NCBI RefSeq assembly: GCF_029392895.1
Contig: NZ_CP114200.1
Coordinates: 434,001-498,000 of the forward strand
Length of the DNA: 64,000 nucleotides
Direction of reading: 5' to 3'
Origin: Streptomyces sp. 71268
Lineage (GTDB): Bacteria; Actinomycetota; Actinomycetes; Streptomycetales; Streptomycetaceae
The position numbers and the translations under genes are program-made. Below the pieces are notes generated by a model. It had not been told where the DNA came from, made no database searches, and saw only the letters and a program-made list of their open reading frames with translations. Shown here one piece after another: positions 1-64,000 of the stretch (position 1 is the stretch's first letter; every line of letters begins with the position of its first letter).

Positions 1-786
1 TGCTGGGTGAGCCTGATGGCCCGTGACCTCACAGCCGCCCAGGACTTCTACAGCGCCGTCCTCGGCTGGACGTACCAACCCGGCATGCTGGGCGGCGAGT
101 TCTCGGTCGCGCTGTTCGACGGCCGCCCGGTCGCCGGGCTCGGCGCGCTCGCCCACACCCTGCACGTGCCCGTCTCCTGGACGCCGTACTTCGCGGTCGC
201 CAGCGCCGACGACGTGACGGCCCGCGTCCGCGAGCGCGGGGCCACGGTCGCGGTCGGCCCGCTGCGCTTCGCGCACGGCCGCGCGGCGCTCGCCGCCGAC
301 CTCGACGGGGCGGTCTTCGGGATCTGGGAGGGGACGGTCCTGCACTGGGCGGTGGGGCGTGGCAGCGCCCCGGCCTGGCTCGAACTACGCACTCGCGACG
401 CGTTCGCGGCCGCCATCTTCTACGGGGAGGTGTTGCGCTGGGCCGTGCCCGGCGAGGCGGGGTGCGAGGTGGACTACACGCAGGGCCAGGTACTGGTCAG
501 CGACGGGACGCACGCCGTGGCCGGGCTGCGCGGCGGCGCCATCGAGGAGGCCCCCGACCCGAGCATCCGACCCCGCTGGCACGTGTACTTCCCCTGCTCG
601 GACGTGGACACGTCGATGAAGGCCGCGGTCGCCGGCGGCGGCTCGGTGGTGCAGCCGCCACGGGTCGGCGCGCACGGGTACGAGGCGACCCTGCGGGACC
701 CGGACGGCGGGCTGTTCACGGTCACCTCGGTCCGCGACCGGCCGAAGGAGCCCACCCCCACCGCACCGGACGCCCCTCCCGCGTAG
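1..786 (+). CDS. VOC family protein (glyoxalase/bleomycin-resistance fold), 5' end outside window
   Basis: The reading frame is open from base 1. The first residues read C-W-V-S-L-M-A-R-D, which matches the interior of the usual 'PCWVSLMARDL' opening of two-domain VOC proteins, so the true start lies just upstream of the window and the GTG at 7 is internal. The visible 261 residues make two tandem VOC repeats, roughly residues 1-115 and 120-245, with a short Pro/Thr-rich tail. Family members bind a metal or small ligand between paired beta-alpha-beta-beta-beta units. The substrate cannot be read from the sequence. A GC-rich hairpin follows the stop. Confidence 0.85.
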   Translation, partial: CWVSLMARDLTAAQDFYSAVLGWTYQPGMLGGEFSVALFDGRPVAGLGALAHTLHVPVSWTPYFAVASADDVTARVRERGATVAVGPLRFAHGRAALAADLDGAVFGIWEGTVLHWAVGRGSAPAWLELRTRDAFAAAIFYGEVLRWAVPGEAGCEVDYTQGQVLVSDGTHAVAGLRGGAIEEAPDPSIRPRWHVYFPCSDVDTSMKAAVAGGGSVVQPPRVGAHGYEATLRDPDGGLFTVTSVRDRPKEPTPTAPDAPPA

Positions 787-805
787 GCCGCCCGTCCCGG
801 GTCGA

Positions 806-834
806 CGCTCCGCCGCAGCCCGCGCGGCGGAGCG
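806..834 (+). terminator. Hairpin terminator after the VOC gene
   Basis: Perfect 11-bp inverted repeat (806-816 with 824-834, 7-nt loop), 20 bp after the stop codon. There is no T-tract, which is usual for GC-rich actinomycete terminators. Confidence 0.55.
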
Positions 835-912
835 CCCAGCCCCGTGGATCTTCACGTCGGCGCGCGGATACCGTGCGGTGTTCGCGCACCGAGTCCCGTG
901 GAGGAGATCCCG

Positions 913-1473
913 ATGGCACAGCAGGCACTGATCGCGGCGTTCGGCGGCAAGGCACCGCGGGTGGGCGCGGAGGTGTTCGTCGCGCCGTCGTCGGTGGTGC
1001 TGGGCGAGGTGACGCTGGGGGCCGGTTCGAGCGTCTGGTACAACGCGGTGCTGCGGGCCGACTGCGGCCCCATCTCCCTGGGCGCGGGCAGCAACGTGCA
1101 GGACAACTGCACCGTGCACGTGGACCCCGGCTTCCCGGTGACGGTCGGCGAGCGCGTGACGGTGGGCCACAACGCCGTGCTGCACGGCTGCACCGTCGAG
1201 GACGACTGCCTGATCGGCATGGGCGCCACGGTGCTGAACGGGGCCGTGGTCGGCGCCGGTTCTCTCGTGGCCGCCCAGGCGCTGGTCCCGCAGGGGATGC
1301 GGGTGCCGCCCGGCTCGCTCGTCGCCGGCGTACCGGCCAAGGTCCGACGCCCGCTGACGGACGAGGAGCGCGCGGGCATGCGGGCCAACTCCGAGGTGTA
1401 CGTCGACCTCGCGCGCCAGCACGCCGCCGCCCTGGGTGGGCCCGCCCCCACTGACACCGACGCCGCCCGATAG
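913..1473 (+). CDS. Gamma-carbonic anhydrase family protein (left-handed beta-helix)
   Basis: The protein has 186 aa and consists almost entirely of hexapeptide repeats forming a left-handed beta helix, for example V-L-G-E-V-T and W-Y-N-A-V-L. Histidines occur in T-V-H-V-D and G-H-N-A-V-L-H-G, the positions that bind zinc in gamma-carbonic anhydrases. Related proteins (YrdA/PaaY/CaiE type) are often annotated only as transferase hexapeptide proteins and may not hydrate CO2. The ATG at 913 is chosen over an in-frame ATG at 844 because GGAGGAG lies 5-12 nt upstream and homologues start near this point. The gene is monocistronic and converges on the DoxX gene. Confidence 0.88.
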   Translation: MAQQALIAAFGGKAPRVGAEVFVAPSSVVLGEVTLGAGSSVWYNAVLRADCGPISLGAGSNVQDNCTVHVDPGFPVTVGERVTVGHNAVLHGCTVEDDCLIGMGATVLNGAVVGAGSLVAAQALVPQGMRVPPGSLVAGVPAKVRRPLTDEERAGMRANSEVYVDLARQHAAALGGPAPTDTDAAR

Positions 1474-1554
1474 CGCGCCACCACCACGGCGGCGACCGCC
1501 GGGCCCCCGGGCCGCCTGTCGTCCCTCGCGCACGCGCGGGCCGCCGTGGCTCGG

Positions 1555-1604
1555 CCGACGGACGGCGTACGCCCCCTCCCGCGGGGGCGTACGCCGTCGG
1601 TCGG
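1555..1604. terminator. Long bidirectional terminator
   Basis: Two 22-bp arms (1555-1576 and 1583-1604) pair with one mismatch around a 6-nt loop, between the convergent gamma-CA and DoxX genes. This is one of the strongest hairpins in the window. Confidence 0.75.
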
Positions 1605-1624
1605 GCTGCCCGCCCGTGGGTCCC

Positions 1625-2053
1625 TCACAGCGCCACGAGCGTCGCGGCCCCGACGTAGACGGCCTGGAAGAGGGTGCGCCGGCCGAGCGGATCGCCCTGG
1701 GCCACCTGGCGGCGGGCGGCGGAGACGTTGGCCGGGAACAGGGCGATCATCAGCAGGGCGAGGCCGGCCGCCGCCCATCGCGACAACGCCGGGACCAGCA
1801 GCCCGATCGCGCCGGCGATCTCCAGCCCACCCGTGAGCGTGACCAGCAGGTCGGGGCGCGGGACCATGGCGATGAGGTCGGCCCGCGGCGCCGGGTGGAA
1901 GTGGGCGAGCGCGGTGAACAGGAACATCACCGCGAGCCCCACGCACAGTGCGGGGTACCAGGCGTCGAGCGCCGACACTCCGAGCAAGCCGGCCAGGCGC
2001 GCCGCGCAGAACCCGACGACCAGGGCCACGAACGGTTCCATGATGGCCTCCAT
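1625..2053 (-). CDS. DoxX family membrane protein
   Basis: The protein has 142 aa with four hydrophobic helices, about residues 5-25, 33-52, 69-92 and 95-112. The A-L-A-H-F-H-P-A and G-G-L-E-I-A-G-A-I-G-L signatures are typical of DoxX/DoxD proteins. These are small membrane proteins, some implicated in thiol or redox homeostasis, with no settled reaction. ATG codons at 2053 and 2041 are both possible starts. The gene is divergent from a TetR regulator with 71 bp between them containing an inverted repeat, so it is probably the repressor's target. Confidence 0.85.
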   Translation of the reverse strand: MEAIMEPFVALVVGFCAARLAGLLGVSALDAWYPALCVGLAVMFLFTALAHFHPAPRADLIAMVPRPDLLVTLTGGLEIAGAIGLLVPALSRWAAAGLALLMIALFPANVSAARRQVAQGDPLGRRTLFQAVYVGAATLVAL

Positions 2054-2062
2054 CGGTCGAAC

Positions 2063-2110
2063 TTTCCACTGTCAAGATGCGTCCGGGGCACCCCATCTTG
2101 TCAATGGAAA
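2063..2110. promoter_or_regulatory. TetR operator in the DoxX/TetR intergenic region
   Basis: Arms of 17 bp (2063-2079 and 2094-2110) match at 15 of 17 positions around a 14-bp centre. They sit in the 71-bp gap between divergent genes. This is the expected place and symmetry for a TetR-type dimer or pair of dimers controlling both promoters. The match was made by eye. Confidence 0.65.
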
Positions 2111-2124
2111 GATAGGGTGGGGAC

Positions 2125-2688
2125 ATGACGGAACGGTCGTATCACCACGGAGACCTGCGCCGCGCCCTGCTCACGGCCACCGCCGCGGCCATCGCCGACA
2201 AGGGCCCGACGGCGCTGAGCCTGCGCGACCTGGCGCGCCGCGCGGGCGTATCGCACGCCGCGCCCGCGCACCACTTCGGCGACAAGGCGGGGCTCCTCAC
2301 GGCACTCGCCGCCGAGGGGTACGCCATGTTGGCCGACGCGCTCGGCGCCGCCGGCGGGGACCTGCTGGACAGCGGCGTGGCCTATGTGCGCTTCGCCATC
2401 GAGCACCGGGCGCACTTCGAGGTCATGTTCCAGCCCGGCCTGTACCACCCCGACGACCCGGAGGTGGCCGCCGCGCGCGAGCGGGCCGACCGCGCGCTGA
2501 CCACCGCCCTCTCGGCCCGCCCGAGCCACCCGCGCGACGAGGACACCGAGGCGACCCAACTCGCCGCGTGGTCCGTCGCGCACGGCTTCGCCGCCCTGTG
2601 GCTCAGCGGCGCCCTGCCCACCACCACGGATGGCGACCTCGAAGCCCTGGCACGACGCGTTCTCAGCCAGCTCTTCCAGCAACCCTGA
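2125..2688 (+). CDS. TetR/AcrR family transcriptional regulator
   Basis: The protein has 187 aa. The N-terminal helix-turn-helix spans about residues 8-53 (Y-H-H-G-D-L-R start, then L-S-L-R-D-L-A-R-R-A-G-V-S and H-H-F-G-D-K-A-G-L-L). The rest is the helical ligand-binding and dimerisation domain. AGGGTGGGGAC precedes the ATG as a Shine-Dalgarno site. Its divergent neighbour is a DoxX protein, and a near-perfect inverted repeat separates them. The likely role is local repression of that gene and itself. The ligand is unknown. Confidence 0.9.
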   Translation: MTERSYHHGDLRRALLTATAAAIADKGPTALSLRDLARRAGVSHAAPAHHFGDKAGLLTALAAEGYAMLADALGAAGGDLLDSGVAYVRFAIEHRAHFEVMFQPGLYHPDDPEVAAARERADRALTTALSARPSHPRDEDTEATQLAAWSVAHGFAALWLSGALPTTTDGDLEALARRVLSQLFQQP

Positions 2689-2700
2689 CCCGACCGGAGC

Positions 2701-2725
2701 GCGGGCCCGCCAGCGATGGGCCCGC
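2701..2725 (+). terminator. Hairpin after the TetR gene
   Basis: Perfect 8-bp stem GCGGGCCC/GGGCCCGC with a 9-nt loop, 12 bp after the stop. Confidence 0.5.
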
Positions 2726-3054
2726 ACTTCGAACCCACACACGCCAACGCGGCGTCTCTCCCCGGGAACCACACCAGCTTCCGGGAACCACACCCCAGCC
2801 GAATCAGGATGTGTAATATCCAGGTTGCGAGGTGAGGCGTTCGCGGCCGCCAACTCCGCCCGCCCTCACCCCGTTTCGCCGCCCCACCCCCGCACCCGGA
2901 GGCATCGCGGCACGCGACGCCCCTACCGCCACCCGCGCCGACGTTCCGCACCCGACGGCCCAACCGCCCACGGCGCCAACCACCCGCCACCACCCACCAC
3001 CCAGCCACACGCCGACGACCTGTCGCGCGGCGCACACCCACAGGGAGAATCTGG
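2726..3054 (+). promoter_or_regulatory. Leader and promoter region of the MFS exporter
   Basis: About 330 bp hold no supportable gene. A 14-bp direct repeat CCGGGAACCACACC occurs at 2762-2775 and 2781-2794 (19-bp period). It is followed by a good -10 hexamer TAATAT at 2814-2819, without an obvious -35 box. If used, transcription would begin near 2826 and leave an untranslated leader of about 230 nt that is C-rich. The arrangement suggests an activator bound to the direct repeats replacing the -35 contact (inference). An eight-codon ORF (2809-2835) overlaps the -10 and would lie outside the transcript. Confidence 0.4.
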
Positions 3055-4293
3055 ATGTCTGATGTCCCGGTTACGGCCGCGGGCAGGCCCGCCGCCGAGG
3101 CGACGCGGGCCGGGGGCGGCCTCGCCGCCACGTTCGTCCTGGCGCTCGGCACCTTCGCCGTCGGGACCGACGCCTTCGTGGTCGCCGGCTTCCTCCCGGA
3201 CATGGCCCGCTCGCTGCACGTCTCGACGGCCACCGCCGGACAGTCGATCACGGTGTTCGCCGCCGCCTACGCCGTGCTGTCGCCCGTACTGGCCACGCTG
3301 ACCGCGCCGCTGTCGCGGCGAACCCTGCTGGTCGGCGCCCTGATCCTGCTCGGCCTCGCCAATCTGGGCTCCTCGCTCGCCCCCGACTTCCGGACGCTGA
3401 TCCTCTCCCGCGTCCTGGCCGCCGCAGGCGCCGCCGCGTACACGCCGGGCGCCGGCGCGGCCAGCGCGGCGCTGGTGCGGCCCGAACTCCGCGCCCGTTC
3501 GCTGGCGGTGGTCGTCGGCGGGCTCACCGTCGCCACCGCCCTGGGCGTGCCGCTGGGCCAGGTGGCCAGCGGGGCGCTCGGCTGGCGCTGGGCGCTCGGC
3601 CTGGTGGCCGCCCTGTGCCTGGCGGTCGCGGCCGGCGTCGCCCGGATCATGCCGTCGCTGCCCGGCAGCCCCCGGGTCCCGCTCCGCGCCCGCCTGACGG
3701 CCCTTCGCCAACCCGCCGTGCTGGCCGTGCTGCCGCTGACCGTGTTCGGCATGGGAGCCAGCTACACCGTGTACGCGTACAGCGTGGAGGCGTTGGGCGC
3801 GGTGGGCGTGGCCGACTCCCGGCACGTGTGGATGCTCTTCCTGTACGGGCTCGGCGCGGTGCTCGGCAACTTCGCCTCCGGGTTCGGCACCGACCGCTGG
3901 GGATCGACCCGCGTTCTGACGGCCGGGTACCTCACCATGGCGATCTCGCTGGGCGGGCTCGGCTGGCTGGCCTCGGCCCACTCCCCGCCGTCCGCCCTGG
4001 TCGGCCTCGTGATGGTCGGCTGGGGGGCGAGTACGTGGTGCCAGACCCCGGCGCAGCAGCGCCGCCTGATCGCGGCGGCCCCGAGAGAGGCGCCCCTGGC
4101 GGTCTCGCTCAACTCTTCCTGCATCTATCTGGGCATCGGCCTCGGCACCCTGGTCGGCGGCGCCACCCTGCCCACCGGCGTGGGCACCGTGTGCGCCGTC
4201 GCCTGCGGGGTCGCCATCGTCGCCCTGGCCTTCGCGCTGGCGACGGCGCGCGTCCCGGGCGCGTCAGCGACCGTCACCCGGGGCGGGCGCTGA
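3055..4293 (+). CDS. MFS drug exporter, Cmx/CmrA (DHA1) type
   Basis: The protein has 412 aa and twelve predicted membrane helices, as in DHA1 drug:proton antiporters. The first helix contains a conserved-looking G-T-D-A-F-V-V-A-G-F-L-P motif. The loop between helices 2 and 3 carries L-S-R-R-T-L-L-V-G in place of the classical motif A. Motif C-like glycines are seen in T-P-G-A-G-A-A. The closest group I recognise is the Cmx/CmrA chloramphenicol-type exporters of actinobacteria, but the drug cannot be inferred. CAGGGAGA precedes the ATG. An unusually long leader with direct repeats suggests inducible control. Confidence 0.85.
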   Translation: MSDVPVTAAGRPAAEATRAGGGLAATFVLALGTFAVGTDAFVVAGFLPDMARSLHVSTATAGQSITVFAAAYAVLSPVLATLTAPLSRRTLLVGALILLGLANLGSSLAPDFRTLILSRVLAAAGAAAYTPGAGAASAALVRPELRARSLAVVVGGLTVATALGVPLGQVASGALGWRWALGLVAALCLAVAAGVARIMPSLPGSPRVPLRARLTALRQPAVLAVLPLTVFGMGASYTVYAYSVEALGAVGVADSRHVWMLFLYGLGAVLGNFASGFGTDRWGSTRVLTAGYLTMAISLGGLGWLASAHSPPSALVGLVMVGWGASTWCQTPAQQRRLIAAAPREAPLAVSLNSSCIYLGIGLGTLVGGATLPTGVGTVCAVACGVAIVALAFALATARVPGASATVTRGGR

Positions 4294-4315
4294 GGGGGCG
4301 CGCGGTATCGGCGTG

Positions 4316-4353
4316 CCGGGCCGCCGCCACGCCGCTGGCTGGCGGTGGCCCGG
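4316..4353. terminator. Bidirectional terminator between the MFS and DUF4442 genes
   Basis: 14-bp arms (4316-4329, 4340-4353) with one mismatch and a 10-nt loop, between convergent genes. Confidence 0.65.
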
Positions 4354-4366
4354 TCGCGGGCGCCCA

Positions 4367-4819
4367 TCAGGCGTTCGGGCGGAGCGTCCAGGTGATCGAC
4401 ATCTCGCCGCTGACGGCGCCGTCCTCGCGGGTGATCTCGACGCGCACCGGGAACTCGGGCCGCCCGCCGGCGTCCAACTCGGCGACCACGTCGGCGATCG
4501 GGCGTCCGAGCTCCGCGGTCGCGGTGACGACGCCCTTGGCGACCTTCTTGTACCCGATCTCGGCCCGTACGGCGAGCGGCACCGCACGCGAGAGCTGGTC
4601 GCCGAAGGCGGCCATCACGATCGCCCCGCTCGCGGACTCGGCCAGGGTGAACATCGCGCCGGCGTGCGGCCCCTGGATGTGGTTGTGGTAGTCGGGCTGG
4701 TCCGGCAGGCGCAGGACGGCGCGCTCGGCGCTCGTCTCGACGAATTCGAGACGGAGCGTACGAACCATCGGCACGCTGGCCGTGAGCATCTCGCCGATCG
4801 ACGGCATGGTCTCTGACAT
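4367..4819 (-). CDS. DUF4442 hotdog-fold thioesterase-like protein
   Basis: The protein has 150 aa and a single hotdog domain (about residues 20-148). The H-N-H-I-Q-G-P-H-A-G-A-M-F-T-L-A-E segment is the central helix with the conserved His/Gly/Glu positions of DUF4442 and PaaI-like thioesterases. Such proteins hydrolyse acyl-CoA thioesters or bind acyl groups. The substrate is unknown. A TAACTT hexamer lies six bases upstream of the ATG and no Shine-Dalgarno site is visible, so the mRNA may be leaderless. Confidence 0.85.
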   Translation of the reverse strand: MSETMPSIGEMLTASVPMVRTLRLEFVETSAERAVLRLPDQPDYHNHIQGPHAGAMFTLAESASGAIVMAAFGDQLSRAVPLAVRAEIGYKKVAKGVVTATAELGRPIADVVAELDAGGRPEFPVRVEITREDGAVSGEMSITWTLRPNA

Positions 4820-4825
4820 GCCCGA

Positions 4826-4831
4826 AAGTTA
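4826..4831 (-). promoter_or_regulatory. Candidate -10 for a leaderless DUF4442 transcript
   Basis: TAACTT (minus strand), six bases before the ATG at 4819. This spacing would start transcription at or next to the start codon. No clear -35 is seen. Confidence 0.4.
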
Positions 4832-4887
4832 CCAGCGGGTAGGAACTTGTGGGAAGGGCGGACGTAGCAGCCCGCAGACGGCCCCTC

Positions 4888-4893
4888 TATGGT
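4888..4893 (+). promoter_or_regulatory. Candidate -10 for a leaderless transcript of the Pro/Gln-rich membrane protein
   Basis: TATGGT ends eight bases before the ATG at 4902, and there is no Shine-Dalgarno sequence. The -35 region (TAGCAG at 4865-4870, 17-bp spacing) is weak. Confidence 0.4.
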
Positions 4894-4901
4894 TACTCGC
4901 C

Positions 4902-6041
4902 ATGTGGCCAGGACAGCAGCCGCCCGGGGGCGAGCAGAACCCGCAGGACCAGAACCCGTACCAACAGCCGGGGTACCAGCAGACCGGACCGCCGGGGCAA
5001 CCGGGTCCGTACCAGACCCCGGCGCCGGGGCAACCCAACCCGTACCAGCAGCCGGTGCCGCCGCCCGGCGCGCAACCCGGGCCGCCCGGAGCCCCGCACC
5101 AGGGCGCCTACCAGCAGCCGGGCTATCCGCAGCAGACCCCGCCGCCGCAGGCGTGGAACGCGCCGGCCGGGCCGGGCGCCCCGCAGCCCCCGCAGGGCGG
5201 CGGTGACAAGCGGAAGAAGGCCATCGCGATCGTCACGGCGTTGGCCGTGGTGGCCGCCGCCGCCGTCGCCGGCGTGGTGATCTTCTCCGGCGACGACGGG
5301 GACGACAAGAAGGACAGCGCGAAGGAGTCGCCCAAGCCGTCGGCCTCCGCCCCGTCCCAGCAGCCGGGGGGCTCACAGGCGCCGAGCGGCGGGCCCGACA
5401 ACCCGCGTGGCGGCTCGGACAACCCGCGCAGCGGCGACCCCGCCGCCAAGCCCGTGATCCCGGGTTGGAAGACGGTCATCAGCGCCAAGCGGCACGTGGC
5501 CTTCGACGTCCCGGACACCGCGGACTGGAAGGTCGAGTCGGCGGGCCTGTCGGTCGGCTTCGAGAGCGACAAGGGCAAGCCGCTCGTCATCATGTCCAGC
5601 CCGGCCAAGTACAAGCAGGACGCGTGCTCGGTCAAGGTCGAGGGCAGCACCCGCCCGGACACCAGCGACCTCGGCGGCGTCGGCACCAAGGGCGCGCTGG
5701 GCGCCAAGAGCGAGGCGAGCGCGGCCGAGATCGAGGCCGAGAACTGGGTGTTCGCCGGCTACGACCAGAAGCAGACCGGCCAGCGCAAGGTCACCAAGGC
5801 CAAGCCGTTCCAGAGCGACCACGGGCTCAAGGGTTACGCCGCCTCCGCGACGGTCACCGGCGTGAAGAAGACCGACAAGTGCTCCAGTGACGGCAAGTCC
5901 TTCACGGTGGCCTACACCGACGTCAACGGCGACTACGCGCTGTGGGTCCTGCACGCCGCGACCGGCGTCAAGGACGAGTTGCCGAACGAGACCATCGAGA
6001 AGATCAAGAGCACGCTGCGCCCGCTCAAGTCGAACGGCTGA
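4902..6041 (+). CDS. Pro/Gln-rich single-pass membrane protein with extracellular C-terminal domain
   Basis: The protein has 379 aa. Residues 1-100 form a Pro/Gln/Gly/Tyr-rich cytoplasmic tail with repeats of the type N-P-Y-Q-Q-P-G. One membrane helix follows a K-R-K-K anchor (about residues 107-130, A-I-A-I-V-T-A-L-A-V-V). A Ser/Pro/Gly linker reaches about residue 185. The last 190 residues form a soluble domain with two cysteines, predicted outside the cell. This architecture is common in Streptomyces and usually has no assigned function. The ATG at 4902 is preferred over an in-frame upstream ATG at 4782 because homologous architecture starts M-W-P-G-Q-Q. Confidence 0.8.
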   Translation: MWPGQQPPGGEQNPQDQNPYQQPGYQQTGPPGQPGPYQTPAPGQPNPYQQPVPPPGAQPGPPGAPHQGAYQQPGYPQQTPPPQAWNAPAGPGAPQPPQGGGDKRKKAIAIVTALAVVAAAAVAGVVIFSGDDGDDKKDSAKESPKPSASAPSQQPGGSQAPSGGPDNPRGGSDNPRSGDPAAKPVIPGWKTVISAKRHVAFDVPDTADWKVESAGLSVGFESDKGKPLVIMSSPAKYKQDACSVKVEGSTRPDTSDLGGVGTKGALGAKSEASAAEIEAENWVFAGYDQKQTGQRKVTKAKPFQSDHGLKGYAASATVTGVKKTDKCSSDGKSFTVAYTDVNGDYALWVLHAATGVKDELPNETIEKIKSTLRPLKSNG

Positions 6042-6074
6042 CCGCGCCCGTACGACGGGTCGCCGGTAAACGGA

Positions 6075-6104
6075 TTGGCAGGGGGACCCACCCCCGGGAA
6101 TAGT
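6075..6104 (+). promoter_or_regulatory. Sigma-70-type promoter giving a leaderless EntS-like MFS mRNA
   Basis: TTGGCA (6075-6080), an 18-bp spacer and AATAGT (6099-6104) lie six bases before the GTG at 6111. Both boxes resemble the consensus, and the spacing puts the transcription start at the start codon. Confidence 0.55.
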
Positions 6105-6110
6105 CCGCCT

Positions 6111-7466
6111 GTGACCACTCCCCCCGCCACCCCGCACCGCCGCCCGGCCTGGACCGGACGCAACTACACGCTCCTCACGACCGCCGCCGTGGTGACGGGC
6201 CTCGGGAACTCCGGGGCCCTCATCGCGGCGGCGTTCGCGGTTCTGGACGCGGGTGGCGACGGCACCGACGTGGGTCTGGTCGCCGCCGCCCGTACCGCCC
6301 CCCTCGTGCTGTTCCTGCTGATCGGCGGGGCCGTCGCGGACCGGCTGCCCCGGCACCGGGTGATGGTGGCCGCGAACACCCTGAACTGCCTGTCCCAGGG
6401 CGCCTTCGCGGCCCTGGTGCTGACCGGTGACGCGGCACTGTGGCAGATGGCCGTGCTCGCCGGAGTGGGCGGCACCGGCCAGGCGTTCTTCGCCCCCGCG
6501 GCCGAGGGGATGGTGCTCAGCTCGGTCACCGGGGAGCAGGCCAGCCGGGCGTTCGCGTTCTTCCGGATGGGCGTCAACGGCGCGAACATCGGCGGCGCGG
6601 CGCTGGGCGGCGTGTTGATCACCGCCGTCGGACCGGGGTGGGTGCTGGCCATCGACGCCGCCGCGTTCGCCCTCGCCGGCGCGCTGCGGGCGTTCCTCGA
6701 CGTCAGCGGCGCGCCCGCCCGCGCACCCGGGGGCGGGCTGCTGCGCGAGTTGGCCGAGGGGTGGCGCGAGGTCGCGGGACGGCCGTGGCTGTGGAGCATC
6801 GTGGGGCAGTTCGCGGTGGTCAACGCCGTGGTCGCGGCGGCGCAGTCGGTGTACGGACCGCAGGTCGCCGAGGACCATCTGGGCGGGGCCAGGCCCTGGG
6901 GCGTCGCGCTGGCCGCGTTCGGGGCCGGCACGTTGGTCGGCGGGTTGCTGATGACCCGTTGGCGCCCGCGTCGCATGCTGCTGGTCGGCACCGTGTGCGT
7001 CTTTCCGCTCGCCCTGCCGTCGGCCGCGCTTGCCGTGCCGCTGCCGATGGTGGGCCTTGCCTCGATCATGTTTCTGAGCGGGGTCACCGTGGAGGTCTTC
7101 GGGGTCTGCTGGATGATGACGCTGCATCAGGAGATCCCGGAGGACAGGTTCTCGCGGGTCTCGGCGTACGACTGGTTCGGGTCGGTGGCCATGCTCCCGG
7201 TGGCCACGGCGCTCGCCGGCCCGACCGAGCACCTGGTCGGCCGCTCCGCCGCGCTGTGGGGTTGCGCGGCCCTGGTCGTGCTGCTGACGGCCGCGGTGCT
7301 CCTGGTGCCGGACGTACGCCGACTCCAGCGCCGCACCGACGCTCCCCGGCCCGCCGCCACGGCCCCCGCGCCGGCAATGCCACCGGGCGCCACCCCGGTC
7401 GCCGGCCCGGCGGAGGACCAGGGTACGGAGGGGGCGGGCGCGGACGGGCGCCCGGCGCTCAACTGA
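6111..7466 (+). CDS. MFS transporter, enterobactin-exporter (EntS)-like
   Basis: The protein has 451 aa with 10-12 membrane helices and a Pro/Ala-rich cytoplasmic C-terminal tail (about residues 400-451). The G-G-A-V-A-D-R-L-P-R-H-R loop between helices 2 and 3 is the MFS motif A. The fold matches the EntS/'MFS_3' group, which exports siderophores and other hydrophobic molecules. Substrate unknown; no siderophore genes are adjacent. The GTG at 6111 is chosen because it follows a well-placed promoter. The last 8 bp overlap the convergent neighbour. Confidence 0.82.
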   Translation: MTTPPATPHRRPAWTGRNYTLLTTAAVVTGLGNSGALIAAAFAVLDAGGDGTDVGLVAAARTAPLVLFLLIGGAVADRLPRHRVMVAANTLNCLSQGAFAALVLTGDAALWQMAVLAGVGGTGQAFFAPAAEGMVLSSVTGEQASRAFAFFRMGVNGANIGGAALGGVLITAVGPGWVLAIDAAAFALAGALRAFLDVSGAPARAPGGGLLRELAEGWREVAGRPWLWSIVGQFAVVNAVVAAAQSVYGPQVAEDHLGGARPWGVALAAFGAGTLVGGLLMTRWRPRRMLLVGTVCVFPLALPSAALAVPLPMVGLASIMFLSGVTVEVFGVCWMMTLHQEIPEDRFSRVSAYDWFGSVAMLPVATALAGPTEHLVGRSAALWGCAALVVLLTAAVLLVPDVRRLQRRTDAPRPAATAPAPAMPPGATPVAGPAEDQGTEGAGADGRPALN

Positions 7467-8316
7467 TACTGAACGCCCCGCTCGGCGGCACGGGCGAGGG
7501 CGTCGCCGCCGCGTCCCACACCGGTTCGGCCCCGGCCACCAGGCGCTCCAGCGCGGCGCCGTCGGCGACCCGCGCGGGAAAGGGGTCGGCGGCGGCGCGG
7601 CGGGCGAGCGCGGCGTGCGGCAGCGGTCGGTCGCCGGCCACCAGGATCGCGTTGCCGAACCGACGGCCCCGCAGCACCCCGGGCTCGGCGATCAGGCACA
7701 CGTGAGCGAAGACGGCGGCCAGCGTCGCGACCTGGGAGCGCAGGAAGTCGAACGGTGCCCCGTCCGCCACGTTGGCCGCGTACCGCCCGTCGGGGCGCAG
7801 GACGCGGGCGGCCTGCCGGGCGTACTCGACGGAGGTCAGGTGCGCGGGCACCCGCGAGCCGCCGAAGACGTCGGCGACGATCACGTCGGCCGACGCGTCG
7901 TCGGCCCGCTCGAGCGCCTCGCGCGCGTCGGCCGCCACCACCTCGACCGCGTGGTCCAGGTCCAGCGGCAGTACCTCGGCGACGAGACCGAGCAGCGCCC
8001 GGTCGGCCTCGACCACCCGCTGGCGCGAGCCGGGCCGGGTGGCGGCGACGTAACGCGGCAGCGTCAGCGCCCCGCCACCGAGGTGCAGCACGTCCAGCGC
8101 GGCGGCCGGCTCCGCGTCGCCCCGGCCGGCCGTGTCCAGCACGTGGCCGAGCCGTCGCGCGTACTCGAACTCCAGGTGCAGCGGGTCGGCGAGGTCCACG
8201 TACGACTGCGGGGCGTCGTCCACGGTCAGCAGCCAGCCGTGCGGGCGGTCCACGTCGGGCAGCAGCTTGGCGGCGCCGAAGTCCACGGCACGGCTCACGG
8301 GTATCCGGTCGTCCAC
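7459..8316 (-). CDS. Spermidine synthase-like methyltransferase-fold protein
   Basis: The protein has 285 aa and a Rossmann-like SAM-binding core. L-H-L-G-G-G-A-L-T-L-P is motif I, V-V-E-A-D is the acidic end of strand 2, and D-V-I-V-A-D-V-F-G-G is motif IV. It belongs to the spermidine-synthase-like family of actinobacteria, which lacks the full aminopropyltransferase signature, so polyamine synthesis is not established. The GTG at 8316 is preferred over the upstream ATG at 8412: a CACAAT hexamer sits six bases before it and the extra N-terminus looks non-coding. It converges with and overlaps the MFS gene by 8 bp. Confidence 0.78.
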   Translation of the reverse strand: MDDRIPVSRAVDFGAAKLLPDVDRPHGWLLTVDDAPQSYVDLADPLHLEFEYARRLGHVLDTAGRGDAEPAAALDVLHLGGGALTLPRYVAATRPGSRQRVVEADRALLGLVAEVLPLDLDHAVEVVAADAREALERADDASADVIVADVFGGSRVPAHLTSVEYARQAARVLRPDGRYAANVADGAPFDFLRSQVATLAAVFAHVCLIAEPGVLRGRRFGNAILVAGDRPLPHAALARRAAADPFPARVADGAALERLVAGAEPVWDAAATPSPVPPSGAFSIS

Positions 8317-8322
8317 TCCCCC

Positions 8323-8328
8323 ATTGTG
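8323..8328 (-). promoter_or_regulatory. Candidate -10 for the spermidine synthase-like gene
   Basis: CACAAT (minus strand) is six bases from the GTG at 8316. No -35 consensus is seen. Suggests leaderless transcription. Confidence 0.3.
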
Positions 8329-8363
8329 CGGCCGTGCCCGCGCCGCCCCGTACCAGCGCGCCT

Positions 8364-8418
8364 CGCTCCGTGGCTCACGGGGACGACGGAGCCATGGTGC
8401 CCGTGGAACCACGGAGCG
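8364..8418 (-). terminator. Two-part hairpin terminator after the EF-Tu-like gene
   Basis: Outer arms of 10 bp (8364-8373, 8409-8418) and inner arms of 6 bp (8376-8381, 8400-8405) stack with small bulges. The hairpin lies 43 bp past the stop of the EF-Tu paralogue. Confidence 0.6.
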
Positions 8419-8460
8419 GGGCCGAGGGCGCCGGCGCGTGGGCGGCCCGCGCGCCGGCGC

Positions 8461-9630
8461 TCAGCCCTCGATCGTGAGCACCGTGCCCGCGCCCACTGTC
8501 CGGCCGCCGTCCCGGATGACGAAGCGCAGGTCAGGTTGGACGGGGGTGGCGCGGCTCAGCTCGACCCCCAGCGTGAGGGTGTCGCCGGGGCGGGCCGCGC
8601 GCGCTCCCGGCGTGTTGATCGCGCCGAGGACGTGGGTCGTCCGCAGGAAGAACTCCGGGCGGTACCCGGTCGCGAACGGCTCGGCCCGCCCGCCGCGCGC
8701 CCCCGGGAGGACGTGGACGTGCGCCGTGAACCGGCGCCGCGGCGTCAGGCTGCCGGGGGCGGCGGCCAGGTCGCCCCGGCGCGGCACGGCGTGCGGGACG
8801 CCGCGCAGCAACAGCGCGACGGGGTCGCCCGCCTCGGCCCGGCTCAGCCGTCTGCCGAAGATCTCCAGGCCGGCCACCGCCATCTCGACGTCGGGGCCGA
8901 CGACCTGCACCCGGTCCCCGCTGCGCACCGTGCCGCGTTCGATGGTCCCGGAGATCACCGAGCCCTCGCCGGCGCGCGGCAGCGCGTGGTCCACCGGTAG
9001 CAGGAACGGCTCGCCAGGGTGGCGCTCCGGCGTGGGCACCACGGTGTCCACCGCGTCCAGCAGCGCCTCGATGGTGCCGATCCACCTCGGGGCGCCCTCC
9101 AGCGCCCGGAGCGCCGAGACCCGGATGACGGGCGTGGTGCCGACCGGGTAGCCGTGCGCGTCCAACAGCGCGCGGATCTCCCGCTCGGCGCGCTCCATCG
9201 TCGCCTCCTCACCGGCGTCCACCTGGCTGAGGGCGACGACGAGGTGTTCGACGCCGAGTTGTCGGGCGATGAGCACGTGCTCGACGGTCTGGGCCTGGAC
9301 GCCGGCGAGGGCCGAGACGACGAGGATCGCCCCGTCGAGCTGCGCCGCCCCGCTGATCACGTGCTCGACGGCGGCGGCTTCGCCGGGCATGTCCCGGTGG
9401 GCGTAGTGGCGGGTACCGGTCTCGTACTCGACGCGCGTGCTCTTGAGCGCGCCGCGCGCCGCGGCGTCCAGCGCGCGGTCGCTGCGCGCGGGCGGTGCGA
9501 CGTCGGAGGCGGTCCGCGCGCCGAGCACGCGCGTGATGGCCTCGGTGAGCGTGGTCTTGCCGTGGCGGGCGTGGCCCAGGGTGGCGATGTTGAGGTGCGG
9601 CTTGGCGAGCACGGGCGTCTGCGTGGACAT
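8461..9630 (-). CDS. Divergent EF-Tu paralogue with degraded GTPase motifs
   Basis: The protein has 389 aa and the full three-domain EF-Tu layout: G domain about 1-195, beta-barrel domain 2 from about 205 (G-E-G-S-V-I-S-G-T-I-E-R-G), and domain 3 ending in G-A-G-T-V-L-T-I-E-G. The P-loop reads G-H-A-R-H-G-K-T-T, so Lys and Thr are kept. Other key positions differ. The switch I R-G-I-T-I is R-G-A-L-K. The D-x-P-G-H motif is D-M-P-G-E, so the catalytic His is Glu. N-K-x-D is S-Q-V-D. It is unlikely to serve normal elongation. A role as an elfamycin-insensitive or regulatory EF-Tu is speculative. AAAGGA supports the ATG at 9630. Confidence 0.85.
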   Translation of the reverse strand: MSTQTPVLAKPHLNIATLGHARHGKTTLTEAITRVLGARTASDVAPPARSDRALDAAARGALKSTRVEYETGTRHYAHRDMPGEAAAVEHVISGAAQLDGAILVVSALAGVQAQTVEHVLIARQLGVEHLVVALSQVDAGEEATMERAEREIRALLDAHGYPVGTTPVIRVSALRALEGAPRWIGTIEALLDAVDTVVPTPERHPGEPFLLPVDHALPRAGEGSVISGTIERGTVRSGDRVQVVGPDVEMAVAGLEIFGRRLSRAEAGDPVALLLRGVPHAVPRRGDLAAAPGSLTPRRRFTAHVHVLPGARGGRAEPFATGYRPEFFLRTTHVLGAINTPGARAARPGDTLTLGVELSRATPVQPDLRFVIRDGGRTVGAGTVLTIEG

Positions 9631-10323
9631 GGGTTCCTTTCGTGGAACGGAGGGGGCCCGAGGTGTCGGGCCCGGTGGGAGGAGCGACGCGGTACGCCGT
9701 AAGCGGCCCGCGACCGGTTCGTTGGGCCCGTGCGCCCGCGCCACGGGCGTGCCCCGAGGCGTGCCGGGCGCGGCGGGCGGGGACGGGCGTGGCGCGGGAG
9801 GCGGGCTGGCGATGCGGCGGACGGATCAGTCGGCTGGCGCGGACCCCTGTGCCGGACCAACCCTCCCGCTGCGGGGTCCACAGAGATCGTCGGGGAGGGT
9901 CAGCTTCGTACGCCGCCCGTGGGCGTGGGCGGGGCGGCTGGGAGGGGGGTGAGGGCAGCTCCGACGACGTACGCGGCTGCGGCCACGAGCGCGTGCGGGG
10001 CATACCGGACCATGGGCCTGATCATGTCCCTCGCCCCGGGCCCGGTCGAGCGGTTTTCCCAGCTCGGCCGCGCGGCCAAGGGGACATCCCGCGTTCCGCG
10101 GCCCCGAGGGCCCGGGCCGCCCCGCGGCCCCCGGGCGCCCAGCCCCTCGCGCCGCCCCCTCGCACTGCCGGCCCCGTTCCCTCGTCACCCCGATGGCCTC
10201 GCTGACAACTGACGGCCCTCGTGTCCCAGACGCCCCATGGCGGGCCGGGTCGCGGGGTCGTTCCGGCCCCTCGGGTTTTCTTCGGTGGCGTTCACGGGAC
10301 ACCCGGGACACACCGACGTCGGT
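9631..10323. other. Intergenic stretch of about 700 bp without a supportable gene
   Basis: Open frames here (for example 9730-10212) have no recognisable protein features and an Arg/Gly/Pro-rich composition typical of GC-rich noise. An 8-bp inverted repeat ACCCTCCC/GGGAGGGT lies near 9860-9902. The rest is C/G-rich with short palindromes such as GGCCCGGGCC. It contains the divergent promoters of the EF-Tu-like and VTT genes. Confidence 0.5.
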
Positions 10324-10329
10324 TACGCT
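10324..10329 (+). promoter_or_regulatory. Candidate -10 for a leaderless VTT-family transcript
   Basis: TACGCT lies six bases before the GTG at 10336. No Shine-Dalgarno sequence is present. Confidence 0.35.
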
Positions 10330-10335
10330 CCAGCG

Positions 10336-11127
10336 GTGTTCGAACCTGCCGCGCAGTCTCCTCGCCGCCTCGCGTGGTGCGCCCGGGCGTTGCTGTCCCC
10401 GCGCGCCAGGCTCGGCCTGCTCATCCTGCTCCTGGTCAGCGCGAGCACGGCGGTGCTCGTCCTCGAACCGCAGCGACTGATACGCGACGGCTGGCCACCC
10501 CATATGTCGGGGGCGACCGCCGTGGTGGTGTTCGCGGCCGCGTACGGGCTGTGCACCTCGGCCCTGGTGCCGAGACCGCTGCTGAACCTCGCGGCCGGGG
10601 CCCTGTTCGGCAGCCAGGCGGGGCTGCCGGCGGCGGTGGCCGGGACCGTGCTCGGCGCGGGCATCGCCTTCGGCCTGGGCCGACTCCTTGGACAGGAGGC
10701 GCTACGACCACTGCTGCGGGCCCGCCCGTTGGCGATGGCCGACCGGCAACTGAGCGACCACGGCTTCCGTTCGATGCTGGCGCTACGCTTGTTCCCGGGC
10801 GTCCCTTTTGCCGCCGCGAACTACTGCGCGGCGATCTCCCGGATGGGCTGGCTGCCGTTCCTGCTGGCGACGGGGCTTGGCAGCGTGCCGAACACGGCCG
10901 CCTACGTCATCGCGGGCAGCCGCGCCTCGACGCCCACCTCGCCCGTCTTCCTCATCTCGATGGCCTTCATCGCCGTCACCGGGCTGGCCGCCGTGCTGGT
11001 CGCCTGGCGCAAGCGAGCGAAGCTGCGCGGCCGCCCCGCGCCGGCACCCGAGGCGTCCGCGGCGCGGGAGGAGGCCCGCGAGGTGCGGGAGAACGCGCCC
11101 AGGGCCGCCACGGCGCCGGGCGCGTGA
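10336..11127 (+). CDS. VTT domain (TVP38/TMEM64, DedA-like) membrane protein
   Basis: The protein has 263 aa. After a short N-terminus there are about six hydrophobic segments. The VTT core carries N-L-A-A-G-A-L-F-G, G-L-G-R-L-L-G and the signature R-L-F-P-G-V-P-F-A-A-A-N-Y that resembles the F/Y-x-x-x-R...P-x-x-P motif of the family. DedA/TVP38 proteins are linked to lipid-carrier flipping or membrane homeostasis. The charged tail (about residues 225-263, Ala/Glu/Arg) is cytoplasmic. The gene lies 286 bp upstream of uppP on the same strand, so both may act on the undecaprenyl lipid cycle (inference). Confidence 0.8.
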   Translation: MFEPAAQSPRRLAWCARALLSPRARLGLLILLLVSASTAVLVLEPQRLIRDGWPPHMSGATAVVVFAAAYGLCTSALVPRPLLNLAAGALFGSQAGLPAAVAGTVLGAGIAFGLGRLLGQEALRPLLRARPLAMADRQLSDHGFRSMLALRLFPGVPFAAANYCAAISRMGWLPFLLATGLGSVPNTAAYVIAGSRASTPTSPVFLISMAFIAVTGLAAVLVAWRKRAKLRGRPAPAPEASAAREEAREVRENAPRAATAPGA

Positions 11128-11413
11128 CCGCTCGCGGGAGCGGGGAGCAGAGGGCTCTGTCCACGCCTTCATGAACGGACGCTACGCTGCCCCCTGACTG
11201 GTGGATGATCGTGGTCGGGCCGTGACCCTGCCGGCCGCGCAGCCCCACCGGTGTCCCGTCAGCTCACTCAGCGAAAGCCAGCATGAGTCCGGCCAGACCA
11301 ACGCCCGCATGACCGCGCCCGCGCACGCGCGTCGCACGCCTGCCCAGAAACCGCCCTTGACCCGCATCCTTGCTGGTCAGAACGTGATCAGCATTTGGAT
11401 GGCATAGATATCG

Positions 11414-12286
11414 ATGTCTTGGTTTGAATCCTTCATCCTCGGACTCGTCCAGGGCTTGACCGAGTTTCTGCCGATCTCCTCCAGTGCCCATCTGCGGCTG
11501 ACGGCGGCGTTCGCCGGATGGAACGATCCGGGTCCGGCCTTCACCGCGATCACCCAGATCGGCACCGAGGCCGCGGTGATCATCTACTTCCGCAAGGACA
11601 TCGCGCGGATCGTCTCCGCCTGGTGCCGGTCGCTGTTCAACAAGCGGCTACGCTCCGACCACGACGCCAAGATGGGCTGGCTGGTCATCGTCGGATCGAT
11701 CCCCATCGGCGTGCTCGGCCTGACGCTCCAGGACGCGATCGACGGCCCGTTCCGCGACCTGCGGCTGATCGCGACGACGCTGGTGGTGCTCGGCATCGTG
11801 CTCGCCATAGCGGACCGGCTGGCGGCCCGTGACGAGACGGGTGGCCGGCACCGGGCGGTCAAGCACCGCAAGGGCCTGGACGAGCTGACCACGCGGGACG
11901 GCCTGCTGTACGGCATCTGCCAGGCCATGGCGCTGGTGCCCGGCGTCTCCCGGTCCGGCGCGACCATCAGCGGTGGCCTCTTCCTCGGCTACACCCGCGA
12001 GGCCGCGGCCCGCTACTCGTTCCTGCTGGCCATCCCCGCCGTGCTGGCCTCGGGCGCGTTCGAGCTGAAGGACGCCGGCCAGGGCCACGTGTCCTGGGGC
12101 CCGACGATCTTCGCGACGGTCATCGCGTTCGTCGTGGGGTACGCGGTCATCGCCTGGTTCATGCGGTTCATCTCGACGAAGAGCTTCATGCCGTTCGTGT
12201 ACTACCGCGTGCTGCTCGGCCTGGTCCTCTTCGCCCTCGTCGGCTTCGACGTCCTGAGCCCGCACGCGGGCGAGTCGGGCGACTAG
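11414..12286 (+). CDS. uppP: Undecaprenyl-diphosphatase UppP (BacA family)
   Basis: The protein has 290 aa with eight predicted helices. It dephosphorylates undecaprenyl diphosphate to recycle the lipid carrier for peptidoglycan and other wall polymers, and overproduction gives bacitracin resistance. The first signature is G-L-V-Q-G-L-T-E-F-L-P-I-S-S-S-A-H (about 10-26), holding the catalytic Glu and Ser/His. The second is G-V-S-R-S-G-A-T (about 177-184) with the phosphate-binding Arg. No clear Shine-Dalgarno site precedes the ATG. A strong terminator hairpin follows. Confidence 0.95.
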   Translation: MSWFESFILGLVQGLTEFLPISSSAHLRLTAAFAGWNDPGPAFTAITQIGTEAAVIIYFRKDIARIVSAWCRSLFNKRLRSDHDAKMGWLVIVGSIPIGVLGLTLQDAIDGPFRDLRLIATTLVVLGIVLAIADRLAARDETGGRHRAVKHRKGLDELTTRDGLLYGICQAMALVPGVSRSGATISGGLFLGYTREAAARYSFLLAIPAVLASGAFELKDAGQGHVSWGPTIFATVIAFVVGYAVIAWFMRFISTKSFMPFVYYRVLLGLVLFALVGFDVLSPHAGESGD

Positions 12287-12399
12287 GTGCCGTAGCCGGC
12301 CGCGGCCAGCGGTGGGGGCCGGGTCCGACGCCCGTATCGAGGTCCCCCTCCCGCCCGCTCCACCCACGCCCCGCCCGCGCCGTCAGGCCGCGGACGGGG

Positions 12400-12433
12400 C
12401 GTCGTGCGCCCGCGCCCGTACGGGCGCACGACG
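12400..12433. terminator. Bidirectional terminator between uppP and the DUF1992 gene
   Basis: Perfect 13-bp arms (12400-12412, 12421-12433) with an 8-nt loop between convergent genes. Confidence 0.7.
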
Positions 12434-12483
12434 GGATGAGGGCACGGGCGGTGAGGGGCGCGGGCGGTTCGGCAACGCGGCGG

Positions 12484-12894
12484 TCAGGGAGTCCGGTGCT
12501 CACGCCCGGCGCGCCAGCTCGCCACCACGTCCTCGACGTCGTACGGCACGAGGTTGAGCGGCGGGCCCTCCGGCGGGCGGGCCAGCGCCGCGCGGATCTT
12601 CTCGTTGATCTCCTCGACGATGCGCCGGGCCATCCGCTCGGATGGTGCCTTCGTCGCCGCCTCCCGCGCGTCCTCGGCCTCCTTGCGCAGGGCCAGGCTC
12701 GGCGGCAGGAACGAGAGCTGCTCGCGGGCCATCTTCTCCTTGATCCACCAGGACTCGTCGTAGGGCGCGTCCGGACGGTCGAGGGGCTTGCCGAAGCCGG
12801 GCAACCGCTCGAACTCGCCCCGTTCGGCGGCCTCCCGAATCTGCTTGTCGACAAAGCTCTCGAAGTCGACACCGGGTGGCTTGCGCTCGGTCAT
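12484..12894 (-). CDS. DUF1992 protein (DnaJ-homologue subfamily C member 28-like)
   Basis: The protein has 136 aa. The family core is seen in V-D-K-Q-I-R-E-A, G-E-F-E-R-L-P-G-F-G-K-P-L and N-L-V-P-Y-D-V-E-D-V-V-A-S-W. Eukaryotic homologues carry a J domain, but bacterial ones are short and of unknown role. The protein is mostly helical and soluble. It stands alone, converging on uppP. Confidence 0.85.
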   Translation of the reverse strand: MTERKPPGVDFESFVDKQIREAAERGEFERLPGFGKPLDRPDAPYDESWWIKEKMAREQLSFLPPSLALRKEAEDAREAATKAPSERMARRIVEEINEKIRAALARPPEGPPLNLVPYDVEDVVASWRAGREHRTP

Positions 12895-13022
12895 GCGGCT
12901 CTCCCTCGACGCGTCGGGGTACTACCTGGCGTACTACCGAGGGTAAGAGACGCGCCCGGGCGCCGGGCGGCGCACCGAGGTCGCCCGACGTACGCCCGCG
13001 CCGCCCCGCTCGGACCCCGCGC

Positions 13023-14162
13023 TCACCGCTGCCCGAACTCCGCCCGGACCGCCTCCGTGTGCGCGCCGAGCGCCGGCACCGCGCCCATGCGCGCCTCCCG
13101 TCCGCGCACCGTGACCGGCGGCAGCAGTCCGCGCAGTGGCCCCGCCGGCGTGTCGAAGGCGCGCCACCGGTCGCGGGCGGCCAACTGCGGGTGCTCGGCG
13201 AACTCGGGCACGCCGCGCAACCGCGCGTTGGCGATGCCCGCCGCGTCGAGCCGGGCCAGCAGTTCGTCGGCGGTCAGGTCGGCGAAGGCCGCGTGCAGCA
13301 CCTCGGTCAGCTCCGCGTCGTGCGCGCGGCGCAGCGGATTGTCGGTGAACCTGGGATCGCGGGTCAGGTCGGGCCGTCCCAGGACCCGCGCGCACAGCTC
13401 AACCCAGTCCCGGTCGCTCTGCACGCACAGGAACACCTCGCGGCCGTCGCCCGCCCGGTAGGGCCCGTACGGGGCGATCGAGGGGTGCCGGGCGCCGCTG
13501 CGCGGCAATGGGCCCGCCCCGTACGTCCCGTGGAACAGCGGCTGCCCCATCCACTCGCCGAGCGCGTCGAGCATCGCGACGTCGAAGGCGCTGCCACGGC
13601 CGGTGCGCTCGCGCTCGTACAGCGCCGTGAGCACGCCGGTGTACGCGTACATGGCCGCCGCGATGTCGGCGACGGAGATCCCGGCGCGGGCGGGCGCCGC
13701 CTCCGTACCGGTCGCCGCCACCAACCCGGTCTCGCACTGCACCAGCAGGTCGAACGCCTTCCGGTCGCGGTAGGGGCCACGGTCCCCGTAGCCGGAGATG
13801 CCGCAGACGATCAGTCGTGGCCAGCGCTCGCGGAGCGCGTCGGCACCGAGGCCGAGCCGGTCGGCGGCGCCGGGCCCGAGGTTCTGCACGAAGATGTCGG
13901 CGGCTTCCAGCAACCGGTCGAACAGGGCCCGGTCGGTGGCGTCCTTGAGGTCGAGCACCACGCTCTCCTTGCCCCGGTTGCACCACACGAAGTACGCCGA
14001 CTGGCCCATGACCTCGCGGTCGTAGTCGCGCGCGAAGTCCCCACCGCCGGGCCGCTCCACCTTGATCACCCGGGCGCCCAGATCGGCCAACTGCCGGGTG
14101 GCGTACGGGGCGGCCACCGCCTGTTCGAGCGAGACTACGGTGATGCCCTCGAGAGGCAACAT
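13023..14162 (-). CDS. CaiB/BaiF (family III) CoA-transferase
   Basis: The protein has 379 aa, usual for the family. The N-terminal block runs P-L-E-G-I-T-V-V-S-L-E-Q through A-D-L-G-A-R-V-I-K-V-E-R-P-G-G-G-D. The catalytic aspartate is expected in the segment near A-D-I-A-A-A-M-Y-A-Y-T-G. Such enzymes move CoA between carboxylic acids, as in carnitine, oxalate or racemase pathways. The substrate cannot be told. AGGAGGGAG precedes the ATG at 14162. A 90-aa upstream extension in the same frame looks non-coding. Confidence 0.88.
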   Translation of the reverse strand: MLPLEGITVVSLEQAVAAPYATRQLADLGARVIKVERPGGGDFARDYDREVMGQSAYFVWCNRGKESVVLDLKDATDRALFDRLLEAADIFVQNLGPGAADRLGLGADALRERWPRLIVCGISGYGDRGPYRDRKAFDLLVQCETGLVAATGTEAAPARAGISVADIAAAMYAYTGVLTALYERERTGRGSAFDVAMLDALGEWMGQPLFHGTYGAGPLPRSGARHPSIAPYGPYRAGDGREVFLCVQSDRDWVELCARVLGRPDLTRDPRFTDNPLRRAHDAELTEVLHAAFADLTADELLARLDAAGIANARLRGVPEFAEHPQLAARDRWRAFDTPAGPLRGLLPPVTVRGREARMGAVPALGAHTEAVRAEFGQR

Positions 14163-14409
14163 GCGGTCAACTCCCTCCTGTGCGGCGCCCGGACACCCGT
14201 CCGCGCACCGGTTCCGGTCCGTACCGCCATCGTGCGGCGTCCCGCCCCTCACCGGCACCGGGGCCTTCGACGCCGGCGGAGCCCGGGCCCGTCCGGCCCG
14301 TGCGGGTTCCGCACCCCGGGCCGGGTAGGGGCGCGACGTTCGCCGGGTGCGCGACCGGCTCCGCGCGCACACTGGTGCCCCGGCCGGACGAGAGACCCGC
14401 GAGGTGTTG

Positions 14410-16056
14410 ATGCCACGGGCCCGCGCACACTCCTTCCTCGCCTCGCGTTGGGGCCGTACGGTCGCGGCCCCGGCGGCCGGGGCGCTGCCCGCGCTGGCGT
14501 TCCCCGCCCCCGGTCTGTGGTGGCTGGCCTACGGCGCCCTGGTGCCCTGGCTGCTGCTCATCCGTTCGGCGCCCACGGGCCGCCGGGCGGCGTGCGAGGG
14601 CTGGCTGGGCGGCGCCGGCTTCCTGCTGGCGGTGCACCACTGGCTGCTGCCGCTCCTGCACGTGTTCATCGTGGTCGTGGCGGTCGGGCTCGGGTTGCTG
14701 TGGGCGCCGTGGGGGTGGCTGGTGCGCCGGCTGCTCGGCCCCGGTGCGGCGGGCGGGCGGCGGGCGGCCGGCGCGCTGGTGCTGCTGCCCGCCGGCTGGC
14801 TGCTGGTGGAGCTGATCAGGTCCTGGCAGTACCTCGGGGGGCCGTGGGGGTTGCTGGGGGCCAGTCAGTGGCAGGTCGAGCCCGCGCTGCGGCTGGTGTC
14901 GATCGGCGGCGTCTGGCTGGCCAGCCTGCTGGTCGTCGCGGTGAACACCGGGCTGGTCGTCCTCCTGGCACTGCCCGGGGCCCGCAGGGTCGCCGTCGCG
15001 GGGCTGGCCGGCTGTGCCACGGGCGTCGCCGGGGTGTGGGCCTGGTCGCCGGCGCCGCGGCCAGCGGGCACGGTACGCGTCGCCGTCGTGCAGCCCGGCA
15101 TGATCGACGGCAGCAACCGTCGCTTCGACCGCCAGGAGGAACTGACCCGGGGGTTGGCCGGGCGCGGCGTAAGACTGGTCGTATGGGGGGAGTCAAGCGT
15201 CGGCAGCGACCTGCGCGAGCGGCCTGACCTGCGGCGACGGCTGGCGGCCCTGTCCCGTGACGTGGGCGCTGAGCTGCTGGTCAACGTGGACGCCAAGCAG
15301 GCCGGCCAGCCCGGCGTCTACAAGAGTTCGGTACTGGTGGGCCGGCGGGGGCCGACCGGCGACCGCTACGACAAGATGCGGCTGGTCCCCTTCGGCGAGT
15401 ACGTCCCGGCCCGTTCCGTCCTCGGCTGGGCCACCTCGATCGGCCAGGCGGCGAACGAGGATCGCAGGCGCGGGGCGCGCTCGGTGGTGATGCGCGTGCC
15501 GGGCGTGAGCGCTGGGCGCCCAGCCGCCCGCCACGCGGGCGCGGGAGCCGGCGCGGCGCCCGCTCCCTCGAGCGCCGGCGGGCTCCGGCTCGGGCCACTG
15601 GTGTGTTTCGAGTCGGCCTTCCCCGACATGAGCCGGCGACTGGTCCGCGACGGGGCGCAGCTCCTGGTCGCGCAGTCCGCCACCTCCTCCTTCCAGCACA
15701 GTTGGGCCCCCGAACAGCACGCCGCGCTGGCCGCGCTGCGCGCCGCCGAGACCTGGCGCCCCACCACGCACGCCACGCTGACCGGCGTCAGCGCCGTCTT
15801 CGGCCCGCGCGGCACGCCCGTCGGCGGCCGGCTCGGCACCCGGCGCAGCGCGGCGGCCGTCTACGACGTCCCGCTGGCCTCGGGCACCAGTCCGTACGTG
15901 CGGTACGGCGACTGGCCGGCGTACGGGGCGGTCGCGGCGCTGCTGGTGGCCGCGGTGGCAACGGGCGGCCGGGCGCACCACCGGCGCACCCGCGCCGGTC
16001 GCTCCGTGGACCCGGCACCCGAGCGCCGGGACAGGGGCAGCCCGGTGGGCTCCTGA
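14410..16056 (+). CDS. lnt: Apolipoprotein N-acyltransferase
   Basis: The protein has 548 aa. An N-terminal region of about six membrane helices (residues 15-215) is followed by a nitrilase-fold domain (about 225-500) and a last helix (about 505-525). The Glu-Lys-Cys triad is visible as Glu261 (V-V-W-G-E-S-S), Lys322 (Y-D-K-M-R-L-V-P-F-G-E-Y) and Cys399 (L-V-C-F-E-S). It transfers an acyl chain to the N-terminal Cys of lipoproteins on the outer face of the membrane. An Ala/Gly-rich insert (about 375-390) separates Lys and Cys blocks. GAGGTG precedes the ATG. Streptomyces often carry two Lnt copies; this could be either. Confidence 0.9.
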   Translation: MPRARAHSFLASRWGRTVAAPAAGALPALAFPAPGLWWLAYGALVPWLLLIRSAPTGRRAACEGWLGGAGFLLAVHHWLLPLLHVFIVVVAVGLGLLWAPWGWLVRRLLGPGAAGGRRAAGALVLLPAGWLLVELIRSWQYLGGPWGLLGASQWQVEPALRLVSIGGVWLASLLVVAVNTGLVVLLALPGARRVAVAGLAGCATGVAGVWAWSPAPRPAGTVRVAVVQPGMIDGSNRRFDRQEELTRGLAGRGVRLVVWGESSVGSDLRERPDLRRRLAALSRDVGAELLVNVDAKQAGQPGVYKSSVLVGRRGPTGDRYDKMRLVPFGEYVPARSVLGWATSIGQAANEDRRRGARSVVMRVPGVSAGRPAARHAGAGAGAAPAPSSAGGLRLGPLVCFESAFPDMSRRLVRDGAQLLVAQSATSSFQHSWAPEQHAALAALRAAETWRPTTHATLTGVSAVFGPRGTPVGGRLGTRRSAAAVYDVPLASGTSPYVRYGDWPAYGAVAALLVAAVATGGRAHHRRTRAGRSVDPAPERRDRGSPVGS

Positions 16057-16149
16057 GCGTCGGCGGGGCGCCGGCCCCGCAGTCGGAGCCGGGGTCGGGG
16101 GCGGGGACGAGGACGAGGACGGGGGCAGAGCCGGCGGAGGACAGTCGGC

Positions 16150-16225
16150 GGAGTCGGCCCGCGACGCGGGGCAGCGGAGCCGGCCCGCCGCACGCGTCGG
16201 GCAGAGCCGGCCCGCCGCGCGCGTC
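16150..16225. repeat. 27-bp tandem repeat, about three copies
   Basis: Copies begin near 16150, 16177 and 16204. The last two share GAGCCGGCCCGCCGC and CGCGTC with one difference between them, and the first is degenerate. The array lies between lnt and the oxidoreductase gene and its last bases include the stop codon of the latter. Confidence 0.6.
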
Positions 16226-17123
16226 AGGCGGTGAGCACTTCCGTGACCACGCGCTCGCACAACTCGTGCGTGCGCAGGGCGTCCTGCGCGTCGAGCAGCC
16301 GCCCCTCGCGTACGGCGTCCAGGAAGGTCAGCGTGATCTGCTCGATCCCCCGCTGCTGGGCCACCGGCACCCAGTCACCCCGGCGGCGCACGCTGGGCTG
16401 TCCCTTGTGGTCGATCACCTCGGCCAGGTTGAGCACCTGGCGCTTGGCGCCCTGACCGGAGATCTCCAGGATCTCCTCGGTCGAGCCGCTCATCCGGTTC
16501 ATCGTGCCGACGGCCGAGAAGCCGTCCCCGGAGAGCTGGAGCAGCACGTGGTGCATCAGCCCGTCGCGGATCTTCGCGCGGACGTCGACGTGCTCGATGG
16601 GTCCGGGGGCCAGGAACCGCAGCGTGTCGACGACGTGGACGAAGTCGTCGAACACCAGCGTGCGCGGGTCCTCGGCGAGGCCGACCCGGTTCTTCTGCAT
16701 CAGGATCAGATCGCGCGGGTGGTCGACGCACTGCGCGTACCCGGGCGCGTACCGCCGGTTGAAGCCCACCATCAGGCTCACCTCGCGCTCCGCCGCCAGT
16801 TCGACCACCCGCTGGCAGTCGGCCAGGTCGTAGGCGATCGGCTTGTCCACGTATGTGGGCACGCCCGCGTCGACGAGGCGTGTGACGATCTCGGCGTGCG
16901 CGGCGGTCGGAGCGTGCACGAACGCCGCGTCGAGGCCGGCGGCCAACAGGGAGTCGAGGTCCGTGTGGCGCTGCGACTCGGGGATGCGCAGCGCGTCCCC
17001 GACGCTGTGCAGGGTGGCCGGGGTACGCGTCGAAAGGTGCGGTTCGACGCCCGGTTGGGCGGCGATGACCGGCAGGTACGCCTTGCGCGCGATGTCTCCC
17101 AGCCCAATGCAACCGACCTTCAC
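16224..17123 (-). CDS. Gfo/Idh/MocA family NAD(P)-dependent oxidoreductase
   Basis: The protein has 299 aa, slightly short for the family. The N-terminal Rossmann fold shows G-C-I-G-L-G-D-I-A-R-K-A, and the sugar-dehydrogenase E-K-P motif appears as V-D-K-P-I-A. The second domain begins near residue 125 (M-V-G-F-N-R-R-Y-A-P). Family members oxidise sugars, inositols or related alcohols. Substrate unknown. GAGGAGGACCC precedes the GTG at 17123. Confidence 0.87.
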   Translation of the reverse strand: MKVGCIGLGDIARKAYLPVIAAQPGVEPHLSTRTPATLHSVGDALRIPESQRHTDLDSLLAAGLDAAFVHAPTAAHAEIVTRLVDAGVPTYVDKPIAYDLADCQRVVELAAEREVSLMVGFNRRYAPGYAQCVDHPRDLILMQKNRVGLAEDPRTLVFDDFVHVVDTLRFLAPGPIEHVDVRAKIRDGLMHHVLLQLSGDGFSAVGTMNRMSGSTEEILEISGQGAKRQVLNLAEVIDHKGQPSVRRRGDWVPVAQQRGIEQITLTFLDAVREGRLLDAQDALRTHELCERVVTEVLTA

Positions 17124-17423
17124 GGGTCCTCCTCGTTGGCGCGCCCACCGCGCGCCTTGTGTGCGCCCGCGTGCCGGGGCCGCCTGCCACGGCGGCGGCG
17201 CGGTGCTCGTGCGGTTCTCTCTGTGCGGTGCTGTCTGTGGTGCTCGCGGTGTTTCTGATGTCCGTGTGTCTGTGACGCTTGTTGTGTCTGAGCTGTCTGT
17301 TGCTCCGCGCGGGCAGCATACGTGTCGGCGCCGCTACGCTTACCAGCGGCTTGCCTCGCCCGCGCGGCCCCTGCAGGAGCGCGGCAGCCGGATAATGCGT
17401 GGCCCGTGGCCAGTGGGCGGACC
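17124..17423. promoter_or_regulatory. 300-bp divergent promoter region
   Basis: It separates the oxidoreductase and DinB genes. The part at 17215-17310 is unusually T/G-rich and repeats TGTCTG and close variants. A GATAAT hexamer at 17391-17396 is a good -10 for the rightward gene, about 28 bases upstream of the ATG. No -35 is convincing. Confidence 0.4.
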
Positions 17424-17972
17424 ATGATGTCCGCCATGACCCTGCCCGAGAACACCTCCACCGCCCCCGTGGCCACTGCGACGACCCGTCGCGAACCCCC
17501 GCTGATCGCGGAGGAGCGCCGCATGCTCGAAGCGTGGCTCGACTACCACCGCGAGACGCTGGCCATGAAGTGCGAGGGCCTGACCGAGGCCCAGGTGCGC
17601 GAGGCGTCCACGCCGCCCTCGCCCCTCTCGCTGCTCGGCCTCGTGCGGCACATGACCGACGTCGAGCGCACGTGGTTCCGCCGCGTCCTCGGCGGGACGG
17701 ACGCCCCGCCGCTGTACTGGACCGACGAGAAGTACGACGGCGACTTCGACCTGACCGAGGCCGACTTCGCGACCGACATCGCCACCTGGCGCGCCGAGAT
17801 AGAGCGGGCCCGGGAGGTGGCCGCCGGACGCACCCTCGACGACACCGGGGAGCGCCGGGGGGAGCTGTACAGCCTGCGTTGGATCTACGTCCACATGATC
17901 GAGGAGTACGCCCGGCACAACGGCCACGCGGACCTCATCCGCGAGCGCATCGACGGCGCCACCGGCGAGTAG
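17424..17972 (+). CDS. DinB family (DUF664-type) protein
   Basis: The protein has 182 aa and is an all-helical DinB/YfiT fold. The metal-binding histidines are expected at G-L-V-R-H-M-T-D-V-E-R-T-W and at M-I-E-E-Y-A-R-H-N-G-H-A-D, which are typical sequences of the actinobacterial DUF664/DinB group. Some DinB-fold enzymes are thiol-dependent (mycothiol or bacillithiol) transferases; this one's substrate is not known. ATG codons at 17424 and 17436 are both possible starts. Confidence 0.88.
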   Translation: MMSAMTLPENTSTAPVATATTRREPPLIAEERRMLEAWLDYHRETLAMKCEGLTEAQVREASTPPSPLSLLGLVRHMTDVERTWFRRVLGGTDAPPLYWTDEKYDGDFDLTEADFATDIATWRAEIERAREVAAGRTLDDTGERRGELYSLRWIYVHMIEEYARHNGHADLIRERIDGATGE

Positions 17973-18050
17973 CGCCGACCGGCCGCGTCGCCTCGGCCAT
18001 GGCAGCCCGCCGCGTCGGCGCCCGGTGGCCCGAAGTCGCCGCCGCGTGCC

Positions 18051-18731
18051 CTACGCCCAGGGGTGCTGGCCGGGCGGCGGCGCGGGCTCGCCCGAGGTGT
18101 CCGTCAGCCGCAGCGCCAGGCGTCCGATCGCCGTGCGTACCCCCTTGCCGTACGAGTCGTCGCTCAGCGCCCCGGACGTCGCCTTGGCCAGGTCGAGCTG
18201 GGCGCGAGCCGCGTCCGGGCGGCCGAGCTTGGCGTAGTCCGCCGCGAGGTTGAGGTGCAGTGCCGGATACAGGCCACGCACCGCCGCCACCGCCCGTCGC
18301 CGGCTGGTCTCCGCGGCCTCGGTGGCGCCCGGCTCCCCCGCCTCCTCGCCGTCGTCCCCCGGCGAACACGGCTGCTCCCGTAGCGGTGGCCGCCCGGATC
18401 GCGCCGCGCGCTCCGCACCCTCCGCGACCGGCTCGGCTGCCGCACCGTCGTGCTCGGCCCATGCGTCGTGGTCCCGCATCAGCCGGTCGGCGACGGCCAG
18501 GGCCCGCAGGTCCCAGGCCAACTCGTCGGCCGGGTCGTCCTGGGTGTCGGCCAGGTAGTGCGCCAGCGTGCAGTGGTGCAGCGTGTCGTCCTCCACACCC
18601 AGTTCCTGCCACAGCTCCCCGAGCCGGTTCCGCGCCTCCTCACGGTCTCCGCCCCGGTGCAGCATGACCGCCTGTCCGATCCGGGTCAGCACGGCGTCCG
18701 GCGACGCCTCCTCCTGCCGCTTGGCCACCAT
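18051..18731 (-). CDS. Helical-repeat (tetratricopeptide-like) protein
   Basis: The protein has 226 aa and is helical. Segments such as A-V-M-L-H-R-G-G-D-R-E-E-A-R-N-R-L and A-D-Y-A-K-L-G-R-P-D-A-A-R-A-Q-L have the spacing of TPR helices. An acidic, low-complexity linker (about residues 95-145) separates the two halves. The conserved ends resemble a widespread actinobacterial protein of unknown function. GGGAGGCGGGCC precedes the ATG at 18731. It may be a protein-protein adaptor (inference). Confidence 0.75.
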   Translation of the reverse strand: MVAKRQEEASPDAVLTRIGQAVMLHRGGDREEARNRLGELWQELGVEDDTLHHCTLAHYLADTQDDPADELAWDLRALAVADRLMRDHDAWAEHDGAAAEPVAEGAERAARSGRPPLREQPCSPGDDGEEAGEPGATEAAETSRRRAVAAVRGLYPALHLNLAADYAKLGRPDAARAQLDLAKATSGALSDDSYGKGVRTAIGRLALRLTDTSGEPAPPPGQHPWA

Positions 18732-19113
18732 GGCCCGCCTCCCATCAGTCCTTCCGCCGTCCCCCTGGTCGGCCCCGACGCTAGCCGCAGCCACCGGGAA
18801 TACGGCTCAGGCGCCAGCGGGCGGACGGGACCGGCCCGGATACGACCCGGGCGGCGTACGCCCCGGGCACGGCGCCGAACGTACGACGCGCGGGCGCGCG
18901 GCTCGCGATGAGGGGGGCGGGGGCCCGGCCCGCCGGTAGCGGGGCCGGGCAACCACCCCGGGCCGGCCGGGCGACACCCGGGCGCAACGACCTGGCCGGG
19001 CCGGTAGGCGGGCACACAGTCACTGACCTGCCCCCGCCTCCGCCGACGGTCGCGCCCCGCCCCTCCCGACGGCCGCGCCCCGGCTCGCCCGTCGGCGGGC
19101 CCGACCGGCGTGA
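18732..19113. other. 380-bp intergenic stretch without a supportable gene
   Basis: Very GC-rich, with only noise ORFs. A 9-bp inverted repeat (19041-19049 with 19089-19097) lies just beyond the stop of ung and may be its terminator. Confidence 0.4.
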
Positions 19114-19794
19114 CTACGCGCCGAGGTCGGGTATCCGCCAGTCGATCGGCTCGTGACCCTGCGCCGCGACGGCGTCGTTGATCTGCGTGAAGGGTCGGGA
19201 GCCGAAGAACTTCCGGGCCGACAGCGGCGACGGGTGGGCGCCCTGCACCACCGCGTGCCGCTCGGTGTCGATCAGCGGCAGCTTCTTCTTCGCGTAGTTC
19301 CCCCACAGCACGAACACGGCCGGGTCCGGCCGGGCGTCCACGGCCCGGATCACCGCGTCCGTGAAGGTCTCCCAACCCTGGCCCTTGTGGGAGTTGGCCT
19401 CACCCGAGCGCACCGTCAACACCGCGTTCAGCAGCAGCACGCCCTGCCGGGCCCAGGGCATCAGATAGCCGTTGTCCGGAACGGGGTGGCCCAACTCGGC
19501 CTGCATCTCCTTGTAGATGTTCCGCAGCGAGGGCGGGGTCTTCACGCCCGGCCGCACCGAGAAGCACAGCCCGTGTCCCTGGCCCTCGCCGTGGTACGGG
19601 TCCTGACCGAGTATCAGCACCTTCACCTGGTCGTACGGTGTGGCGTCCAGCGCCGCGAAGACCTCCTCGCGCGGCGGGTACACCGGGCCCCGGGCCCGCT
19701 CCTCCTCGACGAACTCGGTGAGCCGCGCGAAGTACGGCTTGTGCAGTTCGTCGCCCAGAGCGTCCTGCCAGGACTCGGGCAGCATGTCGGTCAC
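19114..19794 (-). CDS. ung: Uracil-DNA glycosylase, family 1
   Basis: The protein has 226 aa, the normal length. It removes uracil from DNA at the start of base-excision repair. The water-activating motif G-Q-D-P-Y-H-G has Asp at about residue 65. The C-terminal H-P-S-P-L-S motif has His at about 187. The uracil-binding L-L-N-A-V-L-T-V segment is also present. The GTG at 19794 is chosen because GGAGGA lies eight bases upstream; an ATG nine bases downstream is the alternative. Confidence 0.96.
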   Translation of the reverse strand: MTDMLPESWQDALGDELHKPYFARLTEFVEEERARGPVYPPREEVFAALDATPYDQVKVLILGQDPYHGEGQGHGLCFSVRPGVKTPPSLRNIYKEMQAELGHPVPDNGYLMPWARQGVLLLNAVLTVRSGEANSHKGQGWETFTDAVIRAVDARPDPAVFVLWGNYAKKKLPLIDTERHAVVQGAHPSPLSARKFFGSRPFTQINDAVAAQGHEPIDWRIPDLGA

Positions 19795-19967
19795 TTGGGT
19801 CTTCCTCCGGTCCGTTCGTGCTTGACGGATACGAACGTACCCCCGACCACTGACAACGGCCGCCGCACGCCGCACGCCCCCGCGCCCGTCCCCGAGCCGT
19901 CGCGCCCCCGCCGGACCCCACGCGAGCCGTCGGAGCCGGTGGAGCCGCCCCGTGCTCCCAACCCGCC

Positions 19968-19998
19968 GTCCCGGGCGCGCGGGTGGCGCGCCCGGGAC
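19968..19998 (-). terminator. Terminator of the fabG-SDR operon
   Basis: Perfect 13-bp arms (19968-19980, 19986-19998) with a 5-nt loop, 10 bp beyond the stop codon of the last gene. Confidence 0.7.
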
Positions 19999-20008
19999 GC
20001 CGTGGGCG

Positions 20009-20779
20009 TCAGACGCCGGCGTTCAGGAACAGGCCGCCGTCCACGATCAGGTTCTGGCCGGTGATCCACGCCGACTCGTCCGACAGCAGGAAGGCGGCGG
20101 CGCCCCCGATGTCCCGTGGTACGCCGAGCCGGCCCAGCGGGTAGGCCGCGGCGGCCTCCTCCTCGCGCCCCTCGTACAGGCTCGCGGCGAACTTCGTCTT
20201 GACGACCGCGGGGGCGATCGAGTTCACCCGCACCAGCGGTGCCATCTCGTGCGCGAGTTGCACCGTCAGGTTGATCATCGCGGCCTTGCTCATGCCGTAG
20301 GCGCCGATGAAGGGAGAGGGGGCGACGCCGGCGATGGAGGCGATGTTCACGATCGCGCCGCCGTTCTCCTTCTGCCAGGCCCGGTAGGTGCGCTGGGCGA
20401 AGCCGAGGGCCGAGACCACGTTGGTCTCGAAGACCTTGCGCGCGACCCCGAGGTCCAGTTCGGCGATGGGGCCGAAGACCGGATTCGTGCCGGCGTTGTT
20501 GACCAGGAAGTCGACGCGGCCGAACGTCTCCATCACACGCTCAACGGCCACCGCCTGGTGAGCCTCGTCGTGCGCCTTGCCGGCGACGCCGATCACCCGG
20601 CCCTCGCCGTCGGGGGCCGCTGCGCTCAACGCCTCCACGGCCGCCGTGAGCGCGTCCTCGCCCCGCCCGGTGACGCACACCCGGTGGCCGCGGGCCACCA
20701 GAGCCTCGGCCACGCCGTAGCCGATGCCCCGGCTGCCGCCCGTGATCAGGGCGACCTTCTCGCTGTTCGCTGTCGTCAT
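20009..20779 (-). CDS. SDR family oxidoreductase
   Basis: The protein has 256 aa and is a classical short-chain dehydrogenase. The cofactor motif is T-G-G-S-R-G-I-G-Y-G, the N-N-A-G stretch appears as V-N-N-A-G-T-N-P, and the catalytic Ser and Y-x-x-x-K are in N-I-A-S-I-A-G and G-A-Y-G-M-S-K-A-A. The C-terminus D-G-G-L-F-L-N closes the fold. GGGAGGACAGCTC precedes the ATG. It lies 37 bp after a second SDR (fabG-like), so the two are probably cotranscribed. The substrate is unknown. Confidence 0.9.
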   Translation of the reverse strand: MTTANSEKVALITGGSRGIGYGVAEALVARGHRVCVTGRGEDALTAAVEALSAAAPDGEGRVIGVAGKAHDEAHQAVAVERVMETFGRVDFLVNNAGTNPVFGPIAELDLGVARKVFETNVVSALGFAQRTYRAWQKENGGAIVNIASIAGVAPSPFIGAYGMSKAAMINLTVQLAHEMAPLVRVNSIAPAVVKTKFAASLYEGREEEAAAAYPLGRLGVPRDIGGAAAFLLSDESAWITGQNLIVDGGLFLNAGV

Positions 20780-20816
20780 GAGCTGTCCTCCCTCGCGTTC
20801 TGGTGCCACCTGCGCG

Positions 20817-21578
20817 TCAGTTGAGCGGGCCGCCGGCCACGTACAGGACCTGGCCCGAGACGAACCCGGCCTGCTCGCCGGTGAAGAAGGCGATGGCGTT
20901 GGCGATGTCGTCCGGCTCGCCCACCCGCTGCACCGGGATCTGCGAGGCCGCCGCGGCCTTGAAGTCATCGAAACCCATGCCCACGCGCTCGGCCGTCGCG
21001 GCGGTCATGTCGGTGGCGATGAAGCCGGGGGCGACGGCGTTGGCGGTGACGCCGAACTTGCCCAGCTCGATGGCGAGGGTCTTGGTGAAGCCCTGGAGGC
21101 CGGCCTTGACCGCCGCGTAGTTGGCCTGGCCACGGTTGCCGAGCGCGGAGCTGCTGGAGAGGTTGACGATGCGCCCGAACGCCGCGTCCACCATGTGCTT
21201 CTGGCACGCCCGCGACATCAGGAACGCCCCCCGCAGGTGGACGTTGACGACCGTGTCCCAGTCGGACTCGCTCATCTTGAACAACAGGTTGTCCCGGAGC
21301 ACGCCCGCGTTGTTCACCAGGATCACCGGAGCGCCGAGTTCCGTGGCCACCCGCGCCACCGCGGCCCGTACCTGGTCGGCGTCGGCGACGTCACAGCTCA
21401 CGGCGAGCGCCGTGCCGCCCGCCGCCGTGATGGCGTCGACGGTGCCCTGACAGGCCGCCTCGTCCAGGTCGAGCACGGCGACGGCGCGGCCCTCGGCGGC
21501 CAGCCGCACGGCCGTGGCCGCGCCGATGCCGCGAGCCGCGCCGGTCACGATGGCAACGCGCTGTTCGGTGGTGGACAT
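20817..21578 (-). CDS. fabG: FabG-like 3-oxoacyl-(ACP) reductase, SDR family
   Basis: The protein has 253 aa. T-G-A-A-R-G-I-G-A-A-T is the cofactor loop. Asn-Asn-Ala-Gly is followed by V-L-R-D-N-L-L-F-K-M, and the active site reads N-L-S-S-S-S-A-L-G then Q-A-N-Y-A-A-V-K-A-G, the typical FabG pattern. It probably reduces a 3-ketoacyl thioester with NADPH. The symbol is by family, since Streptomyces have many such paralogues. It is the first gene of a two-gene operon. A palindrome upstream may bind a regulator. Confidence 0.85.
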   Translation of the reverse strand: MSTTEQRVAIVTGAARGIGAATAVRLAAEGRAVAVLDLDEAACQGTVDAITAAGGTALAVSCDVADADQVRAAVARVATELGAPVILVNNAGVLRDNLLFKMSESDWDTVVNVHLRGAFLMSRACQKHMVDAAFGRIVNLSSSSALGNRGQANYAAVKAGLQGFTKTLAIELGKFGVTANAVAPGFIATDMTAATAERVGMGFDDFKAAAASQIPVQRVGEPDDIANAIAFFTGEQAGFVSGQVLYVAGGPLN

Positions 21579-21640
21579 GCGGGTTCTCCTCGCCTTCGGA
21601 AAGCGTCGCCCGCGTCCGGCGCCGGCACCCCGACCAAGGA

Positions 21641-21656
21641 CTGAGCAACCGCTTAG
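21641..21656. promoter_or_regulatory. Palindrome upstream of the fabG-SDR operon
   Basis: CTGAGC-AACC-GCTTAG is an imperfect inverted repeat (5 of 6 per arm), 63 bp before the fabG ATG. It overlaps a TACTAA hexamer that could be the -10. A TetR-type operator is likely, but its regulator is not in view. Confidence 0.4.
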
Positions 21657-21714
21657 TAGCTTCAGCAGACGAGACGCTAGAAGCCGGGCCACCACCTGTC
21701 AACGGGACCTACGA

Positions 21715-22110
21715 TCAACGCACCAGCAGGTCGAGCAGCCGCTCGACCTCCGCCTCCGCGTCCGTGGTCAGCCCGGTGTGTACGGGGCCCGGCTGCACCA
21801 CCGTGCTGCGCGGGGCCACCAGCCACCGGAACCGACGCCCGGCCGCGTCACCCGCCGCCTGTCCGGCCTCCGGGCCGCCGTGGCAGACGCCCTCGACGGC
21901 GTTGAGCGCGGCCCGTACGCCCGCCACGTCCGCCGTCGGGTCGAGCGCCCGCAGCCGGCCCTCGTCGAGATGGGTCCGCGCGGCGACCAGCGACCGCGCG
22001 TGGCAGTACAGGACCACCCCCGCGTTGATCAGCTCGCCGCGCTCCATCCTGGGCACCACGCGCAGCACCGCGTACTCGAAGACATCACGTCCGTTGTGCA
22101 GACCGCTCAC
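21715..22110 (-). CDS. DUF3037 protein, partner of a HipA-like kinase
   Basis: The protein has 131 aa and opens V-F-E-Y-A-V-L-R-V-V-P-R-M-E-R-G-E, the DUF3037 signature. Function unknown. Its GTG (22108-22110) overlaps the TGA of the upstream HipA-like gene in a GTGA junction, so translation is coupled. The same pair occurs side by side in many bacteria, suggesting a joint module. Confidence 0.85.
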   Translation of the reverse strand: MSGLHNGRDVFEYAVLRVVPRMERGELINAGVVLYCHARSLVAARTHLDEGRLRALDPTADVAGVRAALNAVEGVCHGGPEAGQAAGDAAGRRFRWLVAPRSTVVQPGPVHTGLTTDAEAEVERLLDLLVR

Positions 22111-22940
22111 TTCGCCGCCTTCCCCTCGGCCCAGACCCGGAGCCACGCGGGCGCCTGGGTGGGGCGCTGCGTCGTGGGCGGGCCGAGCTTGATCCGCTCA
22201 TGGGTGGCAGCCACCCGGTCGAGCAGTCGCTCCACGTACGCGGCGCGCAGCCGATCGGGCCCGTCCGGCCCCTCGAACCCCGGCTCGTCGACCAGCCACT
22301 CGTCGGGTACGTCCGCGGCGACCTCGGTCAGCAGTTCCCGGGTGACCTTGGGGGCGAGCGTCTTGGCCGCCGCCGCGATGTCCGGGTCGAACGGTGCGAG
22401 CACGTGGTCGGACGCGTCGTACGGCCTGGTAGCGGCCTGGGCGGCGGTGGGCCAGTTGTGGTGCCAGATCATGGTCGCGCCGTGGTCGATGAGCCACAGC
22501 TCGCCGTGCCAGACCAGCAGGTTGGGGTTGCGCCAGGAGCGGTCGACGTTGTTGATCAGCGCGTCGAACCACACCACTCGCCCGGCGTCCAGGGGGTCGA
22601 CCGCGAAGGCGAGCGGGTCGAAGCCGATCGAGCCGGGCAGGTAGTCCATGCCCAGGTTCAGTCCGCCACTGGCCTTGAGGAGTTCCTGCACCTCCTCGTC
22701 CGGCTCGCCCAGGCCGATCACCGGGTCAAGCTGCATCCGCACCAGTTCCGGCACCCGCAGCCCGAGCCGCCTGCCGAGCTGGCCGCAGATGACCTCGGCG
22801 ATCAGCGTCTTGCGCCCCTGCCCCGCGCCGGTGAACTTCATGACGTACGTACCGAGATCGTCGGCCTCGACGATCCCGGGCAGCGACCCACCCTCACGCA
22901 GGGGCGTGACATAGCGGGTCGCTACGACCTCTTCCAACAC
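22107..22940 (-). CDS. HipA-like kinase-domain protein
   Basis: The protein has 277 aa, shorter than true HipA (about 440). It carries the HipA-type C-lobe: V-M-K-F-T-G-A-G-Q-G-R-K-T-L near the start (nucleotide-contacting strand), then W-F-D-A-L-I-N-N-V-D-R-S-W-R-N-P-N-L-L (catalytic-loop D and N) and L-W-L-I-D-H-G-A-T (metal-binding D). The N-terminal HipA lobe is missing and the partner is DUF3037 rather than HipB, so it is not a classical toxin-antitoxin pair. The start is GTG with GGGAAA upstream. Confidence 0.83.
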   Translation of the reverse strand: MLEEVVATRYVTPLREGGSLPGIVEADDLGTYVMKFTGAGQGRKTLIAEVICGQLGRRLGLRVPELVRMQLDPVIGLGEPDEEVQELLKASGGLNLGMDYLPGSIGFDPLAFAVDPLDAGRVVWFDALINNVDRSWRNPNLLVWHGELWLIDHGATMIWHHNWPTAAQAATRPYDASDHVLAPFDPDIAAAAKTLAPKVTRELLTEVAADVPDEWLVDEPGFEGPDGPDRLRAAYVERLLDRVAATHERIKLGPPTTQRPTQAPAWLRVWAEGKAAK

Positions 22941-23007
22941 TTTCCCAGGCCACCCATCTCTTCAGCCTTGCATCCACAGACGACTTCTCCGGGGCGTAGG
23001 GCAGGAA

Positions 23008-23259
23008 TCACCGGTCAACGGCTGGGGAGGCTCTGGGGAGTTTCGGCTGGCGAGCCGGCCTTTCCCGCTCCCCCAGCAGACCGTCGATGGTGCCGCGCCC
23101 CTTGCTGCCCGCTTCCGGCATGAAGTGAGCATAGTAACCGAGGGTGACCGCGAGCGAAGAGTGTCCGAGTCACCGGGCCACCCTCGCCTCCTTCGGCAGG
23201 ACCTTCTGCGCGGCTTCCACCCGGCGCCGCTTGTGCTGCGGCAGTAGCGGGTCTTCCAC
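23008..23259 (-). pseudogene. Remnant of a tyrosine integrase (C-terminal end)
   Basis: The minus strand reads A-R-V-A-R-stop-L-G-H-S-S-L-A-V-T-L-G-Y-Y-A-H-F-M-P-E-A-G-S and continues to about I-D-G-L-L-G-E-R. This is the C-terminal catalytic end of actinomycete phage/ICE tyrosine recombinases, including the nucleophilic Tyr region. A TGA (23170-23172) replaces the tryptophan codon usually found between R and L-G-H-S-S. The rest of the enzyme is absent: upstream sequence no longer matches. It marks an old, decayed element. Confidence 0.75.
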
Positions 23260-23558
23260 GACCGGCTCCGCGCTCCAAGGGGGGCACCGCCTCGGCTGCG
23301 TGATCGCCATGGCGTACGTCAACGTCCGGGCCGACGCGGACCGTGCGGGCTGCCTCGAAACACCCGAAGTCCGCGCCGGGTCGCCGCGGCGGCCGACCAC
23401 AGCATCCTCGACCCCGCGCGCGTTCTCCCCGAGCTGGCGGTACGGGCTTCGACCTCTTCACCATCGCCCTGGCCATGGCGAAGGCGCCCCAGAAGGTGTT
23501 CGCCCGCTACCACCGCCACGACTGAGGGCTGTCGCGGGCGGTGCCCGGCGCGGCTCGC
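23260..23558. other. Decayed sequence beside the integrase scar
   Basis: No intact gene. On the plus strand a short coding-like piece with high third-position GC ends at 23524 (G-T-G-F-D-L-F-T-I-A-L-A-M-A-K-A-P-Q-K-V). It looks like the tail of a lost gene that I do not recognise. Confidence 0.4.
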
Positions 23559-24029
23559 TCACCCGACGTCCGACTCGTCCGCGTCGCGGCCCTCGCGCGT
23601 CGCCGCGAGGACGCTGCCCGCCACGGCGATCACGGCGATGGCCAGGGCGATGCTGATCCCGCCCGTGGTGTCCCAGTACACGTCCTCCAGGCTGAGCAGC
23701 AGCGCCGCCTCGTCCACGACGAGGGCCAGCCCGATCCCGTAGGCGAGTCCCATCCAGGCGCGTGCCCGCGCCGAGCGTGCGACAAGGCCGGCTGCCCCCA
23801 CCACCGCGAGCAGCAGAATGCCCCACACGTAGTGGTGGATGTGCACCCCGCCGGTCTGTACGTCACCGAGCCCGGCCACCTCGATGTGGATGAGCCAGGT
23901 CAGCAGGCGCATTCCGCCGAACGTGAGGGCGAAGCCCCACCAGGCCAGGACGAACCCGCGACGCTCGGATGAGATGTCGGGCAGCAGCCGTAGCCAGGGC
24001 GAGGGGCCGGGCGCCCGCGACGGTTTCAC
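23559..24029 (-). CDS. Small integral membrane protein
   Basis: The protein has 156 aa and about four hydrophobic helices (residues 28-45, 64-82, 88-110 and 120-140). A histidine-bearing G-G-V-H-I-H-H-Y-V-W-G segment lies before helix 2, a feature of a family of uncharacterised membrane proteins. GTG at 24029 overlaps the TGA of the upstream alpha/beta hydrolase by a GTGA junction, so the two are coupled. Function unknown. Confidence 0.78.
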   Translation of the reverse strand: MKPSRAPGPSPWLRLLPDISSERRGFVLAWWGFALTFGGMRLLTWLIHIEVAGLGDVQTGGVHIHHYVWGILLLAVVGAAGLVARSARARAWMGLAYGIGLALVVDEAALLLSLEDVYWDTTGGISIALAIAVIAVAGSVLAATREGRDADESDVG

Positions 24030-24778
24030 GCGCGTACCTCCGTGGTGAAGGATTCGATCCGCTCGGCGACGGCGTCCGGAGCGCTGTAGTGGGCCGCGTG
24101 CGCGGCCCCCGGGACCTCCACCGCGCGCCCGTCCACCACGGTGCGGGCCACGTGCCGCGCCCAGGGGCCCGAGGCGATGGTGTCTCCCGTGCCCCGCAGA
24201 ACCAGGGTCGGCGCGCTGACGCGGCGCAGATTGGCCTCGAAGGACGCGGCGGCGTCCCGCAGCGCGTACCGGAAGGAGCCGGCGATCCGCAGCGGGCCGG
24301 TGACCAGGTAGTCGCTCGCGGCCACGACGAGGAGCGAGAGGGGCTCCCGTGGCGCGTCGGCGAGCAGCCGGCCGCACAGCCGCCAGCCGGACGTCCCCGG
24401 TTCGAGCGCGGGGCCGGTCAGCACCAGGTGGCGCACCAGGCCGGGCGCGCGGGCGGCGAGGGCCGCGGCCACCTGGCAGCCGACCGAGTTGGCCACCACC
24501 AGGCTCGGGCCCAGGGCCAGGCGCCGGTGCCAGCGCGCCAGGTCAGCGGCGGCCCGCTCCGGGCTGGAGGCGCCGCGCGCGGCGTCCCGCGACCGCGCGT
24601 TGCCCGGCAGGTCCGGTACGAGCACCGTCCTCCCGTGCGCGGCCAACCGCTCCGCGAGCGGCACGAAGTAGCGCCCCGAGAGCCCCAGCCCGTGCACCAG
24701 CAGCGTGGCGGGGGCGCCCGCGCGCGGCGGGGGTCCGAACCTCCGGGTGAAGATCCCGCCCAGTGTCTCCTGTTCCAT
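24026..24778 (-). CDS. Alpha/beta hydrolase
   Basis: The protein has 250 aa. The oxyanion-hole motif is L-L-V-H-G-L-G-L-S-G. The nucleophile elbow is V-A-N-S-V-G-C (Ser in N-S-V-G). The acid is probably in R-G-T-G-D-T-I-A-S and the His in G-A-A-H-A-A-H-Y-S. It belongs to the large esterase/lipase superfamily and the substrate is unknown. GGTGGAGAC precedes the ATG. The downstream membrane-protein start overlaps its stop. Confidence 0.87.
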   Translation of the reverse strand: MEQETLGGIFTRRFGPPPRAGAPATLLVHGLGLSGRYFVPLAERLAAHGRTVLVPDLPGNARSRDAARGASSPERAAADLARWHRRLALGPSLVVANSVGCQVAAALAARAPGLVRHLVLTGPALEPGTSGWRLCGRLLADAPREPLSLLVVAASDYLVTGPLRIAGSFRYALRDAAASFEANLRRVSAPTLVLRGTGDTIASGPWARHVARTVVDGRAVEVPGAAHAAHYSAPDAVAERIESFTTEVRA

Positions 24779-24995
24779 GTCTCCACCCTCGCTCCTCGAA
24801 AGGCATCGGGGGCGCCAGGGGCGGGGCGACACCGGCGGTTGCTCCTTCCGCGCCCGGCCCGACCCGGCCGGTACCGGTACCCGGCCTCTGCCGTGGACCG
24901 CTGCCTGGCCCTCGCCCGCGTCGGTGGCGTGGGCGGGCGTACGGCGACGGCCCACCGGGGTGACGCTGACCGGCGGGCCGTCGTGTGGGAGGGGG

Positions 24996-25177
24996 TTACC
25001 GCGTGCGGTACGCCTCGTGGATGGTCTGGCACACGGTGTTGCCCTGCTTGTCGGTGGCCTGGGCCCGGAACGAGACGGTCTTGCCCGCGCCCGGGTTCTT
25101 CACCGACACCTTGCCGGCACTGACGGCCAGCTTCTTCCAGTGCGCGCCGTTGTCGTAACTGACGTACCGCCACGAGC
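24996..25177 (-). pseudogene. C-terminal remnant of a secreted S8 (subtilisin-like) peptidase
   Basis: The minus strand reads W-R-Y-V-S-Y-D-N-G-A-H-W-K-K, then V-K-N-P-G-A-G-K-T-V-S-F-R-A, then D-K-Q-G-N-T-V-C-Q-T-I-H-E-A-Y and a TAA stop. This matches the C-terminal domain that ends long Streptomyces S8 family peptidases as I know them. No catalytic domain precedes it: the frame upstream of about 25177 is noise. The piece is the tail of a deleted gene. Confidence 0.6.
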
Positions 25178-25314
25178 GCGGTGGCCGCGGTGACGGCCAC
25201 GCCGGCGGCCCGTAGTGCCTGTCTGCCTGTCCCGTTACCCTCCGGATGAGTTGGCAGGTACGTGAAGTGTCCGTGACACGAGGGAACGCGACGGCGCTGG
25301 TTCGGGTCCCGGGT

Positions 25315-26370
25315 TCAGCGGCGGGCCGGTCGGGCGCAGCGTACGTTTCCGGAGGTGATCGCGTCTCGGGGCAGGGTGAGGCCGAAGGCTCGCTCCAGGC
25401 CTTCGAAGAACAGCGCGATGTTGTCCGTCCAGTTGCCCGCCTTCTCCGCGATGCGGAGGTGAAGGTTGAGGAAGGACAGCGGCGCTTCCGGGGCGAACGG
25501 CGCCTCGCCCGGGGTGTACCAGATGAGTTCGTACATGTCCCGCTGGTCTTCGGCGCCGTCCTCGACGGGCAAGGGGTTCTGGTACACCCCGTCCTCGCGG
25601 TAGTCGAAGGTGTAGATGGCCTTGCCCATGGTCGCGCGAAGCGTGATCTCCTGCTCGGGGGGCGGGTCGAGAGAGCGCGAAAAGGCATCGTCGAAGTCGT
25701 GGTAGCCCAGCCACGTCCAGCCGTTCTCCTCCCCGAAGGCCAGCACGCGGGTGAGGTCGTCGGTGCCCTCCCGTGCGTCGCGCTCCTCGACCTGGTGGAG
25801 CAGCAGCCCGTCGGCTACGTCCTGCGCGTCGGCCCCGTAGGCGAGGGCGACGTCCTCGGCGGACGACCCCTTGATGAAGACGAGTTCCGTGAAGGGCTGT
25901 TGCTCGCGCCAACTGCCGGCGATCCACGCCATGCCGTCGCCCACCGGGCCCTGGCGGGCGAGGAACTCCTCGAACGCGGCCGCCTGCTTCGGGGGCATGT
26001 AGCCCTGGCGGGCCATGCGCGCCCTGTCCTCCAGCCAGTCGACCTCCGCCACGGACCTCAGCTCGGCCACGACCACCCGGTCCCGCACGAAGGTCATCCG
26101 CCCCCCGTCGACGTGCACGTACCGGATGTACGGGCCCTGCGGGTCCGGCCCGAACGGGTGCCCCTGTCCCGATCCGGACCTGGGTCGGTGTCGCGCTCCG
26201 CCGTGGTCCCGTTGGGCGAAGTGTTCCAGTTCGGCGAGTTCCGCCGCCGGAAGGAGCACACTCGTCGGCTCCCCGCCGTCGACGACACACACCCGCTCGC
26301 CGGTCTCCTCGACGCGACCGACGAGACCCGCGAAGTCCGCTACGGCGTCGCTCAGTTCAACGTTGTCCAT
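25315..26370 (-). CDS. Phd/YefM-like N-terminal domain fused to a DUF6461-like domain
   Basis: The protein has 351 aa. Residues 1-55 (L-S-D-A-V-A-D-F-A-G-L-V-G-R-V-E, then V-C-V-V-D-G-G-E-P-T-S-V-L-L-P-A-A-E-L) resemble a Phd/YefM antitoxin DNA-binding fold. A middle segment (about 60-150) is of unknown type. The C-terminal half (about 145-340, with G-W-T-W-L-G-Y-H-D-F) resembles DUF6461. No toxin ORF is adjacent. The ATG at 26370 is supported by homology to antitoxin starts and a TAGTGT hexamer seven bases upstream. Confidence 0.65.
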   Translation of the reverse strand: MDNVELSDAVADFAGLVGRVEETGERVCVVDGGEPTSVLLPAAELAELEHFAQRDHGGARHRPRSGSGQGHPFGPDPQGPYIRYVHVDGGRMTFVRDRVVVAELRSVAEVDWLEDRARMARQGYMPPKQAAAFEEFLARQGPVGDGMAWIAGSWREQQPFTELVFIKGSSAEDVALAYGADAQDVADGLLLHQVEERDAREGTDDLTRVLAFGEENGWTWLGYHDFDDAFSRSLDPPPEQEITLRATMGKAIYTFDYREDGVYQNPLPVEDGAEDQRDMYELIWYTPGEAPFAPEAPLSFLNLHLRIAEKAGNWTDNIALFFEGLERAFGLTLPRDAITSGNVRCARPARR

Positions 26371-26377
26371 ACGCGGG

Positions 26378-26383
26378 ACACTA
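26378..26383 (-). promoter_or_regulatory. Candidate -10 for a leaderless Phd-DUF6461 transcript
   Basis: TAGTGT (minus strand) lies seven bases before the ATG at 26370. No Shine-Dalgarno is seen. Confidence 0.3.
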
Positions 26384-26633
26384 CCGACGGCGACTGACAC
26401 CGAGCCCGGAGGGAGCCGGCCTGGTCGTTGGCGGCGACCTCTCCCAGCCTCGGGTCGGTCGCCCCTCACGTGCACGCGGCCGGGTCCGCGGGCGATGCCC
26501 CCGCCATGCCTCGCGTTGTCGCGCGAACCGATCGAGTGGCACATATGACCTGCGTCACACGCCACGGGGAGCGGGGTCCTCGCAGAGGCTGGTGGGGTCA
26601 CAGTGTTCGGAGTCGAGGAAACGAGGTGGAGAC

Positions 26634-27671
26634 GTGGTGGCACGTCGTACGGTGGTCAAGGCGGCGGGCGGCGGCGCGCTCGCCAGTGGCCTGCCGAAGT
26701 CCGCCGCGGGCGCCTCCGGGACCGCCGCCCGGAGTGACGTGCTGCTGGTGGTGGAGAAGAGCAGCCACGCGGTCAGCTTCTACGACGTCACGTCGGGCCG
26801 GCGCCTGGGCTCCGTCCAACTGCCCGACTACCCCCATGAGATGGTCGTCGACTCGCGGCGGCGCTACGCCTACGTCGGGCACTACGGCGTCCGCATGGCC
26901 TCCACCATCGGCGAGGGCGGCGCCGCCGTCTTCGTGGTCGACCTCCACGAGCGGTCCCTGTCCCGGACCATCGACATCCGCCCCTACAACCGCGTCCACG
27001 GCATGGGCATCGACGACCGGGACCGGTTGTACGCGCTCAGCGAGGAGAAGGCGGTGCTGCTCGGATTCGACGATCCGGCCACCGACCGGGCGCCCACCAG
27101 GGCGGTGCCGACACACGGGGTGAAGACCCACCTCTTCTCCCTCACCCGCGACGGTGAACGGGCTTATGTCACCGGTCTGTTGTCGCACACGGTGAGCCTG
27201 GTCAGGCCGTACGACGCTGCGGTTACCCCGGTCCTCGTGACGCCTGGGCAGCTACCGGAGAGCAGTTGCCTGAGCACGGACGAGGAGACGCTGTTCGTCG
27301 GCGCCCGCGGGAGTTCCACCCTGGTCGCCGTCGACGCCCGCACCATGCGGGTGCGGCGGAGCCGGAAGGTGGGCGGCGACCCGCTGCGGGTCTACACCCT
27401 CGACGAGGACCGGCTGCTCGTGACGGACATCGTCGGCAACACCCTCACCGTGTGCGCCACCGCGGACCTGCGGCCCCTGCGCACCCTGCGGCTCGACGGA
27501 GTCCCGGCCGCCGTCTCGCTCCACCCCGACGAGGCGGTGGCGTACGTGTCCCTGCTCGACCGCGACCGGATCGCCGTCGTCGACCTCGACCGCCTGACCG
27601 TCACCGGCGGCTTCGCCACCCGGTCGGAGCCGGACGTCTCGGTACTTCTGCCCGCCGCCCGGGCTCACTGA
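26634..27671 (+). CDS. Tat-exported YVTN-type beta-propeller protein
   Basis: The protein has 345 aa. The N-terminus V-V-A-R-R-T-V-V-K-A-A-G-G-G-A-L-A-S-G is a twin-arginine signal. The mature part is a seven-bladed propeller with repeating units such as V-D-S-R-R-R-Y-A-Y-V-G and L-H-P-D-E-A-V-A-Y-V-S, similar to YVTN/lactonase folds. It probably acts outside the membrane as a binding or scaffold protein. GAGGTGGAGAC precedes GTG codons at 26634 and 26637. It is divergent from the Phd-fusion gene. Confidence 0.8.
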   Translation: MVARRTVVKAAGGGALASGLPKSAAGASGTAARSDVLLVVEKSSHAVSFYDVTSGRRLGSVQLPDYPHEMVVDSRRRYAYVGHYGVRMASTIGEGGAAVFVVDLHERSLSRTIDIRPYNRVHGMGIDDRDRLYALSEEKAVLLGFDDPATDRAPTRAVPTHGVKTHLFSLTRDGERAYVTGLLSHTVSLVRPYDAAVTPVLVTPGQLPESSCLSTDEETLFVGARGSSTLVAVDARTMRVRRSRKVGGDPLRVYTLDEDRLLVTDIVGNTLTVCATADLRPLRTLRLDGVPAAVSLHPDEAVAYVSLLDRDRIAVVDLDRLTVTGGFATRSEPDVSVLLPAARAH

Positions 27672-27738
27672 GGACGCGGACGGAAGGCCGGGGTGACGCG
27701 CCGACGGCGTGCGGCCTGGGGCCGGCTCTCGCAGGAGG

Positions 27739-28920
27739 TCAGAAGGCGTACCGCACACGCAGCCAGGGCGCGCGCGTCCGGATCATGCGGGACAGGGTCT
27801 CGACGGCCTGGGGTTTGACCGTGTTGCGGTAGCGGACGTTCAGGGCGCCGTTCTCGGACCTCTTGGGCTGCTGGAGGTCCGGCTGCCACAGGACGTCCTC
27901 GGCGCGGGGGTGCCAGTCCAGGTTGACCTCGTGCAGGTCCTGGTTGTGGGTGAGCATGATGATCTCGGCGGCGGCCTGCTCCTTCACCCGGTGCGGGAGT
28001 ACGTCGTCCATCATGCGCAGCAGGTCGTCCCAGGCCTCGCGCCAGCCCGGGCGGATCACCACCGGGGAGAGGTTGAAGTGCACCTCGTAGCCGGCGTCGA
28101 GAAAGTCGGCGGCCGCCTCGACGCGGGCGGGGACGGGGCTGGTCCGGATGTCGAGGAGTCGGGAGTCGTCCGGCGGCATGAGGGAGAAGCGGATGCGGGT
28201 GCGGCCCTGCGGGTCGAGCCGCAACAGGTCGGGATTGACCAGCTTGGTCGCGAAGGACGCCTTGGCCGTGGGCCAGCGGCGGAACGCGCGGACGAGGTCG
28301 GCGGTGTTGTCGCTGATCAGGTCGTCCACCGAGCAGTCGCCGTTCTCGCCGATGTCGTAGACCCAGGCCCGCTCGTCGCACTGGTTGGGCTCCTTCTTCG
28401 GGCCGGTGGCGGCGAGGTGGCGGCCGAGGGCCCCCAGGACGCGGTCGACGTTGGTGAAGACGGTGATGGGGTTGGCGAACCCCTTGCGACGCGGGACGTA
28501 GCAGTACGCGCAGGCCATGGCGCATCCGTTGGACAGGCCGGGGGCGATCCAGTCGGCTGACCGCCCGTTGGGGCGGACGGCGAGGGAGGTGCGTTCGCCG
28601 AGGACCAGTGTCTCCCGCTTGATCCTGACCCACCGCTCGACGTTCCCCTGGTTGCCGTGGAGGTGCGGGATGCGCCAGTGGGAGTCCGTCTCGATGACTT
28701 GGGCGTCGGGGAAGCGTGCGATGATCTGCCGGCCCCGCCAGGACGCGGCGGCGGCCGGCTCAGCGTGGATCTCCCTCACCCGCAGCAGTCCGCGCGCCTG
28801 GGGCCCGTCGCGGAACGGCCGGTGTTCCCGTGCCCGGGTGGGCGTGGCCGCGGCCACCAGCTCCGCCATGCCGAACAGGCCCTCGGACTCGCCGGCCGGC
28901 TCCCGGGGAGGTCGTCCCAT
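27739..28920 (-). CDS. Radical SAM protein of the spore photoproduct lyase family
   Basis: The protein has 393 aa. The radical-SAM cluster is Cys133-x3-Cys137-x2-Cys140 (N-G-C-A-M-A-C-A-Y-C-Y-V-P), typical of SPL and SPL-like enzymes. The segment R-F-S-L-M-P-P and the rest of a TIM-barrel follow. SPL reverses 5-thyminyl-5,6-dihydrothymine in DNA after UV. Whether this actinomycete homologue has that activity is unproven. The start may be ATG 28920 or GTG 28932. It lies 94 bp after a T4 endonuclease V-like gene on the same strand. Confidence 0.85.
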   Translation of the reverse strand: MGRPPREPAGESEGLFGMAELVAAATPTRAREHRPFRDGPQARGLLRVREIHAEPAAAASWRGRQIIARFPDAQVIETDSHWRIPHLHGNQGNVERWVRIKRETLVLGERTSLAVRPNGRSADWIAPGLSNGCAMACAYCYVPRRKGFANPITVFTNVDRVLGALGRHLAATGPKKEPNQCDERAWVYDIGENGDCSVDDLISDNTADLVRAFRRWPTAKASFATKLVNPDLLRLDPQGRTRIRFSLMPPDDSRLLDIRTSPVPARVEAAADFLDAGYEVHFNLSPVVIRPGWREAWDDLLRMMDDVLPHRVKEQAAAEIIMLTHNQDLHEVNLDWHPRAEDVLWQPDLQQPKRSENGALNVRYRNTVKPQAVETLSRMIRTRAPWLRVRYAF

Positions 28921-29014
28921 TGTCCGCTCCACTCCGCTTCCTCGCGAGCTTCATCGGCCACCTGAGCCGTGACCGATACCGAGGCTTTTGCCCAAGTCTA
29001 CGAAGTCCCGGCCG

Positions 29015-29497
29015 TTACCCCGCCCGGCCGTCGCCGGCCCGGTCGGAGGCCGGCCAGAGGTAGGGAAGATCGTCCGGTACGCCGGGGAAGTGGGGACGGT
29101 AGTACGTGGGGTCCTTGCGCACCAGCGCCGACTGGTGGCTGCGGTGGAACGCGGGGTCGCCGAGCCAGGGCGGCAGCTCGCCCGCCGTCGCGAGCCCGGC
29201 CTGCTCGCGCACCTCGGCCGACGGGCTCCAGGCGCGGTAGTCGGTGATGAGGGTGAGGGAGCAGGTGTCGGCTCGCCCCTCGGCGGTCCAGGTGGCGCAG
29301 ACGTCCAGGCCGTACCGCACCAGGGCCTCCTCGTACCCGGCCCACATCCGCACCGCGGGGTGCCGTCGCCACCCGTACGTCGGCACGGTCAACCCCCGGA
29401 ACACCTGGAGCGCCTCGACGCGCTGCTTGCCGAGACGCCTCGGGTCCAGGACGGCCGCGGAGTCGGAGAAGTTCGCGTACGGGAGAAATGTCTGCAT
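29015..29497 (-). CDS. T4 endonuclease V-like (pyrimidine-dimer glycosylase family) protein
   Basis: The protein has 160 aa. It opens M-Q-T-F-L-P-Y-A-N-F, with L-D-P-R-R-L-G-K-Q-R-V-E-A-L-Q-V and a C-terminal S-H-Q-S-A-L-V-R-K-D-P-T-Y-Y, the layout of the small Pyr_excise family found in actinobacteria. In T4 endonuclease V the N-terminal residue attacks the pyrimidine-dimer nucleotide; the actinobacterial version has not, to my knowledge, been shown to do so. ACGAGGTAC precedes the ATG. It is followed by an SPL-like gene, suggesting a joint UV-damage role. Confidence 0.72.
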   Translation of the reverse strand: MQTFLPYANFSDSAAVLDPRRLGKQRVEALQVFRGLTVPTYGWRRHPAVRMWAGYEEALVRYGLDVCATWTAEGRADTCSLTLITDYRAWSPSAEVREQAGLATAGELPPWLGDPAFHRSHQSALVRKDPTYYRPHFPGVPDDLPYLWPASDRAGDGRAG

Positions 29498-29655
29498 GTA
29501 CCTCGTGTCCCCACGACGGGGCTCCCACTCACCCGGGTGTCACCCGGGGCGGGAGGTGCGGTCGGGGCGACCGGAGACGCGGCGCGCCCTTTCGGCCATG
29601 CCATGGAGCGCCCAAAGCGTCGGCGTCGGCTGCTCCTGATCACCGTCGCCATCGC

Positions 29656-29678
29656 CCGTACCATACGGTATGGTACGG
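29656..29678. promoter_or_regulatory. Perfect palindromic operator for the TetR gene
   Basis: An 11-bp perfect inverted repeat (29656-29666, 29668-29678) with one central base lies 61 bp upstream of the TetR start at 29739. It contains ACCATAC/GTATGGT. This is the expected autoregulatory site. Confidence 0.75.
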
Positions 29679-29738
29679 AGAGAGAGGCCGCGTGGGCGAG
29701 TCTCGGGGTCGGCGTTCGACGGGTGGGGTGGTGCGCTC

Positions 29739-30422
29739 ATGGCGGGGAAGCGGGACTGGCTGGAGGCGGGGCTCGCGGTGCTGGCCGCCGACGGGGCGGG
29801 AGCCGTGACGATCGATCGGCTGTGCGGCGATCTGGGTCTGACGAAGGGCTCGTTCTACCACCACTTCAAGGGCATCACCGGGTTCAGGACCGAACTGCTC
29901 GCCCACTTCGAGGCCGAGTCCACGACCCGTTTCATCGAGGCGGTGGAGGATGTCCCCGGCCCGACCGGGGCCAAGTTCACTCACCTGCTCGACCTGGCAC
30001 TCGCCGACGAGGGCGACCGTCCGGGGCTCGAAGTCGCCGTCCGCGCCTGGGCGCTGGGGGACGTCGAGGCCCGCGCGGCACAGCGGCGCATCGACGAGCG
30101 GCGCATCGCCTACCTGCACGACCTGCTGTGCGAGAGCGCGGCCCCGGACGCGGCGGCCGACGCGCGCCCAACGCCGTCCCCGGCCCTGGGTACCGCGAGC
30201 CAGGCCATCACCCCCGGCGCGGCGGCCGTCGCGTCCGAGACGGGTGGCGTCCACACCGGCGCGGACGGGAAGTCGCGCGACTGGCTACCCCTGGCCCGGC
30301 TGCTCTACCTGGTGCTGGTCGGCGGAGGCCACCTCGTGCCCCCGCTACCCGCGGAGGAACTCCGCGACATCTACCGGCTCGCCTCCCGGCTGGCGCCCGG
30401 CGGGCCCTGGGAGGAAGCGTGA
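29739..30422 (+). CDS. TetR/AcrR family regulator
   Basis: The protein has 227 aa. The helix-turn-helix runs about residues 5-50 (I-D-R-L-C-G-D-L-G-L-T-K-G-S-F-Y-H-H-F-K). A flexible Ala/Pro/Gly stretch (about 137-180) sits in the C-terminal domain. The ATG at 29739 is chosen; an ATG at 29670 lies inside the operator and is unlikely. Its stop overlaps the GTG of the downstream DUF6463-like gene (GTGA), so the two form an operon under the palindrome. Confidence 0.88.
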   Translation: MAGKRDWLEAGLAVLAADGAGAVTIDRLCGDLGLTKGSFYHHFKGITGFRTELLAHFEAESTTRFIEAVEDVPGPTGAKFTHLLDLALADEGDRPGLEVAVRAWALGDVEARAAQRRIDERRIAYLHDLLCESAAPDAAADARPTPSPALGTASQAITPGAAAVASETGGVHTGADGKSRDWLPLARLLYLVLVGGGHLVPPLPAEELRDIYRLASRLAPGGPWEEA

Positions 30423-30940
30423 CCATCGACAAGCACAGCCACCACTTCTCCGACCGACCCACCGCCGACTCCGCGCCGGACGGCACGGGGCCGGTCACTC
30501 GCGAGGCCCACGGCCCCGACGGTCCCGGCGGCGCGCGGCCGATCGGCGCGCCGGGCCGCTGGGTGCCGAGGCTGCTGATCGCGACGGCGGTACTGCACTT
30601 CGGCTGGGCCTTCGCCCAGCCGAACGCCTGGACGGACATCGTGCGGGACGGCTTCGTCGGCACCGTCGTCGACACGGAAGCGGACGGGTACTGGCCGCGC
30701 GAGGCGTCCGTGTGGTTCATGGCCGCGGGCGTCACGCTGCTCGCGCTGGGCACCCTGACCCGGCACATCGTGCGTACCACCGGGCGGGTTCCGCCACAGC
30801 TCGGCTGGTACCTGCTCCTCCTCGGCATCCCGACCTCGGCCATCTACTTCCCCGTCACCGGGAGTTGGGCCCTGATCGGCATCGGCGCCCTCGCACTGGC
30901 GGACGGGCGGTCCGCGCGCGGAAGCCGCGACCGCCCCTGA
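30419..30940 (+). CDS. DUF6463-like small membrane protein
   Basis: The protein has 173 aa. After a charged N-terminus (about 50 residues, His/Pro/Gly-rich) come four hydrophobic helices (about 53-68, 97-116, 127-140 and 146-162). F-A-Q-P-N-A-W and Y-F-P-V-T-G-S-W-A-L-I are recognisable family motifs. The function is unknown. The GTG start overlaps the TetR stop by four bases. Confidence 0.75.
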   Translation: MTIDKHSHHFSDRPTADSAPDGTGPVTREAHGPDGPGGARPIGAPGRWVPRLLIATAVLHFGWAFAQPNAWTDIVRDGFVGTVVDTEADGYWPREASVWFMAAGVTLLALGTLTRHIVRTTGRVPPQLGWYLLLLGIPTSAIYFPVTGSWALIGIGALALADGRSARGSRDRP

Positions 30941-31054
30941 CACCGGCGCGCCCCGCCGCAGGCCGGGCGCCGCCCGCCGCACCGGACCGAGCCCACCAGA
31001 GCCGCGGAAATCGGCGCCCACCCGACACGGCGGCCGGGCGCTCTCCTTGCCCAG

Positions 31055-31425
31055 GTGACAGCGGGGCTGGCAGCGGGCGCCTTCAACGTCGACCCGGACC
31101 GCCTCGCCGAACGGGGCGGCTTCCCGCCGACCATGCGCATCCGCAACTCGGGGCGGACGACCCACCAGAACGGGTCGATCGGCGCGGCGTACACGCCGGT
31201 GACCGACAACCTCATGGGACTCGGTACGGCGACCCCGTCGGCCGGTGGCTGTAATGCCGAGAACCGGGACGCGACCAAGATCTACTCCCCGCCCAGCCAG
31301 CCGATCGAGCGGACCACGGCCAAGTACAACGGCAAGGCCCGGAAGGCCAAGTGGGAGGCGAAGGACAGTGCCCCGGGCACCGGGGCCGACGCCGAGCGCT
31401 CGGGGCGCGGAAGGGCCCTGCCCCC
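31055..31425 (+). pseudogene. Orphan coding-like ORF, origin unknown
   Basis: A GTG at 31055 opens a frame with strong third-position GC through about 31420 (G-A-F-N-V-D-P-D-R-L-A-E-R-G-G-F-P, N-G-S-I-G-A-A-Y-T-P-V-T-D-N). It then runs into the 3' end of the convergent flavin reductase and stops at 31501. I do not recognise the protein. It may be a truncated relic or a real small gene. Confidence 0.35.
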
Positions 31426-32121
31426 TCAGTTGAGCGCCGTGTCGGCGAGCGCGGGCTCCGGGGCAGGCTCCTCGAAGTCGCGGGGTGTCTGGGTGCGGTA
31501 GGAGTGGCCGAGCTCCGGGCCGAGTCCGAAGTAGTGGCGGAAGTTGTAGATGAGAGGGCTCCAGGCGGCGGGGTCGATGTGGTCGGTGCCGGGGACGACG
31601 ATGCGGGAGTCGGCGTGCACCGTGCACACGACGGCCTCGACGATGACGAAGTCCCCGGAGACATCCAGCCGCACCCGCTCGGCGCGGGCCTCCAGTTGGA
31701 TCGGGCATCCGGCGACGCGAGGTGGCCGGACCAGATGGGACGGTTCGCTGGACATACCGGCCGCGGCGAACTTGTCCGGCTCGAAGCGGCAGCCCTCGGG
31801 CTTGCTCGTGGGCACCGGATTCCGGCCGGTCAGCGGCGCCAACCGCTCCACCGCAGGCCACTGGTTGGGCGCCGGCAGGTTGATGACCAGGTCGGGGCGG
31901 CTGCCGAGGTTGTACGCGGTCTGCCCCTCACGGCCCAGTCCGATTACGACCGTCCGCCCAAGGGCCCATGCGGAGGATATCGGGGCGAGGTTGAACGAGC
32001 CGTCCTGGTTCTCCGTCGACAGGAGCACCACCGGCGTCCCGAAGTACAGGATGCTCGGCTCGATCTCCAGGTGGGTGGCGACTGTCTGTGCGGGCAAGGT
32101 GCTGGGGGGTGCCGTGTTCAT
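31426..32121 (-). CDS. Flavin reductase-like (split-barrel FMN-binding) protein
   Basis: The protein has 231 aa with a flavin-reductase-type core. The opening L-E-I-E-P-S-I-L-Y-F-G-T-P-V-V-L-L-S-T, then N-L-A-P-I-S-S-A-W-A-L-G and N-L-G-S-R-P-D-L-V-I-N-L-P match the DIM6/NTAB family that binds FMN. It may supply reduced flavin or reduce a substrate. The ATG at 32121 is chosen because the upstream frame is unlike the family. It lies at the left edge of the gene-free region before the NRPS cluster and may or may not belong to it. Confidence 0.8.
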   Translation of the reverse strand: MNTAPPSTLPAQTVATHLEIEPSILYFGTPVVLLSTENQDGSFNLAPISSAWALGRTVVIGLGREGQTAYNLGSRPDLVINLPAPNQWPAVERLAPLTGRNPVPTSKPEGCRFEPDKFAAAGMSSEPSHLVRPPRVAGCPIQLEARAERVRLDVSGDFVIVEAVVCTVHADSRIVVPGTDHIDPAAWSPLIYNFRHYFGLGPELGHSYRTQTPRDFEEPAPEPALADTALN

Positions 32122-34055
32122 GGCGAGCAGCCTAAAATCGGGTCGTTTCGGCCGGGGCCGAAGTGACAACGGTGGTCGCCGCCGCCCGCCCCGGGTAGCC
32201 CGCTCCAGCTCGGACAGCCGGCGGCTGGCTGAAGGTCTATGCCGCCACATGTGCTGTCCACCGAGGCGGATCGCGCATCGTGGTCCCCTGCCTGCCGTCG
32301 ATCGGTGCGTCGTGTGTTCGAGGCGGCATCGAGGGCCCGCCTCCCGTGCCACACCCCGACCGGCGCACTCCGGCGGCCGGAGGTGAGCGCGTACGCCCGG
32401 CTCGCCCGCCGCCGGCGACATCACGTCGGTGCGCGGCGCTCCGGCGTACGCCTGTCGCCCCGAGTGTGAGGCCGGGCCCGGGTATCGGCGTGCTGCCGGC
32501 GGGTGAAGCAAGGGGGCGGCCAGTACGGGCGGGGGGCGTCAGTCGCGTCGCGACGGGCGTGGGGCGGGTGCGGGCTGGGGGAAAGTGTCCGCGTGGGCTC
32601 TGGAGCCGGCCGCCGGGTGCGATCCGTTGCCGAGCAAATGGTACTGCTCCTACCAGCCGACAACGTTTTCCTTTCCTTTTTCCTCGGCACGGCGTCGAAA
32701 ACGCGACAGCCCTCCCCAGAGGGGGGCGCACGGCAATACCGCAGCGCACCACCCGGCGCAAGACGGCGAATGCGGCCAGCTAACCTCCTGTTGACGTGCC
32801 GCTTTCGATTGGGATCACTCTTGACCGAGTCACCCTCTTTCCTTCAAGAGCACTGGTCAGCGGGGTGTCCACCGATCGCCCCACACGCACATAAGAACCC
32901 TCGGCAACCATCTACTTGCGAGTAACGATTAGCGGGAAACCACCCGCCCCGTCCGCAACAGAGGTTTCGCTCCCTACCGTCGAGTAAGGAAATGGGGCAC
33001 GAAATCACCCCCCGCACCTCCGGGCAGTGTTGCGATCACGCGGCGAGAAGTGAAGACTGTCGGCCGGGCTTGGGTGGCGTGAAAGCGTCGGAGGGTTCAT
33101 CGTCAGTACCATCAGACACACTCACGTTCACATCCCAGCGTTTTCGTCTGTCTTTTCCGGGCACTCTTTGCCAGTGCATCGTGCGCCCAGCGTTCGACGG
33201 TTTGAGCACGTGCCGTTTGATCGACCGGAGAGGACACCGCAAACACGCTTCGCAGAAGGGGGCTTCTCACGCGGCGTGTGCGGGACGGAGGCGAGCTGTG
33301 GTGGCGTGCCACCGCGTGCTCGCGGTAAGGGCAGGTCGAAGGAGGGGGCTTCGTCGGCCTGCGCGGTCCATGATCAGGGGTTTCGGAGGGGATGGTCCCA
33401 ATGGCATGCGCCAAGGGGCGGCAAGGGGCTCGGCCCGAGGAAGCGGAAGGAGGCGTGGCATGGGAGACCGCGCCCCCACCAGAGGTGTGAGCGGTAGGCG
33501 GAGCCGTATGCCGCGACCGTCGACGAACGGGGCCCGGCGGCGCCGGGTCCGCTGACCGCGCGCCCACGGCGCCGGCGTCGGGGCGGAGCGGCGACTTCGT
33601 CGAGAATCACAGCGCGGCACCGGTGGGGATTCGCCGACTTTGGCGTTTCCCGGCGTCCCACGTCGCGTGATGTGCGGAGCGATAGCAGGGTTCGGCGCCC
33701 CACTCCCAGCTGCCTGTTGACGCGACTTTCTGCCGGGCGAAGATTTCGGCCTGCCCGTATTCGCTTTTCCGTCGCGCCGCCCTTTCGCGTACCACTGGAT
33801 CGAAATACGCGAACACCATTTCGACTGCGGACGAGTCCGCACCTGATCAGAATGGTCAGGGCCGCCGCCCCATTCCCGTGTCCGCACCAAGGAATTAAGC
33901 AGAAGTCGGGCAGATATGTGAACGACCTGTGATAAAAATCTGCGGTGGAGCATGGCGTCCACATCTTTCGAGGCCCATCGGCGTCGATGACTGCCGCATG
34001 CGTCCAACCGGCGAGGAACGAGCCTCTCCGGGAAGTTCACACTGAAGGGGGACCG
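32122..34055. promoter_or_regulatory. Gene-free, relatively AT-rich 1.9-kb region upstream of the NRPS operon
   Basis: No frame here has recognisable protein features. Counted by eye, 33781-33960 is roughly 57% GC, and 32641-32700 about 55%, well below the surroundings. An inverted repeat CTCTTGA...TCAAGAG lies near 32819-32852. The region contains T-runs (32660-32682) and AT-rich patches such as 33921-33940. It is probably the control region of the cluster, perhaps also holding decayed sequence or a small RNA (inference). Confidence 0.5.
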
Positions 34056-35282
34056 GTGACCGGCAGCAGGGCGAGTGAGGCGCCGTTCGTGTACGAGGAA
34101 CTGGTCAGCCGGTGGGAGGGGCTGCGCGAGGGCGCACCGGTGCGCTATGACGAGCAGCGGAAAACGTGGCTGGTGACCGATCACGAGAACGTCGCCCAGG
34201 TCCTCTCCGACCCGAAGGTTTTCTCCTCCGACTTCTCCGGGCTGACCCCCACCCAGGAGGACTTCGAGGATTTCCGGCAGGGCAACTTCGTGGGCATGGA
34301 CCCGCCCCGCCACCGCACCCTGCGTGCCCTCGTCAGCCAGGCGTTCACGCCCCGCGTGGTGGCCGACCTGGAGCCGAGAATTCACGCGATCACCGAGGAA
34401 CTGCTCGACGCCGTCGACGGCCAGGACCAGTTCGACGCCGTGGACGCCCTGACCTATCCGCTCCCCATCATCGTCATAGCCGAGTTACTGGGCATACCCG
34501 TCAGCGACCGGCCGCTGTTCCAGGAGTGGGCGACCACGCTGTTCGGCGGAGACGACCTCGGCGACACGCTGGAGATGGCCGACATCGAGCAGGCGCTGAA
34601 GGCCATCGCGCCCACCGTGCGCGAGATGAACGGCTACTTCCTGGACCACATCCGCCACCACCGCAAGAACCCCGGCGACGACCTGACCAGCAAGCTGGTC
34701 CTGGCCGAGGCGGAGGGCACGCGGCTGAGCGACCAGGAGATCGTCGGCTTCGTGGCCCTGCTGCTGGTCGCCGGGCACATCACCACCACCGCACTGCTGG
34801 GCAACGCCCTGCTCTGCTTCGACCGGCACCCCGACGCGGTCGCGCCATTGCGGGCCGACCCCGGGCTGCTGCCCCGGACCGCCGAGGAGGTGCTGCGCTT
34901 CCTGCCGCCGTTCCCCGAGTTGGGTCGCCGCACCACCCGGGAGGTGGAGTTGAGCGGCGCGGTCATCCCGGCCGACGCCATCGTGACGGCCCACCTGGGT
35001 GCCGCCAACCGCGACCGGACCCGGTTCGCCGACGCCGAGGCCTTCGACCCGGCCCGCGACCCCAACCCCCACCTGACCTTCGGTCACGGCATTCACTTCT
35101 GTTTCGGCGCCCCGCTGGCGCGGATGGAGGCCCGGATCGGCCTGCGGCTGCTGCTCGAACGGTTCTCCGACATCGCCGTCGCCGACCGCGGCGGCATCGT
35201 GACGCAGAACCCGGCCGTCATCGTCGGCCCCCGCCACCTGCCGCTGCGCGTGCGCAGGGCCCCGCGTCGTACCGCCGGATAG
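34056..35282 (+). CDS. Cytochrome P450 of the NRPS cluster
   Basis: The protein has 408 aa, normal for a soluble bacterial P450. The I-helix oxygen-binding motif is A239-G-H-I-T243. The K-helix E-x-x-R is E278-V-L-R281. The haem loop F-G-H-G-I-H-F-C-F-G has the axial ligand Cys349. The GTG at 34056 is preferred to an ATG at 33945 because GAAGGGGGACCG precedes it and the length fits. It is the first gene of a co-directional set with the PBP-type thioesterase and two NRPS genes. It probably hydroxylates or cross-links the peptide or a building block; position unknown. Confidence 0.92.
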   Translation: MTGSRASEAPFVYEELVSRWEGLREGAPVRYDEQRKTWLVTDHENVAQVLSDPKVFSSDFSGLTPTQEDFEDFRQGNFVGMDPPRHRTLRALVSQAFTPRVVADLEPRIHAITEELLDAVDGQDQFDAVDALTYPLPIIVIAELLGIPVSDRPLFQEWATTLFGGDDLGDTLEMADIEQALKAIAPTVREMNGYFLDHIRHHRKNPGDDLTSKLVLAEAEGTRLSDQEIVGFVALLLVAGHITTTALLGNALLCFDRHPDAVAPLRADPGLLPRTAEEVLRFLPPFPELGRRTTREVELSGAVIPADAIVTAHLGAANRDRTRFADAEAFDPARDPNPHLTFGHGIHFCFGAPLARMEARIGLRLLLERFSDIAVADRGGIVTQNPAVIVGPRHLPLRVRRAPRRTAG

Positions 35283-35439
35283 GCGGGTCCCGCGGTCATC
35301 GGCCGGGCCCGCCCGAGGAAGACCGGTCGCCCGGCGGTGGCCGGACCGGGATTGCGTGCGCGCCGCCCCACCGGGGGCCGTTGCCACGCCAGGCGGCCGC
35401 GCCGCTCCCGCGAGTATCGAGTTCCAGGAGTTTCGTCCC

Positions 35440-36795
35440 ATGTCCCACGTCCCCACCGCCCCGAGCGCCAGCCGGCGAACGCGCCCGTTATCCGACCCCC
35501 TGACCGAGTTACTGACCGACCTCGCGCGCGCCCACCGGGTGCCCGGGGCCCAACTCGCCGTCCACGTCGACTCGGTGACGCACGCCGCGCACACCGGGCA
35601 CGCGGACGCCGCGACAGGTGAGCCGTTCACCGCCGAGACGGCGGTCCCGATCGGCAGCGTCACCAAGACCTACACGGCCACGGCCCTGATGATCCTGGTC
35701 GCCGACGGGGACATCGACCTGGACGAGCCGGTGGCGGACCACGTGCCGGAGCTGCGGCGCGCGCCGCGGTTCACCGTGCGCCAACTGCTCGGCCACACGG
35801 CCGGGCTGTCGACCGGCCCCGACTCGGACGAGGCGGCGGCGCTGAGCACGGCGCGCTACCTGTCCGCGCACTGCGCCGCCGGGGCCGCGGTGGGCGCGCC
35901 CGGCTCCGGGTTCTCCTACTCCAACGCCGGGTACGTCGCCGCGGCGCGGGTCGTCGAGGCGGTGACCGGCATGCCGTGGGAACAGGCCGTGCGGACGCTG
36001 GTCCTCGAACCCCTGGGGACGGTCCCCGCGTTCGTTGGCGACCGGTCGCCGCGCCGGCCGGTCGCCGGCGGGCACGCCGTCCACCCGTCGAGCGGCCGGG
36101 CGCTTCCCGTACGGCAGACGCTGGCTCCGGTGGAAGCCCCGGCGGGTGCCCTGCTGGCGAGCGCGCTGGACCTGGTCGCCCTGGGCCGCGTGGTCGCCGG
36201 GCACGGGCCCGTCTCGGTGCTGGCGCCGGAGGCAGCCGAGGAGATGCGCCGACCCGTGGCGGGTGCCGACCCCGGCGTCCTGGCCGACGGCTGGGGCGCG
36301 GGCCTCGCGCTCTTCCGGGAGGGCACCGCGCTGTGGTGCGGCCACGACGGCAACGCGCAGGGCACCTCCTGCCACCTGCGGGCCGAACCGGAACTGGCCG
36401 CTGTGGTGGCCTTCACCTGCAACGGCGGCAACGGCACCGAGCTGTGGCACGCGTTGGCCGACGGCCTGGCCGACATCACCGGGCTGCGGGTCCCCACCGC
36501 CGCCCGGGCCCCCGAGCGGGGCCGTGCCGTGTCGCTCCCCCAGTGCGCCGGGACGTACCGCAACGGCGCTCTGGAGTACCGCGTCACGGCGGACGCCGAG
36601 GGCGCGCTCGCGCTGTCCGTGGGCGGCGACACCCCGGCGCCGCTGGTCTGTTACCCGGACCTCACCTGTGACCTGGTCGATCCGGCTTCGGGCCGGCACC
36701 TGCCCGGCGGTCGCTTCCTGCGCGATCCGCACAGCGGTGCCGTCGACCGGGTGCAGATCTCCGGTCGCACCGCGCGCCGCACCGCCGACCTCTGA
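35440..36795 (+). CDS. Stand-alone PBP-type thioesterase (SurE-like peptide cyclase)
   Basis: The protein has 451 aa with a class C beta-lactamase/penicillin-binding-protein fold. The active-site triad motifs are Ser73-V-T-Lys76, Tyr160-S-Asn162 and His302-D-Gly304. A C-terminal beta-rich lipocalin-like domain spans about 340-451. There is no signal peptide, so it is cytoplasmic, unlike real PBPs. In surugamide, desotamide and mannopeptimycin clusters such enzymes release the peptide from the last PCP and cyclise it head-to-tail in trans. Placement directly before NRPS genes that lack an in-line TE supports this role. CCAGGAG precedes the ATG. Confidence 0.88.
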
Positions 36796-36946
36796 CGCCC
36801 GCTCACCGCCGCGCTCGGGACGATCCCCGGACTCCGTCCCGCCCCGAGCCGGCCCCTTCGCCGAGCCCCCCGCCGTCCGCGACGGCTGCCGCGGGGTGCC
36901 CGGCGGCACGCCGCACCTTTCGTCCCCGCCGAGAAGGATCACCGCC

Positions 36947-55527
<18,581 letters not shown>

Positions 55528-55531
<4 letters not shown>

Positions 55532-58500
55532 GGGCCGACGACATGACGTCTTCGAACTCGAAGCAGAACCGTGCCGCGGCCCTGCCGCGCGACCTCCAGG
55601 AGGCGCTGCGCCGGCGCCTGGCCGGCAAGGCCGGCCCGGCCGCCGGGGGCGGGGGCGGCATCCCGCGCGCGGACCGCTCCCGGCCGCTGCCGCCGTCCTT
55701 CGCCCAGCAGCGGCTGTGGCTCCTGGACCAGTTAGAGCCGGGCGACGCCCGCTACAACAGCGCGGTCGCGCTGCGGCTGACCGGCGAGCTGGACCGGGAG
55801 GCGCTCGCCGGGGCGCTGCGAACCGTCGTGGCCCGCCACGAGGCGCTGCGCACCACCTTCGACACCGACGACGGCCGGCCGGTGCAACGGGTTCGCCCCG
55901 CGGGCCCGGTGGAGCTACCCGTACGCGACCTGACGGCGGGGGCGGAGGCCGGCCTGGACCCGACGGCACCGGACGCGGACCCGGGGGCGGCGCTGGAGGC
56001 GGCGCTGCTCGCGGAGTACGCGCTCCCGTTCGACCTGCGCGGCGGTCCGCTGCTGCGGGCCGTGTTGCTGCGCGCCTCGGGCACCGAGCACGTCCTACTC
56101 GTCACCGCGCACCACACCGTCACCGACGGCTGGTCGATGGGCGTGCTGGTGGAGGAGGTGTGCGCCGCCTACGACGCTCTGGCGCGCGGCGAGGAACCGG
56201 CGCTGTCCCCGGTCGCCACCCAGTACCCGGACTTCGCCGCCTGGCAGCGCGAGCGGCTGGCCGGCGCGGCGCTGGAGGAGCACCTCGCCTACTGGAAGAA
56301 GCAGTTGGACGGCCTGGAGCCGCTGGAGCTGCCGCTCGACCGCCCGCGCGAGGGCCGGGAGGCCGGGGACGGCGCCGTGCACACCTTCGCCGTCCCGGCG
56401 GCCACCACGGCCCGGCTGCGGGAGCTGGCGGCGGGGCAGCACACCACGCTGTTCGCCGCGCTGGTCGCCGCCTGCCAGGCGCTGTTCGCCCGCTGGTCGG
56501 GGCAGGACGACATCGCCGTGGGCTCGCTGACGCCCGGCCGTGGGCGCACCGAACTGGAGCGCGCGGTGGGCCTGTTCGTCAACACGGTGGTGCTCAGGAC
56601 GCCGGTGGACACCGCCCGTTCCTACCGGGAACTCCTCGCCGCCTCCTCCACCACGGTGCTCGACGCCTTCGCCCACGACGACGTCCCCTTCGAGCGGCTG
56701 GTGGACGCGGTGGGCGCGGCCCGTGAGGCGGGGCGCAACCCGCTGTTCGACGCCATGGTCCTGCTCCACCCCGCCCCGCCGGCCGCGCCCGCCCCGCACG
56801 GCCTAGCGGTCGAGCCGGTCACCGTGCCGCGCCGCTCGGCCACCTTCGACCTGAGCGTCGAGTTCGTACCCGACGGGGACGGGCTGGCCGGCCTGCTGGA
56901 GTACCGCACCGACCTGTTCGACGCGGCGACCGCCGCCCGCATGGCCGGGCAACTGGTGGCCCTGCTCGCCGGTGTCGCGGCCGAACCCGACAGGGCGCTG
57001 GGCGAGTTGGACCTGCTGTCGCAGGCGGAACGGCGGCTGCTGCTGGAGGAGTGGAACGCCACGGCCCGGCCGGTGCCGCCCGCCACCTACCCGGAGCTGT
57101 TCCAGGCGCGGGTCGCCCGCACCCCGCGCGCGACGGCGCTGGTGGCCCGCGACGCCACGTTGGACTACGCCACCCTCAACGCCCGCGCCAACGTCCTCGC
57201 CCACCACCTCATCGCGCGCGGCGCGGGGCCCGAACGACTGGTGGCGGTGCGACTGCCGCGCACCGCCGACATGGTCGTCGCGATCCTGGCCGTGTGGAAG
57301 TCCGGCGCCGGATACCTGCCGGTGGACCCGGAACTGCCCGACGAGCGGATTCGGCTGCTGCTGGCGGACGCCGAACCCGCGCTGCTGGTCGACGAGGAGA
57401 CGCTGCGCGAACTGCCCGCCGCAGGCCGCGAGGACGACCCCACCGACGCCGACCGGCTCGGCCCGCTGAGCCCCGACAACACGGCGTACGTCATTTACAC
57501 CTCCGGCTCCACCGGCCGCCCCAAGGGCGTGTCCGTCGAGCACCGTTCGCTGGCGAACCTGCTCGCCGCGCACCGTGGGGGCTTCGTCGCCGACGCCGGC
57601 GGCGGCCCGCTGCGGGTGGCCCTGACCGCGTCGTTCTCCTTCGACACCTCGCTGGAGGGCGTGCTGCTGATGGTCGACGGCCACCGGCTGCACCTGGTGG
57701 ACGAGGCCACCCGGCTCGACCCGGCCGCCCTGGTGGAGTACGTCGTCGAGCACCGCGTCGACTTCCTCGACGTGACCCCCTCCTACCTGCGGCAGTTGCT
57801 GCCCGCCGGGCTGCTCACCGACCCCCGTCACCACCCTCGGGTGCTGATGCTCGGCGGCGAGGCCGTCGGCCCCGCGCTCTGGCGCGAGCTGGCCGGGCTG
57901 CCGGACGTGGCCGCGTACAACTTCTACGGGCCCACCGAGTGCACCGTCGACGCGCTGGCCTGCCCCGTGGACGGCACGGTGCGGCCGGTGGTGGGCCGGC
58001 CGCTGGACAACGTGCGCGCCTACGTGCTGGACGGCCGGGGGCAGCCGGTGCCCATCGGCGTCGGGGGCGAGCTGTACCTGGCGGGCGACCAGGTGGCGCG
58101 CGGCTATCTGCGCCGGCCGGGGCTGACCGCCGCGCGCTTCGTGCCCGACCCGTTCGGCCCGCCCGGCGGCCGGATGTACCGCACCGGTGACCTGGCCCGG
58201 TGGACCTCGGACGGGCGGCTGGACTACCTGGGCCGCGCCGACGACCAGGTCAAGATCCGCGGTCACCGGGTGGAGCCGGGCGAGGTGGAGGCGGCGCTGA
58301 CGGCGCTGCCCGAGGTGGCCGAGGCAGCCGTCGTGGCGGTCTCCGACGAGCGCGGCCACGCCCGGCTGGCCGGCTACGTGGTGCCCGCGGCGGGCGCCGA
58401 GCGGCCGGCGCCCGCCGCGTTGCGGCAGGCGCTGTCGCTGACCCTGCCGCGCCACCTGGTGCCCGCCGCGTTCGTCGTGCTGGACGCGCTGCCACTGACC

Positions 58501-61500
58501 GTCAGCGGCAAGCTGGACCGGCGCGCGCTGCCCGCCCCCGACCCGGACGCCACGGCGGGCGAGCGGGAGCTGACCGCGCCGCGCACCGCGACGGAGCGGG
58601 AACTGGCCGGGATCTGGTCGGCCGTGCTGGGCGTGGCCCAGGTGGGCGTCGACGACAACTTCTTCGAGCTGGGCGGCGACTCGATCCTCGGCATCCAGAC
58701 GGTGTCCCGGGCCAGGTCCGCCGGGCTGCACGTGACCTCACGGGACGTCTTCCTGCACCAGACCGTCACCGAACTCGCGGCCGCCGCCGACCGGCGCGCC
58801 GCCCCGCCGGTCACCACCGCGCCGCAGCAAGAGGCCGGGCCCGGCCCGCTGGCCCCGATCCAGGAGTGGTTCCTCGCCACGCACGGACCGCTGGGGCACT
58901 TCGCCATGTCGATGCTGCTCGACCTGCCGCGGGAGACCGACCCGGGCGCCCTGGAGCGCGCGCTGCGCGCCGTGGCCGCCCACCATCCGGCGCTGGGCAC
59001 CCGGTTCGTCCGCGAGGACGGCGCCTGGCGCCAGTACCCGATGGCCGACGACGCGGCGAAGGCCCCCGGCCTGCTGGTCCACCGCGAGGTGCCACGGGCC
59101 GAGGGCCCCGCCAGGGAGACGGCCCTGCGTGCGGTGGCCGACGAGTTGCGCGCCGGGCTCGACCCGGCCGACGGCACGCTGTTGCGCGCCGCCCTGCTGC
59201 GCCCGGAGGCCGGCGAGCGCCCGCAGTTGCTGCTGACCGCCCATCACCTGGGCGTCGACAGCGTCTCCTGGCGCATCCTGCTGACCGACCTGGAGAGCGG
59301 CTACCGCCAGGCGGCCGCCGGCGCCGAGGTCCGGCTGGAGCCGGCGACCACGCCGTTCACCACCTGGACCGAGCGGCTGGCCCGCTGGGTGGCCGCGGGC
59401 GGGCTCGACGCGGACCTGCCGTACTGGACGCGGGAGAGCGAGCAGCCCCGCGCCCCGCTGCCCGTGGACCGGCCCGGGGTGCCACTGGCCGGGTCGGTGC
59501 GCACCGTGCGCGCCGGGCTGTCGCGCGAGGCCACGAAGGCGCTGCTGCGCCAGGTGCCGGCCGCGTACCGCACCCGCGTCGACGACGTGCTGCTCAGCGC
59601 CGTGTGCCGGACGCTCGCCGACTGGACCGGCTCCGACCGGGTGACCGTGGCCCTGGAGGGGCACGGCCGACAGGAGATCGAGGACGGGCCGGGTACCGGG
59701 AACGGCGCGGAGGAGGCGCCGGACGCGAGCGCCGCCGGCGCGGCGCCCGCCGTGGACCTGTCCCGTTCCGTGGGCTGGTTCACCGCCCAGTACCCGGTCA
59801 CCTTCACCCTGGACGGGGCGGGGGCGGCCGAGCCCGACTGGGGCGCGGTGCTCAAGTCGGTCAAGGAGCGGCTGCGGGCCGTGCCCCGGCGCGGCTTCGG
59901 TTACGAGGCGCTGGCGCGCCTTGACTCGCCGAACCAGGCGGCGCGCGCGCTGCGCGAGGTGCCGCTGCCGCAGGTGTGCTTCAACTACCACGGCCAGTGG
60001 GACTCCGCGCCTGGCGGCGACTTCGCCCCGGCGGGCGAGGTACCCGGCGGTGAGATGGCGGCCGGTGAGCGGCTCGACCACCTGCTCGACATATCGGCGG
60101 TCGTGGCCGACGGCGTACTGGAGACCACCTGGCACTACAGCGACCAGGTGCACGACGAGGGCACGGTGCGCGACCTGGCCGAGGCTACGGTGCGGGCCCT
60201 GACCGCGATCGTCGAGCACTGCGCGCTGCCGGGGGCCGGCGGGCGCACCCCGTCCGACTTCCCGCTGGCCGGTCTGGATCAGGCGCGGGTGGACCGGCTG
60301 GCCGGTGACGGGCGCGCGGTGGAGGACATCCTGCCGCTGACGCCGTTGCAGGAGGGCATGGTCTTCCACCGCCTGTTGGACGGCGCGGACGACGACGTCT
60401 ACCTCGACCAGGCCGCCCTGCTGCTGGACGGGGTGGCGGACCCGGAGGCTTTCGCCCGCGCCTGGCAGCGGGTGGTGGACCGCACGCCCGCCCTGCGCAG
60501 CCGCGTCGTGTGGGAGGACGTGCCGCGACCGGTGCAGGTCGTCGACCGCCGGGCCGAGGTGCCCGTGGAGCACCACGACTGGCGGGAGTTGGACGAGGCC
60601 GGGCGCGCGCGGGCGCTCGCCCGGCTGAAGGAGCGCGACCTGGCGCGCGGCATGGACCTGGGCACCGCGCCGCTGCTGCGGCTGTCGCTGGCCCGGCTGC
60701 CCGGCGACGGCCTGCACCTGGTGTGGACCTCGCACCACCTGATCCTGGACGGCTGGAGCCTGGCACAGGTGCTGACCGAGGTGTGCGAGGAGTACGCGGC
60801 GCTCGTCGCGGGCCGCTCGTACGCGCCGCCACGCCGCCGCCCGTTCGGCGACTACGTGCGCTGGCTGGCCGGGCGGGAGGGCCGGGCGCGGGAGACCGAG
60901 GAGTTCTGGCGTACCGCCCTGGTCGGGTTCGCGACGCCGACGCCGCTGCCCTATGACCGGCCGCCCCGCGAGGCCCACCGCTCGCGCTCGGCGGAGGTGG
61001 TGGCCGCCGCCCTGCCCGTCGAGGTGTCACGGGAGCTGGCGCGGGCCGCGCAGCGCCGCGGGCTGACCCTGAACACCGTGGTGCAGGGCGCGTGGGCGCT
61101 GCTGCTGTCCCGCTACACCGCCGAGCCCGAGGTGGTGTTCGGCACCACCGTCTCGGGTCGCCCGGCGGAACTGGACGGCGTGGAGTCCATGGTGGGCATG
61201 TTCATCAACACGCTGCCCACCCGGGTCCGGGTGGACGGGGACCGGCCGGCCGCGGCCTGGCTGCGCCAGGTACAGGACGCGCAGGCGGAGGCGCGCCGCT
61301 TCGAGGCCGTGTCGCTGGCGCGGGTGGCCGCCCTCAGCGACGTGCCGAGGGGCACCGCGCTGTTCGACAGCATGGTCGCCTTCGAGAACTACCCCTTCGA
61401 CGACGCCCGCACCGCCGACGCCGGCGTCCGCGTCCGGGAGGTGGCCTCGCGCGACGCCACCAACTTCCCCCTGGTGCTGCGCGCCTACCAGAGCGACCGG

Positions 61501-64000
61501 CTCGGGTTCGACCTCGCCTACGACCCCGAGTTGTTCGACCCTGCCACGGCGCGGGCCGTCGCCGACCGGCTGTGCCTGCTCCTTCGTGAGCTGGCGGCCG
61601 GCCCGGACCGGCCGCTGCGGGAGCTGGCCTGGACGACCGCCGACGAGCGCCGCCGCGTGCTGGTCGACTGGAACGGCACCCAGCGGGGGCACTCGGGGAA
61701 GACCCTGGTGGACCTGTTCGAGGCGCGGGTGGCCCGCACCCCGGACGCCGTGGCGGTGAGCGGCCCGGACGCCACCCTGACGTACTCCGAACTCGACGCC
61801 GCCGCCGGCCGGTTGGCGCACCGGCTCGCCGAGTGCGGGGCCGGCCCCGAGCGGTTCGTGGCACTCGCCCTGCCCCGTTCGACGGAGCTGCTGGTGGCGC
61901 TGCTCGCGGTGGTGCGGAGCGGGGCAGCGTACGTGCCGATCGACCCGGAGCTGCCCGCCGGCCGGATCGCCCACCTGCTGGGCGACGCGGCACCGGAGCT
62001 GCTGGTGACCACGGGCGCCGTCGCGGACCGGGTACGGGAGGCCGACTGCCCCCGGCTGCTCCTGGACGACCCCGACGTCCGGGCCGACCTGGCCCGTAGG
62101 CCCGCCGCCGGGCCGGGCCTGGCCCACCGCCCGCACCCCGGGCACCCCGCGTACGTGATCTACACCTCGGGCTCCACCGGGCTGCCCAAGGGCGTGGTGG
62201 TGCCGCACTCCAACGTGGTGCGGCTGCTGGAGCGCACCCGGGACTGGTTCGGCTTCGACGAGCACGACGTGTGGACGCTGTTCCACTCCTACGCGTTCGA
62301 CTTCTCCGTCTGGGAGATCTGGGGCGCGCTGGCGCACGGCGGGCGACTGGTCGTCGTCCCGCACGACGTGGCCAGGTCGCCGAAGGACTTCCTGCGCCTG
62401 CTGGTGGACGAGCGGGTGACGGTCCTCAACCAGACGCCGTCGGCGTTCCAGCCGCTGGTGCGCGCGGACGCCGAGCACCCGGAGCTGGGCGACCGGCTGG
62501 CGCTGCGCCGGGTGGTCTTCGGTGGCGAGGCGTTGGAGCCGGGACGGCTGACCGACTGGTACGAGCGCCACCCCGACACCGCGCCGGTGCTGGTCAACAT
62601 GTACGGCATCACCGAGACCACGGTGCACGTCACGTACGCGCCGCTGGATCGCGCCACCGTCACCGGAGCCACCTCCAGCGGCATCGGCCGTGGCATCGGT
62701 GACCTGCGGGTGTACGTGCTCGACGGCGGCCTCGCGCCGGTGCCGCACGGCGCGGTGGGCGAGATGTACGTCGCGGGAGAGGGCCTGGCCCGGGGCTACC
62801 TGAACCGGCCTGGCCTCACCGCCGCGCGCTTCGTGGCCGACCCGTTCGGCCCGGCGGGGACGCGCATGTACCGCACCGGCGACCGCGCGCGGTGGCGGGC
62901 GGACGGCACCCTGGACTACCTGGGTCGGGCCGACCAGCAGGTGAAGATCCGCGGGTTCCGCATCGAGCCGGGCGAGATCGAGGCCGCGCTGACCGCGCAC
63001 CCCGCCGTCGCCGACGCCGCGGTCGGCGTGCGCGAGGACACCCCGGGCGTGCGGCGGCTGGTCGCCCACGTCGTGGGCGCGGACCCGGCCGCGCCGCCGT
63101 CTGCCGCCACCCTGCGCGCCCACCTGGGAGAGCGGCTGCCCGCGCACATGGTGCCCGCCGCGTACGTCACCCTGGAGGCGCTGCCGCTGACCGTCAACGG
63201 CAAGCTCGACCGCCGTGCCCTGCCCGCCCCCGACCGGGACGGCTACGCCGCGACCGGCGAGCGCGTCGCTCCGCGCACCGAGGCCGAGCGGCTGGTGGCC
63301 CAGGCGTGGTCGCAGGTGCTCGGCACGGGCGAGGTCGGCGCCGATGACGGCTTCTTCGCCCTTGGCGGTGACTCGATCCTCGCCGTCCGCGTCGCCTCCC
63401 GGCTGCACGCCGCCCTCGGCGTGGAGGTCTCCCCACGGCTGTTGTTCACCCACCCCACGGTCGCGGAGCTGGCCGCGGCCCTGCCCGCCCCGAGGTCGGC
63501 CGCCGCGCCGGCCGAGGCGATCCCGGCGGCCGACCGCACCGGCCCGCTGCCGCTGTCGCCCGCCCAGCGGCGGCTGTGGTTCCTGGACCGCTTCGAGCCC
63601 GGCGGCACCACGTACGTGACGCTGTCCGCGCTGCGGCTGCGCGGCGCGCTCGACGTCCGCGCCCTGCGCGCGGCCCTCGACGGCCTGGTGGCCCGGCACG
63701 AGCCGCTGCGCACCACGTTCGCCGACGAGGACGGCCGGGCCCGCCAGCGCGTCGGACCGCCGCACCCGGTGGACCTGGCGCGCACCGACCTGTCGGCCAC
63801 GCCGCCGGACGAGCGCGCCGCCGCGCTCGACGCGCTGCTGGCCCGCGAGGCCGGCGCCCCCTTCGACCTGGCGCGCGGGCCGCTGCTGCGGGCCGGGCTC
63901 GTACGACTGGCCGCCGACGAGCACGTGTTGACGCTGGCCGTGCACCACATCGCCACCGACGGCTGGTCCTCGACCGTACTCGGCCGGGACCTGGCGGAGC
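55528..64000 (+). CDS. Second NRPS, at least modules 6-8, 3' end outside window
   Basis: The visible part has 2,824 codons and stays open to the window end. Order: C6-A6-PCP6-E6; C7-A7-PCP7; C8 (partial). The ATG at 55528 overlaps the stop of the first NRPS (ATGA); an in-frame ATG at 55543 with AGGG upstream is the alternative. Phosphopantetheine serines are Ser1052 and Ser2616. Codes: A6 DTEDMGFVDK (acidic pocket, basic residue), A7 DFWNVGMVHK (Thr). C6 and C8 are L-C-L type, C7 is D-C-L. The basic N-terminal helix ([12 protein letters not shown]) may dock on the acidic C-terminus of the first protein. No TE is visible. Confidence 0.93.
55660..60260 (+). other. NRPS module 6: C6-A6-PCP6-E6 (D-basic residue)
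   Basis: C6 has H-H-T-V-T-D-G. A6 pocket D706-T-E...D...D gives code DTEDMGFVDK; three acidic lining residues besides Asp706 predict Arg, Orn, Lys or a relative. E6 has [10 protein letters not shown] (His1239) and a 20-residue acidic/Ala insertion (about 59680-59755) after E-G-H-G-R-Q, absent from E2-E4. Confidence 0.8.
60300..63490 (+). other. NRPS module 7: C7-A7-PCP7 (Thr)
   Basis: C7 has S-H-H-L-I-L-D-G and a D-C-L opening, matching E6. A7 code DFWNVGMVHK matches the classical Thr code with one conservative change (V for I). A7 also carries N-M-Y-G-I-T-E-T-T in place of Y-G-P-T-E-T-T, common in Thr/Ser-group domains. Residue 7 is L-Thr; no E follows. Confidence 0.85.
63530..64000 (+). 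other. NRPS module 8: C8 (partial)
   Basis: An L-C-L-type condensation domain opens [14 protein letters not shown] and reaches H-H-I-A-T-D-G-W before the window ends. At least one more module follows, so the peptide has eight or more residues. Confidence 0.85.

Follow-up and report, generated by a model that had tools for sequence, protein, structure and literature searches.

We found that the window analysed here, a 64,000-nt stretch of the Streptomyces sp. 71268 genome (contig NZ_CP114200.1, positions 434,001 to 498,000), together with the sequence just to its right, very probably encodes the whole of an orphan biosynthetic gene cluster, whose predicted product is a decapeptide cyclised head to tail. 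A cytochrome P450 gene, a stand-alone PBP-type thioesterase gene and two NRPS genes lie in one direction, followed by MbtH and GNAT genes. The P450 (34089–35282, plus strand; Pfam p450, 9.1e-33), a presumed tailoring enzyme, has 4ggv and 4e2p as its closest PDB entries, and the 451-aa thioesterase (35440–36795, plus strand) was assigned from motifs, Pfam, PDB homology and clade support. From its domain motifs, NRPS1 (36947–55531, plus strand; 6194 aa) has the order A1-T / C-A2-T-E / C-A3-T-E / C-A4-T-E / C-A5-T, and NRPS2 (plus strand, occupying 55543–64000 in the window and crossing its end to a stop at window coordinate 75660) has the order C-A6-T-E / C-A7-T / C-A8-T-E / C-A9-T / C-A10-T-E. 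Motifs and Pfam confirmed what a sequence-only reading of the window had described, namely a co-directional P450, a protein with S-x-x-K, Y-S-N and H-D-G motifs, a five-module NRPS without a TE and a second NRPS.

The motifs of both synthetases are intact: the serine is present in all 10 T domains, the HHxxxD core in 9/9 C and 6/6 E domains, and the EGHGR motif in each of the six E domains. By motif, the C domain that follows an E domain at this locus is of the DCL type in all five cases, while the remaining C domains are of the LCL type. Module 1 of NRPS1 has no starter C domain, and NRPS2, also of five modules, ends in an E domain. The sequence-only reading had named a type I TE at the end of the second or a later NRPS as a finding that would speak against it; neither gene, read over its whole length, contains a TE domain, so that objection fails for NRPS1 and NRPS2. 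Among the neighbours analysed by Pfam (seven genes at 25318–33552; MbtH, GNAT and one more; three genes at 77865–82345), neither a TE nor a recognisable exporter was found, and the single regulator seen was a TetR gene 3.7 kb upstream, which stands beside none of the related loci. Among the NCBIfam families listed, the P450, the cyclase and the GNAT all fell below cut-off (for the GNAT against BlmB, 39 bits with a cut-off of 625). Long antisense frames, such as 39917–47437 on the minus strand, run through the locus, and are probably a by-product of its G+C content of 74.6%.

The 451-aa protein carries SVTK at S73, YSN at Y160 and HDG at H302. Among solved structures it is closest to 6ksu (2.6e-67), identified as SurE in PMC11735501, and to 8fek, annotated as "PBP cyclase Ulm16" (1.4e-60). 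The alignment to 6ksu spans residues 19–447 of 451, so that both a PBP domain and a C-terminal lipocalin-like domain are predicted at the level of sequence. The Pfam label of the protein is Beta-lactamase, and it could on that account be a common DD-peptidase or a protein of beta-lactamase type with no connection to the NRPSs; we consider this extremely improbable, given that 6ksu and Ulm16 far outscore beta-lactamases among the best 60 of 117 matches, that the frame lies immediately 5′ of NRPS1 in all 19 loci that we fetched, and that no other release enzyme was seen. The catalytic residues (S and K of SxxK, YSN, HDG) are likewise kept in 19/19 loci, and the cyclase of this locus falls in a clade with support of 100/100. 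Sequence similarity, intact catalytic motifs, the E domain at the end of NRPS2 and the lack of a TE in either synthetase support the earlier proposal of a trans-acting PBP-type macrocyclase, standing alone beside TE-less NRPSs, and of a macrocyclic product, the case for cyclisation being one of homology.

The domain architecture would also give the chain the ends that such an enzyme is expected to join. Since module 1 lacks both C and E domains, an L start is predicted, and the terminal E domain of module 10 predicts a D end, which matches the L start/D end rule given for PBP-type TEs in PMC11735501. Some hydrolysis accompanies cyclisation by these enzymes (ratios of the two are given in the same paper), and the product could be a linear or partly hydrolysed decapeptide if the PBP-type enzyme were mainly a hydrolase or shared release with another hydrolase. 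We regard this as unlikely: heterochiral ends are kept in all 18 loci with a complete NRPS2. With Ser63 of SurE taken as the reference for the numbering offset, all 19 loci also have a glycine at the counterpart of SurE G235, as expected for a cyclase that accepts a bulky D end.

Cyclisation aside, the line is well conserved. The cyclase was found at no less than 59% identity in 43 of 392 Streptomyces genomes (about one in nine), so the line is not unique. The module order was common to all 19 fetched loci; NRPS2 was complete in 18 of them and ended by a contig edge in one. Eighteen cyclase matches fell outside the clade; partial decoding of 17 of these loci, taken as 40-kb stretches (14 kb in one case, and with masked parts in O092), led to no recognisable named product.

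Specificity codes were read with a position map (235 to 331) that we assumed to hold and applied by motif, and the codes of the relatives' pockets were taken from alignment within each domain class. Modules 1 (A3 motif to T motif, 37439–38614) and 5 (A3 motif to T motif, 54191–55360) share the code DALLIGSVV, and X1 is probably a large hydrophobic residue. Modules 2 (A3 motif to E core, 40619–42322) and 4 (A5 motif to E core, 50078–51421) share DVFSVAIVY, predicted to specify D-Ala; module 3 (A3 motif to E core, 45116–46864) has DAYWWGGTF for D-Val, module 6 (A3 motif to E core, 57496–59268) has DTEDMGFVD for a putative D-basic residue, and module 7 (A3 motif to T motif, 62161–63378) has DFWNVGMVH for Thr, all on the plus strand. 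Module 8 is a second basic-type module with an E domain, module 9 a Val module, and module 10 a third X module with the terminal E domain. The predicted ten-residue product is cyclo(X - D-Ala - D-Val - D-Ala - X - D-basic - Thr - D-basic′ - Val - D-X). For the part inside the window, the sequence-only reading had the order right (X1, D-Y2, D-Val, D-Y4, X5, D-basic, Thr); its estimate of eight or more residues is corrected to ten modules, and its "X8" is the second basic-type residue.

The Val and Thr codes were calibrated against the megalochelin A domains of the same genome, with structure and module assignment from PMC10127220, and Val, Thr and Ala, including that of module 2, also against a surugamide-type cluster. 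Of all calibrated domains, A2 lies closest to the D-Ala module of that cluster, whose code is DVFSVALVY. We therefore preferred Ala for modules 2 and 4 to piperazic acid, a candidate raised by DVFSV matches to piperazic acid codes ending in YAK in three papers. Besides each other, A6 and A8 were nearest to the megalochelin hydroxyornithine domain (342 bits for A6 and 329 for A8, against 283 and 261 for the next best), while A1, A5 and A10, the domains of the three X residues, were about equally near several calibrated domains. PDB matches of the A domains gave no substrate, and neither the codes DALLIGSVV, DTEDMGFVD and DTENLGVVD nor close spellings had a literature match among the matches listed. 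A looser alignment gave L and W rather than E as the third code letter of A6 and A8; E is favoured by the ungapped motif FDTSxEG, and position 278 is unaffected. At one position in the surugamide Ile domains the two code methods disagree, and the motif rule labelled the surugamide E domains as C.

On this basis, NRPS1 would load a free L-amino acid, having no starter C domain, and build L-X1, D-Ala2, D-Val3, D-Ala4 and L-X5, to which NRPS2 would append D-basic6, L-Thr7, D-basic8, L-Val9 and D-X10. The full chain, D residue last, would pass from the final carrier domain to Ser73 of the PBP-type thioesterase, where the free amine of X1 would attack, so that the ring closes and a cationic, amphipathic cyclic peptide is set free. 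If unmodified, and with all three X residues alike, this peptide would have a calculated [M+H]+ of 1009.68–1093.72 for X = Leu, 1111.63–1195.67 for Phe, 1159.61–1243.66 for Tyr and 1228.66–1312.71 for Trp, each range running from two Orn to two Arg as the basic residues; a hydroxyl would add 15.995 and an acetyl 42.011, and the linear form would lie 18.011 higher. MbtH would assist the A domains, the P450 would alter one residue before or after assembly, and the GNAT may serve product decoration or producer protection.

A P450 orthologue (at least 64% identity) was present in 29 of 39 related genomes and adjoined the cyclase in 28; in G010 it lies on a separate contig. Position 278 of A8 has changed from Asp to Asn in all 29 of these genomes and is still Asp in nine of the ten without the orthologue; G332 has Asn278 and the GNAT, with no P450 found. 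The A8 code is accordingly DTEN[LM]G[VMI]VD in the former and DTEDMGFVD in nine of the latter, while A6 reads DTEDMGFVD or DTEDMGFID in all 38 of the 39 genomes where it could be read. G181 and G376 have, a short way downstream, another P450 of 34% identity, G196 has 48% P450s elsewhere in its genome, and only one basic domain was recovered from G295. A6 and A8 form two clades (support 100/100) and, on that evidence, are old paralogues. The nine Asp278 genomes form a single A8 clade (100/94), so the pocket change is essentially one event, and the association of P450 and module-8 pocket apparently reflects a single evolutionary event. We tentatively suggest, as a possibility rather than an expectation, that basic residue 8 is made or altered by the P450, possibly together with the GNAT, and that the module-8 A domain has been retuned to accept it; the nearness of A6 and A8 to a hydroxyornithine domain of the same genome makes it conceivable that this residue resembles ornithine and is N-hydroxylated or acylated.

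Lipopeptide and cinnamoyl-peptide NRPSs of the nyuzenamide/grisgenomycin type have a starter C domain in module 1, whereas NRPS1 begins with A1. Grisgenomycin, tried as the product, was dropped, being cinnamoyl-containing by the title of its source, with the starter C absent here. The class of ulleungmycin, desotamide/wollamide and dechlorocuracomycin shares the PBP-type TE but is of hexapeptide size, unlike the ten modules here, and has low gene similarity. Tyrocidine and gramicidin S are both cationic. They are also cyclic decapeptides, as predicted here, but PMC11735501 gives them a fused TE and a D start and L end; here the predicted chirality is opposite, the enzyme is a separate one expected to act in trans, and NRPS2 ends in E rather than an in-line TE. 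Surugamide (sur) is similar in that its PBP-type TE (SurE) stands alone, its NRPSs lack a TE and its peptide starts with an L and ends with a D residue; the codes for Val and Thr are shared, that for Ala is nearly the same, and SurE also cyclises a decapeptide (PMC11012974). However, L020, a relative of SurE, shares 39% identity with the cyclase here and lies outside its clade, the residues and code order differ, and sur has four NRPS genes for two peptides, compared with one NRPS pair and two basic D residues here; the locus thus lacks the SurE-clade cyclase and matching residues of that family. Pentaminomycin/BE-18257 (PenA) likewise combines a PBP-type TE with a P450, for which N-hydroxylation of the basic residue Arg has been proposed, and its module-1 code DALWMGVV (Val/Leu/Phe) resembles DALLIGSVV (both from PMC7565604); those products are pentapeptides, and PenA has specialised in small rings according to PMC11735501.

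The locus is not uncatalogued, as had been claimed, yet it is an orphan: PMC10127220 (Table 1, strain ID71268) lists it as NRPS region 2, 8% similar to dechlorocuracomycin, with no metabolite assigned, and nothing in an extract of ID71268 from one medium was assigned to the region. That low best match to a known cluster argues against an already described product, as does the open-licence literature, searched partly by code letters only, where no product for the cluster was found among the matches listed (PMC9491159 gave no text match for the terms looked for). With the cyclase group so frequent in Streptomyces, the compound may nevertheless have been isolated; an already described compound is a possibility we take seriously without favouring it.

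We therefore describe a conserved ten-module line whose cyclase occurs in 43 of 392 sampled Streptomyces genomes and for which no product was found. A cationic, mixed-chirality cyclic decapeptide is plausible as a putative membrane-active antibiotic, and naturally varied PBP-type cyclases predicted to close ten-residue rings would be useful as biocatalysts. Divided by the presence or absence of the P450, the 39 genomes form a natural experiment on the joint change of a tailoring gene and an A-domain pocket; if the proposed retuning of module 8 is true, one could trace within a single conserved assembly line how an NRPS pocket changed along with a tailoring enzyme.

Gene calling and Pfam placed six genes on the plus strand: a P450 (window coordinates 34089-35282), a 451-aa PBP-type TE (35440-36795), NRPS1 (36947-55531; modules 1-5), NRPS2 (55543-75660; modules 6-10), MbtH (75840-76043) and GNAT (76265-76846), confirming the co-directional P450, cyclase and NRPSs noticed in the sequence-only reading. 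NRPS1 opens with an A domain, and the chain therefore begins on a free amino acid; E domains are found in modules 2, 3, 4, 6, 8 and 10, the last domain of NRPS2 being an E domain, and the core motifs of the C, E and T domains are all intact. A type I TE in either NRPS, which would have spoken against release in trans, was looked for and was absent from both, and no TE was found among the neighbours given to Pfam, up to window coordinate 82345. Two minus-strand open frames within NRPS1 (39917-47437 and 47567-54583; 2506 and 2338 aa) are most probably a side effect of codon use at high G+C.

Among the matches listed for the 451-aa protein, 6ksu and Ulm16, PBP-type cyclases of known structure, lay far above beta-lactamases. 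Its catalytic motifs are kept in all 19 loci compared (the present one and 18 fetched from relatives), as is the Gly matched to the C-terminal pocket residue G235 of SurE, the surugamide cyclase, using what we take to be Ser63 of SurE as the numbering anchor. According to the accessible text of PMC11735501, PBP-type TEs join the two ends of chains in which the N-terminal residue is L and the C-terminal one D, and modules 1 and 10 would supply the L start and D end that this rule calls for. The trans-acting PBP-type cyclase proposed from sequence stands as the predicted mechanism, on homology, catalytic motifs, chain ends and the lack of a TE in both NRPSs together. A second beta-lactamase-fold protein is encoded close to the cluster (81200-82345; L002:17200-18342, in the fetched flank), and its sole matches in the relatives' loci were to the cyclase gene, at about 27-34%.

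We calibrated the A domains on two sets, megalochelin from the same genome and a surugamide-type cluster in Streptomyces sp. CB01580 that has a close relative of SurE as its cyclase. The megalochelin module order is given in the accessible text of PMC10127220, with ID71268 as the producer. The code DAYWWGGTF was read from the Val module of megalochelin, and DFWSVGMVH from the Thr modules. The CB01580 cluster also has modules reading DAYWWGGTF and DFWNVGMVH, which we take to be those for Val and Thr of surugamide F, and its second module reads DVFSVALVY; the second module for surugamide A specifies D-Ala in the available part of PMC11012974. A2 and A4 (both DVFSVAIVY) differ from the Ala code by one letter, A3 (DAYWWGGTF) has the Val code, A9 (DAFWWGGTF) differs from it by one letter, and A7 (DFWNVGMVH) reads as Thr. 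By whole-domain similarity, own domains aside, A2 was nearest to Ala, A3 and A9 to Val and A7 to Thr domains. Because the nearest domain to both A6 and A8 was that for hydroxyornithine in megalochelin, with a clear gap to the next, their residues were taken to be basic, with ornithine-like as the best guess; their codes are unlike that of the surugamide Lys domain (DVSDAGTVE). A1, A5 and A10 all read DALLIGSVV, similar to a promiscuous code for Val/Leu/Phe in the accessible text on pentaminomycin (PMC7565604), and since their nearest calibrated domains were mixed, the predicted residues X1, X5 and X10 are described no further than "large and hydrophobic".

The genome is a single contig of 8,379,354 bases, with the window at G000:C1:434001-498000. 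In the accessible text of PMC10127220, on Streptomyces sp. ID71268, a strain near S. buecherae, Table 1 lists as region 2 an NRPS locus at 451,427-529,430, with dechlorocuracomycin (8%) as the most similar known cluster and without a matched metabolite; this region is the present locus. Region 3 (645,278-735,666) is there assigned to megalochelin, with module counts of five, four and four for its NRPSs. The present genome agrees with this in having, at 665-716 kb, giant NRPS frames that read as five, four and four. These lie outside the window on the minus strand (G000:C1:665585-716303; stretches L152-L154; 5999, 6834 and 5935 aa), and by coordinates are the published megalochelin cluster. From the agreeing region places, we infer that the window strain is ID71268. 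The cluster, earlier called uncatalogued, is better termed an orphan: it is listed in PMC10127220, and no product was found for it in the accessible text of that paper or in the open-licence papers searched. Downstream of the cluster, a gene that S. buecherae also has (78434-79849, minus strand; L002:14437-15849) encodes a peptidase of caspase-like type (Peptidase_C14) that includes a phytase-like stretch. At 29739-30940, a TetR regulator is followed by a DUF6463 protein, their frames overlapping by four bases, and this pair had no match in the relatives' loci searched.

Cyclase matches occurred in 60 of 392 Streptomyces genomes (E <= 1e-60), 43 of the 392, the present one included, having at least 59% cyclase identity and the next 47%. 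The cyclase tree had 48 rows; the 27 members of this group chosen for inclusion fell on one side of a branch with 100/100 support, the other rows being 20 further PBP-type proteins and one outgroup, with long branches for the outgroup and a few others. The ten-module order was identical in the 19 loci, NRPS2 of S. alboflavus being cut at a contig end; in this reading some C/E domains were untyped by the motif rule, and there was a surplus T hit in G011 and a surplus C piece in G126. When NRPS2 was read from module 6 onward in 20 more genomes, 18 had the same order in a single frame, and two (G196, G250) were split over several frames. Kitasatospora proteins matched at 61-63% among the best 120 of 725 matches, so the cyclase group is not confined to Streptomyces. 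A PBP-type locus in Actinokineospora (L018:18841), whose first module reads DALAIGAVV and in which a later NRPS frame also contains DTEDMGFVD, may be for a distant cousin of the present peptide.

A P450 orthologue at 64% or above was present in 29 of 39 related genomes, adjoining the cyclase in 28; the total of 29 leaves out one genome at 48%. GNAT at 57% or above was likewise found in 29 of 39, of which 28 have it at the cluster end and S. alboflavus has it on another contig; these were the P450 genomes, all but one (G327), plus G332. A8 reads DTEN[LM]G[VMI]VD in 29/29 P450 genomes. The nine genomes with A8 still DTEDMGFVD have neither the P450 nor GNAT at these thresholds, and six of them carry a 49-52% GNAT elsewhere. 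G332 has N278 in A8 without the P450, reflecting either later loss or an assembly gap. The A6 domains and the A8 domains each group in a clade of their own (100/100), and A8 was therefore altered in place, not copied from A6. This distribution suggests that the P450 may act on residue 8, and is not proof, because the A8 change is one event. The nearest structures to the P450 were 4ggv and 4e2p, presumably the himastatin P450s; its I-helix GHITTT lacks the usual acid, as in 4ggv, and is kept in all 15 orthologues aligned.

Three relatives without the P450 orthologue (G181, G086, G376) have a 408-419 aa gene between NRPS2 and MbtH and a 390-397 aa gene upstream of the cyclase, identified by Pfam, in G181 only, as an MFS exporter (L076:3664-4917) and a copper amine oxidase (L074:2295-3464), respectively. 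G181 and G376 also have a different P450 downstream (34%). The copper amine oxidase possibly acts on a side-chain amine, and tailoring in these three loci probably differs from that in the P450 loci.
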